A DNA stretch of 64,000 nt from Candidatus Sulfotelmatobacter sp. (GTDB lineage: Bacteria > Acidobacteriota > Terriglobia > Terriglobales > Acidobacteriaceae), in assembly GCA_017883385.1 (NCBI GenBank), contig JADGNQ010000011.1:1-64000 (forward strand), read 5' to 3'. Numbering within the stretch: position 1 is the first letter of the stretch; every line of letters starts with the position of its first letter. Shown here piece after piece: positions 1-64,000 of the stretch. Both the position numbers and the translations under genes were made by a program. The notes below the pieces were generated by a model, which searched no databases, was not told the DNA's origin, and was given only the letters and a program-made list of their open reading frames with translations.

Positions 1-1
1 A

Positions 2-595
2 GCGGCGATTCGGTCCGAACTCAAAGCTCTTCTGAGCGACATGCCACAACTGCTGGATGCGGTGCTGCTCGATGACACGCCTGCCGCGAACGGTGAAACC
101 AGAGCTTGGCTGCAGCAATTGGGGGCACCCGCGGCGGCCGCGTCGACAGGCGTGAACCAGGCAGCGACAGAGGCTGCGGGTGCTTCGACCAATGGCTCGG
201 CGCCTGCTTCCAACTGGCTGGACAAGACAGCGGATGCGTACGCCCTGGCGCAAGACACGCTGAAAGCGGGTCAACCGGAGAAGGCGTTCGAAATCATGCG
301 CAAGGAGCTTGCACGGCAGCGGTCGGGCCGCGGCCGGTTCGAGCGCACCATGCAACTGGTGGAACTCTGCGTGGCAGCCGGAAAAGATGCGATCGCGCAA
401 CCTCTGCTGGATGATCTTTCCGCCGCTATTGAAGCGCACAAGTTGGACGACTGGGAAGACAAAGAAATGGTCGCGGCGGCGCTGGCGACGGTGATGAGGA
501 TCAGCAAGAGGGTGCAGAACGACGAGGGAGAGAAGACAAGGCTGTTTGAACGCATCTGTCGGCTCGATCCCGTCCGCGCGCTGAGTGCAGGATAA
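2..595 (+). CDS. tssA: T6SS protein TssA, C-terminal part (5' end outside window)
   Basis: TssA caps and organises the growing T6SS sheath at the baseplate in the cytoplasm. The reading frame is open to the left edge of the window, so only about 197 C-terminal residues are seen. After an Ala/Ser/Thr-rich linker comes a helical domain of the VasJ/TssA-C type, recognisable from ALAQDTLKAGQPEKAFEIM and the following LARQRSGRGRFERTMQLVEL, in which paired helices report effector-like TPR geometry. The N-terminal ImpA domain must lie upstream. The stop is 5 nt before tssE, which implies one transcription unit with the baseplate genes downstream. The internal ATG at 41 is not a credible start because the domain continues upstream of it. 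Confidence 0.85.
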   Translation, partial: AAIRSELKALLSDMPQLLDAVLLDDTPAANGETRAWLQQLGAPAAAASTGVNQAATEAAGASTNGSAPASNWLDKTADAYALAQDTLKAGQPEKAFEIMRKELARQRSGRGRFERTMQLVELCVAAGKDAIAQPLLDDLSAAIEAHKLDDWEDKEMVAAALATVMRISKRVQNDEGEKTRLFERICRLDPVRALSAG

Positions 596-600
596 CCGAG

Positions 601-1101
601 ATGGCGCGTACTCCTGGCGATATCACGGTCACGCTTTCAGTTCTGGATCGGCTCATTGACCGCGAACCCAAGTCGCAGTCGGAAGCTCCGCTCACGCGGT
701 CGCAGTCGGTGCGCATGTTGAAAGCGGCGGTGCAGCGCGATCTGGAATGGCTGCTCAATACGCGCCGCATCTTTCAGGAACCGGACGAGTCTCTGAAGGA
801 AACCAACAAGTCGGCATACATCTACGGGCTGCCTGATTTTTCGCAGTACACCATGGCGTCCGCGTCGGACCAGGCCAAACTGCTAAAGCAACTTCTGAAT
901 ACTGTGAAGATGTTTGAACCCCGCCTGGGTAACGTCCGCATTGTTCCCGTGGAAGGCTCGGAGAAAGGGATTCAGCAGTTCCGGCTTCGCATCGAAGCCA
1001 TGCTGCTGATGGATCCTTCGCCCGAGCCCGTTTCCTTCGATACCGTGATCGGGCTGAAATCCGGAAACTGCAAGATCTCCGGAGGTGCCAATGCGGGATG
1101 A
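601..1101 (+). CDS. tssE: T6SS baseplate protein TssE (gp25-like)
   Basis: A 166-aa protein of the gp25/lysozyme-like baseplate wedge family. It is the T6SS subunit that joins TssF/TssG in the wedge and helps start sheath polymerisation. Family features seen: an Arg-rich N-terminal segment with SVLDRLID, the LKAAVQRDLEWLLNTRR helix, the YGLPDFSQYTMAS segment matching the usual GLPD motif, and a C-terminal beta region ending in a short extension. It lies between tssA and tssF and its 3' end overlaps the start of tssF by 11 nt, consistent with translational coupling. Length is usual for the family. Confidence 0.9.
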   Translation: MARTPGDITVTLSVLDRLIDREPKSQSEAPLTRSQSVRMLKAAVQRDLEWLLNTRRIFQEPDESLKETNKSAYIYGLPDFSQYTMASASDQAKLLKQLLNTVKMFEPRLGNVRIVPVEGSEKGIQQFRLRIEAMLLMDPSPEPVSFDTVIGLKSGNCKISGGANAG

Positions 1102-2932
1102 CCTGCTGCTCTATTACGAGCGCGAGTTGGATTACCTTCGCAAGACTGCAGTTCAGTTTGCGGAGAAGAATCCGAAGGTGGCGTCCCGCCTGGTTCTGGA
1201 GCCCACGAAGTGCGAAGACCCGCACGTCGAAAGATTGTTGGAGGCATTTGCGTTTCTGGCGGCGCGCGTTCATCTCAAGATCGACGATGAATTTCCGGAG
1301 ATTAGTGAAGCGCTGTTAACAGTGGTTTATCCCCAACTGGTACGGCCGATTCCGTCGATGTCGATTGTAGAGTTTCAGCCCGATCCCGAGAAAGGCAAGC
1401 TGAGCACGGCACTGCCGATTCCGCGGGGCTCGGTTTTGCACTCCCGCCCGGTGGGCGGAGCGCCCTGCACATTTCGCACCTGCTACGACACAACGCTGTG
1501 GCCAATGTCGGTGACGAATGCGGAATGGAAGGCGCCGAGCCGGTTGCAGCCACCGGTGAAGACGGGCGATTCCTCCGCTGCGATTCGCTTGGAAATGAGC
1601 TGCGCCCCAGACGTCAACCTGCGCGAATTGAAAATCGACCGGTTGCGGTTCTATCTCGACGGGGAAGGCGGGCTCATAAATACGCTGTACGAGTTACTGT
1701 TCACCCGGCTCAACCGGATTCTGGTGCGCGACCCGAGCCCCGGTTCGAAAGTGCATCCCATCACGCTGCAGGCTTCGGCACTGCATGCGGTTGGATTTGG
1801 TAAAGACGAAGGCATGGTGCCGTATTCAGATCGCTCCTTTACCGGGCACCGGTTGTTGATGGAGTACTTCACGTTTCCGGAGAAATACTTTTTCGTGGAC
1901 GTGACCGGTCTGGAAACCGTGTGGCAGGCGGGTTTCGATAAGGCCGTCGAGTTTGTTTTTCTGCTGGGCGACATAGAGGGCGACGAGCGCCGACAGCGGC
2001 TGGAACTCGAACTTTCGAAGAAGACATTTCGTCTGGGCTGCACGCCGGTAGTGAATCTGTTTACGCAAGTGGCCGAGCCCATCCGCTTGAGCCAGCGAAA
2101 ATACGAGTACCCGATTACTCCAGATGTGCGCCGGCCTTACGCCACCGAGATCTACTCGGTCGACGAAGTCAATTGCATCGACACCACCACTCAGGAAACG
2201 ACTACGTTCGAGCCGTTCTATTCGTTGCGGCATTCGACGTCCGCGAGTGAACAGAAGTGTTTCTGGACCGCGCGGCGGCGTCCTTCGGCGCGGCCGAATG
2301 ATGAAGGCACGGAAATGTTTCTGTCATTGGTGGACTTGTCGATGCGGCCCATGACTCCGGATGGGAACATTCTTTCGGTGCGGACGACCTGCACGAATCG
2401 CGACCTGCCGTCCCGCTTGCCATTTGGATCTGACGATGGGGATTTCGAGCTGGAAGGCGCCTCCGCGTTGAAGCGGATTGTCGCCCTGCGCAAGCCGACT
2501 CCACCAGTGCGGCCCCCTACGGGCAAGAGCGCTCTGTGGCGCCTGATTTCTCACCTTTCTTTGAACTACCTGTCGCTGGTGGAGGAAGGGAAAGACGCGT
2601 TTCAGCAAATCCTGCGGTTGTATGACATTGGGCGCTCGGCCTATTCGCAGAACGTCATCGATAGCGTGGTCAAGCTGCGCAGCAGTCGTCATTTCGCGCC
2701 CGTGCGGTCGGACAACGGAACAACGTTTGCGCGGGGCATACGAGTTGAACTGGAGTTGGACGAAGATCAGTTTGTGGGCGGGGGCGCGTTTTTGTTCGCC
2801 AGCGTTGTGGAAAGGTTTCTTGGCCTGAGCGCCTCGCTCAACAGCTTCGTACAACTGGCAGTGTCTACTTCCCAGCGAAAGGAATTTCTGCACGAATGGA
2901 AGCCACGCGCGGGCCGGAGGATTCTGATATGA
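1091..2932 (+). CDS. tssF: T6SS baseplate protein TssF
   Basis: A 613-aa TssF (VasA/ImpG family), the large wedge subunit of the T6SS baseplate, which works as a TssF2-TssG complex in the cytoplasm. The N-terminus LLLYYERELDYLRKTAVQFA and the following EKNPKVASRLVLE, together with the ARVHLKIDDEFPEISEALL segment, are hallmark TssF sequences. The ATG used here sits five bases after GGAGG; a GTG two codons earlier is in the Shine-Dalgarno itself and is unlikely. Its stop overlaps the tssG ATG (ATGA), so the two subunits should be made in coupled amounts. Confidence 0.93.
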   Translation: MRDDLLLYYERELDYLRKTAVQFAEKNPKVASRLVLEPTKCEDPHVERLLEAFAFLAARVHLKIDDEFPEISEALLTVVYPQLVRPIPSMSIVEFQPDPEKGKLSTALPIPRGSVLHSRPVGGAPCTFRTCYDTTLWPMSVTNAEWKAPSRLQPPVKTGDSSAAIRLEMSCAPDVNLRELKIDRLRFYLDGEGGLINTLYELLFTRLNRILVRDPSPGSKVHPITLQASALHAVGFGKDEGMVPYSDRSFTGHRLLMEYFTFPEKYFFVDVTGLETVWQAGFDKAVEFVFLLGDIEGDERRQRLELELSKKTFRLGCTPVVNLFTQVAEPIRLSQRKYEYPITPDVRRPYATEIYSVDEVNCIDTTTQETTTFEPFYSLRHSTSASEQKCFWTARRRPSARPNDEGTEMFLSLVDLSMRPMTPDGNILSVRTTCTNRDLPSRLPFGSDDGDFELEGASALKRIVALRKPTPPVRPPTGKSALWRLISHLSLNYLSLVEEGKDAFQQILRLYDIGRSAYSQNVIDSVVKLRSSRHFAPVRSDNGTTFARGIRVELELDEDQFVGGGAFLFASVVERFLGLSASLNSFVQLAVSTSQRKEFLHEWKPRAGRRILI

Positions 2933-3960
2933 CGGATGCTCCCAAAACCGATTCTTCGATGGAGCAATCTCCGATGGATCAGGCGCTGCGTGAGGACGCT
3001 ACTTCGTTTGAATTCTTCCAGGCGGTTGCGCTGCTGCAGCGGTTACGGCTCAATGAGCGTCAACCGGTGGGCCAGTTCTCCAACCCGGAGGACGAGGCGG
3101 TGCAGTTTCGCGTCAACAATTCGCTAAGTTTTCCGGCCAGCCAGATCCAGTCGATTGTGGATCAGGAACAAGGGCCGCCTCGGATGATGGTGAACTTCAT
3201 GGGGCTTACGGGGCCCAGTGGAGTATTGCCTTACGCCTATACGGAATTGATTCTCGAACGGCTACGGGCGAAGGATCCCGCCCTGGAATCCTTCCTCGAC
3301 ATCTTCAACCACAGGATGATTTCGTTTTTCTACCGGGCGTGGGAGAAGTACCGTTTTCCGGCGACTTATTATCGCGGGGACGACATCTTCACTCACCACT
3401 TGCTGGATCTCATCGGCTTGGGTACGCCCGGACTCGCCGGACGGCAGTCCGTACCCGACTCGGCTCTCCTGCATTACGCAGCGCTGATCGGAGCGCAGGC
3501 GCGGTCCGCGGAAGCGTTGGAGGAGATTCTGAACGGGTATTTCGAAGTGCCGGTGGAGGTTGAGCAATTTGCCGGAGCGTGGTACCGTCTAGACCCGTCG
3601 TCGCAATGCAGCATGGCGGATGAGGACAGCGATTCCGAGAAACTTGGGGCGGGTGTAGTGGTTGGGGACGAGATCTGGGACCAGCAATCGCGCGTGGGGA
3701 TCAAGCTGGGTCCGCTGAGTCTGGAGCAGTACACGAATTTTCTTCCCGGTGGTTCGGCGCATGAGCCGCTGAGGGCTTTGGTCCGGTTCTTTTCGAACGA
3801 CGAACTGGATTTTGAAGTCAAGCTGGTCTTGCAGCAGGACGAAGTTCCAAGATGTGAAGTTGGGGGCGAAGACGCTGCGGCCCCACGGCTGGGCTGGATT
3901 TCGTGGCTGAAATCGGCTCCGCTGGACCATAACCCGGGCGACACAATCCTGAGTCTTTGA
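2929..3960 (+). CDS. tssG: T6SS baseplate protein TssG
   Basis: A 343-aa TssG (VasB/ImpH family), partner of TssF in the baseplate wedge. The N-terminal SFEFFQAVALLQRLR and the FMGLTGPSGVLPYAYTELI signature, followed by FNHRMISFFYRAWEKYRF, are diagnostic. The start was set at the ATG that overlaps the tssF stop because GGAGG lies eight bases upstream; an in-frame ATG 11 codons earlier has no ribosome site and would read tssF sequence. Length is typical. Confidence 0.92.
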   Translation: MTDAPKTDSSMEQSPMDQALREDATSFEFFQAVALLQRLRLNERQPVGQFSNPEDEAVQFRVNNSLSFPASQIQSIVDQEQGPPRMMVNFMGLTGPSGVLPYAYTELILERLRAKDPALESFLDIFNHRMISFFYRAWEKYRFPATYYRGDDIFTHHLLDLIGLGTPGLAGRQSVPDSALLHYAALIGAQARSAEALEEILNGYFEVPVEVEQFAGAWYRLDPSSQCSMADEDSDSEKLGAGVVVGDEIWDQQSRVGIKLGPLSLEQYTNFLPGGSAHEPLRALVRFFSNDELDFEVKLVLQQDEVPRCEVGGEDAAAPRLGWISWLKSAPLDHNPGDTILSL

Positions 3961-3971
3961 GTGGAGGCACC

Positions 3972-6620
3972 GTGGGGCCAAATCTTAAATCGTTGATCGG
4001 AAAACTGAATGACCCGGCGCGCTCTGCGTTGGAAGGGGCGGCCGGCCTCTGCCTGTCGCGCACGCACTACGACATTGAGGTCGAGCACTATCTGATGAAG
4101 CTGCTCGATTCTGCAGAGAATGATTTTGCCAGCATCGCGCGGCACTTTGAAATCGACAAGTCGCGGCTTTCCGCCGAACTCACGCGCAGCCTCGACAAGC
4201 TGAAGTCCGGGAACGCCCGCACTCCCGCGATCAGCCCGACGATTCTCAAGATGTTGGTCACGGCGTGGACGATCGGTTCGATCGATTTCAATGCCGGACA
4301 GATCCGGACCGGGTACACGATCCTGGCGCTGGTTGCGGACGACGAACTTCGCCGCCTCGTACGCGATACCAGCCGCGAATTTCAGAAGATCGAGCCAGAA
4401 GCTTTGCGCAAGGATTTTCTGGCGATTGTCGCGACTTCTCACGAGGAAGTGCTGCCGGCCTCGACCGAGAGCGCGGGGCCGTCAACTCCCGCAGCGCGGG
4501 CAGCCGGCGGGAAGACTCCGAACCTTGACCAGTTCACTGTGAACCTGACCGAGAATGCGAAGAAGGGGAAGATCGATCCGGTGCTGGGGCGGGATTTCGA
4601 GATTCGGCAAGTGATCGACATCCTGACGCGGCGGCGGCAGAACAATCCCATTCTCACGGGCGAAGCGGGTGTCGGGAAAACCGCCGTCGTGGAAGGGTTC
4701 GCGCTGCGCGTTTCGCAGGGAGATGTTCCGCCGCCGCTAAGGAACGTAATGATTCGCACCCTGGATTTGGCGTTGCTACAAGCGGGCGCTGGGGTCAAGG
4801 GAGAGTTCGAGAATCGGCTGAAGGGATTGATCGAAGAGGTGAAGGCGTCGCCCATTCCGATCATTCTTTTTATTGACGAGGCTCACACCATGATCGGAGC
4901 CGGTGGCCAGGCCGGGCAGAACGACGCGGCCAACTTGCTGAAGCCGGCGCTGGCACGCGGCGAACTGCGCACGATTGCGGCCACGACTTGGTCGGAATAC
5001 AAGAAATATTTCGAGAAGGACCCAGCTCTGGCGCGGCGCTTCCAGGTGGTCAAAGTGGAAGAACCCACCGAGACACAGTGCATGGTGATGATGCGCGGAA
5101 TCGTGGGATCGCTCGAAAAACATCACAAGGTCCGCATTCTCGACGAAGCCGTAGCCGCCGGAGTGCGGTTGTCGAATCGATATTTGGCTGGGCGGCAACT
5201 TCCCGACAAAGCAGTGAGCGTGCTGGATACGGCTTGCGCGCGCCTTTCGTTGGGTCAGAATGCGACTCCAGCAGCCATCGAAGACGCGGTCCGGCAGTTG
5301 GATGACCTGGAAGTGCAGGAACGCGTATTGAACCGCGAAACCGCGGTTGGCGTCGACCACAGCGAAAGACTGGAAACAATTGGTAAGCAGAAGGGCGACG
5401 TGCAAGGCCGCTTGGCTGCCATGCGCGAGCGTTGGACCAAGGAAAAGGATCTGGTCACGAAGATTCGCGAAATCCGCACAAAGCTTGAAGGCGATACACC
5501 GGGAGGTGCCGCGACTACAGCGCCCGAACTTGGTCCCGTGGAATTGCGCTCGCAGCTGCGCGAGCTCGAATCTCAGCTTTCGGCGCTGCAGGGCGAAGCG
5601 GGACTGATTCGCGTATGCGTTGACGCTCACATTGTTGGAGAAGTCATCTCCGGCTGGACCGGAATTCCGGTCGGCAAGATGATGAAGGACGAGATTGCGA
5701 CGATTCTGAACCTGCAGAAACTCCTCGGCAATCGCGTGATCGGGCAGCCGTATGCTCTCGAAATCATCAGCCAGCGCATTGAGACTTCGCGGGCCAGCCT
5801 TGACGATCCCAACAAGCCGGTTGGCGTGTTTATGCTGGTGGGGCCGAGCGGCGTGGGCAAGACGGAGACGGCGCTGGCCTTGTCAGACCAGTTGTACGGC
5901 GGCGAACACAATCTGATTACCATCAACATGTCGGAGTTTCAGGAATCGCACACCGTATCGACGTTGAAAGGATCTCCTCCGGGCTACGTTGGCTACGGGG
6001 AAGGCGGAGTGCTGACCGAGGCGGTCCGACGCCGTCCATATTCGGTGGTGTTGCTCGACGAAGTCGAGAAGGCACACCCGGACGTGCTGGAACTTTTCTA
6101 TCAAGTGTTCGACAAAGGAATGATGGAAGACGGCGAAGGCCGCCAGATCGATTTCAAGAACAACATCATCATTCTGACTTCGAACGCCTGCACCGATCAG
6201 ATGATGAAACTGTGTGCCGACCCCGAGACCGCCCCCAGTCCGGCAGCCCTGGTTACGGCGCTCAGGCCGGAACTGAACAAGATCTTCAAGCCGGCTTTTC
6301 TCGGACGGATGGTGGTGGTGCCGTACTATCCAGTGCGGGATGAGGCGCTGAAGAAGATCATCGTGCTGAAGTTGGGCAAGATTCAGCGGCGGGTGCAGGA
6401 AAACCACAAAATCAGTCTGACTTACGACGACAAGCTGATTGAAGAAGTAGCGAAGCGCTGTACCGAAGTCGAGAGCGGCGCACGAAACGTGGATAACATT
6501 CTCACCAATTCGCTGCTCCCGGACATCTCGCGGCAGATTCTGGGACGCATGGCGGAAGGGAAGAAACTGAATTCGATTCACGTGGGGATTGGGACGGATG
6601 GCGCGTTTGCCTACAACTGA
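3972..6620 (+). CDS. clpV: T6SS sheath-recycling AAA+ ATPase ClpV/TssH
   Basis: An 882-aa double-ring AAA+ ATPase that disassembles contracted TssB/TssC sheaths. An N-terminal Clp-N region (about 1-150) contains SRTHYDIEVEHYLMKLLD, typical of ClpV rather than ClpB. AAA-1 has Walker A GEAGVGKT (about 230-237) and Walker B ILFIDEAH (about 298-305). A short coiled-coil middle region follows (about 410-520). AAA-2 has Walker A GPSGVGKT (about 624-631) and Walker B VVLLDEVEKAH (about 693). The GTG start has GGAGG four bases upstream; a TTG five codons earlier overlaps the tssG stop. All catalytic motifs look intact. Confidence 0.95.
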   Translation: MGPNLKSLIGKLNDPARSALEGAAGLCLSRTHYDIEVEHYLMKLLDSAENDFASIARHFEIDKSRLSAELTRSLDKLKSGNARTPAISPTILKMLVTAWTIGSIDFNAGQIRTGYTILALVADDELRRLVRDTSREFQKIEPEALRKDFLAIVATSHEEVLPASTESAGPSTPAARAAGGKTPNLDQFTVNLTENAKKGKIDPVLGRDFEIRQVIDILTRRRQNNPILTGEAGVGKTAVVEGFALRVSQGDVPPPLRNVMIRTLDLALLQAGAGVKGEFENRLKGLIEEVKASPIPIILFIDEAHTMIGAGGQAGQNDAANLLKPALARGELRTIAATTWSEYKKYFEKDPALARRFQVVKVEEPTETQCMVMMRGIVGSLEKHHKVRILDEAVAAGVRLSNRYLAGRQLPDKAVSVLDTACARLSLGQNATPAAIEDAVRQLDDLEVQERVLNRETAVGVDHSERLETIGKQKGDVQGRLAAMRERWTKEKDLVTKIREIRTKLEGDTPGGAATTAPELGPVELRSQLRELESQLSALQGEAGLIRVCVDAHIVGEVISGWTGIPVGKMMKDEIATILNLQKLLGNRVIGQPYALEIISQRIETSRASLDDPNKPVGVFMLVGPSGVGKTETALALSDQLYGGEHNLITINMSEFQESHTVSTLKGSPPGYVGYGEGGVLTEAVRRRPYSVVLLDEVEKAHPDVLELFYQVFDKGMMEDGEGRQIDFKNNIIILTSNACTDQMMKLCADPETAPSPAALVTALRPELNKIFKPAFLGRMVVVPYYPVRDEALKKIIVLKLGKIQRRVQENHKISLTYDDKLIEEVAKRCTEVESGARNVDNILTNSLLPDISRQILGRMAEGKKLNSIHVGIGTDGAFAYN

Positions 6621-6675
6621 GCGGAATGCTCTCCCGGAATGTTTTCTTGCACGAGAATTTTAAAGGAGTCGGGGA

Positions 6676-7935
6676 ATGCCAGGGAGCCCTCCAGTTCCAG
6701 CGGGTACGGCGTACCAAGGGACGGTGAAAGACCAAACCTCCGCTCTCATTCCGATGCCCAGTCCGTCTCCGAATTCGTCCGGGGGCGGGCTTAAGTACGT
6801 GAAGGGGCGAGGCGTGTCTTTCGAGTTGCAAGATGCTCCCTTGGTATGCGTCGCTACAACTCTCTCGGAGGTCTCCCCAGACGAGATGCGCGTCATCGCC
6901 TGGCTTCGCGACCACAAGACGGAGATCATTTCCGCAGAGGCCGATTTCTCGGTGGATCGCCGCGCGATCGCCGCTGCCATAGCTTGGGAGGCGCTGGACA
7001 ATGTTCGCTCCGGGAGCGCGCGGGCCGTCGGGCCGGGAAAGCCCCACCTGTGGCGATGGAATCCTCATCTCACCATTACGATTATTGGCGGGCTCGTGAG
7101 TACGACCGACGAGGACACGTGGGTGAAGGCTGTGGAAGACGCCAAGCTTGTCCCGAAGCAGACTTACGACGACAGGAAAGCGTTGCTGCAGACGCCATCA
7201 GGCGCGATCCAGTACATCGCGGCCACCATGGACCTGGTTGCGATGATCTACGAAGCCAAGGGTTCACCGGGGGTATGCAGCCCCGACATTCGCAACAATC
7301 CTCCCATACTCTTGAACGAGTATCAGGGCAGCGATGTGAAGAAGTGGACCGCGCGGGTGAAGACGATCAAATCTGCCGAGATCCTGAAGCCCGGCAATCC
7401 TATGGCTATTTGGTACGCCAGCCCTCACAACCAGCGACTGGTGGAGGATGCGGTGGGCCCGGCCGACGTTCCGGACGCCCCGGCCCAGAATGCGGACGCC
7501 TGTACTGCCGACTATCGGGATGTAAATAAGAATGAGGCTGCCGCCATTCTTCAGAAGGCAAAGGGATACAAGGACACTCCCTACAAGTGGGGCGGAGACA
7601 ACAAAGACGGGATCGACTGCAGTCACCTTGTCTGGCGAGCCATTACGGAAGCGTTGCCAGCGGCAAAATTCGAGTTCATTGACACTGCAGGCATGAAAGA
7701 CAGTCCCGGTCTGAGAAAACTTGATGCGAAAGAAGCTCCAATCACGGGAGATGTTGTGCTGTTTGCCCATCATGTAGGGTTCTACGATGCCACACCCCCT
7801 GCGGATCAGGCTGGTCGTAGCTTGTTTAGTGCCGAGGGGTCGCAGACTAAGCCAACCCCCGGGGTGACGTGGGGCAAGCCTGAGTGGTTCCCGGGCCCAA
7901 CCACATATTTCAGAGTGAGGATGCCTTGCAAGTAA
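6676..7935 (+). CDS. NlpC/P60-domain protein, candidate T6SS peptidoglycan-hydrolase effector
   Basis: A 419-aa protein without a signal peptide. The N-terminal 280 residues are not recognised and open with a Pro/Ser-rich segment. The C-terminal ~130 residues form an NlpC/P60 cysteine peptidase domain: YKWGGDNKDGIDCSHLVWRA carries the catalytic Cys (about 315), and GDVVLFAHHVGFYD carries the His (about 366). NlpC/P60 enzymes cut peptidoglycan stem peptides. Its position between clpV and vgrG, the missing export signal, and the overlapping gene for a predicted exported protein fit a T6SS effector; that role is inference. AAAGGAG seven bases before the ATG supports the start. A housekeeping cell-wall enzyme would normally carry its own signal peptide. 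Confidence 0.75.
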   Translation: MPGSPPVPAGTAYQGTVKDQTSALIPMPSPSPNSSGGGLKYVKGRGVSFELQDAPLVCVATTLSEVSPDEMRVIAWLRDHKTEIISAEADFSVDRRAIAAAIAWEALDNVRSGSARAVGPGKPHLWRWNPHLTITIIGGLVSTTDEDTWVKAVEDAKLVPKQTYDDRKALLQTPSGAIQYIAATMDLVAMIYEAKGSPGVCSPDIRNNPPILLNEYQGSDVKKWTARVKTIKSAEILKPGNPMAIWYASPHNQRLVEDAVGPADVPDAPAQNADACTADYRDVNKNEAAAILQKAKGYKDTPYKWGGDNKDGIDCSHLVWRAITEALPAAKFEFIDTAGMKDSPGLRKLDAKEAPITGDVVLFAHHVGFYDATPPADQAGRSLFSAEGSQTKPTPGVTWGKPEWFPGPTTYFRVRMPCK

Positions 7936-8498
7936 ATGCACAAGCAGTGAGGCGCTGGTCGACTGCGCTGTTGTTGCTAAGCATCCTGATATCGTTTCCG
8001 ACGCGGGATTCCGCGTCGAGTACGAAGAAGTTTGGCCCCTCTGAGACTGTGGATCGGTTTTGTCGTTTGGATCTCGATGGAGTCCGGCTGGATAGTACGA
8101 ATCCACATTTTTCGGAATATGTGGATTTGATCGGCGGCGAAGGGGATTGGCGGGAAGAGCCGGTGAAGATTGTGGCGGCATTCCGTATAGGGTCGGTCCA
8201 ACGGACCAAGGATACCGCGTCGGTGGAAGTCGAATACAATTTGCGCGGTAGCCTGACAGGCGCCTTGGAAACGGACCAACTGGTCGTCGAGAACGGTTCT
8301 GAAACTGTCAAGTTTCCGTTGTTCCGAGTGCGCGGCGCATGGAAGATAAAGCCCTTTGAATTGGCTCCTCATGTGTCTGTGGATGCACTCCGGAAACACG
8401 TCCGTGGAATTATGGAGAGCGATGAGAAAATGGGGGATGTTCGCCGGCGGGAGACATTGCAGAAACTATTAGCGAAACTAGGTTCGCTCGACGGCTAG
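7926..8498 (+). CDS. Exported small protein, candidate immunity protein
   Basis: About 190 aa with no recognised domain. From a TTG that overlaps the end of the NlpC/P60 gene by 10 nt, the N-terminus reads RRW, then STALLLLSILISF, then a polar region, which is a plausible Sec signal peptide. A GTG seven codons later would also retain it. The mature part looks like a compact alpha/beta protein with DRFCRLDLDGVRLDS and a charged C-terminal helix. Periplasmic immunity proteins for T6SS peptidoglycan hydrolases usually follow their effectors and carry signal peptides, so an effector-immunity pair is the favoured reading. This is context only; no immunity family is recognised. Confidence 0.55.
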   Translation: MQVNAQAVRRWSTALLLLSILISFPTRDSASSTKKFGPSETVDRFCRLDLDGVRLDSTNPHFSEYVDLIGGEGDWREEPVKIVAAFRIGSVQRTKDTASVEVEYNLRGSLTGALETDQLVVENGSETVKFPLFRVRGAWKIKPFELAPHVSVDALRKHVRGIMESDEKMGDVRRRETLQKLLAKLGSLDG

Positions 8499-8535
8499 GA
8501 TTGGCGTCCAACGAACCGCAAGCAGGAACCAGGAA

Positions 8536-10815
8536 ATGCCTTACACCCAAGAAAATCGGCTGATCGCGATCGACACGCCCCTCGGCAAGGACGTCCTCAT
8601 GCTGCAGGGCTTCACTGGCCGCGAGGGAATATCGCAGCTCTTCAAGTTCGACTGCGACCTGCTCTCCGACAAGAACGACATCGCCTTTAAAGACATCATC
8701 GGCCAGCAGGTTACGATCCGGGTGCTGCTGTCCGACGGTAGCAGTGAGCGGTATGTCAACGGCTACGTCAGCCGCTTCGCCCAGAGCGGCTCCGACTCGA
8801 AGTTCACTCACTACCAGATGGAGGTGGTTCCCTGGCTCTGGTTTCTCACCCGCAGCGCGGACTGCAGGATTTTCCAGAACGAAACGATCCCCGATATCAT
8901 CCAGGAGGTTTTCAAGACTGCGGGATACAGCGACTTCAAGAATTCCGTCACAGGCACGTACGACCCGCTCGAATATTGCGTCCAGTACCGCGAAACCGAT
9001 TTCAACTTCGCGTCGCGCCTCATGGAACAATACGGGATCTTCTATTACTTCGAACATGAAGACGGCAAACATACTTTGGTGCTGGCGGATTCTTCTAGCG
9101 CGCACCAGCCTTGCCCTGATCAGGATTCTGCCAGCTACAACCAGAGCACCGGCGATCTGGACTCGGAAGACGTCATTACCGCGTGGCACATGGAGCAGGA
9201 ACTGCGCACCGGCAAGTATTCGTTGACTGACTACAATTTTGAGACTCCGGCCGCAAGCTTGATGGTCAATGAGCCTACCGTAGTGGATGTCGGAGGGAAT
9301 GCGAACTTCGAGATCTACGACTATCCCGGCATTCACTTGAATCAGTCGCAGGGCGGAGGGGTTGCCAAGATTCGCATGCAGGAAGAGGAAGCGAGTCATA
9401 TCGTAATCAGCGGATCCAGCGTCTGCCGCGCGTTTACTTCCGGCTACAAGTTCGATCTCAAGGAACACCCTCGCGACGACATGAACGCCAGCTATGTCCT
9501 GACTGAGGTACAGCACGTCGCCACGGTGGGTAGCTACTCCCAGGCTGATTCAAACAGCCCTGCGCACTATTCCAACCACTTCACATGTATTCCGGCGTCG
9601 GTTCCATTCCGGCCGCCGCGAATTACGCCGAAGCCGTTTGTGCAAGGTCCCCAGACTGCGCTGGTGGTGGGCAAGTCGGGCGAGGAAATCTGGGTCGACA
9701 AGTACGGCCGCATCAAAGTCCAGTTCTATTGGGACCGTCTGGGACAGAAGGACGAAAACAGCTCATGCTGGATTCGCGTTTCTCAGCCTTGGGGTGGCCA
9801 GGGGTGGGGGGCGATGTGGATTCCGCGTATGGGCCAGGAAGTGGTGGTCAGTTTCGTCGAAGGCGACCCGGACCGTCCGCTGATCACGGGCCGCGTGTAC
9901 AACGCGGATCAAACGGTGCCTTATACGCTGCCCGATCACCAGACGGTCAGCACGTTTATGTCGCGCAGTTCGAAGGGCGGGGGCAGCGGCAACTATAACG
10001 AGATTCGCTTCGAAGACAAGCAGGGCAGCGAGCAGATCTTCATCAATGCCGAGCGCGACATGGACCATCGCGTGGAGGTCGACTCCCGCGAGTTCGTCGG
10101 CGCCAACCGGTTCCTCAACGTGGGTGCGAATCAGACCGAGAACATTGGCGCCGACAAGCACCTTACCGTCGCTGCGAATCATGTGGAAGCGATCGGCAAG
10201 AACATGTCCCTGAGCGTGGGAACCGATTTGATGGAGACGATCGGGAACGACCAGCATCTCAACGTCGCTAACAACCTGCAGGAAAACATCGGCAAGGATC
10301 AGCACGTTAACATCGGCGCCAATCTCATCGAGAACGTCGGCACGGATGTTCATTTGACCATCGGGGCGAACCGCGTGGAATCGGTTGGTTCAAACCTTGA
10401 CCTCACCGTGAACTCCAATCGCACCGAGCAGATCGGCGGGAACCAGTCGCTGAGTGTGGCCAGCAACAGCGACGAGATGATCGGATCGAACTACGCTCTC
10501 ACCTCGGGTCAGAACGTCACAATTCAGGGCGGGATGAACGTAGTGATCCAGGCTGGCATGCAGCTCACGCTGACTGGACCCGGAGGATTCATCACGATTG
10601 GGCCGGCTGGCGTCGCGATTCAGGGCACGATGGTTTTGATCAACAGCGGTGGTTCGGCAGGTTCGGGCAGCGCCGCCAATGCGAAGAGTCCGAAGTCGCC
10701 GAAGAGCCCTGAAGCGCCGAAGGCACCGGACCAGCCCAAGAGCCCGCAGCTTGCCGATGATGGCAGCAAGTTCGCCCAAACAGCCGACCCATCTGGCTTT
10801 GAGGGCGGCAAGTGA
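8536..10815 (+). CDS. vgrG: T6SS spike protein VgrG/TssI
   Basis: A 759-aa VgrG that trimerises into the puncturing spike on the Hcp tube. The N-terminal gp27-like region begins QENRLIAIDTPLGKDVLMLQ, and the gp5-like OB domain contains KYGRIKVQFYWDRLG, then CWIRVSQPWGGQGWGAMWIPR and EVVVSFVEGDPDRPLITGRV, all diagnostic. Residues about 530-660 are a run of eight 16-residue repeats of the form N-x-x-E-x-I-G-x-D-x-x-L-x-V, the beta-prism needle. The C-terminus is a low-complexity Lys-Ser-Pro tail followed by a short acidic end; no effector domain is fused. Cargo is therefore probably delivered through the PAAR and DUF4123 proteins encoded next. Confidence 0.95.
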   Translation: MPYTQENRLIAIDTPLGKDVLMLQGFTGREGISQLFKFDCDLLSDKNDIAFKDIIGQQVTIRVLLSDGSSERYVNGYVSRFAQSGSDSKFTHYQMEVVPWLWFLTRSADCRIFQNETIPDIIQEVFKTAGYSDFKNSVTGTYDPLEYCVQYRETDFNFASRLMEQYGIFYYFEHEDGKHTLVLADSSSAHQPCPDQDSASYNQSTGDLDSEDVITAWHMEQELRTGKYSLTDYNFETPAASLMVNEPTVVDVGGNANFEIYDYPGIHLNQSQGGGVAKIRMQEEEASHIVISGSSVCRAFTSGYKFDLKEHPRDDMNASYVLTEVQHVATVGSYSQADSNSPAHYSNHFTCIPASVPFRPPRITPKPFVQGPQTALVVGKSGEEIWVDKYGRIKVQFYWDRLGQKDENSSCWIRVSQPWGGQGWGAMWIPRMGQEVVVSFVEGDPDRPLITGRVYNADQTVPYTLPDHQTVSTFMSRSSKGGGSGNYNEIRFEDKQGSEQIFINAERDMDHRVEVDSREFVGANRFLNVGANQTENIGADKHLTVAANHVEAIGKNMSLSVGTDLMETIGNDQHLNVANNLQENIGKDQHVNIGANLIENVGTDVHLTIGANRVESVGSNLDLTVNSNRTEQIGGNQSLSVASNSDEMIGSNYALTSGQNVTIQGGMNVVIQAGMQLTLTGPGGFITIGPAGVAIQGTMVLINSGGSAGSGSAANAKSPKSPKSPEAPKAPDQPKSPQLADDGSKFAQTADPSGFEGGK

Positions 10816-10920
10816 GATGTTCAGTATTTGTAGGGATCAAGGCCGGACGCCGGTCGACATCGCCAGCGAAGGCAGCAGTCAGCGGGTGTGCCGAGGTTTT
10901 TAGGAACTAGCGAGAGAACG

Positions 10921-11271
10921 ATGCCGCCAGCAGCACGCATTACCGATATGCATGCCTGCCCGATGGTTACGGGCATAGTGCCGCACGTGGGTGGGCCGAT
11001 TCTACCGCCTGGGTGCCCGACCGTGCTGATCGGAATGCTGCCCGCGGCCCGCGTCACCGACATGGCTACGTGCGTGGGCCCACCCGACATCATCGCCATG
11101 GGCTCTCCCACCGTTCTCATCGGAGGCCTGATGGCCGCCCGCATGGGCGATCCCACAGCACACGGCGGCGTGATCGTACTGGGGGAGATGACGGTAATGA
11201 TCGGCGAAACCGGTCAGGGTGTGGTGCTTCAGGCTGCGGCCAAAATGGGCGCCCCGTTCTGCAAACATTGA
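10921..11271 (+). CDS. PAAR-domain spike-tip protein
   Basis: A 116-aa protein that is almost entirely a PAAR domain, the conical tip of the VgrG spike that can dock effectors. It starts MPPAARITDMHACP, a form in which PPAAR replaces the PAAR motif, and repeats the pattern in LPAARVTDMATC and LMAARMGD. Conserved Cys/His residues (MHACP, ATCVGP, TAHGG) are available for metal binding. There is no C-terminal extension, so it is a stand-alone tip. The chosen ATG gives the family N-terminus; an in-frame ATG 11 codons earlier adds unrelated residues. About 105 nt of non-coding sequence separates it from vgrG. Confidence 0.92.
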   Translation: MPPAARITDMHACPMVTGIVPHVGGPILPPGCPTVLIGMLPAARVTDMATCVGPPDIIAMGSPTVLIGGLMAARMGDPTAHGGVIVLGEMTVMIGETGQGVVLQAAAKMGAPFCKH

Positions 11272-11331
11272 CAGAAGTAATTTGGCCTCGGTCGAGGCCT
11301 TTACCGCTGACTCCGCGGAGCCCTTCCCCCT

Positions 11332-12297
11332 ATGCCTGTTTTTCTTGAAGTGCGATCCGGACCACAAGCAGGTAACAGAGTCCGGCTGGAGCGGGGACGC
11401 ATCCTGCGCGTGGGCCGCATTGCGCGCGCGGATGTCGCATTTCCTGAAGATTCGCATATGTCCGGTTTGCACTTCAGTCTGGGATGGGAAGGCGCAGACT
11501 GCCGCATTAGTGACCTCAACAGCCGCAACGGGATTCTGGTCAATGGTCAGACGGTGGCAGCGACCGTTCTGCGCGACGGCGATTCCGTTGTCGCAGGAGA
11601 AACCACGTTCGTAATCTGCGTCGAGCCGGACCAACCGACGCTCGCCAGTGCCGCTGCCGCGCTGGCCTCCCCCGCCGTGGCCACGACTCCAAAGGATCGA
11701 TTGCTGCCGCTGCTGCGGCGCGATCTGCAGCCTCTGTACGCGATTTTGGATGCAGCCCGCGACATTCGGATTCTGGCTCTTCTGGTGCACCACAAAGAAG
11801 AGTGTCTATCGTTGTACGAAGGACCGGAGGGTGCGAAGTTGGCGCAAGTGGCGCCGTATCTGGTGAGGCTCGCGCCAGACTCGAAATTGCTGGACGCGCT
11901 GGTAAAAGAAGGATGGGGCAAAAGCTGGGGAGTGTATTTCACTTGCGCCGGCGACTTCCACGAAATCCGCCGCCACCTGCGACATTTCCTGCAGGTGAAA
12001 CTCCCCGACGGCGAGCAAGTATACTTTCGCTTTTATGACCCGCGCGTCATGCGCATCTTTCTGCCAACGTGCATCGCCGAGGAAGCCACGCAGTTCTTCG
12101 GAACCATCCAACGTTACGTTCTGGAAGGAGAAGAGCCGGATCAGTTGTTGGAGTTCACCACGGTCGGCCGCGGTGCGGAGAAAAGAGTACTCTCTTTGAC
12201 CCAGCCTGCGTTTCAGGACGGCAAGGCCATGTCGGCGAGGGCGCGTCCAGAGCAGGTGCCGCTCATTGAAAAACCCGGTCCCGAGGGGCAGAGATAA
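11332..12297 (+). CDS. FHA-DUF4123 fusion, T6SS effector-loading adaptor
   Basis: A 321-aa two-domain protein. Residues 1-95 are a forkhead-associated domain, with RVGRIARADV, SHMSGLHFSL and LNSRNGILVNG giving the phosphothreonine-binding Gly-Arg, Ser-x-x-His and Asn-Gly positions. Residues about 120-290 match DUF4123, the T6SS adaptor family that loads cargo effectors onto VgrG: LYAILDAARDIRI, YLVRLAPDSKLLDAL, HLRHFLQVKLPDG and YFRFYDPRVMRIFLPTC. DUF4123 genes normally lie just upstream of the effector they serve, which points to the genes downstream. The fusion suggests that loading depends on phosphorylation; that is inference. Confidence 0.85.
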   Translation: MPVFLEVRSGPQAGNRVRLERGRILRVGRIARADVAFPEDSHMSGLHFSLGWEGADCRISDLNSRNGILVNGQTVAATVLRDGDSVVAGETTFVICVEPDQPTLASAAAALASPAVATTPKDRLLPLLRRDLQPLYAILDAARDIRILALLVHHKEECLSLYEGPEGAKLAQVAPYLVRLAPDSKLLDALVKEGWGKSWGVYFTCAGDFHEIRRHLRHFLQVKLPDGEQVYFRFYDPRVMRIFLPTCIAEEATQFFGTIQRYVLEGEEPDQLLEFTTVGRGAEKRVLSLTQPAFQDGKAMSARARPEQVPLIEKPGPEGQR

Positions 12298-12303
12298 AAC
12301 GCC

Positions 12304-13074
12304 ATGTGGACGATTCGCCAGGAACAAACCGAGGAGTTCCGGCAACACCATCTGCAGAAGTTTGAAGACGAGATGGTGGAGCACAGTAAAGGCGTTTCTC
12401 CTCGCTTGTGCCAAGTGATCGGCGATAACCAGGTTCGGGTGGCTGTGCGTGCAGGGATAGCTCGTGCCTTGAGCCACGGGTTCTCGAATCGGGGGCCGAT
12501 TCGTCTTTTCATCGAACTCAGATACCTTTTTGGTAGTGCATTCGATACCGATCCACAGTATCCGTGGGCGGCAAGTATCATCCGTACCTCCGACCACCAG
12601 ATGTTGCGGGCGGAACGGTTATATGAGAAGTGTCTTGAGTATCAGGAAAGGGTCGCCGGACCTCACGCGTCTAACACCTATAGGGCACTGAAAGAACTCT
12701 CGGTTCTTTCTGACCATCCATTTGTGTTGTCCGCTCAGGAGTATGTTCCGGGAATGTTGCGGGAGATGGCGCGTGCCTTTCCCCAGAAGACGAAGTACAT
12801 AGGAGAAGAAGGGCTGCGATCTTTGCTCGGCGAAGGGAGCGAACAAGCGCGGAAGTATCAGTTTACGAGCTTGCGAAGCCACGCAATGATGACGGTACTA
12901 ATGTTTGCTTTTGGGCATGGTTGCACCGGCGACCCGCTATATCCGTGGATTTCACACACACTGACAGACCAGAAGGTCACGGATCCGGCGGCGCGGGCGA
13001 AGCGATTGGAGAACAAAGCTCTGACGTGGTTGAAGCATGTCTTGGCTTCCGCTCCACGGAGTGAAAAGGCATGA
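12304..13074 (+). CDS. Unrecognised T6SS-island protein with internal duplication
   Basis: A 256-aa, mostly helical soluble protein that I cannot assign to a family. Two halves share a pattern: LFGSAFDTDPQYPWAASII near residue 80 and AFGHGCTGDPLYPWISHTL near residue 205, each followed by a basic helix (RAERLYEKCLEYQ and RAKRLENKALTWL). This suggests duplication of a roughly 120-residue unit with a G-x-D-P-x-Y-P-W core. No signal peptide or membrane segment is seen. It begins 6 nt after the FHA-DUF4123 gene and overlaps the next gene by 4 nt (ATGA), so it is translated with them and may be an accessory chaperone or part of the cargo. Confidence 0.6.
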   Translation: MWTIRQEQTEEFRQHHLQKFEDEMVEHSKGVSPRLCQVIGDNQVRVAVRAGIARALSHGFSNRGPIRLFIELRYLFGSAFDTDPQYPWAASIIRTSDHQMLRAERLYEKCLEYQERVAGPHASNTYRALKELSVLSDHPFVLSAQEYVPGMLREMARAFPQKTKYIGEEGLRSLLGEGSEQARKYQFTSLRSHAMMTVLMFAFGHGCTGDPLYPWISHTLTDQKVTDPAARAKRLENKALTWLKHVLASAPRSEKA

Positions 13075-14663
13075 CTAACGGCGCCTCACCGACACCGCCC
13101 GCTTCGGGCGACGGCGGATCCCCGGCTGACGGCGGACCCGACGCCTGTTCCTGCACTGTTACGATTAGTCCGAAACCGATTTCGCTGTGTGGAACCGGCA
13201 AGACAGCCAGCCTCACGGCGGCAGGGAGCCCGGGAGGAGGGTCATACTCGTGGAGCACCAGCAACGGCGGAGTCGCCACCGTTTCTGGGGCGGGCGACTC
13301 AGCTACGGTGGAGCCGAAGAATCCTGGAACCGCCGACATAAAGGTGACTTACACCGTTTCGGGATGCAGCCCCTGCTCGGATACAGTTTCGGTCACGGTA
13401 GCTCCTCCGGACGTTTTCGTTACCGAGATCACGTTCCAGGGTGGGATGGACATCTACTACGCACGGATTCCTTCCCCTGCTGGCAGCTTCATGCTACCCG
13501 CACCCGGTGATGCGGCGCCGCCTCACAAGCACTTTAGCCCCGTTGAAATTCGACCCTCGGCCGGAACTCCTCATTGGAAGAAAAAGGCAGGGCTGACCGC
13601 GGATGCTGAGTTCAGCTGGCCAGCGGCCTACCTGCGAACGGGAGTCGGTCCGGCGACTCGCCAACTGAAGGCTGCGTTCGAAATTCCCGCTCCTGCCTGC
13701 AGTTCAGCGGCAGTGAAAATCAAAGCGACAAGCGACAAGGGGGTCACAATCGCGGAAAAGACGCTGACTTTTGCCGGCGGCAAGGCTTCCGATACCTTTG
13801 ACGTGCAGAATCTGCCCGCGACGGTGAAGCGGCTCGACGGAATTCAGTTTACCTGGACGTTTGAAATCGACTCGCGCGCGAGTGCCCCGCGTGTGACCAA
13901 GCACACGATTTTCGTGGTGGACCAACCGCCCAAGGCGGCGAATCATCACCTGGCAGGCGGAGGCGGGTATGAAAACAAGTTCCTGTGGGAGATATTCGAA
14001 TGGTCCTGCAAATGGGCGGACGGGGTGACTGGCCATCAGAATGTACTCAACTCGATTTGGGCACAGTTCAGCCCAGTTAAAGGTTCTCACGATACGGGAC
14101 TAGTCTACTGGAAGAATTACGGACCTCCCCTAAACATTCCACCAAATCAGGATCTGATGAGCGCAATCCAATCCAAGGATGATCCTGACCCGAACAAGCA
14201 AAATGCGGCCAGCTGCATCGTGTTTGATGAAGTCTTGATGAATTGTCTCGCGGTGCAGGGCATCGCCTCGGCCGAAGTGACCCTGCGTCCGCCATCGGGT
14301 CAATTTACTCGAGGCGCTGCGAAGTACACGTGCAGCGGATGGAAGGACACGACCACCAGCGGGCAAGCGAACCCAGCAGCGCCACCACATTGGGCAAGCC
14401 ACTGGATCGCCGATGTTAGTGTACCCGCTGCACCCAATTGGAAGCTGTATGATGCTTCGTATGGCACGGGCCCGACGGCGTGCGTCGCTCCAGGCGCGGC
14501 TATCTCCTCGATCGACATCCACACCTACGAGCCTCTGACGGCCGCCAGCTTTGATTGCGAACGTGTATCTCCTCTTCCGGTAGCAAACGTTTCATTGCCG
14601 TTGGACTCCAGTGCTGCCGTTCCTCCACATCTGGTGGGGTGGGTTTTATGGACGAACAAGTGA
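13071..14663 (+). CDS. Ig-like plus transglutaminase-like protein, candidate T6SS effector
   Basis: A 530-aa protein with no signal peptide. After a Pro/Gly-rich start, residues about 25-115 form a bacterial Ig-like (Big2-type) domain (TVSGCSPCSDTVSVTVAPP). The centre is beta-rich and unknown. The C-terminal region shows a possible Cys-His-Asp triad of the transglutaminase/papain superfamily: Cys about 382 at the start of a helix (CIVFDEVLMNCLAVQGIASA, like the usual C-x(12)-L-x-x-x-G-I-x-A helix), His about 444 (HWASHWIADV) and Asp about 461 (WKLYDASYG). It is encoded behind a DUF4123 adaptor and in front of a membrane-anchored protein. An anti-bacterial effector role is inference; the protein could instead be a structural carrier. 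Confidence 0.6.
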   Translation: MTNGASPTPPASGDGGSPADGGPDACSCTVTISPKPISLCGTGKTASLTAAGSPGGGSYSWSTSNGGVATVSGAGDSATVEPKNPGTADIKVTYTVSGCSPCSDTVSVTVAPPDVFVTEITFQGGMDIYYARIPSPAGSFMLPAPGDAAPPHKHFSPVEIRPSAGTPHWKKKAGLTADAEFSWPAAYLRTGVGPATRQLKAAFEIPAPACSSAAVKIKATSDKGVTIAEKTLTFAGGKASDTFDVQNLPATVKRLDGIQFTWTFEIDSRASAPRVTKHTIFVVDQPPKAANHHLAGGGGYENKFLWEIFEWSCKWADGVTGHQNVLNSIWAQFSPVKGSHDTGLVYWKNYGPPLNIPPNQDLMSAIQSKDDPDPNKQNAASCIVFDEVLMNCLAVQGIASAEVTLRPPSGQFTRGAAKYTCSGWKDTTTSGQANPAAPPHWASHWIADVSVPAAPNWKLYDASYGTGPTACVAPGAAISSIDIHTYEPLTAASFDCERVSPLPVANVSLPLDSSAAVPPHLVGWVLWTNK

Positions 14664-15856
14664 CGCCTATCTTTCGGCAAAGCTACGGGAGAATCTGGAT
14701 CGGTGCGACTGTCGCGCTGGTTGCGGTCTCGACTCTCGGACTGTTTTCGGGGCATGGCATTGCGAAACGGATTGCAGGCAACCGAGGTGATTCGATGAAC
14801 AGCTTGAGATTGACACGTTTTCATACAGCAAAAACGTTTCTGGACCTGACCTCCGTCGCCAACAGTGACGGCGTCCGTTTTCTGACCGTGGAGCATTTGT
14901 ATCAATCCTCCAACCCCTGGCGCGATACCCCTACTGAGAAGACAACATGGCGATTTTGGGATTGCCCGGAACCAGGAAAGCCCTTTCGTCAAGCGTCGGA
15001 GAACGTGGTGTCTCTGCCCGGTGCGAGTGCGCTTAGTGCTGCATTGGCAGGAGGCAGCCTCGCGTTGCTGCTGGAGACAAACCGGGAACATGCCGCCTAT
15101 CTTGGCATCTGGAAGATCGCAGATCCGAAACGCCTAGGGGTCTTGGAGGAGAGCGTATCGTCGCTGCCTTTGGACCTGGATGAAGCGACCGGTTCACAGG
15201 TTCAGATCGATCTCCGGGACGAGTGGAGTACCGCTCAATTGCGTCCCGTTCGGTGGCTTTTCAACCCTAGCATGGCTGCTTTGTCGAACGAATACGTCAT
15301 TGCTATGAACACCGCGGACGCTCGGGCCGTTCTATGGGAATCGAAGGGGACGACTTCGGCGAAGCGAGTCCTGGCCTTCCTACCCGAAGCATTGGATCCC
15401 ATGGTCGTTGCTGGCGGTTCGAAGATTCTCTTGTTCTATCGTAAGCCAACTCCAAGATGGTCTGTCTACTTTCACAATGCAAGGTTTTCGGGTTCGTACG
15501 GGCCGGTTGCTTTGCCGCTTATGCTGGTGGAACTTGACAAAGAGGGCCATATGCTCCGCTCCGTCAATCTCTCGGAACAGCGAGGTCTTGGCGGCGTGTT
15601 TGCGTTCAGCGTGTCGGCCGCGCAAGGCGGATTTCTACTCACGACAATCAGCGGACTAAAGGAAAAACCCAAGCTTCAGCTCTATTCTTCGGGCGATCTT
15701 GGCCAGACGCTTCAGGTGAGTGGCTCCGCCGACCTGCCGGACGTCCCTTATAGATTGTCGATTGCGGCGAACGAATCCAGGGGTGTGGTCGGCGTGGTCT
15801 ATAAGCAGGCGGAGGGTTATCAAGTGGAAGGGGCGTGCTGGGCCATACCGAAATGA
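14648..15856 (+). CDS. Membrane-anchored protein, candidate immunity partner
   Basis: 402 aa. One N-terminal membrane helix (IWIGATVALVAVSTLGLF, about 15-32) after a short cytoplasmic stretch predicts a large periplasmic domain of about 360 residues. That domain is beta-rich, with repeated short strands such as AAYLGIWKIAD, LLLFYRK and LYSSGDLGQTL that could form a propeller, but no family is recognised. The ATG overlaps the end of the preceding gene by 16 nt, so the two are translationally coupled. A periplasm-facing protein coupled to a putative effector is consistent with immunity; this rests on context only. Confidence 0.55.
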   Translation: MDEQVTPIFRQSYGRIWIGATVALVAVSTLGLFSGHGIAKRIAGNRGDSMNSLRLTRFHTAKTFLDLTSVANSDGVRFLTVEHLYQSSNPWRDTPTEKTTWRFWDCPEPGKPFRQASENVVSLPGASALSAALAGGSLALLLETNREHAAYLGIWKIADPKRLGVLEESVSSLPLDLDEATGSQVQIDLRDEWSTAQLRPVRWLFNPSMAALSNEYVIAMNTADARAVLWESKGTTSAKRVLAFLPEALDPMVVAGGSKILLFYRKPTPRWSVYFHNARFSGSYGPVALPLMLVELDKEGHMLRSVNLSEQRGLGGVFAFSVSAAQGGFLLTTISGLKEKPKLQLYSSGDLGQTLQVSGSADLPDVPYRLSIAANESRGVVGVVYKQAEGYQVEGACWAIPK

Positions 15857-15968
15857 CGGGACTCCTATCGGCTGAGAAGATGCTCAAAACCGTAACCCAT
15901 GGTCAAGAATGATTCCGCGCGGTTTTGGTATCTCCATTTCTGCTCAACACGAAGCTATATTTCTACAC

Positions 15969-16976
15969 ATGACTAAGGAGGATCGATCGCGCGTGTTCGT
16001 CCTCTTGCTATTGTTGTTCTCTGCGAGTCTTGCTCCGTCGCAATCCTACAAGTACCTTCGCATCGGAAATAAGGATGACGTTCAGACCAAAGCTGTGACG
16101 GGCGTTGCCATGATGGGCGGGGGCAGCGATCTCGACGAGGCGTTTCGCTGGCTCTGCAACAAAGGGAACGGCGGGGACTTTCTGATTCTGCGGGCGAGAG
16201 GGGACGACGATTACAACTCGTACGTGAACGGATTGTGCAAGGCGAATTCGGTGGCCACCCTGATCATTCCGAACCGCGAGGCGGCTGAGGATCCGTCGGT
16301 GGCGGAGATTGTCCGGAAGGCGGAGGTGGTGTTCATTGCCGGAGGGGATCAGTCGAACTACGTTCGCGGGTGGAAGGGAACGCCGGTCGAGAGCGCGATC
16401 AACGACGACATCGCAGCGGGCAAGCCCATTGGCGGGACTAGCGCGGGGTTGGCTGTGCTGGGTGGATTTGTCTACGGGTGTTTGAAAGACAAGCCGGACG
16501 ACAAGGATCTGGCGTCGACGGATGTGTTGCCCAATCCTTATTTTGGGAGAGTGACGCTGGTGCGGGATTTCCTAAAGATCCCGCACCTGGAAAATCTGAT
16601 CACCGATTCACATTTCGCCAAGCGCGATCGCATGGGGCGGACGCTGGGATTTCTGGCGCGCATCATGAAGGATGGATGGAGTTCGTCCCCGCGGGAAGTG
16701 GCGATCGATGAGAAGTCGGCGGTGCTGGTGGAGGCGGACGGAAAGTCGACCGTGGTGGGCACGGGCAAAGGGGCGTACTTTCTGCGGCCGACGCAGGCGC
16801 CGGAGGTTTGCGAGAACGGCGTTGCGCTGACGTTTCGGAACGTCAGCGTCTATCGGGTGAAGGCTGGTGGACACTTTGATTTGACTTCGTGGACTGGGGA
16901 TGGAGGGGTCGCGTATTCGCTTTCGGTCGAGCGCGGGAAGATTGTGAGCACGCAGGCCGGGAAGAGGATTTATTGA
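15969..16976 (+). CDS. Exported cyanophycinase-like peptidase (S51 family)
   Basis: A 335-aa protein with a signal peptide (VFVLLLLLFSASLAPSQ) and a peptidase S51/cyanophycinase-like domain. The nucleophile elbow is GGTSAGLAVLGG (Ser about 158). The preceding VVFIAGGDQSNYVRGW and the later DSHFAKRDRMGRTLGFLARI are characteristic of cyanophycinases, which release Asp-Arg dipeptides from cyanophycin. An exported form would act on external polymer or on other peptides with beta-linked or C-terminal acidic residues. Two starts are possible: this ATG, or a GTG eight codons later with AAGGAGG eleven bases upstream; both keep the signal peptide. A 112-nt gap and a different theme mark the end of the T6SS island. 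Confidence 0.8.
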   Translation: MTKEDRSRVFVLLLLLFSASLAPSQSYKYLRIGNKDDVQTKAVTGVAMMGGGSDLDEAFRWLCNKGNGGDFLILRARGDDDYNSYVNGLCKANSVATLIIPNREAAEDPSVAEIVRKAEVVFIAGGDQSNYVRGWKGTPVESAINDDIAAGKPIGGTSAGLAVLGGFVYGCLKDKPDDKDLASTDVLPNPYFGRVTLVRDFLKIPHLENLITDSHFAKRDRMGRTLGFLARIMKDGWSSSPREVAIDEKSAVLVEADGKSTVVGTGKGAYFLRPTQAPEVCENGVALTFRNVSVYRVKAGGHFDLTSWTGDGGVAYSLSVERGKIVSTQAGKRIY

Positions 16977-17031
16977 GCGCTGCGGCGAGATCGAAGTAGC
17001 GAGAGCGTACCGTCCCTAACGGGACTTGATT

Positions 17032-17096
17032 ATCCTTCTTCGGCTGTCCCGGCACACCGTGCCGGGCTTTCCCATGCCGCCGCTTCGCGGCTTCCC
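17032..17096. repeat. Cluster of small palindromes between convergent genes
   Basis: The gap between the S51 gene and the convergent GH32 gene holds three adjacent small inverted repeats. One is GTCCC-TAAC-GGGAC upstream of this interval's centre. Next is an 8-bp stem CCCGGCAC-ACC-GTGCCGGG at 17048-17066, followed by CTTT, then a GCCGC/GCGGC pair. The central hairpin could end transcription from either side, although its T-tract is poor. The clustering resembles dispersed extragenic palindromes. Confidence 0.5.
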
Positions 17097-17111
17097 TGAT
17101 AGGCGGATCCG

Positions 17112-18683
17112 TTATAAGCACAATGAGCCGGTAAGGCGATCTTTGGAGATCGGGTTCATTTGCCAAGCGTCGAGAGACGCGAGTTCGGCGTTGCCGTCGA
17201 GTTTCAAGCGCAGCAGAGAGGATGGGGCTTGATAGATTCGCGCGGTAAGCGCTGTCGTTTTGTTGGCGAAGACTTCTAGCACCGAGCCGTCGAGGAACAT
17301 GTGCAGATGCACGGGTGATCCCGTGGCTCCGGCGAGTGGAGCCGCGACATCGTTCACGCGGAGGTCGCGACTTCCGGATCTGTTCGTGCAGGAGATAGTG
17401 GCGAAGTTCTCTCTGGTCTCGGCTTGCAGATGGATGGCGAATTCGTCCGCTTCGAGGCGGAGTTCGAGGTCTAGTTCCGCGGCGAGGTCATGGATGCGAA
17501 TAGCGTCGAGAATCTTCTGACGTGCGGCGGGGCTCTGCTCGGGATTGATGCCAGTGTGCGCCGCACGCAGTTTGTGCACGACGGGAGCGGGCTCGGTTTG
17601 TAATTCGTTTTGCGCGTTCAATGAGAGTACGCGAGGCAGTGACATTACGCCGGCCCATCCGGCTGCGATCAGGTCGGCGTCGGGCCTGGTTTCTGAAATC
17701 CACCCCCAGAGAACGCGATTGCCGTTTTTGTCGAGCATGGTTTTGGCGGCGTAGTACGATCCCCAATCGACGACGCCCTCCTTTTCAGGGGTGAAGCGCT
17801 GATTCGCGTAGGTGCCAACCTTCCAGCGCACCTTGCCCATCGTCGAGATCAGCAGCACGTGCTTGTTGCCTAATGGAAAAAAGTCGGGGCACTCCCACAT
17901 TTCTCCGGTGTCCACCGGGTTCACGCTCTTCGTGCCATTACCGGGGCCCTCGACCAGCGGATGCAGATAAGTCCAGTGGCGAAGGTCGGGCGATGTGTAG
18001 AGAAGGATGGCTCCGCCTTTGCCGCGGAAGCCTGACCCGAGAACCAACATCCAGGAATTGCCTTCGCGCCAGACGTAGGGATCGCGGAAGCCGGTGACTT
18101 CGGGGCCGGCAGGAGGAGCGGCGATGACTGGTTCGGGGAGTTTCTTCCAAGTGCGCAGGTCGTCATCCTGTGCTGTGGCGAGGCATTGCATTTCACGCCA
18201 CACGTGGACGCCATCGCGCAGCGTAGCTTCGGCGTCAGAGGCGGTGGTGGGAAGGACGCCAGTGTAGATCACAGTGGGCTTGCCGTTATCGAGTACGGCG
18301 CTGCCACTGAAGACGCCGTCGCGGTCGTAGCCGTTGGGAGTTGGCGAGATGGCGATCGGTTCGTGTTGCCAGTGGATCATGTCAGGGCTGGTGGCGTGCG
18401 CCCAATTCATGTTGCCCCAGACCGCAGCCTGCGGGTTGTATTGGTGAAACATGTGATAGCGGCCGTGGAAGAAAATCGGGCCGTTGGGATCGTTCATCCA
18501 GTTGTGGGCCGGCATCAGGTGGTACTGGGGGCGAAGAGGATCGGAGGCGAGCTTGCGGCAGAGGGCGTTGTTGGCCGGGTCAGTAGTTGGCGACAAGCGA
18601 CGAGGCCACAGGCGAGCCAGCGCGGCGGCGCCGGAAAGTTGGAGGAAAGATCGTCGGGAGAAGTGCAAGTGGCCCCGATTCAT
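17112..18683 (-). CDS. Tat-exported glycoside hydrolase family 32 beta-fructosidase
   Basis: A 523-aa GH32 enzyme that hydrolyses beta-fructofuranosidic bonds in sucrose, inulin or levan. The N-terminus has a twin-arginine motif, SRRSFLQLSGAAALA, so it is exported folded. GH32 landmarks are the nucleophile in NWMNDPNG (Asp about 65), the transition-state Asp in FRDPY (about 201) and the acid/base in MWECPDFFP (Glu about 264). A C-terminal beta-sandwich contains FLDGSVLEVFANK. The start is the ATG nearest the Tat motif; two further ATGs lie upstream. Together with the fructokinase at 25.9 kb it suggests external fructan or sucrose breakdown. Levanase and invertase cannot be told apart from sequence alone. 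Confidence 0.92.
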   Translation of the reverse strand: MNRGHLHFSRRSFLQLSGAAALARLWPRRLSPTTDPANNALCRKLASDPLRPQYHLMPAHNWMNDPNGPIFFHGRYHMFHQYNPQAAVWGNMNWAHATSPDMIHWQHEPIAISPTPNGYDRDGVFSGSAVLDNGKPTVIYTGVLPTTASDAEATLRDGVHVWREMQCLATAQDDDLRTWKKLPEPVIAAPPAGPEVTGFRDPYVWREGNSWMLVLGSGFRGKGGAILLYTSPDLRHWTYLHPLVEGPGNGTKSVNPVDTGEMWECPDFFPLGNKHVLLISTMGKVRWKVGTYANQRFTPEKEGVVDWGSYYAAKTMLDKNGNRVLWGWISETRPDADLIAAGWAGVMSLPRVLSLNAQNELQTEPAPVVHKLRAAHTGINPEQSPAARQKILDAIRIHDLAAELDLELRLEADEFAIHLQAETRENFATISCTNRSGSRDLRVNDVAAPLAGATGSPVHLHMFLDGSVLEVFANKTTALTARIYQAPSSLLRLKLDGNAELASLDAWQMNPISKDRLTGSLCL

Positions 18684-18707
18684 ATGATGATACATACGAA
18701 AAACCTT

Positions 18708-18734
18708 AAACCACAAAGGGCACGAAGGAAAGCC
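18708..18734. repeat. Short degenerate purine-rich repeat
   Basis: In the gap between the divergent GH32 and TPR genes, the stretch around CCACAAAG-GGCACGAAG-GAAAGCC looks like two to three degenerate 8-9-nt tandem units. Nothing else was found in this roughly 110-nt gap except a TATAAT hexamer that overlaps the proposed TPR start codon. Confidence 0.35.
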
Positions 18735-18794
18735 ATGACAATACGACAGTCCTAGTTTTACACCACACAGTTCGGCAGAAATGCGTTGGATATA

Positions 18795-20594
18795 ATGCCA
18801 GAAAGATCAGAACAACTCCTACTCATCGTGACCCGACAGAATCCTAGGCTCGTTCATTTCTGCGTGATAACCATCTTCTCAGTGAGTGTTGCGATGCTGG
18901 CGCAAACATCACATCCGCCAAAATCCGCGGAGCGACTCGCTCTGCAGCGTGGGCAAGAGGCGATCAAGAATCACGATATCGTGGGGGCTCGGGCGGAATT
19001 TGAAAAGGCTGTGCGGCTTGCTCCGAATGACGCCGAGGCCCAGTCGGGTCTGGGTTGGGTGCTGGCGCAGCAAGGAGAACTGGATGCGGCGGTTTCGCAT
19101 TTGAGGGCCGCGATCAAGGCTATGCCCGCGTTTGTAGACGCTCGCCTGACCTTGGCGCGCGTGTTGGGTCAGCAGGGAAAGCCTGCAGAAGCCGAGCAGG
19201 AAGTGCGAACGGCGGTGAAAAGCGCGCCGGGTATTGCGGAGGCACATCGGGTTTTGGGGAGAATGCTCAGCCAGCGCGGTTCGCAGGATGAGGCTCTGAC
19301 GGAGATGCGACGTGCGGTGGATCTGGCTCCGGAGCGCGCCGATCTGCGGGATGACCTGGGCTCGGTTCTCGCGCAGCAGAACCGGTTTGTCGACGCGGAA
19401 GTCGCGTTCAAGGAAGCTATACGTTTGCAGCCAAGCCTGGAACCGGCACACTTTCATCTCGGCGTGATTTACTGGCAAGCGAAACGGATGGACGAGGCCG
19501 CCAGCGAACTGGGACAGGCGGTGGAACTGGCGCCGCAGGATGCAGTTGCTCATGACTATCTGGCAAAGACTCTGGGCGCGCAGTCCAAGAATGTGGAAGC
19601 GCTGCAGGAACTGCGAAAGGCGGCCGCGTTGAAGCCAGACTGGTTCGAATTGCAGATTGAGTTAGGGCTTGCCAGCCAGCGTGCCGCGGACGCCGACGGA
19701 GCGGTGGCGGCGTTTGGAGAAGCTGTCAAGCTGCATCCCCAGGATGCGGAGGCGTTCAACGATCTGGGGTTGGCGCTGATTCAGAAAGGGGATGCCGAGA
19801 GATCGATTGCGAAATTCCAAACTGCGGCGCAACTGCGTCCTGAAGACGGCACTTTACGCGGGAACTTAGCCATCGCGTACATGCAGAGATCGGACTTCGA
19901 CGCAGCTATTACAGAACTACAGGCCGGGATCAAGCTAGCGCCTGAAAACGCGTCCCTCCACTACAACCTGGGACTTGCTTACAAGCTGAAGGATCAACTC
20001 GACAAAGCGGTTCCCGAGTTTAAAAACGCGATTGCGTTGCAGCCGGACTTGGCGGATGCGCATTACACGCTGGGAGTTCTGTTCTGGCAAAAAGGTGAAT
20101 TCGACCAGGCGGCCGAGGAGTTGAAGAAGGCAATTCAGGGTCAACCCAATTACGCCGAAGCGCATTACACGCTGGGCACGGTTTTCAAGCAGCAGGGGAA
20201 ACTGCCCGAGGCTGCGACGGAGCTGCGAGAGGCGATTCGCTTGCAGCCTGATTTTGCGGGGGCGCACACGACGCTGGCGGCGGTGCTGCGCCAGTTGGGC
20301 GACGCACAGGGCGCTGCCGACGAAGCACGTGCGGGAGCGAAGATTGCGGCCTCCACCAATAATCTGCAGGCGGCGACGTTTGCGACGAACTCGGGAAAGA
20401 GATTGCTGAGCGTAGGCGACGTGGAAGGTGCGATCGCACAATTCAGGTCGGCCATCAATTCAGAACCTGCCTACGCAGCCGCGCATTATCATCTTGGGCT
20501 GGCGTTGACGCAGAAGGGTCAGAAGGACGAGGCGAAGAAGGAATTTCAGAGGGCGGTGGAACTAGATCCGCACTCGGTGCCGCCGGGGCAGTAG
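18795..20594 (+). CDS. Exported tetratricopeptide-repeat protein
   Basis: About 599 aa. After a membrane/signal segment (FCVITIFSVSVAMLAQ) the protein is a solenoid of about fifteen 34-residue TPR units, with repeated cores such as PNDAEAQSGLGWVLAQQGEL and PNYAEAHYTLGTVFKQQGKL. TPR arrays are protein-interaction scaffolds; no catalytic domain is present. The start is uncertain: this ATG lies inside TATAAT with no clear ribosome site, and a GTG at 18828 would give a cleaner signal peptide. It converges with the regulator gene downstream, only 18 nt apart, and may be part of the sugar-uptake island, though its partner is not evident. Confidence 0.8.
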   Translation: MPERSEQLLLIVTRQNPRLVHFCVITIFSVSVAMLAQTSHPPKSAERLALQRGQEAIKNHDIVGARAEFEKAVRLAPNDAEAQSGLGWVLAQQGELDAAVSHLRAAIKAMPAFVDARLTLARVLGQQGKPAEAEQEVRTAVKSAPGIAEAHRVLGRMLSQRGSQDEALTEMRRAVDLAPERADLRDDLGSVLAQQNRFVDAEVAFKEAIRLQPSLEPAHFHLGVIYWQAKRMDEAASELGQAVELAPQDAVAHDYLAKTLGAQSKNVEALQELRKAAALKPDWFELQIELGLASQRAADADGAVAAFGEAVKLHPQDAEAFNDLGLALIQKGDAERSIAKFQTAAQLRPEDGTLRGNLAIAYMQRSDFDAAITELQAGIKLAPENASLHYNLGLAYKLKDQLDKAVPEFKNAIALQPDLADAHYTLGVLFWQKGEFDQAAEELKKAIQGQPNYAEAHYTLGTVFKQQGKLPEAATELREAIRLQPDFAGAHTTLAAVLRQLGDAQGAADEARAGAKIAASTNNLQAATFATNSGKRLLSVGDVEGAIAQFRSAINSEPAYAAAHYHLGLALTQKGQKDEAKKEFQRAVELDPHSVPPGQ

Positions 20595-20612
20595 CTATCC
20601 ATGCGGGAATCT

Positions 20613-21881
20613 TCAGTTGCTCCGATTCCGAACCGCCACTAGATCTGTCATGACAGGAACTCCGTGCGCGATCTTCACGTGCAGGAGTGCCTCGAACGGT
20701 TTTAACTCTCCCGGTTTCGTCACGTTCAGGCGCAGCAATAACTCCTTGACCGAGTCTTCCCGGCAAACATACTCCGCGGCCGCTTGGGTTCCGAAGGTGG
20801 AGTTTCCGGCGAGGATCAGGATGGCTCGCGAAGGGTCCAACCCGGGCAGGAGACTGACGACGGCGTAGTCCTCAGTCGTCGGCTGGTTCGCGGGCGTGGC
20901 GAGGAATAGTTTTGGCTCACCAGGCTGAGGATGAACGTTGAGTACGGCGAGGTCTCCCTTACGAGGGCCGGAATCGAGGCGCTGGAATACGAATTCCTGC
21001 GTTCCGGGAATATCGAGCAGCGTAAGATTTTCGGAGGGAGATCCGACGAATATCAGGTCATTATTCTTGGCGTCGTCGAGAGAGAACAGGGCACCGCGCT
21101 TGACGCGAATCGGGCGATTGAAGAGTGCGAAGACGTGGTCAAGTTGGTGGATGGCCAGTACTTCGCCCACACCCGTGTAGTGATCGAGGATGAATGTGCG
21201 AGTGTCAGATTTGGTATTGAAATAGCGCATGCCGGTTTCGGGCCTTCCGACAAAGCTGCCGTTGCTGAATATTACCCAGGGTTGCTGCGGGCTGGTCACG
21301 AAGCCATTCCAAAAAATCTGAAAAGCCGGTGCGATGGGCTCGCTCGTGGCGGACTGAGTGCGGGTGCGCTGCGACAGCAGGATGGCGCTCGTGACCAGCG
21401 AGGCCGCCAGAAGCACCGAGAGAACGAGAACCACAATGGCCCAGGAGCGGGTCCATGTGCCTGCCTCCTCCTTTTTTGCCCTGGGTTCAAGGGTAAAGGT
21501 CGGAGTCGGCTGCTGGGTGCCGGCTCTTGGAGTGCGCAGGTGGAAAGTGAGCGCGTACGAACCCTTGGGGAGTTCGACGACGACGAGATCCTCCGGGCCC
21601 TCCTGAGCGTAATACTCGGCCAATTTTACGCGCAGGCGTCCCGCCTGAACCCGTACCGTGGAATCGCTCTGGGGATCGAAGCCCGCCGGGCGGCCCAGGA
21701 CCTCGGTGGCGATCTGGTACTCCTTGAGCGCGACGCCAGGGTGATCGAGGGAGTGTTCGGCGAGGTAGCGGAGCAACTTGCACAGGGATTCAGAGGTGTG
21801 CAGGCTATGACTAATAATAAGTTTCTCTATTTGTTGGAAGCATTGCTCCCGACCGAGCGCGAAAGTGTGCGTCACAGCCAT
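20613..21881 (-). CDS. Membrane-anchored winged-helix regulator
   Basis: 422 aa. The N-terminal ~110 residues look like an OmpR-type winged-helix region, with LCKLLRYLAEHSLD, LKEYQIATEVLGRP, FDPQSDSTVRVQAGRLRVKL and VVELPKGSYALTF; this arrangement recurs in acidobacterial one-component regulators. A Lys/Glu-rich linker leads to one membrane helix (WAIVVLVLSVLLAASLVTSAILL) and an extracytoplasmic sensor-like domain of about 240 residues. The design resembles ToxR/CadC: external sensing with cytoplasmic DNA binding. It is divergent from the TonB-receptor gene, with about 190 nt between starts, and is the obvious candidate to control that gene and the sugar genes beyond. Confidence 0.75.
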   Translation of the reverse strand: MAVTHTFALGREQCFQQIEKLIISHSLHTSESLCKLLRYLAEHSLDHPGVALKEYQIATEVLGRPAGFDPQSDSTVRVQAGRLRVKLAEYYAQEGPEDLVVVELPKGSYALTFHLRTPRAGTQQPTPTFTLEPRAKKEEAGTWTRSWAIVVLVLSVLLAASLVTSAILLSQRTRTQSATSEPIAPAFQIFWNGFVTSPQQPWVIFSNGSFVGRPETGMRYFNTKSDTRTFILDHYTGVGEVLAIHQLDHVFALFNRPIRVKRGALFSLDDAKNNDLIFVGSPSENLTLLDIPGTQEFVFQRLDSGPRKGDLAVLNVHPQPGEPKLFLATPANQPTTEDYAVVSLLPGLDPSRAILILAGNSTFGTQAAAEYVCREDSVKELLLRLNVTKPGELKPFEALLHVKIAHGVPVMTDLVAVRNRSN

Positions 21882-22072
21882 ATAACAGGGAAGTAACGAA
21901 ACAACGTATCTTACTGCAACAGTGGCACTTTACACCCGTAACGGTATCAAACCTAGTGAAACTTATTCCAGATAATTGTTTTGTATTACGACTGCACTCC
22001 TACTCGCATCAAGTATCCCTCTGCATTTCCGGGGCACAACCTGTTTTTGGCAAAGTTCTGAGGAGGAAGTTC

Positions 22073-25000
22073 ATGAAAAGGTCAGTATGGGCCGCTATGG
22101 CCGCGTTGAGTCTACTGTGCAGTCTGTGGGTGCCTAGTGCATTCGGCCAAGCCGTGTACGGCAGCATTCTGGGTTCAGTCACGGACCCGTCCGGTGCAGC
22201 CGTGAATGGAGCCAAGATCTCCGTCACCAGCCAGAGCAAGAATGTGACGACCGACGCTACCACCAATGAGAGTGGCAACTACGCGGTGACGCACTTGATC
22301 CCGGATGTCTACACCGTACGCATCGAGGCCCAAGGATTCAAGGTTATCGAGTACAAAGACATTCAGGTGTCTGCCGATGCCGGGTCGCGCCTGGACGGAC
22401 AGTTTCAAGTGGGCGGATCCTCGGAAACGGTAGAGGTCACCAGCGAAGCTCCTCAACTCAAGACCGACCGCGCTGACGTCGCGACCGAGTTCAGTGGAAA
22501 ACAGCTGGAAGAACTTCCGATCTTCAACAGAAACTTCCAGAGCCTCGAGTTGCTCACGCCGGGAACCCAGATCATCACAGGCTGGGGCCACGCTGCCACA
22601 GAGAACCCGCAGGGCAGCAAACAGATTTTCGTGAACGGACAGCACTTCAGCGGTACCGGGTACGAGTTGGACGGTACCGACAATCAGGATCCGATTTTGG
22701 GAATCATCATCGTCAACCCGAGTCTGGACTCGGTGACAGAAACGAAGATGACAACCCAGAACTACGACGCCGAGTTCGGCAAGGCGCTGGGCGGAATCAT
22801 GACGGCGCAGACCAAGTCGGGCAGCAACCAGTTTCACGGCAGCGGCTACTTCTATGACTTGGATCCGGTGGATCCAGCGAAGAATCCGTTCACCGGCTCG
22901 GCTGTTCCCAATAGCTGGAAGCAATTTGGTGGCGCCGTGGGTGGCCCCATCATCAAGAACAAGCTGTTCTTCTTCGGCAACTACGAAGGGACGCGTCGAA
23001 CCTCAGGCGTGTCCGTCAAGATCTCGGTTCCGACAGATTTGGTTCGCTCGACCTGTCTTACTGCGGGTAGCGCGAACTGCGATCTGAGCGAATATCTTGC
23101 TGCGGGCCTCGGCGGCGGAGCCGGCCAGGTGTACAACCCGTGGGAACCTGATGGGTCGCGGACGGCGTACGCTGGCGACGTTATTCCGATGAGCGTACTG
23201 CAGACCTATGACCCCAACGGAGTGGCCGAGCATATTTTGTCTCTGTTACCGGCTCCTAATACGACCGGTATCAACAATGGCACGGTCGACAACTATACGA
23301 AGAGCGGAAGCGGCAGCTTCAACGACTACCAGTACACCGGCCGCGTTGATTACTCTGTGAACCAGAAGCTGCAGATTTTCGGCCGCTACACGCACGCCCA
23401 CTTCAAGCTTTCCGGTTCACCCATCTTTGGAACTGAAATTGGTGGACCCGGACTGGGCTATTTGGGTTTGGCAGGTCAGTCAGTGATCCAGAACTACAGC
23501 GTGGCGGGTGGCTTCAACTACACGCTGAGCAGTAGCCTGCTGACGGACTTCCGATTCGGATATTTTCGTTACAATCCGCATTCCACGAAGTATGACGGCA
23601 GTGTAGCCGGAGCAACTAACCTCGGACTCCCCGGATTGAACACTTCCGATCCGTCGACAGGCGGCCTGCCGCAACTTACCTTTGACCAAACCATTGGCGT
23701 CAACAGCACTGGTAACAACGGCATAGGAGAAGGCCTTAACGTCAGCCGCTGCAATTGCCCCCTGACGGAGAAAGAACAGGGGTACCAGTTCGTAAACAAC
23801 TGGACGAAGATCAAGGGCAACCATCAGTTCAAGTTTGGTGTTGATTTGCGGCACGCGACCAACTTGCGGATACCCTCAGATGCGAATCGGACCGGCATCT
23901 TCAACTTTAACCATCAAGGCACCTCCAACAACAGCATCGGTGGCTTGGATATCGCCACTTTCCTGTTCGGGGAAACGACCGGCTTCAACCGGTATGTTGG
24001 TTCGCCCACGGAACTGACTTCAATCGAGACGCAAAACAGGTACTTCGTTTACGCACAGGACACGTTTCGCGCGACTCAAAAACTGACCGTGAACTACGGC
24101 CTGCGCTGGGAGTTCTACACTCCTGAGTATGTCAACGGCAAGGGTAACGGCGGCTACGCGGTGCTTCCTGAGGGAGTGATTCGAGTTGCAGGCTACGGCG
24201 GCATCAGCATGAACGGAGACACCGCCAAGAACTACAAGCTTTTTGCTCCGCGGCTCGGAATCGCTTATGAGATCAACCCCAGAACTGTGGTTCGGCTGGG
24301 CTACGGGCGCAGCTTCGACATCGGCGTCTTTGGGTCGCTGTTTGGACATACGGTGACGCAGAACCTGCCGGTCCTGGCCAACCAAACGATCAACGGGCCT
24401 ACCAATGACAACAAGACGCCCGCCTTTAATTTCACGGACGGCCCCACTCCGAACCAGTTCCCTGTAATCCCATCCAATGGGATACTTCCGCTATTTGGCC
24501 CCTGCGCTGCTAATACGCCGGCCGGCACGTGCCAGGCTCTCAACGTGGGACCGCACCTTCGGCCCGACAAGCTCGTAGCCCCCACAGTGGATGCGTGGAA
24601 CGCAACCCTGCAGCGCCAGATTACGAATAAGACCAGCCTGGAAGTGAGCTACGTAGGCAACCATGGCAGCCATGTGTTCAAGGGTACCGGCCCTACGTAC
24701 AACCCGAATCAGGCGACCGTAGCAAATTTTCACGTCATTAACCCTGCCAATCCCATCGACATTCACACTGGGCAGCCGGGATTCTACACCTACAACCAGA
24801 GGTCACCCTACAACAATGCCTTCACAACCCCCTACACGGACGAGAACGGCGTACAGACCAATGTGGTTTGCTGCTCGGGTTATGGTTTTGGGTATGCTGG
24901 AAACGACGGGGTTAACAAGTACAACGCTCTGCAGATCAAGCTGGACCAGCGGACGGCTGCTGGCCTGACGCTCACCGCGTCCTACACTTATGCAAAAGCC

Positions 25001-25720
25001 TATGACAACGACGGCAGTTACCAGCCTGATCTCACCCAAGGCTGGGGACGTCAGGACTTCAACCGCGACAGCGTTTTGATTCTGACCTCGCTCTACGAAT
25101 TGCCGTTTGGCAAGGGCAAACACTTCCTTGGGAACATAGGCCGCGGAGCAGACATGCTTCTGGGCGGATGGCAGTGGAACGCAACCATGATCATCGGCAG
25201 CGGTCTGCCGTTCTCCCCCGGCTACAACAATTGCAATCTCGACCGGGACACAGGTCCCTGCCGACCCAGCTTGAACGGGGGATTCCATATGGGGTCCGGC
25301 AGCTTCAACAACCAAACTCGGACGGTCACCTACTTTACTCCGGTGAGCACGTCCCTTTGCGATAGCCCCTTTACTCACTATGATTCGGGTGTGGATGCAC
25401 TCGTGCCGGACTGCCCGACCGTCGTCACGCAGAGCGGCCCGTTTGCCGGTCCGGGAGTTGGCAAATTCGGCAACGTCCATCGCAATCAGTTCACCGGACC
25501 CGGAGAGTTCGTGTCCGATATGTCCCTGTTCAAGAACTTCAGCATCACTGAGTCGGTCAAGGCCCAGTTCCAGGCGGAGTTCTTCAATGTCTTCAACCAC
25601 CCGGTGTACAACCTACCCAGCAATACTTGTATCGACTGTGGCGGGGCCGGCGTCATCAACAGCTTGCAGGGCGACAGCCAGATGCGGCAGTTGCAGTTCG
25701 GTTTCCGGGTTACCTTCTAA
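22073..25720 (+). CDS. Oar-like TonB-dependent outer-membrane receptor
   Basis: 1215 aa. A signal peptide (WAAMAALSLLCSLWVPSAFG) precedes a carboxypeptidase-regulatory-like domain (GSILGSVTDPSGAAVNGAKI, about 28-110). A plug region follows, with QLEELPIFNRNFQSLELLTP, and then a long outer-membrane beta-barrel ending in an aromatic C-terminus (LQFGFRVTF). This is the Oar/CarboxypepD_reg class expanded in Acidobacteriota, functionally like SusC receptors. AGGAGG six bases before the ATG decides the start; 39 upstream in-frame codons are rejected. Flanking glycosidase and fructokinase genes suggest an oligosaccharide substrate, which is inference. A strong terminator follows. Confidence 0.93.
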   Translation: MKRSVWAAMAALSLLCSLWVPSAFGQAVYGSILGSVTDPSGAAVNGAKISVTSQSKNVTTDATTNESGNYAVTHLIPDVYTVRIEAQGFKVIEYKDIQVSADAGSRLDGQFQVGGSSETVEVTSEAPQLKTDRADVATEFSGKQLEELPIFNRNFQSLELLTPGTQIITGWGHAATENPQGSKQIFVNGQHFSGTGYELDGTDNQDPILGIIIVNPSLDSVTETKMTTQNYDAEFGKALGGIMTAQTKSGSNQFHGSGYFYDLDPVDPAKNPFTGSAVPNSWKQFGGAVGGPIIKNKLFFFGNYEGTRRTSGVSVKISVPTDLVRSTCLTAGSANCDLSEYLAAGLGGGAGQVYNPWEPDGSRTAYAGDVIPMSVLQTYDPNGVAEHILSLLPAPNTTGINNGTVDNYTKSGSGSFNDYQYTGRVDYSVNQKLQIFGRYTHAHFKLSGSPIFGTEIGGPGLGYLGLAGQSVIQNYSVAGGFNYTLSSSLLTDFRFGYFRYNPHSTKYDGSVAGATNLGLPGLNTSDPSTGGLPQLTFDQTIGVNSTGNNGIGEGLNVSRCNCPLTEKEQGYQFVNNWTKIKGNHQFKFGVDLRHATNLRIPSDANRTGIFNFNHQGTSNNSIGGLDIATFLFGETTGFNRYVGSPTELTSIETQNRYFVYAQDTFRATQKLTVNYGLRWEFYTPEYVNGKGNGGYAVLPEGVIRVAGYGGISMNGDTAKNYKLFAPRLGIAYEINPRTVVRLGYGRSFDIGVFGSLFGHTVTQNLPVLANQTINGPTNDNKTPAFNFTDGPTPNQFPVIPSNGILPLFGPCAANTPAGTCQALNVGPHLRPDKLVAPTVDAWNATLQRQITNKTSLEVSYVGNHGSHVFKGTGPTYNPNQATVANFHVINPANPIDIHTGQPGFYTYNQRSPYNNAFTTPYTDENGVQTNVVCCSGYGFGYAGNDGVNKYNALQIKLDQRTAAGLTLTASYTYAKAYDNDGSYQPDLTQGWGRQDFNRDSVLILTSLYELPFGKGKHFLGNIGRGADMLLGGWQWNATMIIGSGLPFSPGYNNCNLDRDTGPCRPSLNGGFHMGSGSFNNQTRTVTYFTPVSTSLCDSPFTHYDSGVDALVPDCPTVVTQSGPFAGPGVGKFGNVHRNQFTGPGEFVSDMSLFKNFSITESVKAQFQAEFFNVFNHPVYNLPSNTCIDCGGAGVINSLQGDSQMRQLQFGFRVTF

Positions 25721-25743
25721 CCCAAGCCGTCAAACAAACTACT

Positions 25744-25775
25744 CTGGGGGAGCCAACGGCTCCCCCAGATTTTCT
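25744..25775 (+). terminator. Rho-independent terminator after the TonB receptor
   Basis: A perfect 11-bp stem, CTGGGGGAGCC / GGCTCCCCCAG with an AAC loop, is followed by ATTTTCT, a textbook intrinsic terminator. It separates the receptor transcript from the fructokinase gene. Confidence 0.88.
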
Positions 25776-25857
25776 GATACACAGCTCGGTTTTCCTGCCA
25801 CTGTTTTCGGTCGATCACCGTAAACGTTTTCGGAATGAAAACTGCCGGAATGGAACC

Positions 25858-26757
25858 ATGAAAAAGAAAGTGGTGGGCTTGGGGGAAGTGCTTTGGGATG
25901 TTCTGCCGGACCGCACGTGTCTGGGCGGGGCGCCGGCGAATTTTGCCTACGTCACGACCCTGATGGGCGATCAGGGTATCGTGGCTAGCCGCGTGGGTGA
26001 GGACTCGCAGGGACTGGAAGCGCTACGGCGCATGGAGGAACTCGGGCTCAACATCGATCATGTGCAGACGGATCCTCAGCATCCGACAGGCACGGTGAAA
26101 GTAGACCTTGACGGCAAGGGGCAGGCGCGATTTGAGATTGCGCATCCGGTGGCCTGGGACTCTCTGGAGTGGACGCGAGATTGGCAGGACCTTGCGGAAA
26201 CGGTCGATGCAGTTTGTTTTGGATCGCTGGCGCAGCGTTCGGAGGAGAGCCGTACCACAGTTCGACGTTTTCTCAAGGCCACGTCGCCGGGCGCGGTGAA
26301 AATTTTCGACGTCAACCTCAGGCAGTCCTATTTCTCACCGGAAGTTCTCTCCGAATCGATGAGGCTGGCGGACATCGTCAAGCTGAACGACGAAGAACTA
26401 CCGAAGATCATGGGCCTGCACGGTTTTCCTTACAAAGATGAGTTATCGTCGGCGCAGCGGTTGGTCGGCGCGTTTGACTTGAAACTGGTCTGCATCACGC
26501 GGGGAGGGCGGGGCAGTCTGCTGGTGCGCGGCAGGGATTCCAGCGAGCACCCAGGCTTTCAAGTCCGGGTGGCCGATACCGTGGGATCGGGCGATGCTTT
26601 TACCGCGGGACTGGTGCATGAGTACCTGCAGGGCGCGTCCCTGGCTCTGATGAACGAAGTCGCGAATCTCGTGGGAGCCTGGGTGGCCAGCGAAGTGGGC
26701 GCCATGCCCTCACCGAAGCGAGGAGCTCTGGAGAATTCGTTGGCGGAGATTCGCTGA
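25858..26757 (+). CDS. PfkB-family fructokinase-like sugar kinase
   Basis: A 299-aa ribokinase/PfkB-fold kinase. The N-terminal VVGLGEVLWDVLPD and CLGGAPANFAYVT match fructokinases, GGRGSLLVRG is the hinge region, and VADTVGSGDAFTAGLVHEYL contains the anion hole and catalytic Asp (GxGD motif 2). Fructose phosphorylation fits the neighbouring GH32 enzyme, which releases fructose. The ATG was chosen to match the family N-terminus; the 77 in-frame codons upstream run through the terminator and are not coding. Confidence 0.85.
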   Translation: MKKKVVGLGEVLWDVLPDRTCLGGAPANFAYVTTLMGDQGIVASRVGEDSQGLEALRRMEELGLNIDHVQTDPQHPTGTVKVDLDGKGQARFEIAHPVAWDSLEWTRDWQDLAETVDAVCFGSLAQRSEESRTTVRRFLKATSPGAVKIFDVNLRQSYFSPEVLSESMRLADIVKLNDEELPKIMGLHGFPYKDELSSAQRLVGAFDLKLVCITRGGRGSLLVRGRDSSEHPGFQVRVADTVGSGDAFTAGLVHEYLQGASLALMNEVANLVGAWVASEVGAMPSPKRGALENSLAEIR

Positions 26758-26864
26758 CGTAGATCGATAGTTCGAGGAAAAAGTGCGGGAGTTCTCCTGC
26801 TGTTGTATAGTTACGAAAGATTGTGTTTTCTTTCGTTATGCAGCGACACTCAGGAGAGGGAAAC

Positions 26865-29114
26865 ATGAAGCGCAACGGATCTGGTGGTCGGGGTAGCCTT
26901 CCTCAGCGGTATTCCTTCCTTGCAATTTTTGCTGGACTTGCGTTGCTGATGGTCAGTTGCGCGAAGCCTCCAGCTCAGCCGAAACCCGCGCCATCAAAGC
27001 CTTCCGACATCAAGGTGGAGGTGCGCGATGGAGGCCCCATTGTGCTGACCACGAGCGCGGCTGAGTTCCAGGTTCTTCCTTCGGGTTTCCTGCAAGCCAC
27101 TCTATTGAAAGATGGCAAGCGATTGACCCTGGATGAGCCGGGCGTGGGGTCGACTGGCGGCAGCGATTCGATCGTGCATGAAGGGAAGGAATTGGATTTC
27201 GTGCCGGATTTTGGACAAGCGAAAGTGCTGGAAAGTACCCGAAAACTCGGTCGCGGGAAACGAGTGGAGATTCCGGCGCGACCGCTTGTACCGTCTGGAG
27301 TGGCCATCGAGCGGATGCTGGTGGTGGAAACATATGATGATTTTCCCGCGATCGCGCTTGTGAGCACGACGTACAAAAACGTCGGAACCGCAAATTTCCA
27401 GGTTGATCAGGTGCTGATGCAGCAGCATCGCTTCAGCGCAAAGCAGGCGGATGCAAAGGCCCAAACCTACGACATGTGGGCGTTTCAGGGTTCGAGCTAT
27501 GACTGGGGTAAGGATGATGTGCAGAAACTGACTAGGGTTTCATCGCAGCCGAACGCGATGGGCGAAGCGGTGAAAGGCGGCTACGGGGGCGGGATTCCGG
27601 TAGTCGCGTTCTGGACGGCGTCGGTGGGAGAGGCGATTGGGCATGTGGAGACCTTGCCTTGGACGCTGTCGATTCCGGTGAAGGTGGGAGCCGATGGGCG
27701 CGTGAATGCGAGTGTTACGATCCCTGCAAAAGTAGTCCTGAAGCCGAGCGAGAGTTATTCCTCCCCGCGCAGTTTTGTGGCCGTGTACAGCGGAGATTTC
27801 TACGAGCCCCTGCGCATGTGGTCGAGCGTGCTGCAGAAAGAAGGATGGGAGATTCCGAAACCGTCGAACGAAGCCTACAACGTGAGTTGGTGCGGATGGG
27901 GCTACGAGTTCAACGTCACACCGAAGCAAATGCTGGGGACCGTGCCCAAACTGAAGGAACTCGGGATTAAGTGGGCGACGCTGGACGACCGCTGGTTCGA
28001 TACGTATGGCGACTGGAATCCACGAGCGGAGACATTTCCTGGCGATTCGATCAAGCAGATGGTGGACGAGTTTCACAAACAGGGCATGCTGGCCCAGTTA
28101 TGGTGGCTGCCGATCGGCGTGGAAGACGGACAGGGAAAATGGGAGTCGCACAAGTACATCGTCGCGAAGGTGGCGCAGGAGCATCCGGACTGGTTCATCC
28201 TGGACAAGAATGGAAAGCATGCGCGGATAACCCGCGATCTGGCAGCGCTGTGTCCGGCGGTGCCCGAGGTGCAGGCATATCACAAACAGCTTACGGAGAA
28301 ATTCATTCGCGACTGGGGTTTCGACGGGTCGAAGCTCGACAACATCTATAGCGTTCCGGCGTGCTACAACCCAGCGCATCATCACAAGTCTCCGCAGGAT
28401 TCGGTCAACGCGATGGGCGAGGTGTACAAGACCATCTTCCAGACGACACGCGCGATCAAGCCGGAGAGCGTGACGCAGGCGTGTCCGTGCGGCACGCCTC
28501 CGTCTCTGGCATGGCTTCCGTTCATTGATCAGGCGGTAACGGCGGATCCGGTGGGAGCAGTGCAGGTGCGGCGGCGTATCAAAATGTATAAGGCGCTGCT
28601 GGGGCCGCAGGCAGCGGTGTACGGAGATCACGTCGAGCTCTCGGCAATGACGCCCGTCGGCAAGGGTAACTGGAGCGAGCATGGCGATGATTTTGCTTCG
28701 ACGCTCGGAGTTGGCGGAGTGCCGGGCACAAAATTTGTGTGGCCCGATCCAGGACCGAAGTTTGCGCCGGTGAACTTGACCACCGAGAAAGAAGCACACT
28801 GGAAGAAATGGATTGGGCTGTACAACGAGAAGATGTTGTCGAAGGGGAATTTCCTGGATCTCTACGTGTACGGCTATGACTCGCCCGAGGCTTATGCCAT
28901 CGAGAAAGACGGGAAGATGTACTACGCGTTCTTCGCTGGGGAGAAGGGGTTCGCTGGTGAGGTTGAGTTGCGCGGGTTGAAGCCCGGGAATTATCGGGTG
29001 CTGGACTATGCGGACGCGAAGGACATGGGCACGGTGCAGGCGGAGGCCGGAAGATCTCCCAGGTTGAAGACCGAGTTCAAGGACCACTTGCTGCTGGAAG
29101 TGAGCGCGCAGTAG
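26865..29114 (+). CDS. Lipoprotein GH36-like alpha-galactosidase
   Basis: 749 aa. A lipoprotein signal (FLAIFAGLALLMVSC, lipobox LMVSC) is followed by a Pro-rich spacer. An N-terminal beta-supersandwich (about 45-330) precedes a (beta/alpha)8 barrel with YNVSWCGWGYEF, WATLDDRWFDTYGDWNPR, LAQLWWLPIGV and GFDGSKLDNIYS; Asp about 492 in SKLDN is the likely nucleophile. A C-terminal beta domain ends the protein. The architecture is that of GH36/melibiase-type enzymes, which remove terminal alpha-galactose from raffinose-family sugars. AGGAGAGG upstream supports the start. With GH32 and fructokinase nearby, raffinose or stachyose breakdown is likely; related GH36 members act on other alpha-glycosides. 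Confidence 0.82.
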   Translation: MKRNGSGGRGSLPQRYSFLAIFAGLALLMVSCAKPPAQPKPAPSKPSDIKVEVRDGGPIVLTTSAAEFQVLPSGFLQATLLKDGKRLTLDEPGVGSTGGSDSIVHEGKELDFVPDFGQAKVLESTRKLGRGKRVEIPARPLVPSGVAIERMLVVETYDDFPAIALVSTTYKNVGTANFQVDQVLMQQHRFSAKQADAKAQTYDMWAFQGSSYDWGKDDVQKLTRVSSQPNAMGEAVKGGYGGGIPVVAFWTASVGEAIGHVETLPWTLSIPVKVGADGRVNASVTIPAKVVLKPSESYSSPRSFVAVYSGDFYEPLRMWSSVLQKEGWEIPKPSNEAYNVSWCGWGYEFNVTPKQMLGTVPKLKELGIKWATLDDRWFDTYGDWNPRAETFPGDSIKQMVDEFHKQGMLAQLWWLPIGVEDGQGKWESHKYIVAKVAQEHPDWFILDKNGKHARITRDLAALCPAVPEVQAYHKQLTEKFIRDWGFDGSKLDNIYSVPACYNPAHHHKSPQDSVNAMGEVYKTIFQTTRAIKPESVTQACPCGTPPSLAWLPFIDQAVTADPVGAVQVRRRIKMYKALLGPQAAVYGDHVELSAMTPVGKGNWSEHGDDFASTLGVGGVPGTKFVWPDPGPKFAPVNLTTEKEAHWKKWIGLYNEKMLSKGNFLDLYVYGYDSPEAYAIEKDGKMYYAFFAGEKGFAGEVELRGLKPGNYRVLDYADAKDMGTVQAEAGRSPRLKTEFKDHLLLEVSAQ

Positions 29115-29160
29115 GTTTCAATCTGCAGACACGCGATGGTCTGTTGGCCGCTGATTCGTT

Positions 29161-29198
29161 CCGCCGGGCTGCGCCTCGGCGGGACGGCCGAGGCGGCC
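29161..29198. terminator. Hairpin pair between convergent genes
   Basis: Two adjacent GC-rich stems, CCGCCG/CGGCGG with a 10-nt loop and GGCCG-AGG-CGGCC, lie between the GH36 gene and the convergent PfkB gene. There is no T-tract. They could slow or end transcription from both sides, or be another copy of the palindrome clusters seen elsewhere in the window. Confidence 0.4.
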
Positions 29199-29213
29199 AT
29201 CCCCACATGAGTG

Positions 29214-30143
29214 CTAGTGCTCTCGGAAGAAGCTCTTGCGATGTTCGGCGTCGCGGAAAGCTTCGGTGCCGCCGGGACGCGTTGTGGAGAGTGCCCCTGC
29301 CAGATTGCCGCTGGCTAAGCACGCCGGCAGGTCGGCGCCGCGCACGTACTGGTGGAGAAAGCCGGCGTCGAAACTGTCGCCGGCACCGACTGTATCCACG
29401 GGCACGACTTCCAGCGATGGACTGAGGTGGCGCTCGCTGCCGCGCTGGGCCAGGGCTCCTTTGCGACCGAGTTTCACCACGACCAGGGGCACCAGCTCGG
29501 AAAGCTTGTGGATCGCGGCTTCCAGGTCTTCCATTCCCGCCGCCTTGCAGGCCTCGCGTTCATTCGGTAGGAAGACATCAACGTGCTGCAGAATTTCGTG
29601 CAGCCCGCCCTCCCACCGGTCGTCGGGATCGTCGTTGGTGTCCAGAGAAATCGTGAGTCCCTTGGATTTCAGCCTCTGCAACAGCTCGCTCACCCGCGGG
29701 CGCAAGCCTCGCTGCAAATAATAAGACGAGAAATGAAAGTGACGCGAGTCGGCAAGGTAGTCGAGGTCGAGATCGTCCCAAGCTAATTCTGCAATTGTTC
29801 CCGCATAGGTGAGGATGTTGCGCCAGGCTTCGTGATGCAGGATCACGGTGAGCCCGGTTGTGACAGAGCCGGGAACGCGACGCACGAGCGATACATCGAC
29901 CCCGCCTTGCTGGAGGCGATCGAGTGCGATCTGTCCGAGAGGGTCGTCACCGATGCGGGATTGAAATCCCACGCGGCTGCCGAGTGCGGCGAGGTTGTGC
30001 GCCACGATTGCGGAAGACGAACCGAGCGTGAGCATCATACGGTCGGCGAGCAATTCGCGTTCGGGCGGAAGTTGCTCGGGAAGACCATAGAGGATAAGGT
30101 CGAGGTTCAGTTCGCCGGCGATTGTAACGTCAAAACGAGGCAT
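29214..30143 (-). CDS. PfkB-family sugar kinase, substrate unknown
   Basis: A 309-aa ribokinase-fold kinase: VTIAGELNLDLILYG at the N-terminus, LTLGSSSAIVAHNLAALG for substrate binding, and VDTVGAGDSFDAGFLHQYV with the catalytic Asp. It differs clearly from the fructokinase upstream (the second motif is GSSSA, not GGAPAN), so it probably acts on another sugar or nucleoside. It lies 39 nt downstream of a DeoR-type repressor gene in the same orientation, a common pairing for induced sugar catabolism. Confidence 0.82.
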   Translation of the reverse strand: MPRFDVTIAGELNLDLILYGLPEQLPPERELLADRMMLTLGSSSAIVAHNLAALGSRVGFQSRIGDDPLGQIALDRLQQGGVDVSLVRRVPGSVTTGLTVILHHEAWRNILTYAGTIAELAWDDLDLDYLADSRHFHFSSYYLQRGLRPRVSELLQRLKSKGLTISLDTNDDPDDRWEGGLHEILQHVDVFLPNEREACKAAGMEDLEAAIHKLSELVPLVVVKLGRKGALAQRGSERHLSPSLEVVPVDTVGAGDSFDAGFLHQYVRGADLPACLASGNLAGALSTTRPGGTEAFRDAEHRKSFFREH

Positions 30144-30182
30144 TGGGGGCTTGGGGTATTCGCTTTCAGAGCGGCACGAGCA

Positions 30183-30944
30183 TCAGACCAGGGTGACCTC
30201 AACTCCGGCCTGCTTCAACACCCGCAGGTCCGATTTCGGGATGCCGCGGTCGGTGATGACTTCCTGCAGCGCCGATGGCGGAGCGATCAAGGACAAGCTG
30301 CGGCGGCCGAACTTGCTTGAGTCGCAGACGGCCACCGTTTTCTTGGCAACCTCGACCATCACGCGATTGACTTTCGCTTCCAGCAGATTGGGCGTGCTCA
30401 ATCCGAACTGCACGTCGAAGCCATCAACCCCAAGAAACAAAAGATCGGCGCTAAGCCGGCGCAGCGTTTCTTCCGCAATCGGGCCAACCAGGGAAAAGGA
30501 ATTCTTGCGCAGGGTGCCGCCGGTAAGAATTACTTCCACCGCGGTTCCGGCCAGTTCGGCAGCAATGTTCACCGCATTGGTGATGATCGTAAGGTTCTTG
30601 AAATTGCGCAGGGCGCGGGCAATGGCGGTGGTAGTAGTGCCGGAGTCGAGAATCAGGACCTGGCCTTCCTTCACTTTGGCCGCGGCGCCGTCCGCGATGC
30701 GCAGTTTTTCCTGGCGGTGGAGCTTTTCCTTTTCCCGAAGCGTCGGGTCTTCGAGCGCACCGTCGCGCGCCGGCAGTGCTCCCCCGTGGGTGCGGTGAAC
30801 TAGGCCGTGAGCGTGCAGGATCTCAAGATCCTTCCGAATCGTAACCTGCGAGGTTTCGAACTGGCTGGCGAGTTCGGTCACCAAAACCCGTCCTTGGTGG
30901 GTGAGCAGATCGAGGATGGCGCGACGGCGTTCTTCGTTGAGCAC
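30183..30944 (-). CDS. DeoR-family transcriptional repressor
   Basis: A 253-aa DeoR/AgaR-type regulator. The N-terminal HTH (RRRAILDLLTHQGRVLVTEL, then FETSQVTIRKDLEIL and LVHRTHGGAL) is followed by a DeoR C-terminal sensor domain with ILDSGTTTTAIARAL, VILTGGTLRKNSFSLVGP and LFLGVDGFD. This class binds sugar phosphates. It probably represses itself and the downstream PfkB kinase. Upstream of its start, around 31005-31030, a TTTTGTTTCGTTTGT stretch resembles the TTTCGTTT elements found in several DeoR operators. Confidence 0.9.
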   Translation of the reverse strand: MLNEERRRAILDLLTHQGRVLVTELASQFETSQVTIRKDLEILHAHGLVHRTHGGALPARDGALEDPTLREKEKLHRQEKLRIADGAAAKVKEGQVLILDSGTTTTAIARALRNFKNLTIITNAVNIAAELAGTAVEVILTGGTLRKNSFSLVGPIAEETLRRLSADLLFLGVDGFDVQFGLSTPNLLEAKVNRVMVEVAKKTVAVCDSSKFGRRSLSLIAPPSALQEVITDRGIPKSDLRVLKQAGVEVTLV

Positions 30945-31292
30945 TTGGGTTTGCTTCGGGGCGAATCTATCGCAGAGCTATAGTTTTGTTGTCGGATTTC
31001 TTTTTATAGCGTTTTGTTTCGTTTGTCCACTGGAAAGGTGGAGGTTCGCGAGGGTCGTCAGCTGTGGCTCAAAGCCTCAAGGAAGAGCCAGCTCCGAGGC
31101 CAGAGTTAGCCCTGTAACCCCTGTTTTTATGCAGGGTTGGGAACCATCGAGGGTGATAACCAACCAAGTACCTGCCCGGCATTCCGATTGCTTCGTGGGG
31201 GCCATTTTGCCGTAATCTCAATCTGGGACGAAACCGCTTGGGGTTTCGAAGAGCAACGTTTTTTACGAAATCCGGAACCAGGAGACATCAAC
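30945..31292. promoter_or_regulatory. Divergent regulatory region and possible structured leader of the RiPP operon
   Basis: The gap between the divergent deoR and pqqD-like genes is about 350 nt with no convincing ORF. Near deoR it is T-rich with repeated TTTTGTT/TTTCGTTT elements. The pqqD-proximal half has several imperfect stems: TGGCTC with GAGCCA (about 31070-31110), AACCCCTG with CAGGGTT (about 31117-31139), and GGTTGG with CCAACC (about 31135-31166). A structured 5' leader is possible. I tried to match it to cyclic-di-GMP and cobalamin riboswitches and could not. Confidence 0.35.
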
Positions 31293-31613
31293 TTGACACC
31301 TATATCAACAGATCAGATTTTGGTTCGCTCCCACTCGGTGGTCGCGCGGGTGATTGCTGGAGAAACGTTGATCGTCCCGGTGCGCGCCAAGGTGGGCGAC
31401 CTGGCTTCAATCTACAGTTTCAACGGCACCGGTTCCCTGATCTGGAAGTTGCTGGAGTCGCCGAAAACGTTGGCGGAGCTCGCGATGGCAGTTGCGCAGG
31501 AATATGAAGTAGAGCCCGCGCAGGCCGCGCAGGATGTGACGGAATTTGTGGGTGAGATGAAGGCGGTTGGTCTGGTCGAGGTCCCGGCAGCGCTAGCAAT
31601 GGCAGGGGACTGA
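31293..31613 (+). CDS. PqqD-like peptide chaperone (RiPP recognition element)
   Basis: A 106-aa PqqD-family winged-helix protein. PqqD/RRE proteins bind the leader of a ribosomal peptide and present it to the modifying enzyme. Seen: VVARVIAGETLIVPVRAKVGDLASIYSFNG with the usual beta strands, GSLIWKLLESPKTLAEL, then an amphipathic helix VAQEYEVEPAQAAQDVTEFV and the C-terminal strand. The TTG start has AGGAG eight bases upstream; 52 in-frame codons before it lack PqqD similarity and a ribosome site. It is the first gene of the putative RiPP operon and probably recognises the YxxPxL leader of the small peptide two genes on. Confidence 0.85.
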   Translation: MTPISTDQILVRSHSVVARVIAGETLIVPVRAKVGDLASIYSFNGTGSLIWKLLESPKTLAELAMAVAQEYEVEPAQAAQDVTEFVGEMKAVGLVEVPAALAMAGD

Positions 31614-31640
31614 CGGTCCAGTGGGGCGGGAAGGACTGGC

Positions 31641-31672
31641 AGCAGCGGGCGTGTGAGATCGCGTCCGCTGCT
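31641..31672 (+). promoter_or_regulatory. Intercistronic hairpin in the RiPP operon
   Basis: AGCAGCGG pairs with CCGCTGCT (8 bp, extended by CG/CG across a one-base bulge), followed by TTTC, in the 76-nt gap between the pqqD-like and radical-SAM genes. It may be an RNA-stability or partial-termination element setting the ratio of chaperone to enzyme. Confidence 0.4.
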
Positions 31673-31689
31673 TTCAGACTGGAGGGGGT

Positions 31690-32955
31690 TTGGAGCAGTT
31701 AAGTTACGGTGCGTTTAGCGCAGATTTGCATCAGCGCCAGGGCGGCGAACGTGTGCCGCTGCAGGTTTCGATTGAAGTGACGCGGCGCTGTCCGCTGGAG
31801 TGTCTGCACTGCTACAACAATCTGCCCATGGGCGACATGGAAGCCAGGCAGCGGGAGTTGAGCAAGGAAGAGCACTTCCGAATGCTCGACGAACTGGTCG
31901 AGATGGGCTGCTTCTGGATTCTCTACACCGGTGGCGAAATTTTCGCGCGCAAAGATTTCCTCGAGATTTACACCTACGCCAAGAAAAAAGGATTCCTGAT
32001 CACGCTGTTCACCAACGGCACGATCATCAACGAACAAATTGCGGATTACCTCGCAGAGTGGCCGCCGTTTGCGATTGAGGTTACGCTGTACGGGCGCACG
32101 CGGGAGACGTATGAAGCGCTCACGGCGATTCCAGGATCGTATGACCGGTGTTTGCGCGGAATTGGCCTGCTGAAGCAGAGAGGGCTGCCGCTGAAGTTGA
32201 AGACGGTGGCCACCAGCATCAATAAGCATGAAATTCTGGCCATGAGGCAATTCGCGGAAGAAGAGTTGGGTGTCGAGTTCAAGGCGGACGGGCAGATTAA
32301 TCCGCGGATTGATTGCTCGCAGAGTCCGCTGGCAGTACGGCTCACGCCGGAGGAAGTAGTGGCGCTGGATATGCAGGATCCGAAGGTGGCCAGCGAGTAC
32401 CGAAAGCTGGCGGCGCGCGATTTTGGCAATCCACCCAACCTGTCCACCGTCGACACTGTGTATATCTGCGGCGGTGGGTTCAATTCCTTCGCGGTGAATG
32501 CTTATGGGGAAGTTGGCATTTGTGTCATATCGCAGCAGGAGACATTCAGTATCCGAGGGGCTGGAATCAAGCTGGTCTGGGAGGAGTCGCTCCGCCAACT
32601 GCGAGACCGCAAACGCACGCGTGTGACGAAGTGCGTCGAGTGCCGCATCCAGTCGTTGTGTGCGATGTGCCCAGCGAACGGCGAGCTGGAAAATGGGGAC
32701 CGTGAGAGCCCGGTGGCGTTTCTCTGCAATGTGGCTCATCTGAGAGCGGCGTCGATTGGGGCCGAGATTCCGGCGCATGGGGAGTGCGAATTCTGTGCGG
32801 GCGGCAGCGAATACGAGGCCCTGCTGGAATCGGCGCGCCGGATTTCCAATAAAGAGATCGACGTTGAGAGTTGGGTCGGACCGCAGCACATCTTGCCGAT
32901 CCTGAACAATTCAAGCACGGCAGCAGGGGGATGCGGAAGTTGTGGGAATCACTGA
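31690..32955 (+). CDS. SPASM-domain radical SAM peptide maturase
   Basis: A 421-aa radical SAM enzyme. The AdoMet [4Fe-4S] site is TRRCPLECLHCYN (Cys 34, 38, 41). GGEIFARKDF and the ITLFTNGT strand are typical of the PqqE/anSME/sactisynthase group. The C-terminal half has a Cys-rich SPASM region for auxiliary clusters: Cys about 260, 278, 315, 318, 324, 327 and 346, with further Cys in GECEFC. A terminal GGCGSCGNH tail resembles a peptide-like extension. The TTG start lies four bases after GGAGG. Such enzymes form carbon-sulfur or carbon-carbon crosslinks in Cys-containing peptides; the gene 24 nt downstream encodes a suitable substrate. Confidence 0.88.
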   Translation: MEQLSYGAFSADLHQRQGGERVPLQVSIEVTRRCPLECLHCYNNLPMGDMEARQRELSKEEHFRMLDELVEMGCFWILYTGGEIFARKDFLEIYTYAKKKGFLITLFTNGTIINEQIADYLAEWPPFAIEVTLYGRTRETYEALTAIPGSYDRCLRGIGLLKQRGLPLKLKTVATSINKHEILAMRQFAEEELGVEFKADGQINPRIDCSQSPLAVRLTPEEVVALDMQDPKVASEYRKLAARDFGNPPNLSTVDTVYICGGGFNSFAVNAYGEVGICVISQQETFSIRGAGIKLVWEESLRQLRDRKRTRVTKCVECRIQSLCAMCPANGELENGDRESPVAFLCNVAHLRAASIGAEIPAHGECEFCAGGSEYEALLESARRISNKEIDVESWVGPQHILPILNNSSTAAGGCGSCGNH

Positions 32956-32978
32956 GTCGACGACGAGAGGGAGTCTGA

Positions 32979-33155
32979 ATGAATCACGAATTGAATCAGG
33001 GCGATAATCGAAAGCCCTATGAATCGCCGCAACTCGTCACGATCAATCTGCGGCCTGAAGAGGCCGTTCTAGGGCATTGCAAAAACGCTTCGGGGGGTGG
33101 ACCCACTCCAGGCTGCGGAATCATCCTGGGCGGTTGCCAAAGTCTCGGATCGTAA
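32979..33155 (+). CDS. Probable RiPP precursor peptide (58 aa)
   Basis: A 58-codon gene, too short for ordinary ORF calling, with GAGGGAG about six bases before its ATG and placed between the radical SAM and HPr-kinase-like genes. The N-terminal half is leader-like and polar and contains Y14-x-x-P17-x-L19, the YxxPxL motif that RRE/PqqD proteins bind in lasso-type leaders, followed by INLRPEEAVLG. The C-terminal ~26 residues are Gly-rich with three Cys (34, 46, 53) in the pattern C-x11-C-x6-C, ending GGCQSLGS. A crosslinked thioether peptide (sacti- or ranthipeptide-like) is a reasonable prediction. Modification and function are unproven. Confidence 0.75.
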   Translation: MNHELNQGDNRKPYESPQLVTINLRPEEAVLGHCKNASGGGPTPGCGIILGGCQSLGS

Positions 33156-33187
33156 ACGACTACGCATTTAACGGAGCTGGTTGCGCG

Positions 33188-34126
33188 ATGACCGATGATC
33201 TTACGTATGTACCGGCGAGTCCGTGGGTCGCAGCCGGCGGAGTGTGGAGTAGCCACTTCTGCGTGGGTGGCGTCGTCGTCCGACTCACCGGCGCTGACGA
33301 CGCGGCGGTTACTTTAGTTCCATCCTTAGTGCCGTTTCGGACCAAGTCGGGTCCCCCAGACATTAACATCCAAGTTGAGTGGGTTGACGACCTGAGTTCG
33401 ACGTCGGGACTCCAGTTGTTCGACTCGGGCGCTCTTTGGCGATTGTATGAGTGCGATGCAGGTTTTCAATTCGACTTCAGTGCACCGGTGTTCGGCGGTC
33501 AGCCCTATAAGAGGCTGGTCGTGGACAGTGATTTCTCTCTTGCGACTCTGCAAATGAGCGGAGAGGTTTACGCCGCGTTCCCGAGTGCGGCTCCTCTGGG
33601 CTATCCGCTGGATGAATTGCTGATTATGCACCGGCTCACGCAGGAGAAGGCGATTGAGCTGCATAGCTGCGGCATCGTCAGGCCGGATGGGACCGGGAAT
33701 TTGTTTGTCGGTCATTCCGGGGCGGGGAAGAGCACGACGACTCGGCTGTGGACTGCGCGCGAGGACGTTGAGGTTCTGAGTGACGACCGGATTATTGTTC
33801 GGCGGGACACAACAGAAAACTCAGGGCGGATGCGGATGTACGGTACTCCGTGGCATGGCGAGGCGGCGTATGCTTCGCCGGGGAGCGCGCCGCTGGCTAG
33901 GATCTTCATTCTCGAACACGGGCACGGGAATGTGCTGACGCGGCTGTCTCCGAGCCAGGCTGTAGCGGAATTGTTTGCGCGCAGTTTTGTGCCGTTTCAC
34001 CGGCATGAGTATGTGGATTCGGCGCTGCAGTTTCTGCAGGAAGTTGTGGATGTGGTTCCATGTTACCGCTACGCCTTTGAGCCCAACGAAGACGCGGTTG
34101 AGAGGATTCTCGAAATCCGTGACTGA
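33188..34126 (+). CDS. HPr-kinase-like ATPase of the RiPP operon
   Basis: A 312-aa protein whose C-terminal half resembles the HPr kinase/phosphorylase catalytic domain: PLDELLIMHRLTQEKAIELH, Walker A GHSGAGKSTTTRLW (about 175-188), and LSDDRIIVRR. The N-terminal ~140 residues are an unrecognised beta-rich domain. Stand-alone HPrK-like proteins are known in RiPP gene clusters, including lasso-peptide clusters where they phosphorylate the precursor. A kinase or handling role on the 58-aa peptide is therefore plausible. There is no PTS HPr gene nearby. It overlaps the giant downstream gene by 8 nt. Confidence 0.8.
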   Translation: MTDDLTYVPASPWVAAGGVWSSHFCVGGVVVRLTGADDAAVTLVPSLVPFRTKSGPPDINIQVEWVDDLSSTSGLQLFDSGALWRLYECDAGFQFDFSAPVFGGQPYKRLVVDSDFSLATLQMSGEVYAAFPSAAPLGYPLDELLIMHRLTQEKAIELHSCGIVRPDGTGNLFVGHSGAGKSTTTRLWTAREDVEVLSDDRIIVRRDTTENSGRMRMYGTPWHGEAAYASPGSAPLARIFILEHGHGNVLTRLSPSQAVAELFARSFVPFHRHEYVDSALQFLQEVVDVVPCYRYAFEPNEDAVERILEIRD

Positions 34127-37100
34127 CCGTTCCCAGGCCGATCGATCCCAGGAATATCTTGCGCGAACCGACCGTCCCCAAACGAAACTGTTTGAAGCGA
34201 TCAGCCGGGAGTTGCTGCGGGAGGGGAATGGCATCCGCTTTCAGGCGTGCGGCGCCAGCATGTCTCCAGCGATTCGCGATGGCGAGATCGTGCACGTGGA
34301 ATCCACCGTGCCGGTGGAGTTGCGCAAGGGAGATATTGTTCTAGTGAAGGGTGAAATGGGATTCCGGCTGCACCGGTTGGTGGTCGCTGACGCCGAGCAG
34401 GATGTCTACATCACGCGCGGTGATTGCGGGCAGCAGGACGACCCGGCGGTCAGCGGGAAAGAGATTGTCGGCATTGCTGCGGCCAAAGAGGTGCGAGTGG
34501 GATCGAGGATGGTACGCGCGAAGCTGAAGGGATTGAGTGGGCGGCTCGTTTGCGCCGTCGCGCGCGGACAAAGGATCGCCACGAGATTGTTGAATCGACT
34601 CACGACATCGACGCATGGAACCCGGAAAAACGTGCGCGTGTTTCCATGTCTGTTGGCGTTGTTGTTCGTGCTATTTGCGGCAACCTACTCGAGTGCCCAA
34701 GTTCTGGTCGACGCCACGACATTAGCATCGGCAGCCCTCGCCGGTACGGGTACGAGGACTCTGACTTTTAACCACACCACGACTGCAACAGCCAATAGGG
34801 TGCTCGTTGTCGGAGTGTCGATCAATATCACAAATAACAATGCCACCGTGGTCAGCGGCGTGACGTACAACGGCGTCGCTTTGACTCAGATCGGCGCGCA
34901 CAATGACACCGGCGGTACGCGCCGGGTCGAAATGTGGTATTTGCTGGCTCCAGCCAACGGGGCTCACAACGTCATAGTCTCTGTGACTATTCCGTCAGCG
35001 GTCACGGTCGGCGTTGTAGCCGGCGCGACCACCTTTAAGGGGGTAGATCAGACAGTCCCTCTGGGGACGTTCGTTTCGGCGGATGGAGCAGCTGGTGTGT
35101 GCACCGGCATCGCAACGGGCTGTAGCGCAGTTGACGTGCCAAGCGTGGTGAATGGCATGATCCTGGACACACTTGCCATTGGAGGGAATCGAACCGTCAC
35201 CGTCCCCGCACCTCAGGTGTCCCAGTGGAATCTGAACAGCGCAGGAACTGCAAATCCTGGTGTGACGGGCAGCGGAACCAGCCGCACGGGAGCACCCAGC
35301 GTTCCGATTTCTGAAATTTTCAGCGGCACATCGAACTGGTCGCTCGGAGCGGTGTCGATCAATCCGAGCACCGCGGACATCGGGGTCTCAACCAGTGTCA
35401 GTGCGGTGGCGCTCGGTCAGAACTCCACCTACAACATCACAGTTACAAACAATGGGTTGTCGCCGGCGAACGCGGTTTCCCTGACCGACACGCTGGCTGC
35501 GTCCGGACTTACATGGGTGTCGACGACACCGAGTGCCGGGACCACTTGCGTGGGAACTGGCCCAATTACCTGCACGCTCCCAACTCCTTTTGCCAGTGGA
35601 GCGATCGCGACAGTAGCAGTCGTCGTGACTGCTTCCGCGGCCGGTTTCTATCCGAACACGGCGACTGTGTCGGACTCCGGAACGCCGCCCGACCCGAATA
35701 CGGGAAACAATACTTATGTGTCGCTGGCGCCGGTTGTGAGCATCGTTTGTTCTACGACTACTCTGACCGCGGCCCCCGTACCTCTAGCGGGCGTACTGAA
35801 TACGTACTTTCCGGGAACCGCGAACGCGGCGGTTGGAGCTACGTCAATTCCTGTGGGTACATCGGCCGGGGCGGGAGGCACAATCGCGAACGGAAGCCTG
35901 CTGCTGGTGATTCAGATGCAAGACGCCAGCATCATCACCACGAACGATGTGACCTATGGGAACGGCAGCACGGGCACCGGTTTCAAGACGATCAATAACG
36001 CCGGCAACTACGAGTGGGTGAAGGCGACTGGGCCGGTGGCTGGCGGGTTCGTGCCCATCACGGGAGCGGGCACCGGCGGCGGGCTGGTATTCGGATACAC
36101 GGCAGCAGCGGCCACGGCGACGAAGGGAAAAAGCACATATCAGGTCGTGCTGGTGCCGCAATATACGACCGCTACACTGGGCTCCGCGACGGCGACTCCC
36201 TGGAACGGATCCACGGGTGGGATTCTCGCATTGGACATTGCCGGACAACTCAATCTGGGTGGCGCCAACGTATCCGTCGACGGGCAAGGGTTCCGCGGCG
36301 GCGCAGGAATGCAGTTGGTCGGTGGAGTTGCCGGCGCCGTAAACACGGACTTCCGACAAACGTCGCCTGCGGCCTACACCGGTGCTGCAGGTGGTGCCAC
36401 CGGCATTGATGGTGCCAAAGGTGAGGGTGTCGCGGGTACGCCGAAATGGGTGGAGTCCGGCGGGACCTTTCTGCAAACCACGGCCACGATTGGCTATCCA
36501 AATGGCGCCGCCGACGGCAGTATGGCGAACGGGGCGCCTGGCAATGCGGGCGGAGGCGGAACGGATGGGGATGCGGCTGGCAACACCGAGAATGCTGGCG
36601 GCGGTGGCGGCGGCAACGGTGGATCGGGTGGGTTTGGCGGGGACTCGTGGTTTGCAAACCTGAGTGATGGAGGCGAAGGTGGATCTCCGTTTCCGGCGAC
36701 GATTGACCGCATCGCGATGGGTGGCGGCGGCGGCGCGGGGTCGCGGAACAATTCCGACAGTGACAATCAGGCCAGCAGCGGAGCAGCGGGCGGTGGAATC
36801 ATCTTTATTCGCGCGGACAGTTTGACGGGCACGGCGACTCTGACCGCGAATGGCGCTAGCGCCTACAACGGGACCGACCGTGATGCGGGTGGAGGAGGGG
36901 GCGCTGGCGGAAGCATCATTGTGTTGGCGGCCAACGGCGGCGAGAGCGGGCTGACGCTGCAAGCGAACGGCGGGCGAGGCGGAGATGCCTGGGATTCGCA
37001 GCCCTTCAGCTTGGGCGACCGTCACGGGCCGGGCGGCGGAGGCGGAGGCGGGGTGATTCTTGTTTCTGGCGCTCCCGCAAGCATTACAGTGACGGGCGGA

Positions 37101-40100
37101 GTAAATGGGACGACGTTGAACCCAGGCGTAGCTTACGGAGCTACCGTGGGGACAGCGGGGACAAGTGCTACGACCGCCACGCTGGCTCAGGTGACGGGCA
37201 TACAGTCAGCGGCGCTGTGCACTCCCGATATGACGCTGGGCAAAAGCCACGCGGGGAACTTTACGCGTGGTTCAGCCGCCATTTATACGATTCCGGTTTC
37301 GAACATCAGCCCGTTTGGATCTACCAGCGGGGTCGTCACCATCAATGACACGCTCCCGCTCGGCATCACACCGATCAGCGCCACCGGAACCGGATGGACC
37401 TGCTCGGTTCTAGGGCAGACCGTGAGTTGCGTGCGCTCCGATGTGCTGGCGGCTATCAGCAGCTATCCGTCGATTACGCTGAATGCAGTCGTTTCGCAGT
37501 CAGCTCCGGCGACGCTAACGAATACTGCTTTGGTCGGCGGGGGAAATGAAGCCAACCTGCTCAACGACCTCGCCACCGACGTTGCGATCGTGGTATCGAG
37601 CGCCGATCTCAGTGTGACTGACGCGGGTTCGCCCAACCCAGTGGCGGCGGGAAGCAACATTACTTATACGCAGGTCGTGACCAACAACGGTCCGAGCGCC
37701 GCCGACAACGCCACGGTGGTGGCGAAGATTCCGGCGAATACGACGCTCGTGTCGTTCGTGGCGCCGGCGGGATGGAGTTGCATTTCACCCGGAGCTGGAG
37801 GCACGGGCAACGTTGTCTGTACCTTCGCCAACATGCCGGGGTTGACGGCGGCTTCGTTCACTCTCGTGGTCAAGGTGAATAACGGGACGGCGAATGGAAC
37901 CGTGATCACGGAGACGGTGTCGGCAAATTCGTCCGCCCTCGATCCGAATTCCCTGAACAATACCGCCTCAGTCGCCACGGTTGTGGGAACGACAGCTCCG
38001 GATTTGACGGTGACCAACGTGGCCTCGCCAAACCCGGTGCAGGCGGGCAACAATATCAATTACACCCAGGTCGTGACGAACACCGGAACGACCCCGGCGA
38101 CCACCGCCACGTTCAACGAAACCACTCCCGCGAATACGACGTTTGTATCGATTACTCCACCCGCGGGCTGGAGTTGCGCCGGGTTCCCACCGCTATGCAC
38201 GAATCCAAGTGTCGCGGGTGGCGCGACCGGGACCTTTACCGTCGTCTATAAGGTGACGGCCCTTACACCCAGCGGTACGGTGATTACCGACACTGCCACC
38301 GTCAACGCGGCGAACCAGGCCTTCGGAGCCAACTCGGCAACTGCGACCGATGTGGTGGCGACGGCGATCCAGGCCGACCTTGCGCTGAGCACAGTGGGCA
38401 CGCCGGCCACCGTTTTCTCTGGCAACAACATTACTTACACGCAGACGGTCACCAATAACGGTCCGGCGGCAGCAACGGGAGCGAGTTTCACGGAACCGAT
38501 CCCGACGAATACCACATTTTCTTCCGTGTCCGCCCCAGTTGGTTGGACCTGCACGGTGACAGCTTCGGTGACGTGTACGAACCCGAGTTTTGCAGCGGGG
38601 GCATCGGCCGACATCATCGTAGTCGTGAACGTTGCACCTTCGATAGCGGCGGGCACGATCACCGCAAATTCCTCCGTTACTGCCACGACAGGGGATCCCA
38701 ACGCGGCGAACAACAGCACCACAGTCACCACCACAGTTGCTCCCGTCTGCGACCTGCAGGTGACCAACAGCGGAACTCCGAACCCCGTAGCGGCGGGCGG
38801 CGTCATTACTTATACACAGGTGATCACCAACACCGGGCCCAGTAATTGCAGCACGGCGACGTTCAACGAGGCGCTGCCGTTGAACACAACGTTCCTGTCC
38901 GTGGCGGTCGTGACCGCCGGCGGCGGGACGTGGACTTGTCCTAACGCTTCACCGGTGGCGTGTACCAATCCCAGCGTGCCGCCCGGTTCCACGGGAACGA
39001 TCACGGCGAAATACACCGTTCTCGCCGGCACGGCTGCAGGGACCATCATCACCGATACCGCCACGGTGGCCACGACAGGGCGAGACACCAACCTGGCCAA
39101 CAACACCTCCACGGTCAGCATTGCCGTGGCCTCGGGCGTGCAAGCCGATCTGAGCGTGACGAATTCGGGTAGCCCGAATCCGGTGACGGCGGGCAACAAC
39201 ATCACCTACACGCAGAGCGTGACCAACGGTGGCCCGGCTATCGCGGCGGCTCCGGTGTTCACCGAGACCCTTCCAGCGAATACCACCGGCGTGTCGTTGA
39301 CCGGACCCGCGGGATGGACATGCGTCCTCGCAACTCTAACGTGTACGGATACGACCACGATGGCGGCCAATACCACGGCGAACTTTACCTTCGTGGTGAA
39401 GGTGCTCACAACCGTGGCGTCGGGAACAACCATCACGCAGACCGATTCGGTGTCTTCGACGACCGTCGATCCCACCAACGCGAACAACAGTTCGACCGTA
39501 AACATCCAAGTAGCCGGCTCGGCCGATCTTTCCGTTACCAACACGCCCAACCCGGTCCCAGTGTTGGCGAATAACAACATCATCTACACGCAGGTGGTGA
39601 ACAATGCCGGGCCGAGTTCCGCGACGACAGTGACTCTGACCGAGACTCTGCCCGCGAATACGACTGCCTTAACGCTCACCGGGCCAGCGGGATGGACGTG
39701 CACGCTGGCTACTCTGATCTGCACGAATCCCGCTCTTGCGCCCGGAACCCCCGCAACCATTATTTTCACGGTAAAAGTGACTGCACTCACTCCTGCCGGG
39801 ACGGCGATCAACGACACCGTGAGCGTCGGTTCTGCGGTCACCGATCCTAATCTGGCGAACAACAGTGCTACAGCGGCGGATGTGGTTGCCCTTGGAACCC
39901 AGGCAGATCTGGTCGTGGCGAATTCCGCCGCACCCACTTCAGTGGCTGCCGGAAGCAACGTTACTTACACCCAGAGCGTTACGAATAATGGTCCGGCTGC
40001 GACGACTGCGGGGATGACCTTCACGCAGACCACGCCGCCGAATATGAGCTTCCAGTCGATTACTCCTCCCGCAGGATGGATTTGCGGGACCGTCCCGCCC

Positions 40101-43100
40101 GTGGGCGGTACCGGCACCATCACCTGTACGGACCTTGGCACTCTGGCGCAGGGTGCCACAGCGAACTTCACGCTGGCGCTGCAGGTGAATGCCGGCACGC
40201 CGTCAGGGACGACCATCACTGAGACTGATACTGCCACCGCATCGAACATTGTGCCCGGACTCACGACGAACAGCGCCAGCGCCACCGTGATTGTCGCCAA
40301 TGCCAATAGCGCGGACATGGCGATCGTGAAGACGGCGACACCGAATCCCGTGACAGAGGGAACTCCGCTCACCTATACACTGGCCGTGACCAATAACGGC
40401 CCTGCCTCCGCAACCAATGTCACGGTAACGGACACCCTGCCTTCGGTAGTGACGTTTCTCTCGTCAAACACGACCCAGGGATCGTGCTCCGAGGCGGGTG
40501 GATCTGTAACGTGTCTGTTGGGCACCATGGCTAACGCGGGGACCGCGACGATCACGATCCTGACCATTCCGGGGACGCCGGGCGTGGTTTCCAACACCGC
40601 GACGGTCGCGGCAGACCAGACCGACCCGACCCTGGCGAATAATTCCTCAACTCAGACGGAGACGATCACGGCTCCGACTAGGATCACGCTGCAGTCGTTC
40701 TCGGCGCGCCTCGGCACCGACAATAGCGGTACGAGTCGCGTAGTGCTGACATGGAAGACGGGCGGCGAATCGCACAACCTCGGATTCAATGTGTACCGCG
40801 ATCAGGGCGGAAACCGCGCGCGCATGAATCCGTCGGTGATTGCGGGTTCGGCGCTGCTCATGAGCGGCGCGCTGCCCAAGCACTCAGGCAGGAGTTATGC
40901 CTGGATCAATCCCTCTGCTGGCCTCGCTGGTGCTAGATACTGGCTGGAAGACATCGATGTGAACGGCACGCGCACCATGCATGGGCCAGTTTCCGCTGAG
41001 GCCGGAACGGAACTGGGGAGCGATGCTTTCGCGGCGGAGACGCGTATGTTCAGCCAACTGACTCAGGCGCAACCCGCAGCGCCAGGTAGTCGCGTCGTCG
41101 AGACTCTTCCCCTGCAGCCAGCGCCGAATCCCAGCCAGATTCAGAAGCAGTTCACTCTGGCGGCGCACCCGGCGGTCAAGATCTTGGTACAACACGAGGG
41201 CTGGTATCGCGTGGCGCAGCCGGATCTGGTGAGAGCTGGACTCGAGCCGAACGTGGATCCGGCGCTGCTGCACCTGTTCGCGGAAGCGAATGAGCAGCCG
41301 TTGCAGATCACGGGAGCGACGGCTGGTCCGGGCGGCTTCGGGCCGCTGGCGGCGATCAGTTTTTACGGCACTGGCATCGACACAGTCTTTTCGGGCACAC
41401 GCGTGTACTGGCTGGCGGCCGGTGAGGCGCGCGGTGCGCGCATCCCACGTCTGCAGGCCTCTTCGGGATCGAACCTGCCTCCAAAGAGTTATTTTGCAAC
41501 CGTGGAACTGAAGCAGCGTACCACCTACTTTGCGGCGCTGCTCACGCTGAGTGGGGACAATTTCTTCGGCGCTTTCGTTTCACCCACCCCGGTAGATCAG
41601 GTGCTGTACCTCCCGCACCTCGACACAACTTCGACGCAAACCGCGCGGCTTGAGGTCGACCTGCAGGGGGTGATCAATGCCTTCCCGCATGACGTGAAGA
41701 TAGCTCTGAATGGAACCACCATCGGAGACCTTACGTTCACCGGCCAGATAAGGGGCAGGTTCAGCGCCAGCGTGCCGCCAGGGGTGCTGCAAGAGGGGAA
41801 CAATACAGTCACATTAACGTCGGAGAATGGAGATTACGACACCAGCCTGGTCGTATTCATCCACATCATGTATCCGCATACTTACATGGCGGACTCCAAC
41901 CAACTAAAGTTTACGGGACGTGCGGGTGACGAACTGAAGATCGGCGGCTTCGACGGAGCGCCGGCGGTGCTCGACATTACTGATCCAAGTCGACCGGTGC
42001 AACTGACGCCGCAAGTTTCCTCGAGCAACGGCAAGTATGAAATCGCAGTGCAGGTGCCTTGGACGACTACAAGTCCGGCGCCGCCTGGATGGCATACGCT
42101 TCTCGCCGTGCCCGGCGACCGAGTTGCGTCGGTAGCGGGGCTGCGGCCGAACCATCCGTCCCATTGGCACAGTGTTCAGCCGGGTGCTGACATTGCCATG
42201 GTCACGTACGAGGCGTTTGAGGGAGCGCTGGCGCCGTTGGTTCGCGCGCATCAGGCGGAAGGGAAAACGTCGGCTGTCGTGCCGATCACGGATCTGTACG
42301 ACGAATTCAACTTTGGGGAGCGCAGTCCATTCGCAATTCGGCAGTTCCTGCAGACTGCTACGCAGAACTGGAAGAAGGCTCCGACCTATCTGCTGCTGAA
42401 CGGGCGGGCATCGCTCGATCCGCGGAACTACCTTGGTTTCGGTCACCTCGATCTGGTCCCGACTCAGATTCTGGCCGCGACCAGCTTGATGACAGCGTCG
42501 GATGACTGGTTCTCTGACTTCACCGACAGTGGCATGCCTACCATCGCCACGGGGCGCCTGCCGGTGAGCACTGCGGATGAAGCCAAGACCGTGGTCGGGA
42601 AGATTGTCGCCTACGAAGGAAAATCCACCGATGGCCCGTGGACCTCACAAGCCCTCATGGTTGCCGACAAGGACGATACCGAGAGCTTTACGCAGGACAC
42701 CCAGAAGGTCCAGTCGAAAGTCCCGGCGACCATGCAGGTGACAGACGTGTTCAACGGTACGGTCGGAACTACGACTACCCGCCAGATCATTATTGACGGC
42801 ATCAACTCCGGCCAGTTGCTGGTGAACTATCTCGGGCATGGTTCGGAAGAGCAGTGGTCCGGGTCCAATATATTCGACACGAATTCTGTGACTTCCCTGA
42901 CCAATGGATCGCAGCTTCCAGTGTTTCTGATCATGAACTGCCTGAATGGGTTCTTCCAGGATGTGTACGCGCAACCGCTGGGCGTGACCCTGCTCCTGGC
43001 GCCGAACGGTGGCGCGGTAGCCGTCCTGGCCTCCACCGGCCTGAACCAGCCCCTACCGCAAACCAGGCTCGACGCACTCATCGTCCAAAACGCCCTGAAT

Positions 43101-43241
43101 GCCGCGCCCCTGACTTTGGGCGAATCGATTCTCAAGGCAAAGTCGCAAATCGGCGACCCGGCCGTGCGCCGAACCTACGTTCTGTTTGGTGATCCTGCGC
43201 TGCAGGTCAAGCAGCCTTCGGCGGCGCCGACGGGACATTGA
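34119..43241 (+). CDS. Giant S26 peptidase - DUF11 repeats - C25 protease fusion
   Basis: About 3040 aa from a GTG overlapping the HPrK-like stop. Domains in order: S26 signal-peptidase-like (about 30-130; GASMSPAIRDGEIVHV with Ser about 47, FRLHRLV with His about 85, ITRGDCGQQDDPAV). Then a basic segment and signal sequence (about 172-195, VFPCLLALLFVLFAATYSSA). A beta domain follows, then one DUF11 repeat (about 418-535) and a Gly-rich region (about 800-990). A block of about nine more DUF11 repeats spans about 1037-2184, then an FnIII-like domain. A gingipain-type peptidase C25 domain ends the protein (NYLGHGSEEQW, His about 2907; MNCLNGFF, Cys about 2941). No T9SS sorting domain is seen. 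An internal GTG at 34632 could start the secreted part alone. Confidence 0.85.
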   Translation: MTDRSQADRSQEYLARTDRPQTKLFEAISRELLREGNGIRFQACGASMSPAIRDGEIVHVESTVPVELRKGDIVLVKGEMGFRLHRLVVADAEQDVYITRGDCGQQDDPAVSGKEIVGIAAAKEVRVGSRMVRAKLKGLSGRLVCAVARGQRIATRLLNRLTTSTHGTRKNVRVFPCLLALLFVLFAATYSSAQVLVDATTLASAALAGTGTRTLTFNHTTTATANRVLVVGVSINITNNNATVVSGVTYNGVALTQIGAHNDTGGTRRVEMWYLLAPANGAHNVIVSVTIPSAVTVGVVAGATTFKGVDQTVPLGTFVSADGAAGVCTGIATGCSAVDVPSVVNGMILDTLAIGGNRTVTVPAPQVSQWNLNSAGTANPGVTGSGTSRTGAPSVPISEIFSGTSNWSLGAVSINPSTADIGVSTSVSAVALGQNSTYNITVTNNGLSPANAVSLTDTLAASGLTWVSTTPSAGTTCVGTGPITCTLPTPFASGAIATVAVVVTASAAGFYPNTATVSDSGTPPDPNTGNNTYVSLAPVVSIVCSTTTLTAAPVPLAGVLNTYFPGTANAAVGATSIPVGTSAGAGGTIANGSLLLVIQMQDASIITTNDVTYGNGSTGTGFKTINNAGNYEWVKATGPVAGGFVPITGAGTGGGLVFGYTAAAATATKGKSTYQVVLVPQYTTATLGSATATPWNGSTGGILALDIAGQLNLGGANVSVDGQGFRGGAGMQLVGGVAGAVNTDFRQTSPAAYTGAAGGATGIDGAKGEGVAGTPKWVESGGTFLQTTATIGYPNGAADGSMANGAPGNAGGGGTDGDAAGNTENAGGGGGGNGGSGGFGGDSWFANLSDGGEGGSPFPATIDRIAMGGGGGAGSRNNSDSDNQASSGAAGGGIIFIRADSLTGTATLTANGASAYNGTDRDAGGGGGAGGSIIVLAANGGESGLTLQANGGRGGDAWDSQPFSLGDRHGPGGGGGGGVILVSGAPASITVTGGVNGTTLNPGVAYGATVGTAGTSATTATLAQVTGIQSAALCTPDMTLGKSHAGNFTRGSAAIYTIPVSNISPFGSTSGVVTINDTLPLGITPISATGTGWTCSVLGQTVSCVRSDVLAAISSYPSITLNAVVSQSAPATLTNTALVGGGNEANLLNDLATDVAIVVSSADLSVTDAGSPNPVAAGSNITYTQVVTNNGPSAADNATVVAKIPANTTLVSFVAPAGWSCISPGAGGTGNVVCTFANMPGLTAASFTLVVKVNNGTANGTVITETVSANSSALDPNSLNNTASVATVVGTTAPDLTVTNVASPNPVQAGNNINYTQVVTNTGTTPATTATFNETTPANTTFVSITPPAGWSCAGFPPLCTNPSVAGGATGTFTVVYKVTALTPSGTVITDTATVNAANQAFGANSATATDVVATAIQADLALSTVGTPATVFSGNNITYTQTVTNNGPAAATGASFTEPIPTNTTFSSVSAPVGWTCTVTASVTCTNPSFAAGASADIIVVVNVAPSIAAGTITANSSVTATTGDPNAANNSTTVTTTVAPVCDLQVTNSGTPNPVAAGGVITYTQVITNTGPSNCSTATFNEALPLNTTFLSVAVVTAGGGTWTCPNASPVACTNPSVPPGSTGTITAKYTVLAGTAAGTIITDTATVATTGRDTNLANNTSTVSIAVASGVQADLSVTNSGSPNPVTAGNNITYTQSVTNGGPAIAAAPVFTETLPANTTGVSLTGPAGWTCVLATLTCTDTTTMAANTTANFTFVVKVLTTVASGTTITQTDSVSSTTVDPTNANNSSTVNIQVAGSADLSVTNTPNPVPVLANNNIIYTQVVNNAGPSSATTVTLTETLPANTTALTLTGPAGWTCTLATLICTNPALAPGTPATIIFTVKVTALTPAGTAINDTVSVGSAVTDPNLANNSATAADVVALGTQADLVVANSAAPTSVAAGSNVTYTQSVTNNGPAATTAGMTFTQTTPPNMSFQSITPPAGWICGTVPPVGGTGTITCTDLGTLAQGATANFTLALQVNAGTPSGTTITETDTATASNIVPGLTTNSASATVIVANANSADMAIVKTATPNPVTEGTPLTYTLAVTNNGPASATNVTVTDTLPSVVTFLSSNTTQGSCSEAGGSVTCLLGTMANAGTATITILTIPGTPGVVSNTATVAADQTDPTLANNSSTQTETITAPTRITLQSFSARLGTDNSGTSRVVLTWKTGGESHNLGFNVYRDQGGNRARMNPSVIAGSALLMSGALPKHSGRSYAWINPSAGLAGARYWLEDIDVNGTRTMHGPVSAEAGTELGSDAFAAETRMFSQLTQAQPAAPGSRVVETLPLQPAPNPSQIQKQFTLAAHPAVKILVQHEGWYRVAQPDLVRAGLEPNVDPALLHLFAEANEQPLQITGATAGPGGFGPLAAISFYGTGIDTVFSGTRVYWLAAGEARGARIPRLQASSGSNLPPKSYFATVELKQRTTYFAALLTLSGDNFFGAFVSPTPVDQVLYLPHLDTTSTQTARLEVDLQGVINAFPHDVKIALNGTTIGDLTFTGQIRGRFSASVPPGVLQEGNNTVTLTSENGDYDTSLVVFIHIMYPHTYMADSNQLKFTGRAGDELKIGGFDGAPAVLDITDPSRPVQLTPQVSSSNGKYEIAVQVPWTTTSPAPPGWHTLLAVPGDRVASVAGLRPNHPSHWHSVQPGADIAMVTYEAFEGALAPLVRAHQAEGKTSAVVPITDLYDEFNFGERSPFAIRQFLQTATQNWKKAPTYLLLNGRASLDPRNYLGFGHLDLVPTQILAATSLMTASDDWFSDFTDSGMPTIATGRLPVSTADEAKTVVGKIVAYEGKSTDGPWTSQALMVADKDDTESFTQDTQKVQSKVPATMQVTDVFNGTVGTTTTRQIIIDGINSGQLLVNYLGHGSEEQWSGSNIFDTNSVTSLTNGSQLPVFLIMNCLNGFFQDVYAQPLGVTLLLAPNGGAVAVLASTGLNQPLPQTRLDALIVQNALNAAPLTLGESILKAKSQIGDPAVRRTYVLFGDPALQVKQPSAAPTGH
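37602..40674 (+). repeat. Tandem DUF11-encoding DNA repeats
   Basis: Eight consecutive units of about 375-410 bp lie inside the giant gene. Each begins with a coded A-D-L-x-V-T-N-x-x-x-P-N-P-V core and contains NNITYTQVVTNNGP and a C-containing AGWTC segment. Unit starts are near 37602, 37998, 38373, 38750, 39146, 39523, 39905 and 40313. DUF11 modules are Ig-like cell-surface spacers. Units are diverged but homologous, so recombination or assembly collapse could change their number. Confidence 0.85.
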
Positions 43242-43306
43242 GCACGCCGCTCACCTTGATGTTCGGTAGGATACCAGGACCATTCGTTGTGGCAGAACAC
43301 CGCGCG

Positions 43307-44659
43307 TCATTGCGCGCTCTTCGAATCGAAGACCTGGAACTCCCTGATATGTGCCTCCGCGGTTGAGGAAAGGATATTCAATCGCACCCGGCTGGCAGTC
43401 ACTGGCGCAAAGTGGTCAAGACGCTTGTGTCCAATGGCCTGCCCTTTCGCGACCTCGACCCACTTCCCGTCTTTGTACACTTCGATGGCGTATTTCTCGA
43501 CATGCTGCCCGGCGTTTAGCCATTCCATGGTGAGCACACGATCGAAGGTGATTGGGCGGCCCAAATCCACCTCGATCACGGCATGATGTGACCCGGCGGG
43601 GGCCGACCAGAACGTGTCGGGATTGCCGTCCAGCGCGAGTTCTAGCTCCGGAGCCGTGGGGGCATGTCTCGCAGTCAGGTTGTTGCCATATCGCTCGCGA
43701 ATGGCTGATCCGAATTCCTTCAGTCGCTGCACATCGGCGTCGGGCAGGAGGCCCCGACGGTCCGGAGCAATCCCCAACATGAGCTGCCCGCCGCGGCCGA
43801 CGGTCTGCTCGTAAGTGGAAACCAGTTCCGGCACGCTCTTGAGGCTCGACTCGTCGTTTGGATGCCAGAACCAGTGCCCCTTGCGCAGCGGAGTGTCTGC
43901 TTCGACCGGCCGCCATCGCAGGTTTCCGTGGCGGTCGATCACATTCCAGTTCTCGTAAGGAATCGTTCCGTCTTCATTTCCCACCCAACGGATGTCCCCA
44001 TATTCGAAGAGCCCGACGTCGGCAAAAACCAGCGCGTTCGGCTGGTAGGTGCGTAGTTCTTCAATAATATGCGGGAAGTTATAGACGTGTCCGCCGCTGC
44101 CCGCGCCGTCGAGCCAAAACTCCTCAAGGTCGCCGTAGCCTTGTGCCAGTTCGTCCAATTCCGCCGCGTAATACTTGTCGTATTCGGCCGAGTTACTGTA
44201 GCGGGGTTCGTGGCGGTCCCACGGAGACAGGTAGACTCCGAACTTCAAGCCATATTTTCGCGCGGCTTCCTCAACTCGTTTCACTACATTTCCGTTGCCG
44301 TTTTCCCATGGGCTGCTCTTGACACTGTAGTCGGTCTGCCCTGTGGGCCACAGACAAAATCCATCGTGGTGCTTGGCCACGAAGACCACGTACTTGATTC
44401 CAGCAGACTGCAGCGCCCGCATCCATTGGTCGGGATCGAATTGCGCGGGATTGAATACTTTCGGATCCGCTTTGCCGTCGCCCCATTCCCGGTCGAGAAA
44501 GGTGTTCGTACCGAAGTGGATGATCGCGCCCATCTCGAGATCTTGCCAGTCGACCTGCTGCGGAGACGGCTTGAGATCGCTGAAAGTCTGGGCCCAGAGC
44601 GTGGCCAGAAAAATCGTCAACAGCAAGACAACATCTAGAACGCGTATGGGCCGAGGCAT
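43307..44659 (-). CDS. Exported GH29 alpha-L-fucosidase with discoidin-like domain
   Basis: 450 aa with a signal peptide (VLDVVLLLTIFLATLWAQ). The GH29 catalytic domain (about 25-335) shows EMGAIIHFGTNTF, KYVVFVAKHHDGFCLWPT, FGVYLSPWDRHEP and DLEEFWLDGAGSG, in which Asp about 184 is the expected nucleophile. The C-terminal ~110 residues are an F5/8 type C (discoidin-like) sugar-binding domain, with ALDGNPDTFWSAP and AVIEVDLGRPITFDRVLTMEWL. It removes alpha-L-fucose from glycans outside the cytoplasm. The start is the ATG just before the signal peptide; the long in-frame extension upstream runs antisense to aroF and is not coding. It converges with the giant protease gene. Confidence 0.9.
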   Translation of the reverse strand: MPRPIRVLDVVLLLTIFLATLWAQTFSDLKPSPQQVDWQDLEMGAIIHFGTNTFLDREWGDGKADPKVFNPAQFDPDQWMRALQSAGIKYVVFVAKHHDGFCLWPTGQTDYSVKSSPWENGNGNVVKRVEEAARKYGLKFGVYLSPWDRHEPRYSNSAEYDKYYAAELDELAQGYGDLEEFWLDGAGSGGHVYNFPHIIEELRTYQPNALVFADVGLFEYGDIRWVGNEDGTIPYENWNVIDRHGNLRWRPVEADTPLRKGHWFWHPNDESSLKSVPELVSTYEQTVGRGGQLMLGIAPDRRGLLPDADVQRLKEFGSAIRERYGNNLTARHAPTAPELELALDGNPDTFWSAPAGSHHAVIEVDLGRPITFDRVLTMEWLNAGQHVEKYAIEVYKDGKWVEVAKGQAIGHKRLDHFAPVTASRVRLNILSSTAEAHIREFQVFDSKSAQ

Positions 44660-44742
44660 GGCGAAAATCGTAGCATCCCCCGCGGCGGTATGCACGGGAG
44701 TGATCGTTAGATATTGCCGGATCGGCCGGATCCTCCTCATCA

Positions 44743-45777
44743 CTAAGATGCCGCGGACACCGCAACGGGCAGGCTGGCAGTCCGCCGCAGCGGTTCCGCC
44801 AGCGCCCGCATCACTTTTCCGAATCCCGCGAAGTCGAGGGATTGAGGCCCGTCCGAGAGCGCGCGTTCCGGGCAAGGATGCACCTCGATGATCAAACCAT
44901 CGGCGCCCACGGCGACGGCTGCACGGGAAACCGCCGCAATCAGGCTCTGCTTGCCGGTTCCGTGCGAAGGATCGGCAATCACCGGAAGGTGCGACAGATC
45001 CCGGGCTAAAGCCACGGCGGCGAGGTCGATAGTATTGCGCGTTTCGGTTTCGAAGGTCCTGATGCCGCGCTCGCAGAGCACGACATTGGGATTGCCCCCC
45101 GAGAGCAGGTATTCCGCAGCCAGCAGCCACTCTTTGACAGTGGCTGACGGGCCCCTCTTCAACAGGATGGGCTTGTTGACGGTGGCCAGACGGCGCAGCA
45201 GGGCGAAATTCTGCATGTTGCGCGCCCCCACCTGCAGCATATCCACGTGCTCGCAGATGACGTCGATATCCTCGGTGCTCATCACCTCCGTGATTACGGG
45301 CAAGCCGGTGACTTCCCGGGCTTCCCGCAGGATCTTGAGCGCCTCCAGGCCGAGTCCCTGAAAGTCATAGGGGGAGGTCCGCGGCTTGTAGGCTCCGCCT
45401 CGCAGCATAGCCGCTCCTGCGCGCTTCACGGCGTGGGCCGTGTCGAGCAGTTGGTCACGCGACTCGACGGAGCAGGGGCCGGCGATCACGACGACCTCGG
45501 GGCCGCCGATCGCCACGCCGTTTACCTTCACCACCGTGCGTTCCGGCTTCACCTGGCGGCTCACCAGTTTGAACGGCTGGGCAATGGCGACGACGTTGTC
45601 AACGCCTGGCGCGACCTGCAGTGCTTCGATCTCGTGCCGGCGTCCACTACCCACGGCGGCGACGATCGTGCGCTCCGTGCCGCGGGTGACATGAGGTTGG
45701 TATCCGGCTTCTCGGATTCGTTCAATCACGTGGTTGATCTCCTGCTCGGTTGCTTTTTCGGACATGTTGACGATCAT
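44743..45777 (-). CDS. aroF: 3-deoxy-7-phosphoheptulonate (DAHP) synthase
   Basis: 344 aa. It condenses phosphoenolpyruvate and erythrose 4-phosphate in the first step of the shikimate pathway. The N-terminal ~75 residues are a ferredoxin-like regulatory domain ([20 protein letters not shown]), as in the Thermotoga-type enzyme that is feedback-inhibited by Phe/Tyr. The barrel has [54 protein letters not shown] and [18 protein letters not shown], which include the PEP- and metal-binding residues. AAGGAG seven bases before the ATG sets the start. A complete aromatic-codon attenuator precedes the gene. Confidence 0.95.
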
Positions 45778-45800
45778 CGCGGTTCTCCTTGTGGGTTTCC

Positions 45801-45835
45801 CCAAAACAAAAGCCGCGATCTCTGGATCGCGGCTT
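45801..45835 (-). terminator. Attenuator terminator in the DAHP synthase leader
   Basis: Read on the minus strand, AGCCGCGATC-CAGA-GATCGCGGCT forms a perfect 10-bp stem (11 with the flanking A-T pair), followed directly by TTTGTTTT. It ends the leader about 25 nt before the aroF start codon. Its 5' arm overlaps the 3' arm of an alternative antiterminator helix. Confidence 0.9.
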
Positions 45836-45928
45836 GCGGCTAAGCTTGTCTAAGTTTGGCGGCCGTTTATTGGCTCATCCTTACCCCAAGCTGCGCCGCA
45901 GCCGCTACTCCTGGAAACCAGTAGTACA
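45829..45928 (-). promoter_or_regulatory. Antiterminator and pause hairpin of the aroF attenuator
   Basis: On the minus strand, AGCGGCTGCGGCGCAGCTT (45888-45906) is nearly complementary to AAGCTTAGCCGCAAGCCGC (45829-45847), with only small bulges. The second segment contains the 5' arm of the terminator, so the two helices exclude each other. Upstream, TACTACTGG-TTT-CCAGGAGTA (45906-45926) can form a pause-type hairpin around the aromatic codons. A ribosome stalled on those codons would leave the antiterminator free; one reaching the leader stop at 45867 would block it. Confidence 0.82.
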
Positions 45929-45962
45929 CGGCAAATGGCGTGCCTGAGGTAAATCGTGTCAT
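45867..45962 (-). CDS. Aromatic leader peptide controlling DAHP synthase
   Basis: A 31-codon ORF upstream of aroF that codes for Phe4, Phe10 and then Tyr13-Tyr14-Trp15-Phe16 in a row (codons TAC TAC TGG TTT), followed by PGVAAAAQLGVRMSQ and TAA. Such a run of all three aromatic amino acids next to competing RNA helices is the signature of transcription attenuation. Here it would sense aminoacyl-tRNA for Phe, Tyr and Trp, the end products of the pathway that aroF opens. No strong Shine-Dalgarno is visible before the ATG, which is common for leaders. The peptide itself probably has no function beyond being translated. Confidence 0.85.
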   Translation of the reverse strand: MTRFTSGTPFAVYYWFPGVAAAAQLGVRMSQ

Positions 45963-46019
45963 AGAATGTTTTCGTTTAATGCAAATCAGACAGCGTTGTA
46001 CTGGTGAAAGTCCCCTTGG

Positions 46020-46184
46020 TTACTGGAGGGAGCTGGCGACGGTCGAGAATGCGGTATTGGCATTCGATCCGATCAAGCGAACCGTCCCCACCACCAGAAC
46101 CAAAATAACCGCCAACATCACCGCGTATTCCGCGATGTCTTGCCCCGCATCTTCCGACCAAAGCCTGCGAATCACTTTGAGCAT
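46020..46184 (-). CDS. flp: Flp-type pilin (orphan)
   Basis: A 54-aa Flp/Fap pilin. It has a short basic leader, the prepilin-peptidase motif G|QDIAEY (Gly14, then four residues, Glu19, Tyr20, exactly G|XXXXEY), a hydrophobic helix AVMLAVILVLVVGTVRLIG, and a short tail. Mature Flp pilins assemble into Tad pili for surface adhesion. GGAGGA six bases before the ATG and a good promoter support expression. No tad/cpa assembly genes or prepilin peptidase are in the window, so it must use machinery encoded elsewhere or have lost it. Confidence 0.88.
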   Translation of the reverse strand: MLKVIRRLWSEDAGQDIAEYAVMLAVILVLVVGTVRLIGSNANTAFSTVASSLQ

Positions 46185-46247
46185 TTGCACTCCTCCGGCC
46201 TGCTAGTCAGTTCCTTTGAGAGGGTAGGACTGAACTTTGTGTCACCC

Positions 46248-46277
46248 ATGATGCACGTGCTTCAAGGTTGTTGTCAA
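46248..46277 (-). promoter_or_regulatory. Sigma-70-like promoter for flp
   Basis: On the minus strand, TTGACA, an 18-base spacer and CATCAT (four of six matches to TATAAT) lie about 65 nt before the flp ATG. The -35 is a perfect consensus. Transcription may read on into the aroF leader 58 nt beyond the flp stop. Confidence 0.55.
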
Positions 46278-46307
46278 ATTCCCGTTTCGTATATTTCCAC
46301 CGAGGAA

Positions 46308-47846
46308 TCAGTAGGGTTGGACGGCCTCGGAGGGCTGCGTTTGCGCAGCGTTTGTGGGGTTTGGAACCCGCTGGCGGAGCAGATCCTGTGCAGATTGTTG
46401 CGCATTTTGCAGGATGCGATTCGGAAGCAGCCCGAGATAGAGAGTGGCGACCATACTGGTGGCCAAAGCGATGCCTAGTCCGAAGGGAATGCGTGCAACC
46501 GGGACTTCCTTGCGCGACTCCCGCATATACATCATCACGATGATGCGCAGGTAGTAGTAGGCGCCGATGGCGCTGTTGATCACCCCGATCAGGGTGAGCC
46601 CAATCAGGTTGGCCTTCAGCGCGGCGCTAAATACGTAGAACTTGGCAAAGAATCCCCCCGTCATTGGGATGCCGATCAGCGAAAGCAGGAAAATGGTGAG
46701 GGTCGCGGCCAGCAGCGGTGAAGTGCGGCCCAAACCTTCGTAGTCTTCGAGCGTCACATAGCGCTCGCCCGCGTTGGCGAAATGGCTGACCACGGCGAAC
46801 GCGCCCACGTTCATCGCGGCGTAGGCAGCGGTGTAGAACATGGCGGCAGAGATCCCGGTGGCGGAATTCTCCGGACTGGTCATCGCGAACGCCACCAGCA
46901 GATAGCCCGCGTGGGCGATCGAGGAGTAGGCCAGAAGGCGCTTGATGTTGGTCTGGACGAGAGCCCCAACATTGCCCAGGGTCATGGACAGAGCCGCAGC
47001 CACCCAGATCAGCCAGAAGCGTCCGGGCGCGTTGATGGCGAATACAACCCGCAGCAGGACGGCGAATGCAGCAGCCTTGGGGGCAGTCGACATGAAGCCG
47101 GTGATCGGGGCCGGGGCGCCTTCGTAGACGTCGGGCGTCCAGATGTGGAACGGTGCAGCCGCGACCTTGAATCCCAGGCCGACGAACATGAGGGCCATGG
47201 CCACATATACCAGCACCTGGACGGGACCAGCCTGCAAACTCCGGCTGATGATGTCGATGTTGGTCGATCCAGTGGCGCCGAACATCATCGCCACGCCGTA
47301 CAGGAAAAATGCCGTGGCGAAAGATCCAAGCAGGAAATACTTCAGTGACGATTCGCTGCTCGAAGCCTCATTGCGTCGGAACCCGGTAAGAATATAGGTG
47401 GAAATCGAGGAGATTTCGAGCGCGATGAAAATCAGCACCAGTTCGACGGCTGAGGTCATCAACGCCATGCCGACCGCGCCGAAAAGGATGAGCGCGTAGT
47501 ATTCCCCAGCGCGAATCTTCTGCACCGCCATGTATTCAAACGAGCTCAGGATGACGACGGCGGCGATGGCGATCACCAGAAAGTGGAAGAACACGCTGAA
47601 GCTGTCGACTCGCACCATGTTCGAAAAAGCCAATCCGGGAGACTGCGCCATGTGCCAGGTGGAGAGCAGCCCGGCGATCGTCCCGGCGAGCGCGATCAGG
47701 CCCAGAGTCTTCTGGCTCCTTTCCTCGTCCACCAAAGGGTCGAGGAGCATGATCACGATGCCGAAGGCCGACAAAATGAGTTCGGGCAGGATGCGGATGT
47801 AGTCCACGCCCTGGGGAATGGCCTGAACCAAAGAGGTGGTGATCAT
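46308..47846 (-). CDS. nuoN: NADH-quinone oxidoreductase subunit N
   Basis: 512 aa. An antiporter-like membrane subunit of complex I that takes part in proton pumping. About 14 hydrophobic helices are seen. Family segments include VELVLIFIALEISSISTYIL (with the conserved membrane Glu), SSLKYFLLGSFATAFFLYG, VGLGFKVAAAPFHIWTPDVYEGAP with the channel Lys, and LLAYSSIAHAGYLL. It is the last gene of the nuo run; its ATG overlaps the nuoM stop by 4 nt. Confidence 0.95.
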   Translation of the reverse strand: MITTSLVQAIPQGVDYIRILPELILSAFGIVIMLLDPLVDEERSQKTLGLIALAGTIAGLLSTWHMAQSPGLAFSNMVRVDSFSVFFHFLVIAIAAVVILSSFEYMAVQKIRAGEYYALILFGAVGMALMTSAVELVLIFIALEISSISTYILTGFRRNEASSSESSLKYFLLGSFATAFFLYGVAMMFGATGSTNIDIISRSLQAGPVQVLVYVAMALMFVGLGFKVAAAPFHIWTPDVYEGAPAPITGFMSTAPKAAAFAVLLRVVFAINAPGRFWLIWVAAALSMTLGNVGALVQTNIKRLLAYSSIAHAGYLLVAFAMTSPENSATGISAAMFYTAAYAAMNVGAFAVVSHFANAGERYVTLEDYEGLGRTSPLLAATLTIFLLSLIGIPMTGGFFAKFYVFSAALKANLIGLTLIGVINSAIGAYYYLRIIVMMYMRESRKEVPVARIPFGLGIALATSMVATLYLGLLPNRILQNAQQSAQDLLRQRVPNPTNAAQTQPSEAVQPY

Positions 47847-49360
47847 TGGCCTACCACCTTGCTGACCACTTGCGGGAACGAGATGAGTGCGGCCTGCACT
47901 GCCGGATCAATCGCACCGAGCCACAGAATGGGAGCCACGCCCATAACCAACGCCGCCGCGGCGCACGGCCATACCGCAGCCTTCTCAAAGCCGGAAAGAT
48001 CTGGCAGGGAATTGTTCACCGCATGCGTGATTTTGCCGTAGAACACTCGCTGATACATCCACAACAGATAGCCGGCGCTCCAGATCACGCCGGTCGCGGC
48101 GAGGATTCCGTAGACGGCCCGATCTTGAAATGCACCGCTCAGCACCAGAAACTCGCCGATGAATCCGTTGAGCAAGGGCAGTCCGACCGAAGCCAGCACA
48201 ATGAACAAATAGGACGCCGCGTAGACCGGCATGGGAGAGGCCAGGCCGCCGAACTCCGAGATCTCGTAGGTGTGCCTCCGCTCGTGCAGAATTCCCGCCA
48301 GCATGAAGAGGGCGCCGGTGGAGACTCCGTGGGCCAGCATAACGAACATCGCACCGTTCAATCCCGCCTGGGTAAAGCTGAAAATTCCCAGCACCACGAA
48401 ACCCAGGTGGCTGACCGAAGAGTACGCGATCAGCTTCTTCATATTGGGCTGCACCATGGCCACGAGCGCGCCGTAGACGATGCCGATCAGCGCCAGAATC
48501 ATCACCCAAGGGGCGTTGTGCCGCGATTGCTCCGGAAACAGTCCCAGGTTGAACCGCAGCATGCCGTAGGTGCCCATCTTGAGCAAAACGCCCGCCAGTA
48601 GCACCGATCCGGCGGTGGGGGCTTCGACGTGGGCATCGGGCAACCAGGTGTGAAATGGAAACAGCGGGACTTTTACCGCGAATGCTACGAAGAATCCGAG
48701 GAAAAGCCATTGCGCGGCGGCCGGGAAGTTGGGTACTTTGCCGCTCGCGATCAGATCGCGAATGGTCACAAAATCGAAGCTGTGCGTGTTGGCGTAGAGC
48801 CACAAAATCGCCGCCAGCATGAACACCGAGGCGATCATGGTGTACATGAAAAACTTCACCGCGGCGTAGACCTTGCGTTCGTGGCCAAACACACCGATCA
48901 GCAAAGCCATGGGGATCAGCGTGGCTTCCCAGAAGAAATAGAACAGGAAGAGGTCAAGGGAAGTGAAGACGCCGATCAGCGCGGTCTCCATGATGAGCAA
49001 AAGAATGAAAAATTCTTTCACTCGATCATGCACTGACTTCCACGAGATCAGCACGCACAGCGGTGTAAGGAACGTGGTCAGAACCACCAGCCACATCGAG
49101 ATGCCATCGATGCCCATGTGGTAGTGGATGTTGGGGCTCGAAATCCACTGGCGATCCACTGCGAACTGGAACCCAGCGTCTCCGCGATGGAAATGTACGG
49201 GCAGGTGCAGCGAGAGAACAAACGTCAGCAGCGAGATCACGAGCGAAAAAATGCGGATATCGCGATCACGGCGTGGCAACAGGACCAGCAACAGCGCCCC
49301 TGCCAGCGGTGCGAAGGTCACCAGGGTCAGGATGAAGGGGCTGAGGTTGTCGATGTTCAT
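47843..49360 (-). CDS. nuoM: NADH-quinone oxidoreductase subunit M
   Basis: 505 aa, the second antiporter-like complex I membrane subunit. Diagnostic segments: YHMGIDGISMWLVVLTTFLTP, LFYFFWEATLIPMALLIGVFG (conserved Glu), VKVPLFPFHTWLPDAHVEAPT with the channel Lys and the PxxxHxWLPxAHxxAP signature, and LIAYSSVSHLGFVVLG. The start is the ATG giving the usual short N-terminus ([15 protein letters not shown]); it overlaps the nuoL stop by 4 nt. Confidence 0.95.
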   Translation of the reverse strand: MNIDNLSPFILTLVTFAPLAGALLLVLLPRRDRDIRIFSLVISLLTFVLSLHLPVHFHRGDAGFQFAVDRQWISSPNIHYHMGIDGISMWLVVLTTFLTPLCVLISWKSVHDRVKEFFILLLIMETALIGVFTSLDLFLFYFFWEATLIPMALLIGVFGHERKVYAAVKFFMYTMIASVFMLAAILWLYANTHSFDFVTIRDLIASGKVPNFPAAAQWLFLGFFVAFAVKVPLFPFHTWLPDAHVEAPTAGSVLLAGVLLKMGTYGMLRFNLGLFPEQSRHNAPWVMILALIGIVYGALVAMVQPNMKKLIAYSSVSHLGFVVLGIFSFTQAGLNGAMFVMLAHGVSTGALFMLAGILHERRHTYEISEFGGLASPMPVYAASYLFIVLASVGLPLLNGFIGEFLVLSGAFQDRAVYGILAATGVIWSAGYLLWMYQRVFYGKITHAVNNSLPDLSGFEKAAVWPCAAAALVMGVAPILWLGAIDPAVQAALISFPQVVSKVVGQ

Positions 49361-51321
49361 CGTCCCACCCCCAACCAGATCATGTAGGCGATTACGACGG
49401 CGGAACCGGCGGCGATCCATCCTGCGTAGGAGCGCAGGTTGCCGGACTGCATGTGGCGCACTTCGTCAGAAACTTGGCGTGCGCCGTCAGCAGCGTTGTT
49501 TACGGTGTCGTCGATGACTTTGCGGTCGACTCCCTGCCACAGGATGCTGGTGGACCCGTCGACCAGCGGCTTGACGAAGAGCTTCGCGTAAAGCTCGTCG
49601 ATGTAGTACTTGTTCAGGACCGCCGTGTAGAAGCCATTCAGGCCATCGGCGATCTTCTGCGGCAGATAGGGCCTACTCACGTAAAGCACGTAAGCGAGGA
49701 TGAAGCCCAGAACGGCGACCAGTACCGAAACGCCCATTAGTAGTAGTTCCGTACCCCGGCCTGCCGCTTCTCCCGCGGCTTCCGTTACTTCGGCGGAGCC
49801 AAACACCGGCGCGAGGAAATGCTCGAATCGGTTCCCGATGCCAACCAGCCCGCCGACCACGGAAAGCAACGCGAGAATCATCAGGGGAACCAGCATAACC
49901 ATCGGGCTCTCGTGTGGTTCACCATGGCCGTGGTCATCGTGACCGTGGGACGCGCGTCCATGCGAGTCGACCTGGGCGCCGCGATAGTCGCCGAAAAACG
50001 TCATGAACAACAGTCGGAACATGTAGAACGATGTGATGAAAGCCGTGATGACACCGATCAGCCAGAACACCCAACTGCCGTGTTCGCTGGAGAATGCCTT
50101 CCAAAGAATTTCGTCCTTGCTCCAGAAGCCAGCGAACGGCGGGATTCCGGCGATAGCCAGCGTTGCGATGCCCATGGTCATAAACGTCCACGGAATGTAG
50201 GAGCGCAGCCCGCCCATCTTCCGCATGTCCTGCTCGCCGCCAACGGCGTGAATCACCGAGCCTGCGGCCAGAAACAGCAGGCCTTTGAAGAATGCATGAG
50301 TCATCAGGTGGAAGATTCCGGCAGAGAACGCTCCGACACCGCACGCCATGAACATATAGCCGAGTTGCGAGACGGTGGAGTAGGCAAGAACCTTCTTGAT
50401 ATCCGTTTGCGTGATGCCAATCGTCGCGGCGAACAGCGCGGTCAGCGTTCCGATCACGGCGACAACTGTCAGCGCCGCCGGCGCCCTTTCAAAAATCATG
50501 TGCGAACGCGAAACCATGTAGACGCCAGCGGTCACCATGGTTGCGGCGTGGATCAAAGCGGAGACCGGCGTGGGGCCTTCCATCGCGTCCGGCAACCAGA
50601 CGTAGAGCGGGATCTGGGCCGACTTGCCGCACGCGCCCACCATCAGCAGGATTCCGATGGCGGTGAGAAACCCGGCACCTGTAGTTTCGGACGCGAGGGG
50701 CCGCACCTTTTCGAAAACGTCAACGAAGTTCAGCGAACCGAAGTGCTGGATGATCAGGAACAGGCCGATGAGAAATCCGAAGTCGCCGATACGGTTGACG
50801 ATGAACGCCTTCTTGCCCGCCGATGCCGCCGAATCCTTCGTGAACCAGAATCCAATCAGTAGATACGATGCCAGTCCTACGCCCTCCCAGCCGATAAACA
50901 TCAGCAGATAATTGTTGGCCAGGATCAGCGTCAGCATGAAAAACATGAACAGGTTCAGGTACGCGAAGAAGCGGTAGTAGCTGGGGTCCTCCCACATGTA
51001 TCCGACGGAGTAAATGTGAATGAGAAATCCAACTCCGGTGACAACCAGCAGCATGACCAGCGAAAGCTGATCGAGGTACAAGGCAAAGTCGGCGGTGAAG
51101 TTGCCGGACCGGATCCAGTGGGCCACGTATTCCTGGTAAGGAAGGTCGACCGACGAAACACGCAAGACAACTGAAAGCGCCCAGGCGAAGGCTGCGCCGG
51201 AGAAGACCAAGCCGATCGTGCTGATTGCGGTTCGCGAGGACTTCTTCCCCAGGAACCCATTGATCGCGGCGCCCGCCAGGGGCAGCATCGGGATCAGCCA
51301 GAGATTGAGAGAGGACGTCAT
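49357..51321 (-). CDS. nuoL: NADH-quinone oxidoreductase subunit L
   Basis: 654 aa, the distal antiporter-like subunit with the long lateral helix. Seen: [42 protein letters not shown] with the conserved Glu, [20 protein letters not shown] with the pumping Lys, [20 protein letters not shown], and a C-terminal region with a long amphipathic helix and a final anchor ([12 protein letters not shown]). A His/Asp/Gly-rich cytoplasmic loop ([17 protein letters not shown]) is a local peculiarity and could bind metal. The ATG overlaps the nuoK stop by 4 nt. Confidence 0.95.
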
Positions 51322-51620
51322 AGTTTGAGCAGGTTCACCTGGTCGATATTCAAGGTCTCTCGCGTGCGGTAGACGGCGATGATGATCGCCAGTCCGACAG
51401 CAGCTTCCGCGGCCGCCACGACCATGACGAAGAAAACGAAGATCTGACCGGCGAGTGCGTGCCAATGCGCGGCAAAGGCGACAAAGGAAAGATTCACGCC
51501 GTTGAGCATCAGCTCAATCGACATAAAGATAGTGATGATATTCCGTTTGATCAGGAATCCGGTCACACCGCAGGCAAACAGAAATCCGCTCAGCACCAGG
51601 TAATACGATAGTGGGACCAT
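51318..51620 (-). CDS. nuoK: NADH-quinone oxidoreductase subunit K
   Basis: A 100-aa membrane subunit with three helices. The conserved buried Glu residues lie in [14 protein letters not shown] and [18 protein letters not shown], the proton-path residues of NuoK. Size and sequence are standard. The gene overlaps nuoJ by 1 nt and nuoL by 4 nt, so J, K and L are tightly coupled. Confidence 0.95.
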
Positions 51621-52153
51621 CAGTCCACCTTCCTTGCCGTGCCGCCTGCCAGAGAAGATGGCGGTTTGGTGGCGAGTACCACCGCTCCCATAATCGCAAT
51701 CAGAATCAGGACGGAAGTAATCTCAAAAGGCAGCAGAAACTCGTGGAAGAGCAATTGTCCGATGGTCTTGGGATCGCCGGGCAGTGCCCCGGCGGCAACG
51801 GCCTCAGTTCCTGAATGCCGAAGTACGACCCAGCCCACCAGAATACTTCCCAGCAACATTCCCGGGATGCCGAATAACACAGCGACACGGCTGCCCTTGG
51901 TACGCTCTTCGACTCCGGCATTAAGCAGCATGATGGTGAAGACGAAGAGCACCATGATCGCACCCGCGTAGACGATGACCTGCACGGCTGCGACGAACTC
52001 CGCGCCCAATAGCAGGTATTCGCCCGCGAGCGCGGCCATCACCGCGATCAACGAAAGCGCGCTGTTAATGGGATGAGTCTGCGCCAGCAGGTTGATTGCG
52101 CCCGCCACACAGACGGCCCCGAAGGCCAGAAAGAGGACTAGATGAACACTCAT
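51620..52153 (-). CDS. nuoJ: NADH-quinone oxidoreductase subunit J
   Basis: A 177-aa membrane subunit with five predicted helices. [26 protein letters not shown] is the NuoJ signature, containing the pi-bulge Tyr region of helix 3. The C-terminal tail is short and polar. The first nuo gene after the repeat-filled gap downstream of nuoH, where nuoI is normally found. Confidence 0.94.
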
Positions 52154-52157
52154 GAAA

Positions 52158-52266
52158 TCAGTTCTCAGTTCTCAGTTGTCAGTTCTCAATAAAACCCGCT
52201 GCAAGTGCGGATTCTCAGTGGCGTCGAAGCGCTCTAACTGAGAACTGAGAACCGAGAACTGAGAAC
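52158..52266. repeat. Inverted pair of heptamer arrays at the nuoH/nuoJ junction
   Basis: On the plus strand, four to five copies of AGTTCTC (one reads AGTTGTC) at 52158-52188 are matched about 45 nt later by the complementary array AACTGAG-AACTGAG-AACCGAG-AACTGAG at 52236-52266. The two arms could fold into a stem of about 30 bp. The rest of this gap has no coding capacity. Confidence 0.85.
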
Positions 52267-52274
52267 TTCTCTTC

Positions 52275-53306
52275 TCACCACGCCACCGCGATCGCAGTAG
52301 CAATCAGATTCATCAGCGACAACGGCAGCAGAAACTTCCAGCCAAACGCCATCAACTGGTCGTAACGGAAGCGCGGCAGTGTGCCGCGCACCCAGATATA
52401 CAGAAAGAGAAATCCGAAAATCTTTGCCGCAAACCAAAACACCGGCAAGATCGCCTGCAGGATCGGAGGGCCGAAGAGCGGTCCGTTCCAGCCGCCAAAG
52501 AACAACAGAGTGGCGAGGCACGCCACCGTGATCATGTTCGCGTACTCAGCCATGAAAAACATGGCAAACTTCATGGCGCTGTACTCGGTGTGATAGCCGG
52601 CCACGAGTTCAGTCTCGGCTTCCGGCAGGTCAAACGGGATGCGGTTCGTCTCCGCGTACGCCGCCATCAGGTAACAGAAGAAGCCGATGAACTGGCCGTG
52701 GAAGATATTCCAGCGCGGGATGAATCCCCAGAAATGGCCGCCCTGCGCGTTGACAATGTCGCGCAGGCTGAAGCTTCCCGACATGATCAGCACGCCGACC
52801 AGCGACAGGCCCAGCGAAATCTCGTAGCTCACCATTTGCGCGCTTGCGCGCAGGCCACCGAGCAGGGAATATTTGTTGTTCGACGACCATCCGGCGAGCG
52901 CCACGCCATACACGCCGATCGACGTAACCCCGAGAATCAGCAGCAGTCCCGTGTTGACGTCGGTAACCTGAAGCGGAATGCTGTATCCGTAGATGGTGAT
53001 CGCGTTGCCGAAGGGGATCACCGCGATCGACGTCAACGCGAAGATGACGGCGATCAGCGGCGCCGCGATATAGAGCGGCTTGTACACGTGCGGCGGAGTC
53101 AGGTCTTCCTTGAATAGAAACTTGATGCCGTCGGCGGCAGGTTGCAGCAGGCCAAACGGGCCGACCCGCGTGGGTCCCCAGCGATTCTGCATGTGACCCA
53201 CAACCTTGCGCTCAAGCCACACTGTGTACGCGACTGCGGTGAGCAGTACGACCAAAACGACCGCGGACTTGATCACCGACGCGAGAATGTAAAGCCAGAT
53301 TGGCAA
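52275..53306 (-). CDS. nuoH: NADH-quinone oxidoreductase subunit H
   Basis: 343 aa, the membrane subunit that joins the quinone site to the membrane arm. Signatures: [40 protein letters not shown], the E-rich quinone loop [22 protein letters not shown], and the C-terminal [21 protein letters not shown]. Eight membrane helices are predicted. It follows nuoG by 36 nt. Confidence 0.95.
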
Positions 53307-53342
53307 CGCGTTCCTTCCTCTTCAATCTCTCAAATACAGATA

Positions 53343-55697
53343 TCAGTCCGCCGCGACTTCCGCGGGTTTAACTTCGTGACTCTCCACTACCGACTTCAAC
53401 GTGCGCGAGTAGCGTCCCAGAGTGCCCGAAGTAAACAGGCCGTCGTTGGCCGGAGAAATCGACTCCGCCTTGTGCGCCGCGCCCGGGCCACTCTTCGTGA
53501 GCGACGTATGCTCAGTATTGCCTGCCAGCAAATTCATGCGCGATATGTCATAGCCTGGAACCAATCGCTGGATCTCATCGAGAATCGCCATGGGATCAAG
53601 CGGACTCAACTTCGGTTCCAGCCCTTGCATTTCGAGCCATACGGCATGACGGTCGGCCTCCCCAGATTGAGCGCCGCGGGACTGACCCATATCCGCGCGC
53701 GTGCCGCCACCGAATGGAACCAGCTTGCGAACATCAGACCCCATGGCGTCGGCGATGCGTACGATCATTTCGAAGTCGGTCTTCGTGCCTGAGATTTCGC
53801 CTGCCTTCTTCACCAGTTGCACATCGCCGCAAGTGTTGGTCATGGTGCCGGCCTTCTCATAAGCGTTGGCTGCGGGTAACACCACGTCGGCCATGACTGC
53901 GGTCTCGGTCAGGAACATATCCTGCACCACGACAAAGCTGTTGGAGAACGCGAACGGGTCAATGTTGAGCCGTCCGATGGGATTCGAGCCGACTACGTAG
54001 AGCGCTTTCAGCCTGCCGCTCTTGCCAGCGTCCACCATGCCAGAGAGGTCGAGTCCGGCGGTTTGCGGGATGGCCCACTCTTGGTGGAAATCGCTGCTTC
54101 CAGCCACAGGGTGATAGCCGGGGAGCAGATCAGGATAGAGGCCCATGTCCGCCGCGCCCCGAGAATTGGCATAGTCGTCGAGGCAGATGAACTTGGCGCC
54201 TGCAATCGCGGAGCCGAACGCAACCAGGCTGGCAATGTCGCTTCCGCGAATCTCCGAGCCGAAAATGATGACGAGATTCTGTTCTCCGCGCAATTGGTCG
54301 CGAAGTGCGATCCATGCGTCTTTGCCAGTAGACTCGTTCGCGAGCGATTCTGCGGCCGCGTCGTTGCCCGACAGGAAGTTCGCAACCTTGTCCTCTGCTC
54401 CGCGTGGGATCTTAGTGAAAGTCGTGGCTTGTCTTCGCAGCTTGATTGGCTGCGCGTTGACCACGTAGAGCTTCGCCCTGTGCAGACGGACATTGTTGCG
54501 AATCTGCCAGGCCAGCAGCGGGTGCTGCTCGGTAGGATCGTTGCCGATCAGCAGAATCGCCGGAGCCGTGAAGACGTCGGCCATGCTGGCGGTTGCATCT
54601 GGCTTGCCGCGAAGCGCCGCCGACAGAGCAGGGAAGTCGGCGGTACGATGATGATCGATGTTGTTCGTCTTCAGTACGACGCGCGCAAACTTCGAGAGCA
54701 GGTAGGCTTCTTCATTCGTGGTCCGCGTCGATCCGATCACGCCGATCGCCGAGCCGCCATCTTTCTCGCGAACCTCAGCGAACTTCTTTCCGACTAGCTC
54801 AAACGCCTCTTCCCAGGTAGACGGAGTCAGCTTGCCGTTCTTGCGAATCAGCGGCTGCGTCAGACGCTCTTCGTGATTCGCGAAATCGAAGGCGTAGCGG
54901 CCCTTGATGCAGAGGAAGTCGCCGTTGGTCCCGCTCTTGTCGCGGTTGTCGCCACGGACAATCTCCATGCCCGTGTCAGACCGCCGCACGCCCAGCGTGG
55001 TCTTGCAGCCGTCGCCGCAGTGCGTGCAGACTGTGCCCACGTGTTTCATTTCCCAAGGGCGCGTCTTGTAGCGATATGCGCCGGAAGTCAGCGCCCCCAC
55101 CGGGCAGATGTCGATGCACATGCCGCACTCTTCGCATTCCAGATGGTCTTCTTTATTCGGAGCAATGAGCGAACTCACACCGCGGTTCTGCACGCCGAGA
55201 GCCCAGACGTCCATGCCCTCGCCGCAGACGCGTACGCAGCGATAACAGAGAATGCAGCGCGGCCGGTCGAAGAACACCACCGGAGACCACTGCTGCTCCT
55301 CTTTGTGGTTCTTCGCCTCCATGAATTTCGATTCGGCGGCGCCGTAGGAGAACGTCATATCCTGCAGTTCGCACTCGCCGCCGGCGTCGCACACCGGGCA
55401 GTCGAGAGGATGGTTGCCCAGCAGCATCTCCAGCATCGACTTGCGAGCCTGCTTGATCTCCTCGCTCTCGGTGGTGACGATCATGCCTTCGCCGATGACC
55501 GTGGTGCAGGCGGTCTGCAGCTTGGGCATCTTCTCGACTTTCACCAGGCACATGCGGCAAGCGCCCTGCAGCGATAGATTGGGGTAGTAGCAGAACGAAG
55601 GTACCTCGATGCCCACGCTTTTGCAGGCCTCGATGAGCAGCGTCCCCCCGGGAGCCGTGAGTTTCTTGCCGTCGACAGTGAGTGTTACGTCAGCCAT
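53343..55697 (-). CDS. nuoG: NADH-quinone oxidoreductase subunit G
   Basis: 784 aa, the large Fe-S subunit of the peripheral arm. An N-terminal [2Fe-2S] ferredoxin domain (PSFCYYPNLSLQGACRMCLV) is followed by LGNHPLDCPVCDAGGECELQD with the His-ligated cluster site, then two [4Fe-4S] motifs (CILCYRCVRVCGE and CEECGMCIDICPVGAL). A molybdopterin-oxidoreductase-like domain begins with HVGTVCTHCGDGCKTTLGV, which could ligate the extra N7 cluster found in some bacteria. All cluster ligands appear present. A repeat array and the four-helix-bundle gene separate it from nuoF. Confidence 0.94.
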   Translation of the reverse strand: MADVTLTVDGKKLTAPGGTLLIEACKSVGIEVPSFCYYPNLSLQGACRMCLVKVEKMPKLQTACTTVIGEGMIVTTESEEIKQARKSMLEMLLGNHPLDCPVCDAGGECELQDMTFSYGAAESKFMEAKNHKEEQQWSPVVFFDRPRCILCYRCVRVCGEGMDVWALGVQNRGVSSLIAPNKEDHLECEECGMCIDICPVGALTSGAYRYKTRPWEMKHVGTVCTHCGDGCKTTLGVRRSDTGMEIVRGDNRDKSGTNGDFLCIKGRYAFDFANHEERLTQPLIRKNGKLTPSTWEEAFELVGKKFAEVREKDGGSAIGVIGSTRTTNEEAYLLSKFARVVLKTNNIDHHRTADFPALSAALRGKPDATASMADVFTAPAILLIGNDPTEQHPLLAWQIRNNVRLHRAKLYVVNAQPIKLRRQATTFTKIPRGAEDKVANFLSGNDAAAESLANESTGKDAWIALRDQLRGEQNLVIIFGSEIRGSDIASLVAFGSAIAGAKFICLDDYANSRGAADMGLYPDLLPGYHPVAGSSDFHQEWAIPQTAGLDLSGMVDAGKSGRLKALYVVGSNPIGRLNIDPFAFSNSFVVVQDMFLTETAVMADVVLPAANAYEKAGTMTNTCGDVQLVKKAGEISGTKTDFEMIVRIADAMGSDVRKLVPFGGGTRADMGQSRGAQSGEADRHAVWLEMQGLEPKLSPLDPMAILDEIQRLVPGYDISRMNLLAGNTEHTSLTKSGPGAAHKAESISPANDGLFTSGTLGRYSRTLKSVVESHEVKPAEVAAD

Positions 55698-55700
55698 GCG

Positions 55701-55742
55701 AATTGAGTAATTGAGAAATTTGGTAATTGAGTAATTGAAAAC
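55701..55742. repeat. Left arm of inverted repeat around the four-helix-bundle gene
   Basis: An AT-rich array of degenerate AATTGAG/GTAATTGA units of 7-8 nt lies between nuoG and the four-helix-bundle gene. Its reverse complement matches the array at 56112-56152 over about 39 positions with about four mismatches. Confidence 0.85.
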
Positions 55743-55743
55743 C

Positions 55744-56103
55744 TTACGCTGACTTCTTTGCTGTGTGTCTCGATGCCGTCAGAATTGCCGCCAGTTCCTT
55801 TGCTTCTTTCAACAGCGCGACCGTCATCTCGGATTTTATGATTCCGGATTCAATTAACAGTTCCAGCCATAGCACCGACTCGTCCGCCTCTTCGGCCACG
55901 ATCGCAATCCGGGCAATAAATTCTGCCTTTGATCGTGCGCGGCATGCCGCTCGATAGTTGGCGGCAACCGATGTTCCGCACCGCAACAACTGCTTGCCCA
56001 AAACCTGCGTGTCCGTTCGGTACGGCAACGATCGAAACAGGCGAATTATTCGAAGTGCAAACGCCTTGGTTCGATTTCGTAATTCCTCGGGCCTTGAAGT
56101 CAT
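55744..56103 (-). CDS. Four-helix-bundle protein (S23/IVS-encoded family)
   Basis: A 119-aa helical protein with the family pattern of 23S rRNA intervening-sequence proteins: AFALRIIRLFRSLPY, LGKQLLRCGTSVAANYRAACRARSKAEFIARIAIVAEEADES, LWLELLIESGI and LLKEAKELAAILTA. Its biochemical role is unknown; relatives form pentameric helix bundles and are also found as Avd-like proteins near retroelements. It interrupts the nuo run between nuoG and nuoF and is enclosed by a 39-bp imperfect inverted repeat, the same geometry as an rRNA intervening sequence (stem plus ORF). Confidence 0.88.
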   Translation of the reverse strand: MTSRPEELRNRTKAFALRIIRLFRSLPYRTDTQVLGKQLLRCGTSVAANYRAACRARSKAEFIARIAIVAEEADESVLWLELLIESGIIKSEMTVALLKEAKELAAILTASRHTAKKSA

Positions 56104-56111
56104 CCCGGCAC

Positions 56112-56152
56112 CTCAATTACCCAATTACTAAATTTCCCAATTACTCAATTTC
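56112..56152. repeat. Right arm of inverted repeat around the four-helix-bundle gene
   Basis: An array of CAATTAC(C/T) units of 7-8 nt between the four-helix-bundle gene and nuoF. It is complementary to 55701-55742, so the gene and its arms can form one large hairpin with the ORF in the loop. Confidence 0.85.
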
Positions 56153-56153
56153 T

Positions 56154-57476
56154 TCAGTGCGCAAGCGCTGCCGACAGTTCCGCCGCGCCTTCTTTTTCGT
56201 ACGGGCACGGCTTTCCATCCAAGTGATCTTCGAACTCTTTTCTGAATTTCTTCACGAATCCGATGGTCGGCATCGCGGCCGCGTCGCCCAGAGGACAGAA
56301 CGTTCGTCCTAGCATGTTTTCCGCCAAGTACTGGATGTTGTCGATGTCCTTCTTCACCCCGCCGCCTGCGTGAAAGCGTACCAGCGTCTTCTTGATCCAG
56401 TCGGTGCCTTCGCGGCACGGGATGCACCATCCGCAACTTTCGTGCTGGTAGAACTTCATCGTCCGCAAAGCAAATTTCACGATGCACTGCTCGTCATCGA
56501 CCACCACGACCCCGCCCGAACCCAGCATGGACCCGGCCTTTGCGACCGAATCGAAATCCATGGCGACGTCAATTTCGTCGGCAGTAAGACAGGGGCAGGA
56601 CGCGCCGCCGGGCACGACCGCCTTCAACTTGCGCCCATTCGGAATGCCGCCGCCAACCTCGTAAAGCATCTTCTTTAGGTTGTAGCCCATGGGCAGTTCG
56701 TAGACGCCGGGTTTAGCGATGTTGCCGCTCAGGCAAAACAGCCGCGTACCGCCGTTTTTGGGCGTGCCCAGCTTGGCATACCAATCCGCGCCGCCAAGAA
56801 TGATGTGCGGCACATTGGCCAGGGTCTCAGCATTATTAATGACCGTCGGCCCGCCCCAGAGACCGACCACAGCGGGAAAAGGCGGCCGGATGCGCGGCAC
56901 ACCGCGCTTGCCTTCGAGCGATTCCATCAGCGCCGACTCTTCGCCGACTTCGTACGCTCCCGCGCCGCCGTGCCAATAAATGTCCAGGTCGCGCCCACTA
57001 CCGAAAATATTCTTCCCGATGAATCCCTTGGTGTAAGCGTCGCGGATCGCCTTCTGCATGATCTCTAGAAGATAGCGGTACTCGCCGCGGATGTAGATGT
57101 AGCCACTCTTCGCGCCCACAGCCAGCGCGCCGATCATGACGCCCTCGATCACCGAGTGTGGATCATGTTCGAAGATCAGGCGATCCTTGCAGGTGCCAGG
57201 TTCGCTCTCGTCTCCATTGCACAGGACGTACTTGGGTTTAGCCGACTGCTTAGGCACGAACGACCACTTCATCCCGGTGGAAAATCCCGCGCCCCCGCGC
57301 CCGCGCAGGCCCGAATTCTTGACCTCATTAATAATGGCGTCCGGTTCCATGGCGAGCGCCTTCTGCACGGCCTTGTAGCCGTCCAGTTCGAGATACCGGT
57401 CGATATTGGCCGCACCCTGGCCAAAGCGCCGGGAGACGACCTTTACCTCGTCGGGATGGGAGACCAAGTCAGCCAT
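56154..57476 (-). CDS. nuoF: NADH-quinone oxidoreductase subunit F
   Basis: 440 aa, the NADH- and FMN-binding subunit. The glycine-rich NADH loop GLRGRGGAGFSTGMKWSF, the FMN site YVLCNGDESEPGTCKDR, AYEVGEESALMESLEGKRG, and the [4Fe-4S] ligands ESCGWCIPCREGTDW with a final Cys in TFCPLGDAAAMP are all present. Length is normal. Confidence 0.96.
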   Translation of the reverse strand: MADLVSHPDEVKVVSRRFGQGAANIDRYLELDGYKAVQKALAMEPDAIINEVKNSGLRGRGGAGFSTGMKWSFVPKQSAKPKYVLCNGDESEPGTCKDRLIFEHDPHSVIEGVMIGALAVGAKSGYIYIRGEYRYLLEIMQKAIRDAYTKGFIGKNIFGSGRDLDIYWHGGAGAYEVGEESALMESLEGKRGVPRIRPPFPAVVGLWGGPTVINNAETLANVPHIILGGADWYAKLGTPKNGGTRLFCLSGNIAKPGVYELPMGYNLKKMLYEVGGGIPNGRKLKAVVPGGASCPCLTADEIDVAMDFDSVAKAGSMLGSGGVVVVDDEQCIVKFALRTMKFYQHESCGWCIPCREGTDWIKKTLVRFHAGGGVKKDIDNIQYLAENMLGRTFCPLGDAAAMPTIGFVKKFRKEFEDHLDGKPCPYEKEGAAELSAALAH

Positions 57477-57481
57477 GAGAG

Positions 57482-57578
57482 CGATTGTTGATTGAAGATT
57501 CTAGATTGCAGATTTCAAACCCTACGAGTCATCAGGCCGAGTGAAAATCTGAAATCTACAATCTGCAATCTGAAATCC
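57482..57578. repeat. Inverted pair of heptamer arrays between nuoF and nuoE
   Basis: On the plus strand the arm GATTGTT-GATTGAA-GATTCTA-GATTGCA-GATTT (57483-57515) is followed about 28 nt later by AATCTGA-AATCTAC-AATCTGC-AATCTGA-AATCC. Both are exact 7-nt periodic arrays and are complementary to each other. Nothing else is seen in the gap. Confidence 0.85.
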
Positions 57579-58060
57579 TACTGCGTTCCCTTCTTCTTGT
57601 ACTCATCGAGAATTCTGTCCATCTTTTCCGGCGTCAGATTCTCGTGAAAATCGTAGTTCACCTGCGCCGCCGGAGCCCAGCTGCAGGCGCCAATGCACTC
57701 CACTTCTTCCAGCGTGAACAGGCCGTCGGCCGTGGTTTGTTTATGACCGATGCCCAGTTTCTTTGCGCAATGATGCAGAATCTCTTCTCCGCCGCGCACC
57801 ATGCAGCTGATGTTGGTGCAAACCTGCACATTGAACCTGCCGCGCGGCTTGGTGGTCAGCATCGAGTAGTAGCTGATCACGTTGCGCACTTCGAGTTCGG
57901 TCAGATCGAGGCGGGTGGCGATTTCCGCGATGACCTCATCGGACAGGAATCCAATCTCGTCCTGCGCATAGAGCAGTGTCGGGACGAGCGCAGAGCGTTT
58001 GGTCGGATAGTGCGGGACCATCTCCGCAAAGCGCGACTCGAATTCGTCCGAAAATTTCAT
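57578..58060 (-). CDS. nuoE: NADH-quinone oxidoreductase subunit E
   Basis: 160 aa, the thioredoxin-fold [2Fe-2S] subunit (cluster N1a) that pairs with NuoF. Ligands are in CTNISCMVRGG (C-x4-C type) and CIGACSWAPAAQVN. The N-terminal helical part (ALVPTLLYAQDEIGFLSDEV) is typical. The end of the gene abuts the repeat array before nuoF. Confidence 0.95.
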   Translation of the reverse strand: MKFSDEFESRFAEMVPHYPTKRSALVPTLLYAQDEIGFLSDEVIAEIATRLDLTELEVRNVISYYSMLTTKPRGRFNVQVCTNISCMVRGGEEILHHCAKKLGIGHKQTTADGLFTLEEVECIGACSWAPAAQVNYDFHENLTPEKMDRILDEYKKKGTQ

Positions 58061-58064
58061 AAAA

Positions 58065-58164
58065 GCAATTTAGTAATTGGAAAAGTTGGCAATTGAGTAA
58101 TTGAAAATCAGAAACCATTGCCGACTATGGTCTTCAATTTCCCAATTGCCAAATTACACAATCC
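58065..58164. repeat. Inverted AT-rich repeat arrays between nuoE and nuoD
   Basis: The arms GCAATTTAGTAATTGG...GGCAATTGAGTAATTGAAAA (58068-58107) and TCAATTTCCCAATTGCCAAATTACACAATC (58134-58163) are built from 7-8-nt CAATTAC-like units. They are complementary over about 20 positions with two or three mismatches and are separated by about 26 nt of unrelated sequence. Confidence 0.8.
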
Positions 58165-59370
58165 CTACCGGTCAATCTCCCCCAACACGATATCAATCGA
58201 CCCGATCGCCGCCACCACGTCCGCCAGCAACCGTCCCTCGCACATTTTCGGCAGCGTCTGCAGATTCGCGAAGCAAGCCGACCGCATGTGCACGCGATAC
58301 GGCTTCGCGGTGCCATCACTCACGATGTAGTAGCCCATCTCGCCGCGCGGCGACTCGACTGCCTGATACACCTCGCCCGGCGGTACTGCAAATCCCTCGG
58401 TGATGATCTTGAAGTGGTAGATGAGCGATTCCATCTGCGTCTTCATCTTTTCGCGGTCGGGCAGTACCACTCCCGGAGCATCGGCCTTGATCGGGCCTTC
58501 GGGCATGCCGTCCAGCGCCTGTCTCACGATTGCGGTCGATTCTCGCAGTTCCTGCACGCGGCACATATAACGCGCAAAGACGTCGCCTTCCTGCGAGACG
58601 GGCACCTTGAACTGGAACTTCTCGTAACTGGAGTACGGCATATCGCGCCGCAGATCGATGTCCACGCCACTGCCGCGCAAGGTTGGACCGGTCGCTCCCA
58701 GTGCGATTGCGTCTTCGGCGGTCATCCTGGCGACGCCCTTGGTACGCATCATCCAGATGGGATTTCCGGTGAGCAGATTCTCGTACTGGTCGATTCTTTC
58801 CGGAAAGTAGCCAGCGAAGTCGCGCACGCGGTCGAAGAATCCGAGTGGTGGTTCGAGGGCAATGCCCCCCACGCGGAAGTACGAAGTCATCATGCGCTGT
58901 CCGCTGACCATCTCAAACATGCGCAGGACTTCTTCCCGCTCGCGGAAGCAATATAGAAAGACCGTAAGCGCGCCGATGTCCATGGCGTGCGTGCCCAGCC
59001 ACACCAGATGCGAATTGATGCGCGTCAATTCATTGAGCAGCACGCGCAGCCACTGCGCCTTCGGCGGAATCTCCAGCCCCAGCAACTTCTCCACCGCGAG
59101 CACGTAGCAGAGGTTGTTGGTCATGGGGCATAGATAGTCGATGCGGTCGGTCAGCGGCACCACCTGCTGGTAGAACTTGGCCTCGCAGGTCTTTTCGATC
59201 CCGGTGTGCAGAAATCCGATGTCGGGCATCAGACGCACGACCGTTTCGCCGTCAATCTCCAGCAGAACGCGCAGCACGCCGTGCGTCGACGGGTGTTGCG
59301 GCCCCATGTTCAGGATCATGGTTCGATCCTGGCCGGGCTCCAGCACGGGAGTGGGGTTCAGGTGGGCCAT
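58165..59370 (-). CDS. nuoD: NADH-quinone oxidoreductase subunit D
   Basis: 401 aa, the 49-kDa quinone-site subunit, homologous to the large subunit of NiFe hydrogenase but without the metal Cys. LNMGPQHPSTHGVLRVLLEIDGE and RIDYLCPMTNNLCYVLAVEKLL (quinone-pocket Tyr and His), ELTRINSHLVWLGTHAMDIGA and the C-terminal DIVLGEIDR are all standard. In this locus it is encoded separately from NuoC. Confidence 0.96.
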   Translation of the reverse strand: MAHLNPTPVLEPGQDRTMILNMGPQHPSTHGVLRVLLEIDGETVVRLMPDIGFLHTGIEKTCEAKFYQQVVPLTDRIDYLCPMTNNLCYVLAVEKLLGLEIPPKAQWLRVLLNELTRINSHLVWLGTHAMDIGALTVFLYCFREREEVLRMFEMVSGQRMMTSYFRVGGIALEPPLGFFDRVRDFAGYFPERIDQYENLLTGNPIWMMRTKGVARMTAEDAIALGATGPTLRGSGVDIDLRRDMPYSSYEKFQFKVPVSQEGDVFARYMCRVQELRESTAIVRQALDGMPEGPIKADAPGVVLPDREKMKTQMESLIYHFKIITEGFAVPPGEVYQAVESPRGEMGYYIVSDGTAKPYRVHMRSACFANLQTLPKMCEGRLLADVVAAIGSIDIVLGEIDR

Positions 59371-59377
59371 CTTCTAT

Positions 59378-59875
59378 TTAGCGGTAGCCCTCCACGGGAT
59401 AGTCTTTGCGCAGAGGATGGCCTTCCCAGTCCTCGGGCATCAGGATGCGGCGTAGATAAGGATGCCCGGTGAAACGAATGCCGAACAGATCGAAGACTTC
59501 GCGCTCGAAGTAGTTGGCGCCGGGCCAGACCGAAGTCAAAGACTCGACCGCCGGACTGGCGCTGTTGAGGCGCACTTTCAGCCGCACCCGCTCTTTCTTG
59601 GGGATCGAGAGCAGGTGATAGACAACCTCAAACCTGGGCTCGGCCGGGTACCAGTCCACGCAGGTCACGTCGGAGAGGAAGTTGAAGGCGCACTCGGAGT
59701 CGTCCTTCAGAATGGCGCAGGCCTCGCGAATGTTGGCGCGATCGACGTAGATCGTCATCTCGTCGCGATCAAACTTCACACCTTGTACTGCCGCCGCATT
59801 CCAGCCGAGCAGGCAGGCGACCGCGGGATGGCTCTTCAACTGCTCAAGATCGGTGATCGCGGGGACCAGTGGCAT
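59378..59875 (-). CDS. nuoC: NADH-quinone oxidoreductase subunit C
   Basis: A 165-aa peripheral-arm subunit. The family signature SVWPGANYFEREVFDLFGIRFTGHPYLRRILMPEDWEGHPLRKDYPVEGYR is present in consecutive parts (EREVFDLFGI, HPYLRRILMP, GHPLRKDYP). The ATG gives the normal length and overlaps the nuoA stop by 1 nt; the long in-frame extension upstream is antisense-like read-through of nuoA. There is no nuoB between nuoA and nuoC. Confidence 0.94.
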   Translation of the reverse strand: MPLVPAITDLEQLKSHPAVACLLGWNAAAVQGVKFDRDEMTIYVDRANIREACAILKDDSECAFNFLSDVTCVDWYPAEPRFEVVYHLLSIPKKERVRLKVRLNSASPAVESLTSVWPGANYFEREVFDLFGIRFTGHPYLRRILMPEDWEGHPLRKDYPVEGYR

Positions 59876-60285
59876 TAGCGCTTCCCCCGTGCGGTTGCGG
59901 TCTCGCCCCAGTCCAGAACGCCCTTCTTCCATACATAGAAGAAGCCGACGAGGAAAACCCCGATGTATACCAGCATCTCCCAGAGCCCAAATCTCCCCTG
60001 CCCCGCGTCCTTCAGTTTGCGCAGAATTACCGCCCAGGGATAGATGAAAACCGCCTCTACGTCGAACAGAATGAACAGCATGGCGACCAGGTAGAACTTC
60101 ACCGAAAAGCGCTGGCGGGAGTCGCCCACCGGGGTCATGCCGCATTCATAAGGGGAGAGTTTGGCGCGCGTGGGCTTTCGCACCCCAATGAGCCAGGAAA
60201 GCAGGACAATTGCAGTCGCAATCCCGCCCGCCATAAGAATATGGATCAAAAACGGGAGGTAGCGTGCGAAGTAATTGTCGGGCAT
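59875..60285 (-). CDS. nuoA: NADH-quinone oxidoreductase subunit A
   Basis: A 136-aa subunit with three membrane helices. Signatures: KLSPYECGMTPVGDSRQRFSVKFYLVAMLFILFDVEAVFIYPWAV, spanning the Cys-containing loop and the conserved Glu/Asp of helix 2. It heads the nuo transcript. No clear Shine-Dalgarno precedes the ATG; an AT-rich TATATATAATT stretch about 10 nt upstream could be the promoter -10. Confidence 0.94.
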   Translation of the reverse strand: MPDNYFARYLPFLIHILMAGGIATAIVLLSWLIGVRKPTRAKLSPYECGMTPVGDSRQRFSVKFYLVAMLFILFDVEAVFIYPWAVILRKLKDAGQGRFGLWEMLVYIGVFLVGFFYVWKKGVLDWGETATARGKR

Positions 60286-60395
60286 AGGACGGGGTATATA
60301 TAATTCGCGCCAAGCAATGCTTAAACGTTCTAGATTATGGGCTTACACTCAACAGTGTCAAGCCATGCGGCGGGACATCTTGTGGAAATGGAAAG

Positions 60396-60522
60396 GAACT
60401 ATTTGGTAATTGTGTAATCGGGGAATTGAGCAATTGAAAAAGCGGCGTCCAGCCGCGAAATCGGCCACCGGATCGGTATTGGCAATTACCCAATTATTCA
60501 ATTACCAAATTACACAATCATT
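60396..60522. repeat. Inverted AT-rich repeat arrays upstream of the hypothetical gene
   Basis: In the divergent gap between nuoA and the next gene, an array TTTGGTAATTGTGTAATCGGGGAATTGAGCAATTGAAAA on the left arm (60402-60440) faces CAATTACCCAATTATTCAATTACCAAATTACACAATC on the right (60482-60519). Both are built from 7-8-nt units of the same type as in the nuo gaps. Between the arms lies a GC-rich stem (GCGGCGTCCAGCCGC). The remaining 60286-60395 holds only the likely nuo promoter region. Confidence 0.8.
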
Positions 60523-61122
60523 ATGATTTTTGGCTTCAATACAGACGTTAAGCACGGCGATACGATCTACCACGTGCAGAGCGAGGCGCGCGAAAGCGAA
60601 CGCCTGCTGCAGACACAGATCTTTGTACGCGGACGCTGCATCGGCAAGAAGGCGTCCTCCTATGGCAGCAAGACCAGCAGCGACCAAACCGGCGACGTGC
60701 AGCTCGGCGACGCCCAGAAGGAGCAGCAACTGCGCGAGCAGCACCGGTTGGTGCTCGACGCGATCCGGGAAGGGAAACTGGACAACGTCCTGGACCATCC
60801 GGAACCCGAAGCCTTGGCCACAGTAAAGGAGCTGGATGTGCAGTGGCTCAATGCCGAATCGATTCACGCGGACCGCAACCTGACCATGCAGTTGCGCGTC
60901 ACCGAGGGAGGCGCGGCGGCGCCCGGTGCGCGCCTGACCTTCCGCTTTGCCCGTCCCGGTGCTGCGCCCTTCTACACCCAGGCCGTTGCCGATTCCGGCG
61001 GCGCGGCCGAGATCAAGATTGAAGTCGAGGAAGCCGCGCTCCCCGACGCGTCTCTCCTCGTCCAGGCCAACTACGGGGGGCGCACCGCCACGCGAAAGTT
61101 TACGCTGCGCAAAACGGAATAG
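60523..61122 (+). CDS. Conserved-looking hypothetical protein
   Basis: A 199-aa soluble protein without signal or membrane segments. The N-terminal ~60 residues ([23 protein letters not shown]... and [18 protein letters not shown]) look like a small beta domain, followed by a helical stretch with [19 protein letters not shown]. The C-terminal half is an Ig-like or CARDB-like beta-sandwich ([19 protein letters not shown]). I do not recognise a family. Its start codon lies immediately after the inverted AT-rich arrays. Confidence 0.7.
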
Positions 61123-61174
61123 GGACTGCCGACGCTACAATCCTCGTGTTAGCTCAGCGGAGCCTCACCACCGA

Positions 61175-61414
61175 ATGAAACTTCAGATCAATGGAGAAGA
61201 TCGCACTTTCAGCGATGCTCCTGTGCCCTTTACCCTAGCGGTTCTTGTCGAAGCGCTGGGTATGAAGGCCGACCGCGTGGCCGTGGAACTGAACCGCGAT
61301 ATCGTGCCGCGCGACCGCTGGCCCGAGACCCAACTCCACGATGGAGATCAGCTCGAAGTCGTCCACTTTGTCGGTGGTGGTTCGTATCAGGGCATCGCTT
61401 CAGCGATGCCGTAG
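61175..61414 (+). CDS. thiS: Sulfur-carrier protein ThiS with C-terminal extension
   Basis: 79 aa with a beta-grasp ThiS fold: [40 protein letters not shown] and [15 protein letters not shown]. ThiS carries sulfur for thiazole synthesis as a thiocarboxylate on the C-terminal glycine, so the chain should end at Gly-Gly. Here the frame continues ten residues ([10 protein letters not shown]) past GGG. The extra codons lie inside a perfect extragenic palindrome, which suggests the natural stop was lost. Unless processed, this tail would block adenylation. No other thi gene is adjacent. Confidence 0.85.
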
Positions 61415-61590
61415 ATGGGCAAATCGGATCGCGCCTTCAGGCGCTGTCGTCAGCAGCATTCAGGGCTAAAGCGCGCGATCAATAGCACAACGCTTGCCGC
61501 ATGCCGAAAAGGCATGCCTTGATACAAATCCCCCGGTTGAGCCGGGTGCCAGGAACTCTCCTAGTCACCCCTTTTCCACCGATTCTCTGC
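61391..61590. repeat. Run of small palindromes after thiS
   Basis: The gap after thiS holds several short perfect hairpins: GGCATCGCT-TC-AGCGATGCC (61391-61410, overlapping the thiS 3' end), GCGCCT-TC-AGGCGC near 61435, and GCATGCC-GAAAA-GGCATGC near 61500. Further weak CCCGG pairs lie near 61530. The shared TTCA-type loops suggest a dispersed extragenic palindrome family. No coding capacity is seen. Confidence 0.6.
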
Positions 61591-61618
61591 TTGACTCGCG
61601 CCAACCCACGCCTAAAAT
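61591..61618 (+). promoter_or_regulatory. Sigma-70-like promoter of the MerR gene
   Basis: TTGACT, a 16-base spacer and TAAAAT form a good -35/-10 pair (five of six matches each) about 50 nt before the MerR start codon. The -10 overlaps the first operator-like palindrome, which suggests autoregulation. Confidence 0.65.
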
Positions 61619-61653
61619 GTTTAAAACATTTTACTTAAGCATTGTTTCAAACA
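61614..61653 (+). promoter_or_regulatory. Twin TGTTTnAAACA operator-like palindromes
   Basis: A perfect 19-bp palindrome AAAATGTTTAAAACATTTT (9+1+9) is followed 25 bp centre-to-centre by a second element TGTTTCAAACA with the same TGTTT-n-AAACA core. The first overlaps the -10 region and the second lies in the 5' leader of the MerR gene. They are the likely binding sites of that regulator. Confidence 0.65.
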
Positions 61654-61666
61654 TACTTGGGGGATC

Positions 61667-62140
61667 ATGCAAGACCGCTTTACATCGCAAGAGGTGATAG
61701 CGCTGACTGGAATCACGCCGCGCCAGCTTCAGTGGTGGGACGAACGAGGCGTGGTGAAACCGGAGCGCGAAGGGCATCGCCGCCGGTATTCGATGGACCA
61801 TCTGACCGAAGTGGCTGTGATCTGCGAATTGCGCCGCAAGGGATTCTCTCTGCAGGGTGTGCGCAAGGTGATGCGGTTTCTTGAACGCGAGATCGGTAAG
61901 GGGTTAGCGGAAATTGTGAGCCGAAGCTCCGACTATCACCTGCTGACCGACGGGACTCATCTGTATCTGGAGACTTCGGCCCGCCAGATCGTCGACATTC
62001 TCAAGAATTCCGACCAGCCCATTTTGGGAGTCTGCCTGAGCGACGCGGTGAGGCAGGTGCGGGCTGGGGTCATCTCCGGAAAGGCGAATACTTCAGTAAC
62101 GTCGCCTGATCACCGCAGGCGTGCTAAAAAAGTTTCGTAG
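61667..62140 (+). CDS. MerR-family transcriptional regulator
   Basis: A 157-aa regulator. The N-terminal winged helix reads FTSQEVIALTGITPRQLQWW, then DERGVVKPEREGHRRRYSMDHL, followed by ELRRKGFSLQGVRKVMRFL, the usual MerR HTH and dimerisation start. The C-terminal part (HLYLETSARQIVDILKNSDQPILGVCL) has no Cys cluster of the metal-sensing MerR proteins, so the signal is unknown. The promoter carries two matching palindromes, consistent with self-repression. Confidence 0.85.
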   Translation: MQDRFTSQEVIALTGITPRQLQWWDERGVVKPEREGHRRRYSMDHLTEVAVICELRRKGFSLQGVRKVMRFLEREIGKGLAEIVSRSSDYHLLTDGTHLYLETSARQIVDILKNSDQPILGVCLSDAVRQVRAGVISGKANTSVTSPDHRRRAKKVS

Positions 62141-62192
62141 ACAAGAGTGGCGCTCGCAGCACGAACTAGGAATGCGGACACAGGAGGAAGAC

Positions 62193-62456
62193 ATGGTCGG
62201 CGAACTGGACCTTCTCAATGAGTGGATTCCGGAACAGATGCAGCCTGGTACCGTCTTCGTGCTGGAAAACGCCGGCGAGATTGGCGAGAAGGAAGATCCT
62301 TACTGGGCCGTGCTGTCCTGCCCCTCTTGTGGCATGCTGGGCCTGATCACGCGCAAACAGATCAACGGCTTCTTGCCTGTCATCTGTGGGTCGGACACCT
62401 GCTCGGCGCAATTCTTCATTCGCGATGCAGAAGTCGTGGTGCGCAAACCCTTCTAG
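62193..62456 (+). CDS. Small zinc-ribbon-like protein
   Basis: An 87-aa protein. AGGAGG five bases before this ATG decides the start over two upstream in-frame ATGs. The N-terminal half is acidic (LDLLNEWIPEQMQPGTVFVLENAGEIGE). The second half has CPSCGMLGLIT and CGSDTCSAQFFI, two Cys pairs spaced as in a zinc ribbon, the second being C-x4-C. It follows the MerR gene by 52 nt in the same direction and may be co-transcribed. Function is unknown. Confidence 0.7.
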   Translation: MVGELDLLNEWIPEQMQPGTVFVLENAGEIGEKEDPYWAVLSCPSCGMLGLITRKQINGFLPVICGSDTCSAQFFIRDAEVVVRKPF

Positions 62457-62478
62457 AGGATGACGTCCGGGATCATCG

Positions 62479-63780
62479 TTAGTGTGCCGCATTCGATGCG
62501 GTTTCCAGTTTGAGAATGTGGCCTTGTTTGACGCCGTATACAAGGTGCTGAACGGCTGAAAAATCTTGCAACGGATCGCGTCCAAGAACGACGAAGCTTG
62601 CCTCGTAACCCTCCTTCAACTCCCCAATCTTCCGGTCCGGGAAAATTGTCTTCGCGGTTGTCGTGCACCAACTCGTCAACAGGCTGCGGGAGTTGAAGAC
62701 GTGCAACGATTCCAGGTAGAGAGCTTCGGGCAGAGTGTCGCTGCGATAGCTATCGCTGCCCAGTGCGATATGAACCTTGTACCTCTTCAACAGCGTGAGA
62801 TTCCGGCGGTTGAGTTCGTCCGCTTCCTGCCGCAACTTACCGTTTGGCCCATGGGGATCGATGCTGGCGGCGTCGGCGAGAGTGGTGACCACGTAAGTGC
62901 CCCGGCTTGAAGCGAGTTTCGCGTCACTCTCTGAGATCTGAAACTCGGAGACAGCGTGCGGGCTCACGTCAGCGTGTGCCCGGAATCCCGGCATGTGATT
63001 GATTTCGTCAACACCGGCCGACAGCGCATTGTGAAAGTCAGCCGCGCTTTCGATATGCGTCGAAACTCTGAGTCCTGCAGCATGCGCTTTCTGCACGATG
63101 AATTTAAGGAGCGCGGGATCAAGGCCCTTCCATCCGTAGTATTTGTCGCTATCTTTTCGGGCGGCGTAGTTCTCCGAATAAAGCAGGTAGGTCTTCACGA
63201 AGTCGGGTTTCGTGGCTAGGAATTGAGGCCACCTTCGCTCCAGATCCGCGGGACTGTCGATCGTGTAGTAGAACGCACCGTCGCCATCAGCCTTGGTCCA
63301 GACACCGGGATCAATGTTGCGCTTCACGATTTCAGCGGGGTGACCGTTCGAGCTGGTGAATCCGCCGTTGGAAAACGTGACATCAATGCTTTCCGGCCGG
63401 TCTATTTTCGGAAGAACTTTGTCGCGCCCGTCCGGCAGGTTGTCGGGGTCTTTGATGTAGAAGATTCCGTGGTTCAGATAGCGCTGAATCAGCGCATCCA
63501 CTTTATTGAGGGACTCGACGTTGTGGTTGTGGGCCTCGGCGAATGGTGGGACGACGAATCCGCCCTTGAGATCGACCACGGCGTCAACGTGACTGGGGCG
63601 CCGAAACGACAAGACTCCTCTGGCCGTATAACCCGTTCTCTTCCTGAAAGAACGTCCATCAAACCAGCTTGCGTTGGTGAAAGCGGTGACCTTCGTATCG
63701 GCGGGGATGGTCGAACTGGACTGGGAGAATCCGGACAGCGCGATCAATGCGAAGCCAAACAGAGGCAGTACATTCTTCAT
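62479..63780 (-). CDS. Exported metal-dependent amidohydrolase
   Basis: 433 aa with a signal peptide (MKNVLPLFGFALIALSGFSQ). Amidohydrolase-superfamily motifs: metal-binding HxH in FAEAHNHN, a candidate carboxylated Lys in PDFVKTYLLYSE, His in RVSTHIES, His in INHMPGF, and the catalytic Asp in HIALGSDSYRSD. The beta-sandwich composite domain is at both ends (GGFVVPP and ELKEGYEASFVVLGRDP). The imidazolonepropionase-like subgroup fits best; the substrate is unknown. The start was set at the signal peptide, 29 codons inside the longer open frame. Confidence 0.85.
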   Translation of the reverse strand: MKNVLPLFGFALIALSGFSQSSSTIPADTKVTAFTNASWFDGRSFRKRTGYTARGVLSFRRPSHVDAVVDLKGGFVVPPFAEAHNHNVESLNKVDALIQRYLNHGIFYIKDPDNLPDGRDKVLPKIDRPESIDVTFSNGGFTSSNGHPAEIVKRNIDPGVWTKADGDGAFYYTIDSPADLERRWPQFLATKPDFVKTYLLYSENYAARKDSDKYYGWKGLDPALLKFIVQKAHAAGLRVSTHIESAADFHNALSAGVDEINHMPGFRAHADVSPHAVSEFQISESDAKLASSRGTYVVTTLADAASIDPHGPNGKLRQEADELNRRNLTLLKRYKVHIALGSDSYRSDTLPEALYLESLHVFNSRSLLTSWCTTTAKTIFPDRKIGELKEGYEASFVVLGRDPLQDFSAVQHLVYGVKQGHILKLETASNAAH

Positions 63781-63814
63781 CCAGTCGTTCTCCGGATAGG
63801 GATGCGGGCTGACG

Positions 63815-64000
63815 TTAGCTGATTTTCGACTTCTCCAACTCCACCGGAACCTGCTCGACAATTTCAATTCCGAATCCTTCCAGCGCCGCGACTTTCTTGG
63901 GGCGGTTCGTGAGCAGGCGGATGCGGCGCAGGTTGAGGTCCGAGAGAATCTGTGCTCCGATGCCGATCTCGCGCTGAATCTGCTTCTCGCTCTCGAATAA
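63815..64000 (-). CDS. ribA: GTP cyclohydrolase II (RibA or RibBA), C-terminal end
   Basis: Only the last 61 residues are in the window; the gene continues beyond the right edge. [43 protein letters not shown], read in parts, is the highly conserved C-terminus of GTP cyclohydrolase II (IGAQIL-DL and LLTNNP-K). This enzyme opens riboflavin synthesis by converting GTP to the diaminopyrimidine. Whether an N-terminal RibB domain is fused cannot be seen. Confidence 0.9.

Follow-up and report, generated by a model that had tools for sequence, protein, structure and literature searches.

Linear polyphosphorylated peptides (LPPs; Popov et al. 2026, PMC13381572), in which polyphosphorylation is the primary modification, are, according to the main text of that paper, encoded by clusters that combine a discrete RiPP recognition element (RRE), an archaeal-type, signal-peptidase-like leader peptidase, an HPr-kinase-like enzyme (HPrK) and a precursor with a YxxP leader. 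Phosphorylation and cleavage were measured in that work, and the leader peptidase LppS is reported there to require Ser, His and Asp residues and the RRE. The same main text describes LPPs as restricted to Bacillota, states the roles of LPPs and paeninodin as unknown and makes no mention of radical SAM, SPASM, Acidobacter or C25. As described in PMC9266682, the paeninodin- and pseudomycoidin-type lasso clusters resemble the present locus in having a PqqD-type B1 protein, an HPrK-type kinase and a YxxP or WxxP leader; some include a nucleotidyltransferase. Their kinases carry a His-Lys-Asp-Asp set and act on a C-terminal Ser (PMC9266682).

Locus and gene products

The DNA analysed (the window, 64,000 nucleotides) comprises positions 1-64,000 of the forward strand of contig JADGNQ010000011.1, assembly GCA_017883385.1, from Candidatus Sulfotelmatobacter sp. 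(Acidobacteriota). The organism is a soil acidobacterium. Five co-directional ORFs at 31293-43241 (+ strand) encode a PqqD protein, a radical SAM/SPASM enzyme, a 58-aa peptide, an HPrK-like kinase and a 3040-aa giant protein, and all five ORFs proposed in the earlier note were recovered at the coordinates below.

31293..31613, + strand: PqqD-type RRE, 106 aa, TTG start after AGGAG, Pfam PqqD E 2.9e-17
31690..32955, + strand: radical SAM/SPASM maturase, 421 aa, Pfam Radical_SAM 3.4e-19
32979..33155, + strand: precursor peptide, ATG start, 58 aa; leader YxxPxL and LRPEEAVLG, core xCK...C...C..GS
33075..33152, + strand: proposed core peptide, residues 33-58, with cleavage predicted after Gly32
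33188..34126, + strand: HPrK-like kinase, ATG start, 312 aa; His159, Lys181, Asp199, Asp200
34119..43241, + strand: giant protein, GTG start, 3040 aa, one ORF
34119..34625, + strand: S26 (archaeal/SipW/SEC11-type) peptidase domain; Ser47, His85, Asp102 and Asp108 conserved
34626..34697, + strand: end of charged linker, hydrophobic signal-anchor and small-X-small site before Q
34698..42197, + strand: predicted exported region; AgmC-like stretch, DUF11 repeats, PorU-like part before C25
42198..43208, + strand: Peptidase C25 (gingipain/PorU-like) domain, PF01364 9e-78; His (YLGHG), Cys (NCLNG)

The description of these genes as tightly packed and partly overlapping holds in part: the PqqD and radical SAM genes are separated by 76 nt, but the window, like 23 of 29 relatives, offers the giant gene a start codon inside the end of the kinase gene, 8 or 14 nt before its stop. 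One terminator-like match was located on the + strand within the predicted operon, and shuffled versions of the region contain more such matches than the region itself. Judged from sequence, the five genes very probably form a conserved operon making a RiPP.

The best NCBIfam matches of the PqqD protein were lasso PqqD chaperones, all under cut-off, and its top PDB sequence match was 9x8z ('PqqD family protein', 9.8e-5). The radical SAM protein carries a CxxxCxxC motif and a C-terminal HGxCxxC motif. Its SPASM match (0.003) is under the Pfam cut-off and no NCBIfam cut-off was reached; seven SPASM-type cysteines are invariant in an alignment of 20 sequences.

Family matches of the kinase were weak (HprK_rel_B, ScmC, Hpr_kinase_C). 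An AF2 model with a pLDDT of 92.3 was searched with Foldseek, which retrieved PEPCK at E 5e-8 and HPr kinase at rank 49 (5.8e-5), with TM-scores of at most 0.45. A profile search against PDB sequences placed ABC-type P-loops at the top and HPrK at 0.0016. The His-Lys-Asp-Asp set of the lasso kinases is conserved.

The S26 domain matched archaeal signal peptidase TIGR02228 (5.8e-9) under cut-off, with 36 of 51.85 bits. Its nearest solved relative was SEC11 (SEC11C 1.9e-8 by profile), with a weak fold match (best E 2.8e-3), and no strong membrane segment was found upstream of the domain. The anchor arrangement is common to the 19 fused sequences examined, with a net charge of +5 to +10 before the anchor. 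DUF11 was matched in 10 stretches (Pfam 1.5e-142), and the AgmC and PorU NCBIfam matches of the exported region were under cut-off. The C25 His and Cys show no variation in the aligned sequences (n=35 and 31). Of the 23 sequences in which both S26 and C25 were found (window counted), 19 have them in a single ORF, and an assembly artefact was rejected as the source of the fusion on this count. The frame is broken in L008, L014, L015 and L029 (loci are numbered with the prefix L), where S26 and C25 are not one ORF; the S26 alignment rows of L014 and L015 are unreliable because the broken frame was translated straight through.

Precursor peptide

Thirty-four relatives were collected by search with the radical SAM protein. 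The peptide ORF directly follows the radical SAM gene in 32 of them; the exceptions, L034 and L040, lie on contigs that stop within the radical SAM gene. The peptide is thus a real gene, found in every testable relative, and a chance ORF was ruled out by this presence together with a pooled pN/pS of 0.28 (12 hand-chosen pairs). No Pfam or NCBIfam match to the peptide was obtained at E 1. Fifteen positions are invariant among 33 sequences (Y, P, LRP, EAV, G, CK, C, C and the terminal GS), and these include the Cys and YxxP residues whose conservation had been proposed as a check. The core varies widely among relatives in length and sequence.

Ser is the last residue in 71 of 72 complete peptides: 33/33 of the window type and 38/39 from the phylum search, whose profile was trained on GS-ending peptides and so is mildly biased toward such matches; the L074 peptide ends in Thr. 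Cleavage probably occurs after VLG (Gly32), by analogy with the LPP cleavage in the main text of PMC13381572; diverged homologues show a small residue following two hydrophobic ones.

Distribution in Acidobacteriota and linkage to C25

The peptide profile matched at least 48 of 396 Acidobacteriota genomes, a lower bound in that the L173 genome was missed and most listed genomes were scored on 16 candidates. A separate peptide search around G396 gave sequence matches alone in 7 of 201 genomes, G396 counted. Outside the window genome 56 peptide places were located, and 40 regions were inspected. HPrK was detected by profile in 34 of these, C25 in 16 (15 on the strand of the peptide), an NTP_transf_5 protein in 13 and an ABC exporter in 6. 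In other Acidobacteriota the cassette encodes S26 separately (L075, L077, L078, L080, L081 and L097). L035 has peptide and C25 with no S26 or kinase in its 21 kb, a kinase being on another contig. The L083, L101, L104 and L106 peptides have no cassette in reach, yet their genomes carry HPrK elsewhere. Some genomes have several precursors, unlinked ones among them, and unlinked extra copies occur in kinase-bearing genomes. In the 64-kb window, phmmer with the proteins of relatives located no exporter or nucleotidyltransferase; NTP_transf_5 was found at two other places in the window genome, in which no C39 peptidase was found.

The window genome contains one PF01364 match, inside the operon, and one peptide match. 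C25 was found in 136 of 396 genomes, comprising 31 of 48 with a peptide match and 105 of 348 others. Twenty comparison C25 neighbourhoods were taken, 15 from genomes without a peptide match and five around second C25 genes of peptide genomes. Cassette enzymes were present in six of these (L171, L173, L175, L177, L180 with partial matches only, and L183). In the remaining 14 neither a kinase nor a radical SAM gene was matched; two gave a lone weak PqqD match. These 14, with the 17 of 48 peptide genomes that gave no C25 match, indicate that C25 is not obligatory. A loose pattern search, run with no chance control, located a second, Ser-ending peptide type in L171, L175 and L177, a relative of the L105 peptide in L173 and no candidate peptide in L183; the candidate from L180 has a terminal Gly, and its genome lacks an HPrK match at E 1e-5.

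A C25 tree was built from 46 sequences, of which 35 carried the cassette label and the other 11 did not, with 11 window-clade loci (beforehand) and rows of <450 residues (including L073, L170, L176 and L179) omitted. The cassette-linked C25s cluster on this tree, requiring 6 changes against a shuffled mean of 10.0 (0/500 as low). The objection that adjacency is trivial, C25 being common, was weighed against the 20 comparison neighbourhoods and the tree clustering and was rejected.

Comparison with described systems

With LPP clusters, as set out in the main text of PMC13381572, the window shares a discrete RRE, a candidate S26 leader peptidase with Ser, His and Asp (S47, H85, D102/D108) and, by motif and by a fold search with low TM-scores, an HprK-like kinase; some diverged relatives of the locus also carry an MsbA-like exporter or an NTP_transf_5 protein. 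The LPP cluster in that text has both an NTP transferase and an MsbA-like exporter, neither of which was found in the window. The LPP leader consensus given there is YxxPxVLxHQxIxFETxxS, of which the window peptide shares YxxPx and a hydrophobic residue only before continuing LRPEEAVLGxCK, and the LPP Ser is at core position 3, whereas that of the window peptide is C-terminal. Relative to the LPPs described there, the window adds a radical SAM/SPASM enzyme and three invariant Cys, its peptidase is fused to DUF11-C25 and its host is an acidobacterium.

The C-terminal Ser is a likeness to lasso-kinase substrates. Among the five operon genes there is no macrolactam cyclase (asparagine-synthetase-like) or B2 peptidase, and a radical SAM gene stands in their place; outside the operon the scan covered nine window ORFs. 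The pairing of lasso-like parts with no B2 gene, remarked on earlier, would be explained if the S26 domain replaces B2. Given the absence of a cyclase from the operon and of an exporter or nucleotidyltransferase from the window, the different leader and a Ser at the C-terminus instead of position 3, the locus is not assigned to the LPP or lasso families as the two sources describe them.

A SPASM-type maturase adjoining a Cys-containing precursor and an RRE resembles the sactipeptides and ranthipeptides, in which such an enzyme makes Cys thioether crosslinks and whose NCBIfam cut-offs were not reached; these systems are not known to include the kinase or the S26 peptidase. SynChlorMet (NCBIfam TIGR04248-04251) also combines a PqqD-like protein, an HPrK-like ScmC (by match here) and two radical SAM/SPASM proteins, and the three-radical-SAM relatives L107 and L110 resemble that cassette. 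The window proteins scored 18-86 bits against ScmC-F cut-offs of 100-400, and L107/L102 proteins were also under. SynChlorMet, GeoRSP, HPr-rel-A and other NCBIfam systems were rejected on these cut-offs for the window enzymes and the L107/L102 proteins. The C25 domain with its His and Cys resembles the PorU/T9SS sortase and the gingipains, but scored 218 bits against the NCBIfam PorU cut-off of 420; a SprA (T9SS) search gave no match in the window genome and none in control genomes either.

No description of the five-gene set was found in full-text literature, searched mostly as titles and abstract openings with subscription journals largely outside its reach. The full combination therefore appears undescribed, as had been proposed; the RRE, leader peptidase, HPrK and YxxP subset is that of LPPs as given in the main text of PMC13381572, and some relatives have the exporter or nucleotidyltransferase. 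By sequence and by comparison with that text, the locus can be described as an LPP/paeninodin-like cassette to which a radical SAM step is added and in which a putative leader peptidase is fused to a predicted secreted C25.

Proposed function and alternatives

We consider it likely that the operon makes a RiPP by the following steps and that C25 acts with the peptide outside the cell. With its YxxPxL leader bound by the PqqD protein, the precursor would be presented to the radical SAM/SPASM enzyme for modification of the core, most likely thioether formation at some of the three invariant Cys. By analogy with the lasso kinases PadeK, ThcoK and PsmK, the HPrK-like kinase would phosphorylate the invariant C-terminal Ser. 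The S26 domain, as the N-terminus of the giant on the cytoplasmic face, would remove the leader as LppS does in the LPP system of PMC13381572 (main text). The remainder of the giant would be exported, and C25 may act with the exported peptide as a processing or attaching enzyme, or as its controlled target.

The roles proposed in the earlier note agree with the comparison of relatives: the invariant YxxP leader is consistent with PqqD as recognition element, the near-universal C-terminal Ser and HPrK catalytic residues with a kinase acting on the peptide, the conserved Ser/His/Asp with S26 as maturing protease, and leader, Cys and terminal Ser together with a RiPP. The model is further supported by the constraint on the peptide, the frequency of HPrK in peptide regions, the requirements of LppS (same main text), the operon location of the sole genome C25, the enrichment of C25 in peptide genomes and the tree clustering. 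It is weakened by the lack of an exporter or nucleotidyltransferase in the window and of C39 in the genome, by L035, the Thr of L074 and the profile bias, and by the low kinase TM-scores, weak S26 fold match and sub-threshold SPASM. A narrower proposal, which we hold tentatively and at somewhat less than even chances, is a dedicated protease-RiPP pair, in which one giant chain would both release the crosslinked, C-terminally phosphorylated peptide inside and carry a PorU-like C25 outside, which would use or attach the peptide or be under its control.

The peptide could instead be a free-standing signalling or antimicrobial RiPP, with the C25 giant a surface accessory that does not touch it and S26 fused for co-expression only. 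Cassettes with no C25 in the region (L087, L088, L089, L091, L092, L097, L102, L107 and L110, some on short contigs), the ABC exporters adjoining some cassettes and the several, partly unlinked precursors of certain genomes point this way. We regard it as unlikely, since the S26-C25 fusion is retained across diverged relatives, C25 is also found close to cassettes whose peptide is of a very different type (L171, L175, L177) and the cassette-linked C25s group together on their tree. Slightly less probable still is a peptide serving as a short structural or cofactor subunit of a giant exported enzyme, or as a tethered protease inhibitor. Quinohemoprotein amine dehydrogenase, with its crosslinked gamma subunit, offers a parallel, and the single peptide and C25 matches in the window genome, the shared chain of leader peptidase and protease, and a small constrained peptide with no exporter in the window would fit; the wide variation of the core and the cassettes without C25 in reach argue against it.

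A reading in which the small ORF serves as a regulatory leader or binding module, with PqqD and radical SAM proteins acting on another substrate such as the giant, is very improbable. The peptide matches no family and has no known product, but the leader-type YxxP, invariant Cys, terminal Ser and pN/pS, the unlinked copies in kinase-bearing genomes and the likeness to LPP clusters with phosphorylation and cleavage measured (PMC13381572, main text) all speak for a RiPP.

On the favoured RiPP model with C25 acting outside, the LPP logic of RRE, signal-peptidase-like leader peptidase and HPrK, as laid out in that main text, would extend to Acidobacteriota with a radical SAM step added. The model makes a testable prediction for an uncharacterised kinase, namely that its target is the C-terminal Ser. 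Domain fusions that persist in diverged lineages can point to function, and the covalent joining of the presumed leader peptidase to a giant, predicted exported C25 protease is a clue to the partners of such peptides. If the narrower proposal of a protease-RiPP pair is true, the RiPP would work together with a surface protease rather than being a released natural product.

Operon genes and their surroundings

The five open reading frames described in the earlier note were all recovered at its coordinates:

31293-31613, plus strand, PqqD (confirmed by Pfam and NCBIfam)
31690-32955, plus strand, radical SAM/SPASM protein (radical SAM confirmed by Pfam and NCBIfam)
32979-33155, plus strand, 58-residue peptide
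33188-34126, plus strand, HPrK-like kinase (weak by sequence)
34119-43241, plus strand, giant protein of 3040 residues, its GTG start overlapping the kinase stop

DUF11 and Peptidase C25 in the giant protein were confirmed by Pfam and NCBIfam, and an archaeal-type signal peptidase match was sub-threshold. The kinase, recognised weakly from sequence, gave an AlphaFold2 model with a pLDDT of 92.3; in a fold search with it, PEPCK headed the matches and HPr kinase came at rank 49, no TM-score exceeding 0.45. PEPCK and HPr kinase have a P-loop fold in common. GGCGSCGNH (32926-32952) forms the C-terminus of the radical SAM enzyme itself, and Cys-Gly-rich tails are present in most relatives shown. 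The operon is flanked (21956-30944 and 43307-45804) by genes for an outer-membrane beta-barrel protein, two PfkB kinases, melibiase, a DeoR regulator, alpha-L-fucosidase and DAHP synthase; of 34 relatives, 11 have a PfkB kinase and the DeoR gene next to the cassette. The window's genome also gave a second HPrK-like match, a weak one near an NTP_transf_5 match (G000:C2:6044-7566), perhaps another phosphorylated-peptide cluster.

Conservation of the peptide

Judged by its conservation, the peptide is real and not a chance open reading frame. Genome contigs were scanned with the radical SAM protein as query, yielding 34 loci in relatives. A homologous peptide directly followed the radical SAM gene in 32; in the other two (L034 and L040) the contig end falls inside that gene. 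Y14, P17, L24, R25, P26, E28, A29, V30, G32, C34, K35, C46, C53, G57 and S58 were invariant in 33 sequences, the core being otherwise variable in sequence and length. Pooled pN/pS was 0.28 (12 pairs, chosen by us). The peptide profile matched at least 48 of 396 Acidobacteriota genomes and at least 33 of 210 genera. Two loci (L028 and L035) are labelled as other than Acidobacteriota, which may reflect binning or naming errors.

C-terminal serine and kinase

Using a profile that ends in GS, which gives GS-ending peptides some advantage, yet with many matches aligned only to position 53-55, a terminal Ser was found in 38 of 39 complete peptides outside the window-type group, even where the core was hard to align, and in 71 of 72 overall (33/33 window-type). 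The L074 peptide ends in Thr; that of L086 is cut by a contig end and was not counted as complete. L035 keeps the Ser though its 21-kb region is without a kinase, one being present elsewhere in its genome, and the L074 genome also has a kinase, on another contig. In lasso precursors the C-terminal Ser is the residue phosphorylated by PadeK, ThcoK and PsmK, and these kinases need a His-Lys-Asp-Asp motif (PMC9266682). The matching residues here were conserved at 100% (His, n = 66), 100% (Lys, n = 65), 100% (Asp, n = 65) and 95% (second Asp). The near-universal Ser, together with this motif, predicts a C-terminal phosphoserine by analogy with the lasso kinases, a prediction that L035 and L074 limit.

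S26 domain and predicted topology of the giant protein

The S26 domain resembled SEC11 in a profile search (1.9e-8), and its model gave weak matches to SEC11C, signal peptidases and LexA (best E 2.8e-3). Its catalytic Ser, His and Asp were conserved at 96%, 100% and 100%. For linear polyphosphorylated peptides (LPP), Popov et al. (2026; PMC13381572) show that a peptidase of this kind, LppS, strips the leader in the presence of the RRE, requires its Ser, His and Asp, and cuts after the Thr of Phe-Glu-Thr. The matching position here holds a small residue behind two hydrophobic ones (VLG, VLA, VLT, ILG). S26, as the putative leader peptidase, would accordingly cut after Gly32, or alternatively Ala29.

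S26 and C25 formed one open reading frame in 19 of the 23 sequences where both were found, the frame being broken in the other four; L035 has C25 without S26. Other families have a separate neighbouring S26 gene (L075, L077, L078, L080, L081). Peak hydropathy before or within S26 was 0.56-1.44 in the 19 fused sequences. After S26 come a segment with a net charge of +5 to +10 and a hydrophobic one (1.76-2.41), then a signal-peptidase-like site that in most cases precedes Q; the contrast was least in L026. This pattern suggests that S26 is cytoplasmic and the remainder of the protein exported.

Enzymes beside further peptides

Peptide regions were fetched and inspected for 40 of 56 further places, with enzyme profiles made in this analysis and iterated on the same loci. 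Radical SAM was matched in 34 regions, HPrK in 34, PqqD in 29, S26 in 25 and C25 in 16, all lower bounds because several contigs are short. C25 was on the peptide's strand in 15 of its 16 regions (in L073 it is on the opposite strand, ~11 kb off). Gene order varied, C25 lying ahead of the cassette in some regions (L090, L094, L100, L105) and after it in others. A full-size ABC exporter-like frame was found in 6/40 regions and an NTP_transf_5-like frame in 13/40, part of these being checked with Pfam and NCBIfam; neither was found in the window.

One open frame of ~675 residues encodes both a radical SAM domain and an HPrK-like kinase at L107 15189-17213 (minus) and at L110 4893-6914 (plus). 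Radical SAM was matched three times in each of these cassettes, whose peptides carry a WxxP leader, RPEExxLxxCK-like. Precursor-like peptides at L083, L101, L104 and L106, without cassette enzymes in the fetched region and with a kinase elsewhere in the genome, are possibly unlinked extra precursors.

C25 as partner of the cassette

The sole C25 match in the window's genome falls within the operon. C25 was matched in 31 of 48 peptide genomes, leaving 17 unmatched, and in 105 of the other 348; Fisher's test gave p 6e-6, an optimistic value as genomes share descent. Cassette-linked C25s clustered on the tree, with 6 changes where shuffles gave 10.0, a result to which near relatives can contribute. 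Within reach of some cassettes C25 was not found. Cassette enzymes were found in 6 of 20 C25 neighbourhoods not selected for the peptide, three with a second, Ser-ending peptide type, and were not found in the other 14. Since enrichment and clustering stand against C25-less cassettes and cassette-less C25s, C25 is a frequent but not obligatory partner, and apparently an old one. Precursors of the second type read [YW]xxPxI...PLE, contain two Cys and end in Ser; they lie near C25, HPrK, PqqD and radical SAM genes:

L171 12375-12557, minus strand, precursor
L175 9249-9422, minus strand, precursor
L177 18774-18944, minus strand, precursor

Comparison with known systems

By analogy, the operon should work like an LPP or phosphorylated lasso system as far as leader removal. 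It belongs to neither: the lasso cyclase and the B2 peptidase are missing from the operon, and it differs from LPP in leader, Ser position and, within the window, exporter and nucleotidyltransferase. As far as the literature searched shows, the extra radical SAM enzyme with the Cys residues of the peptide, and the fusion to C25, are new.
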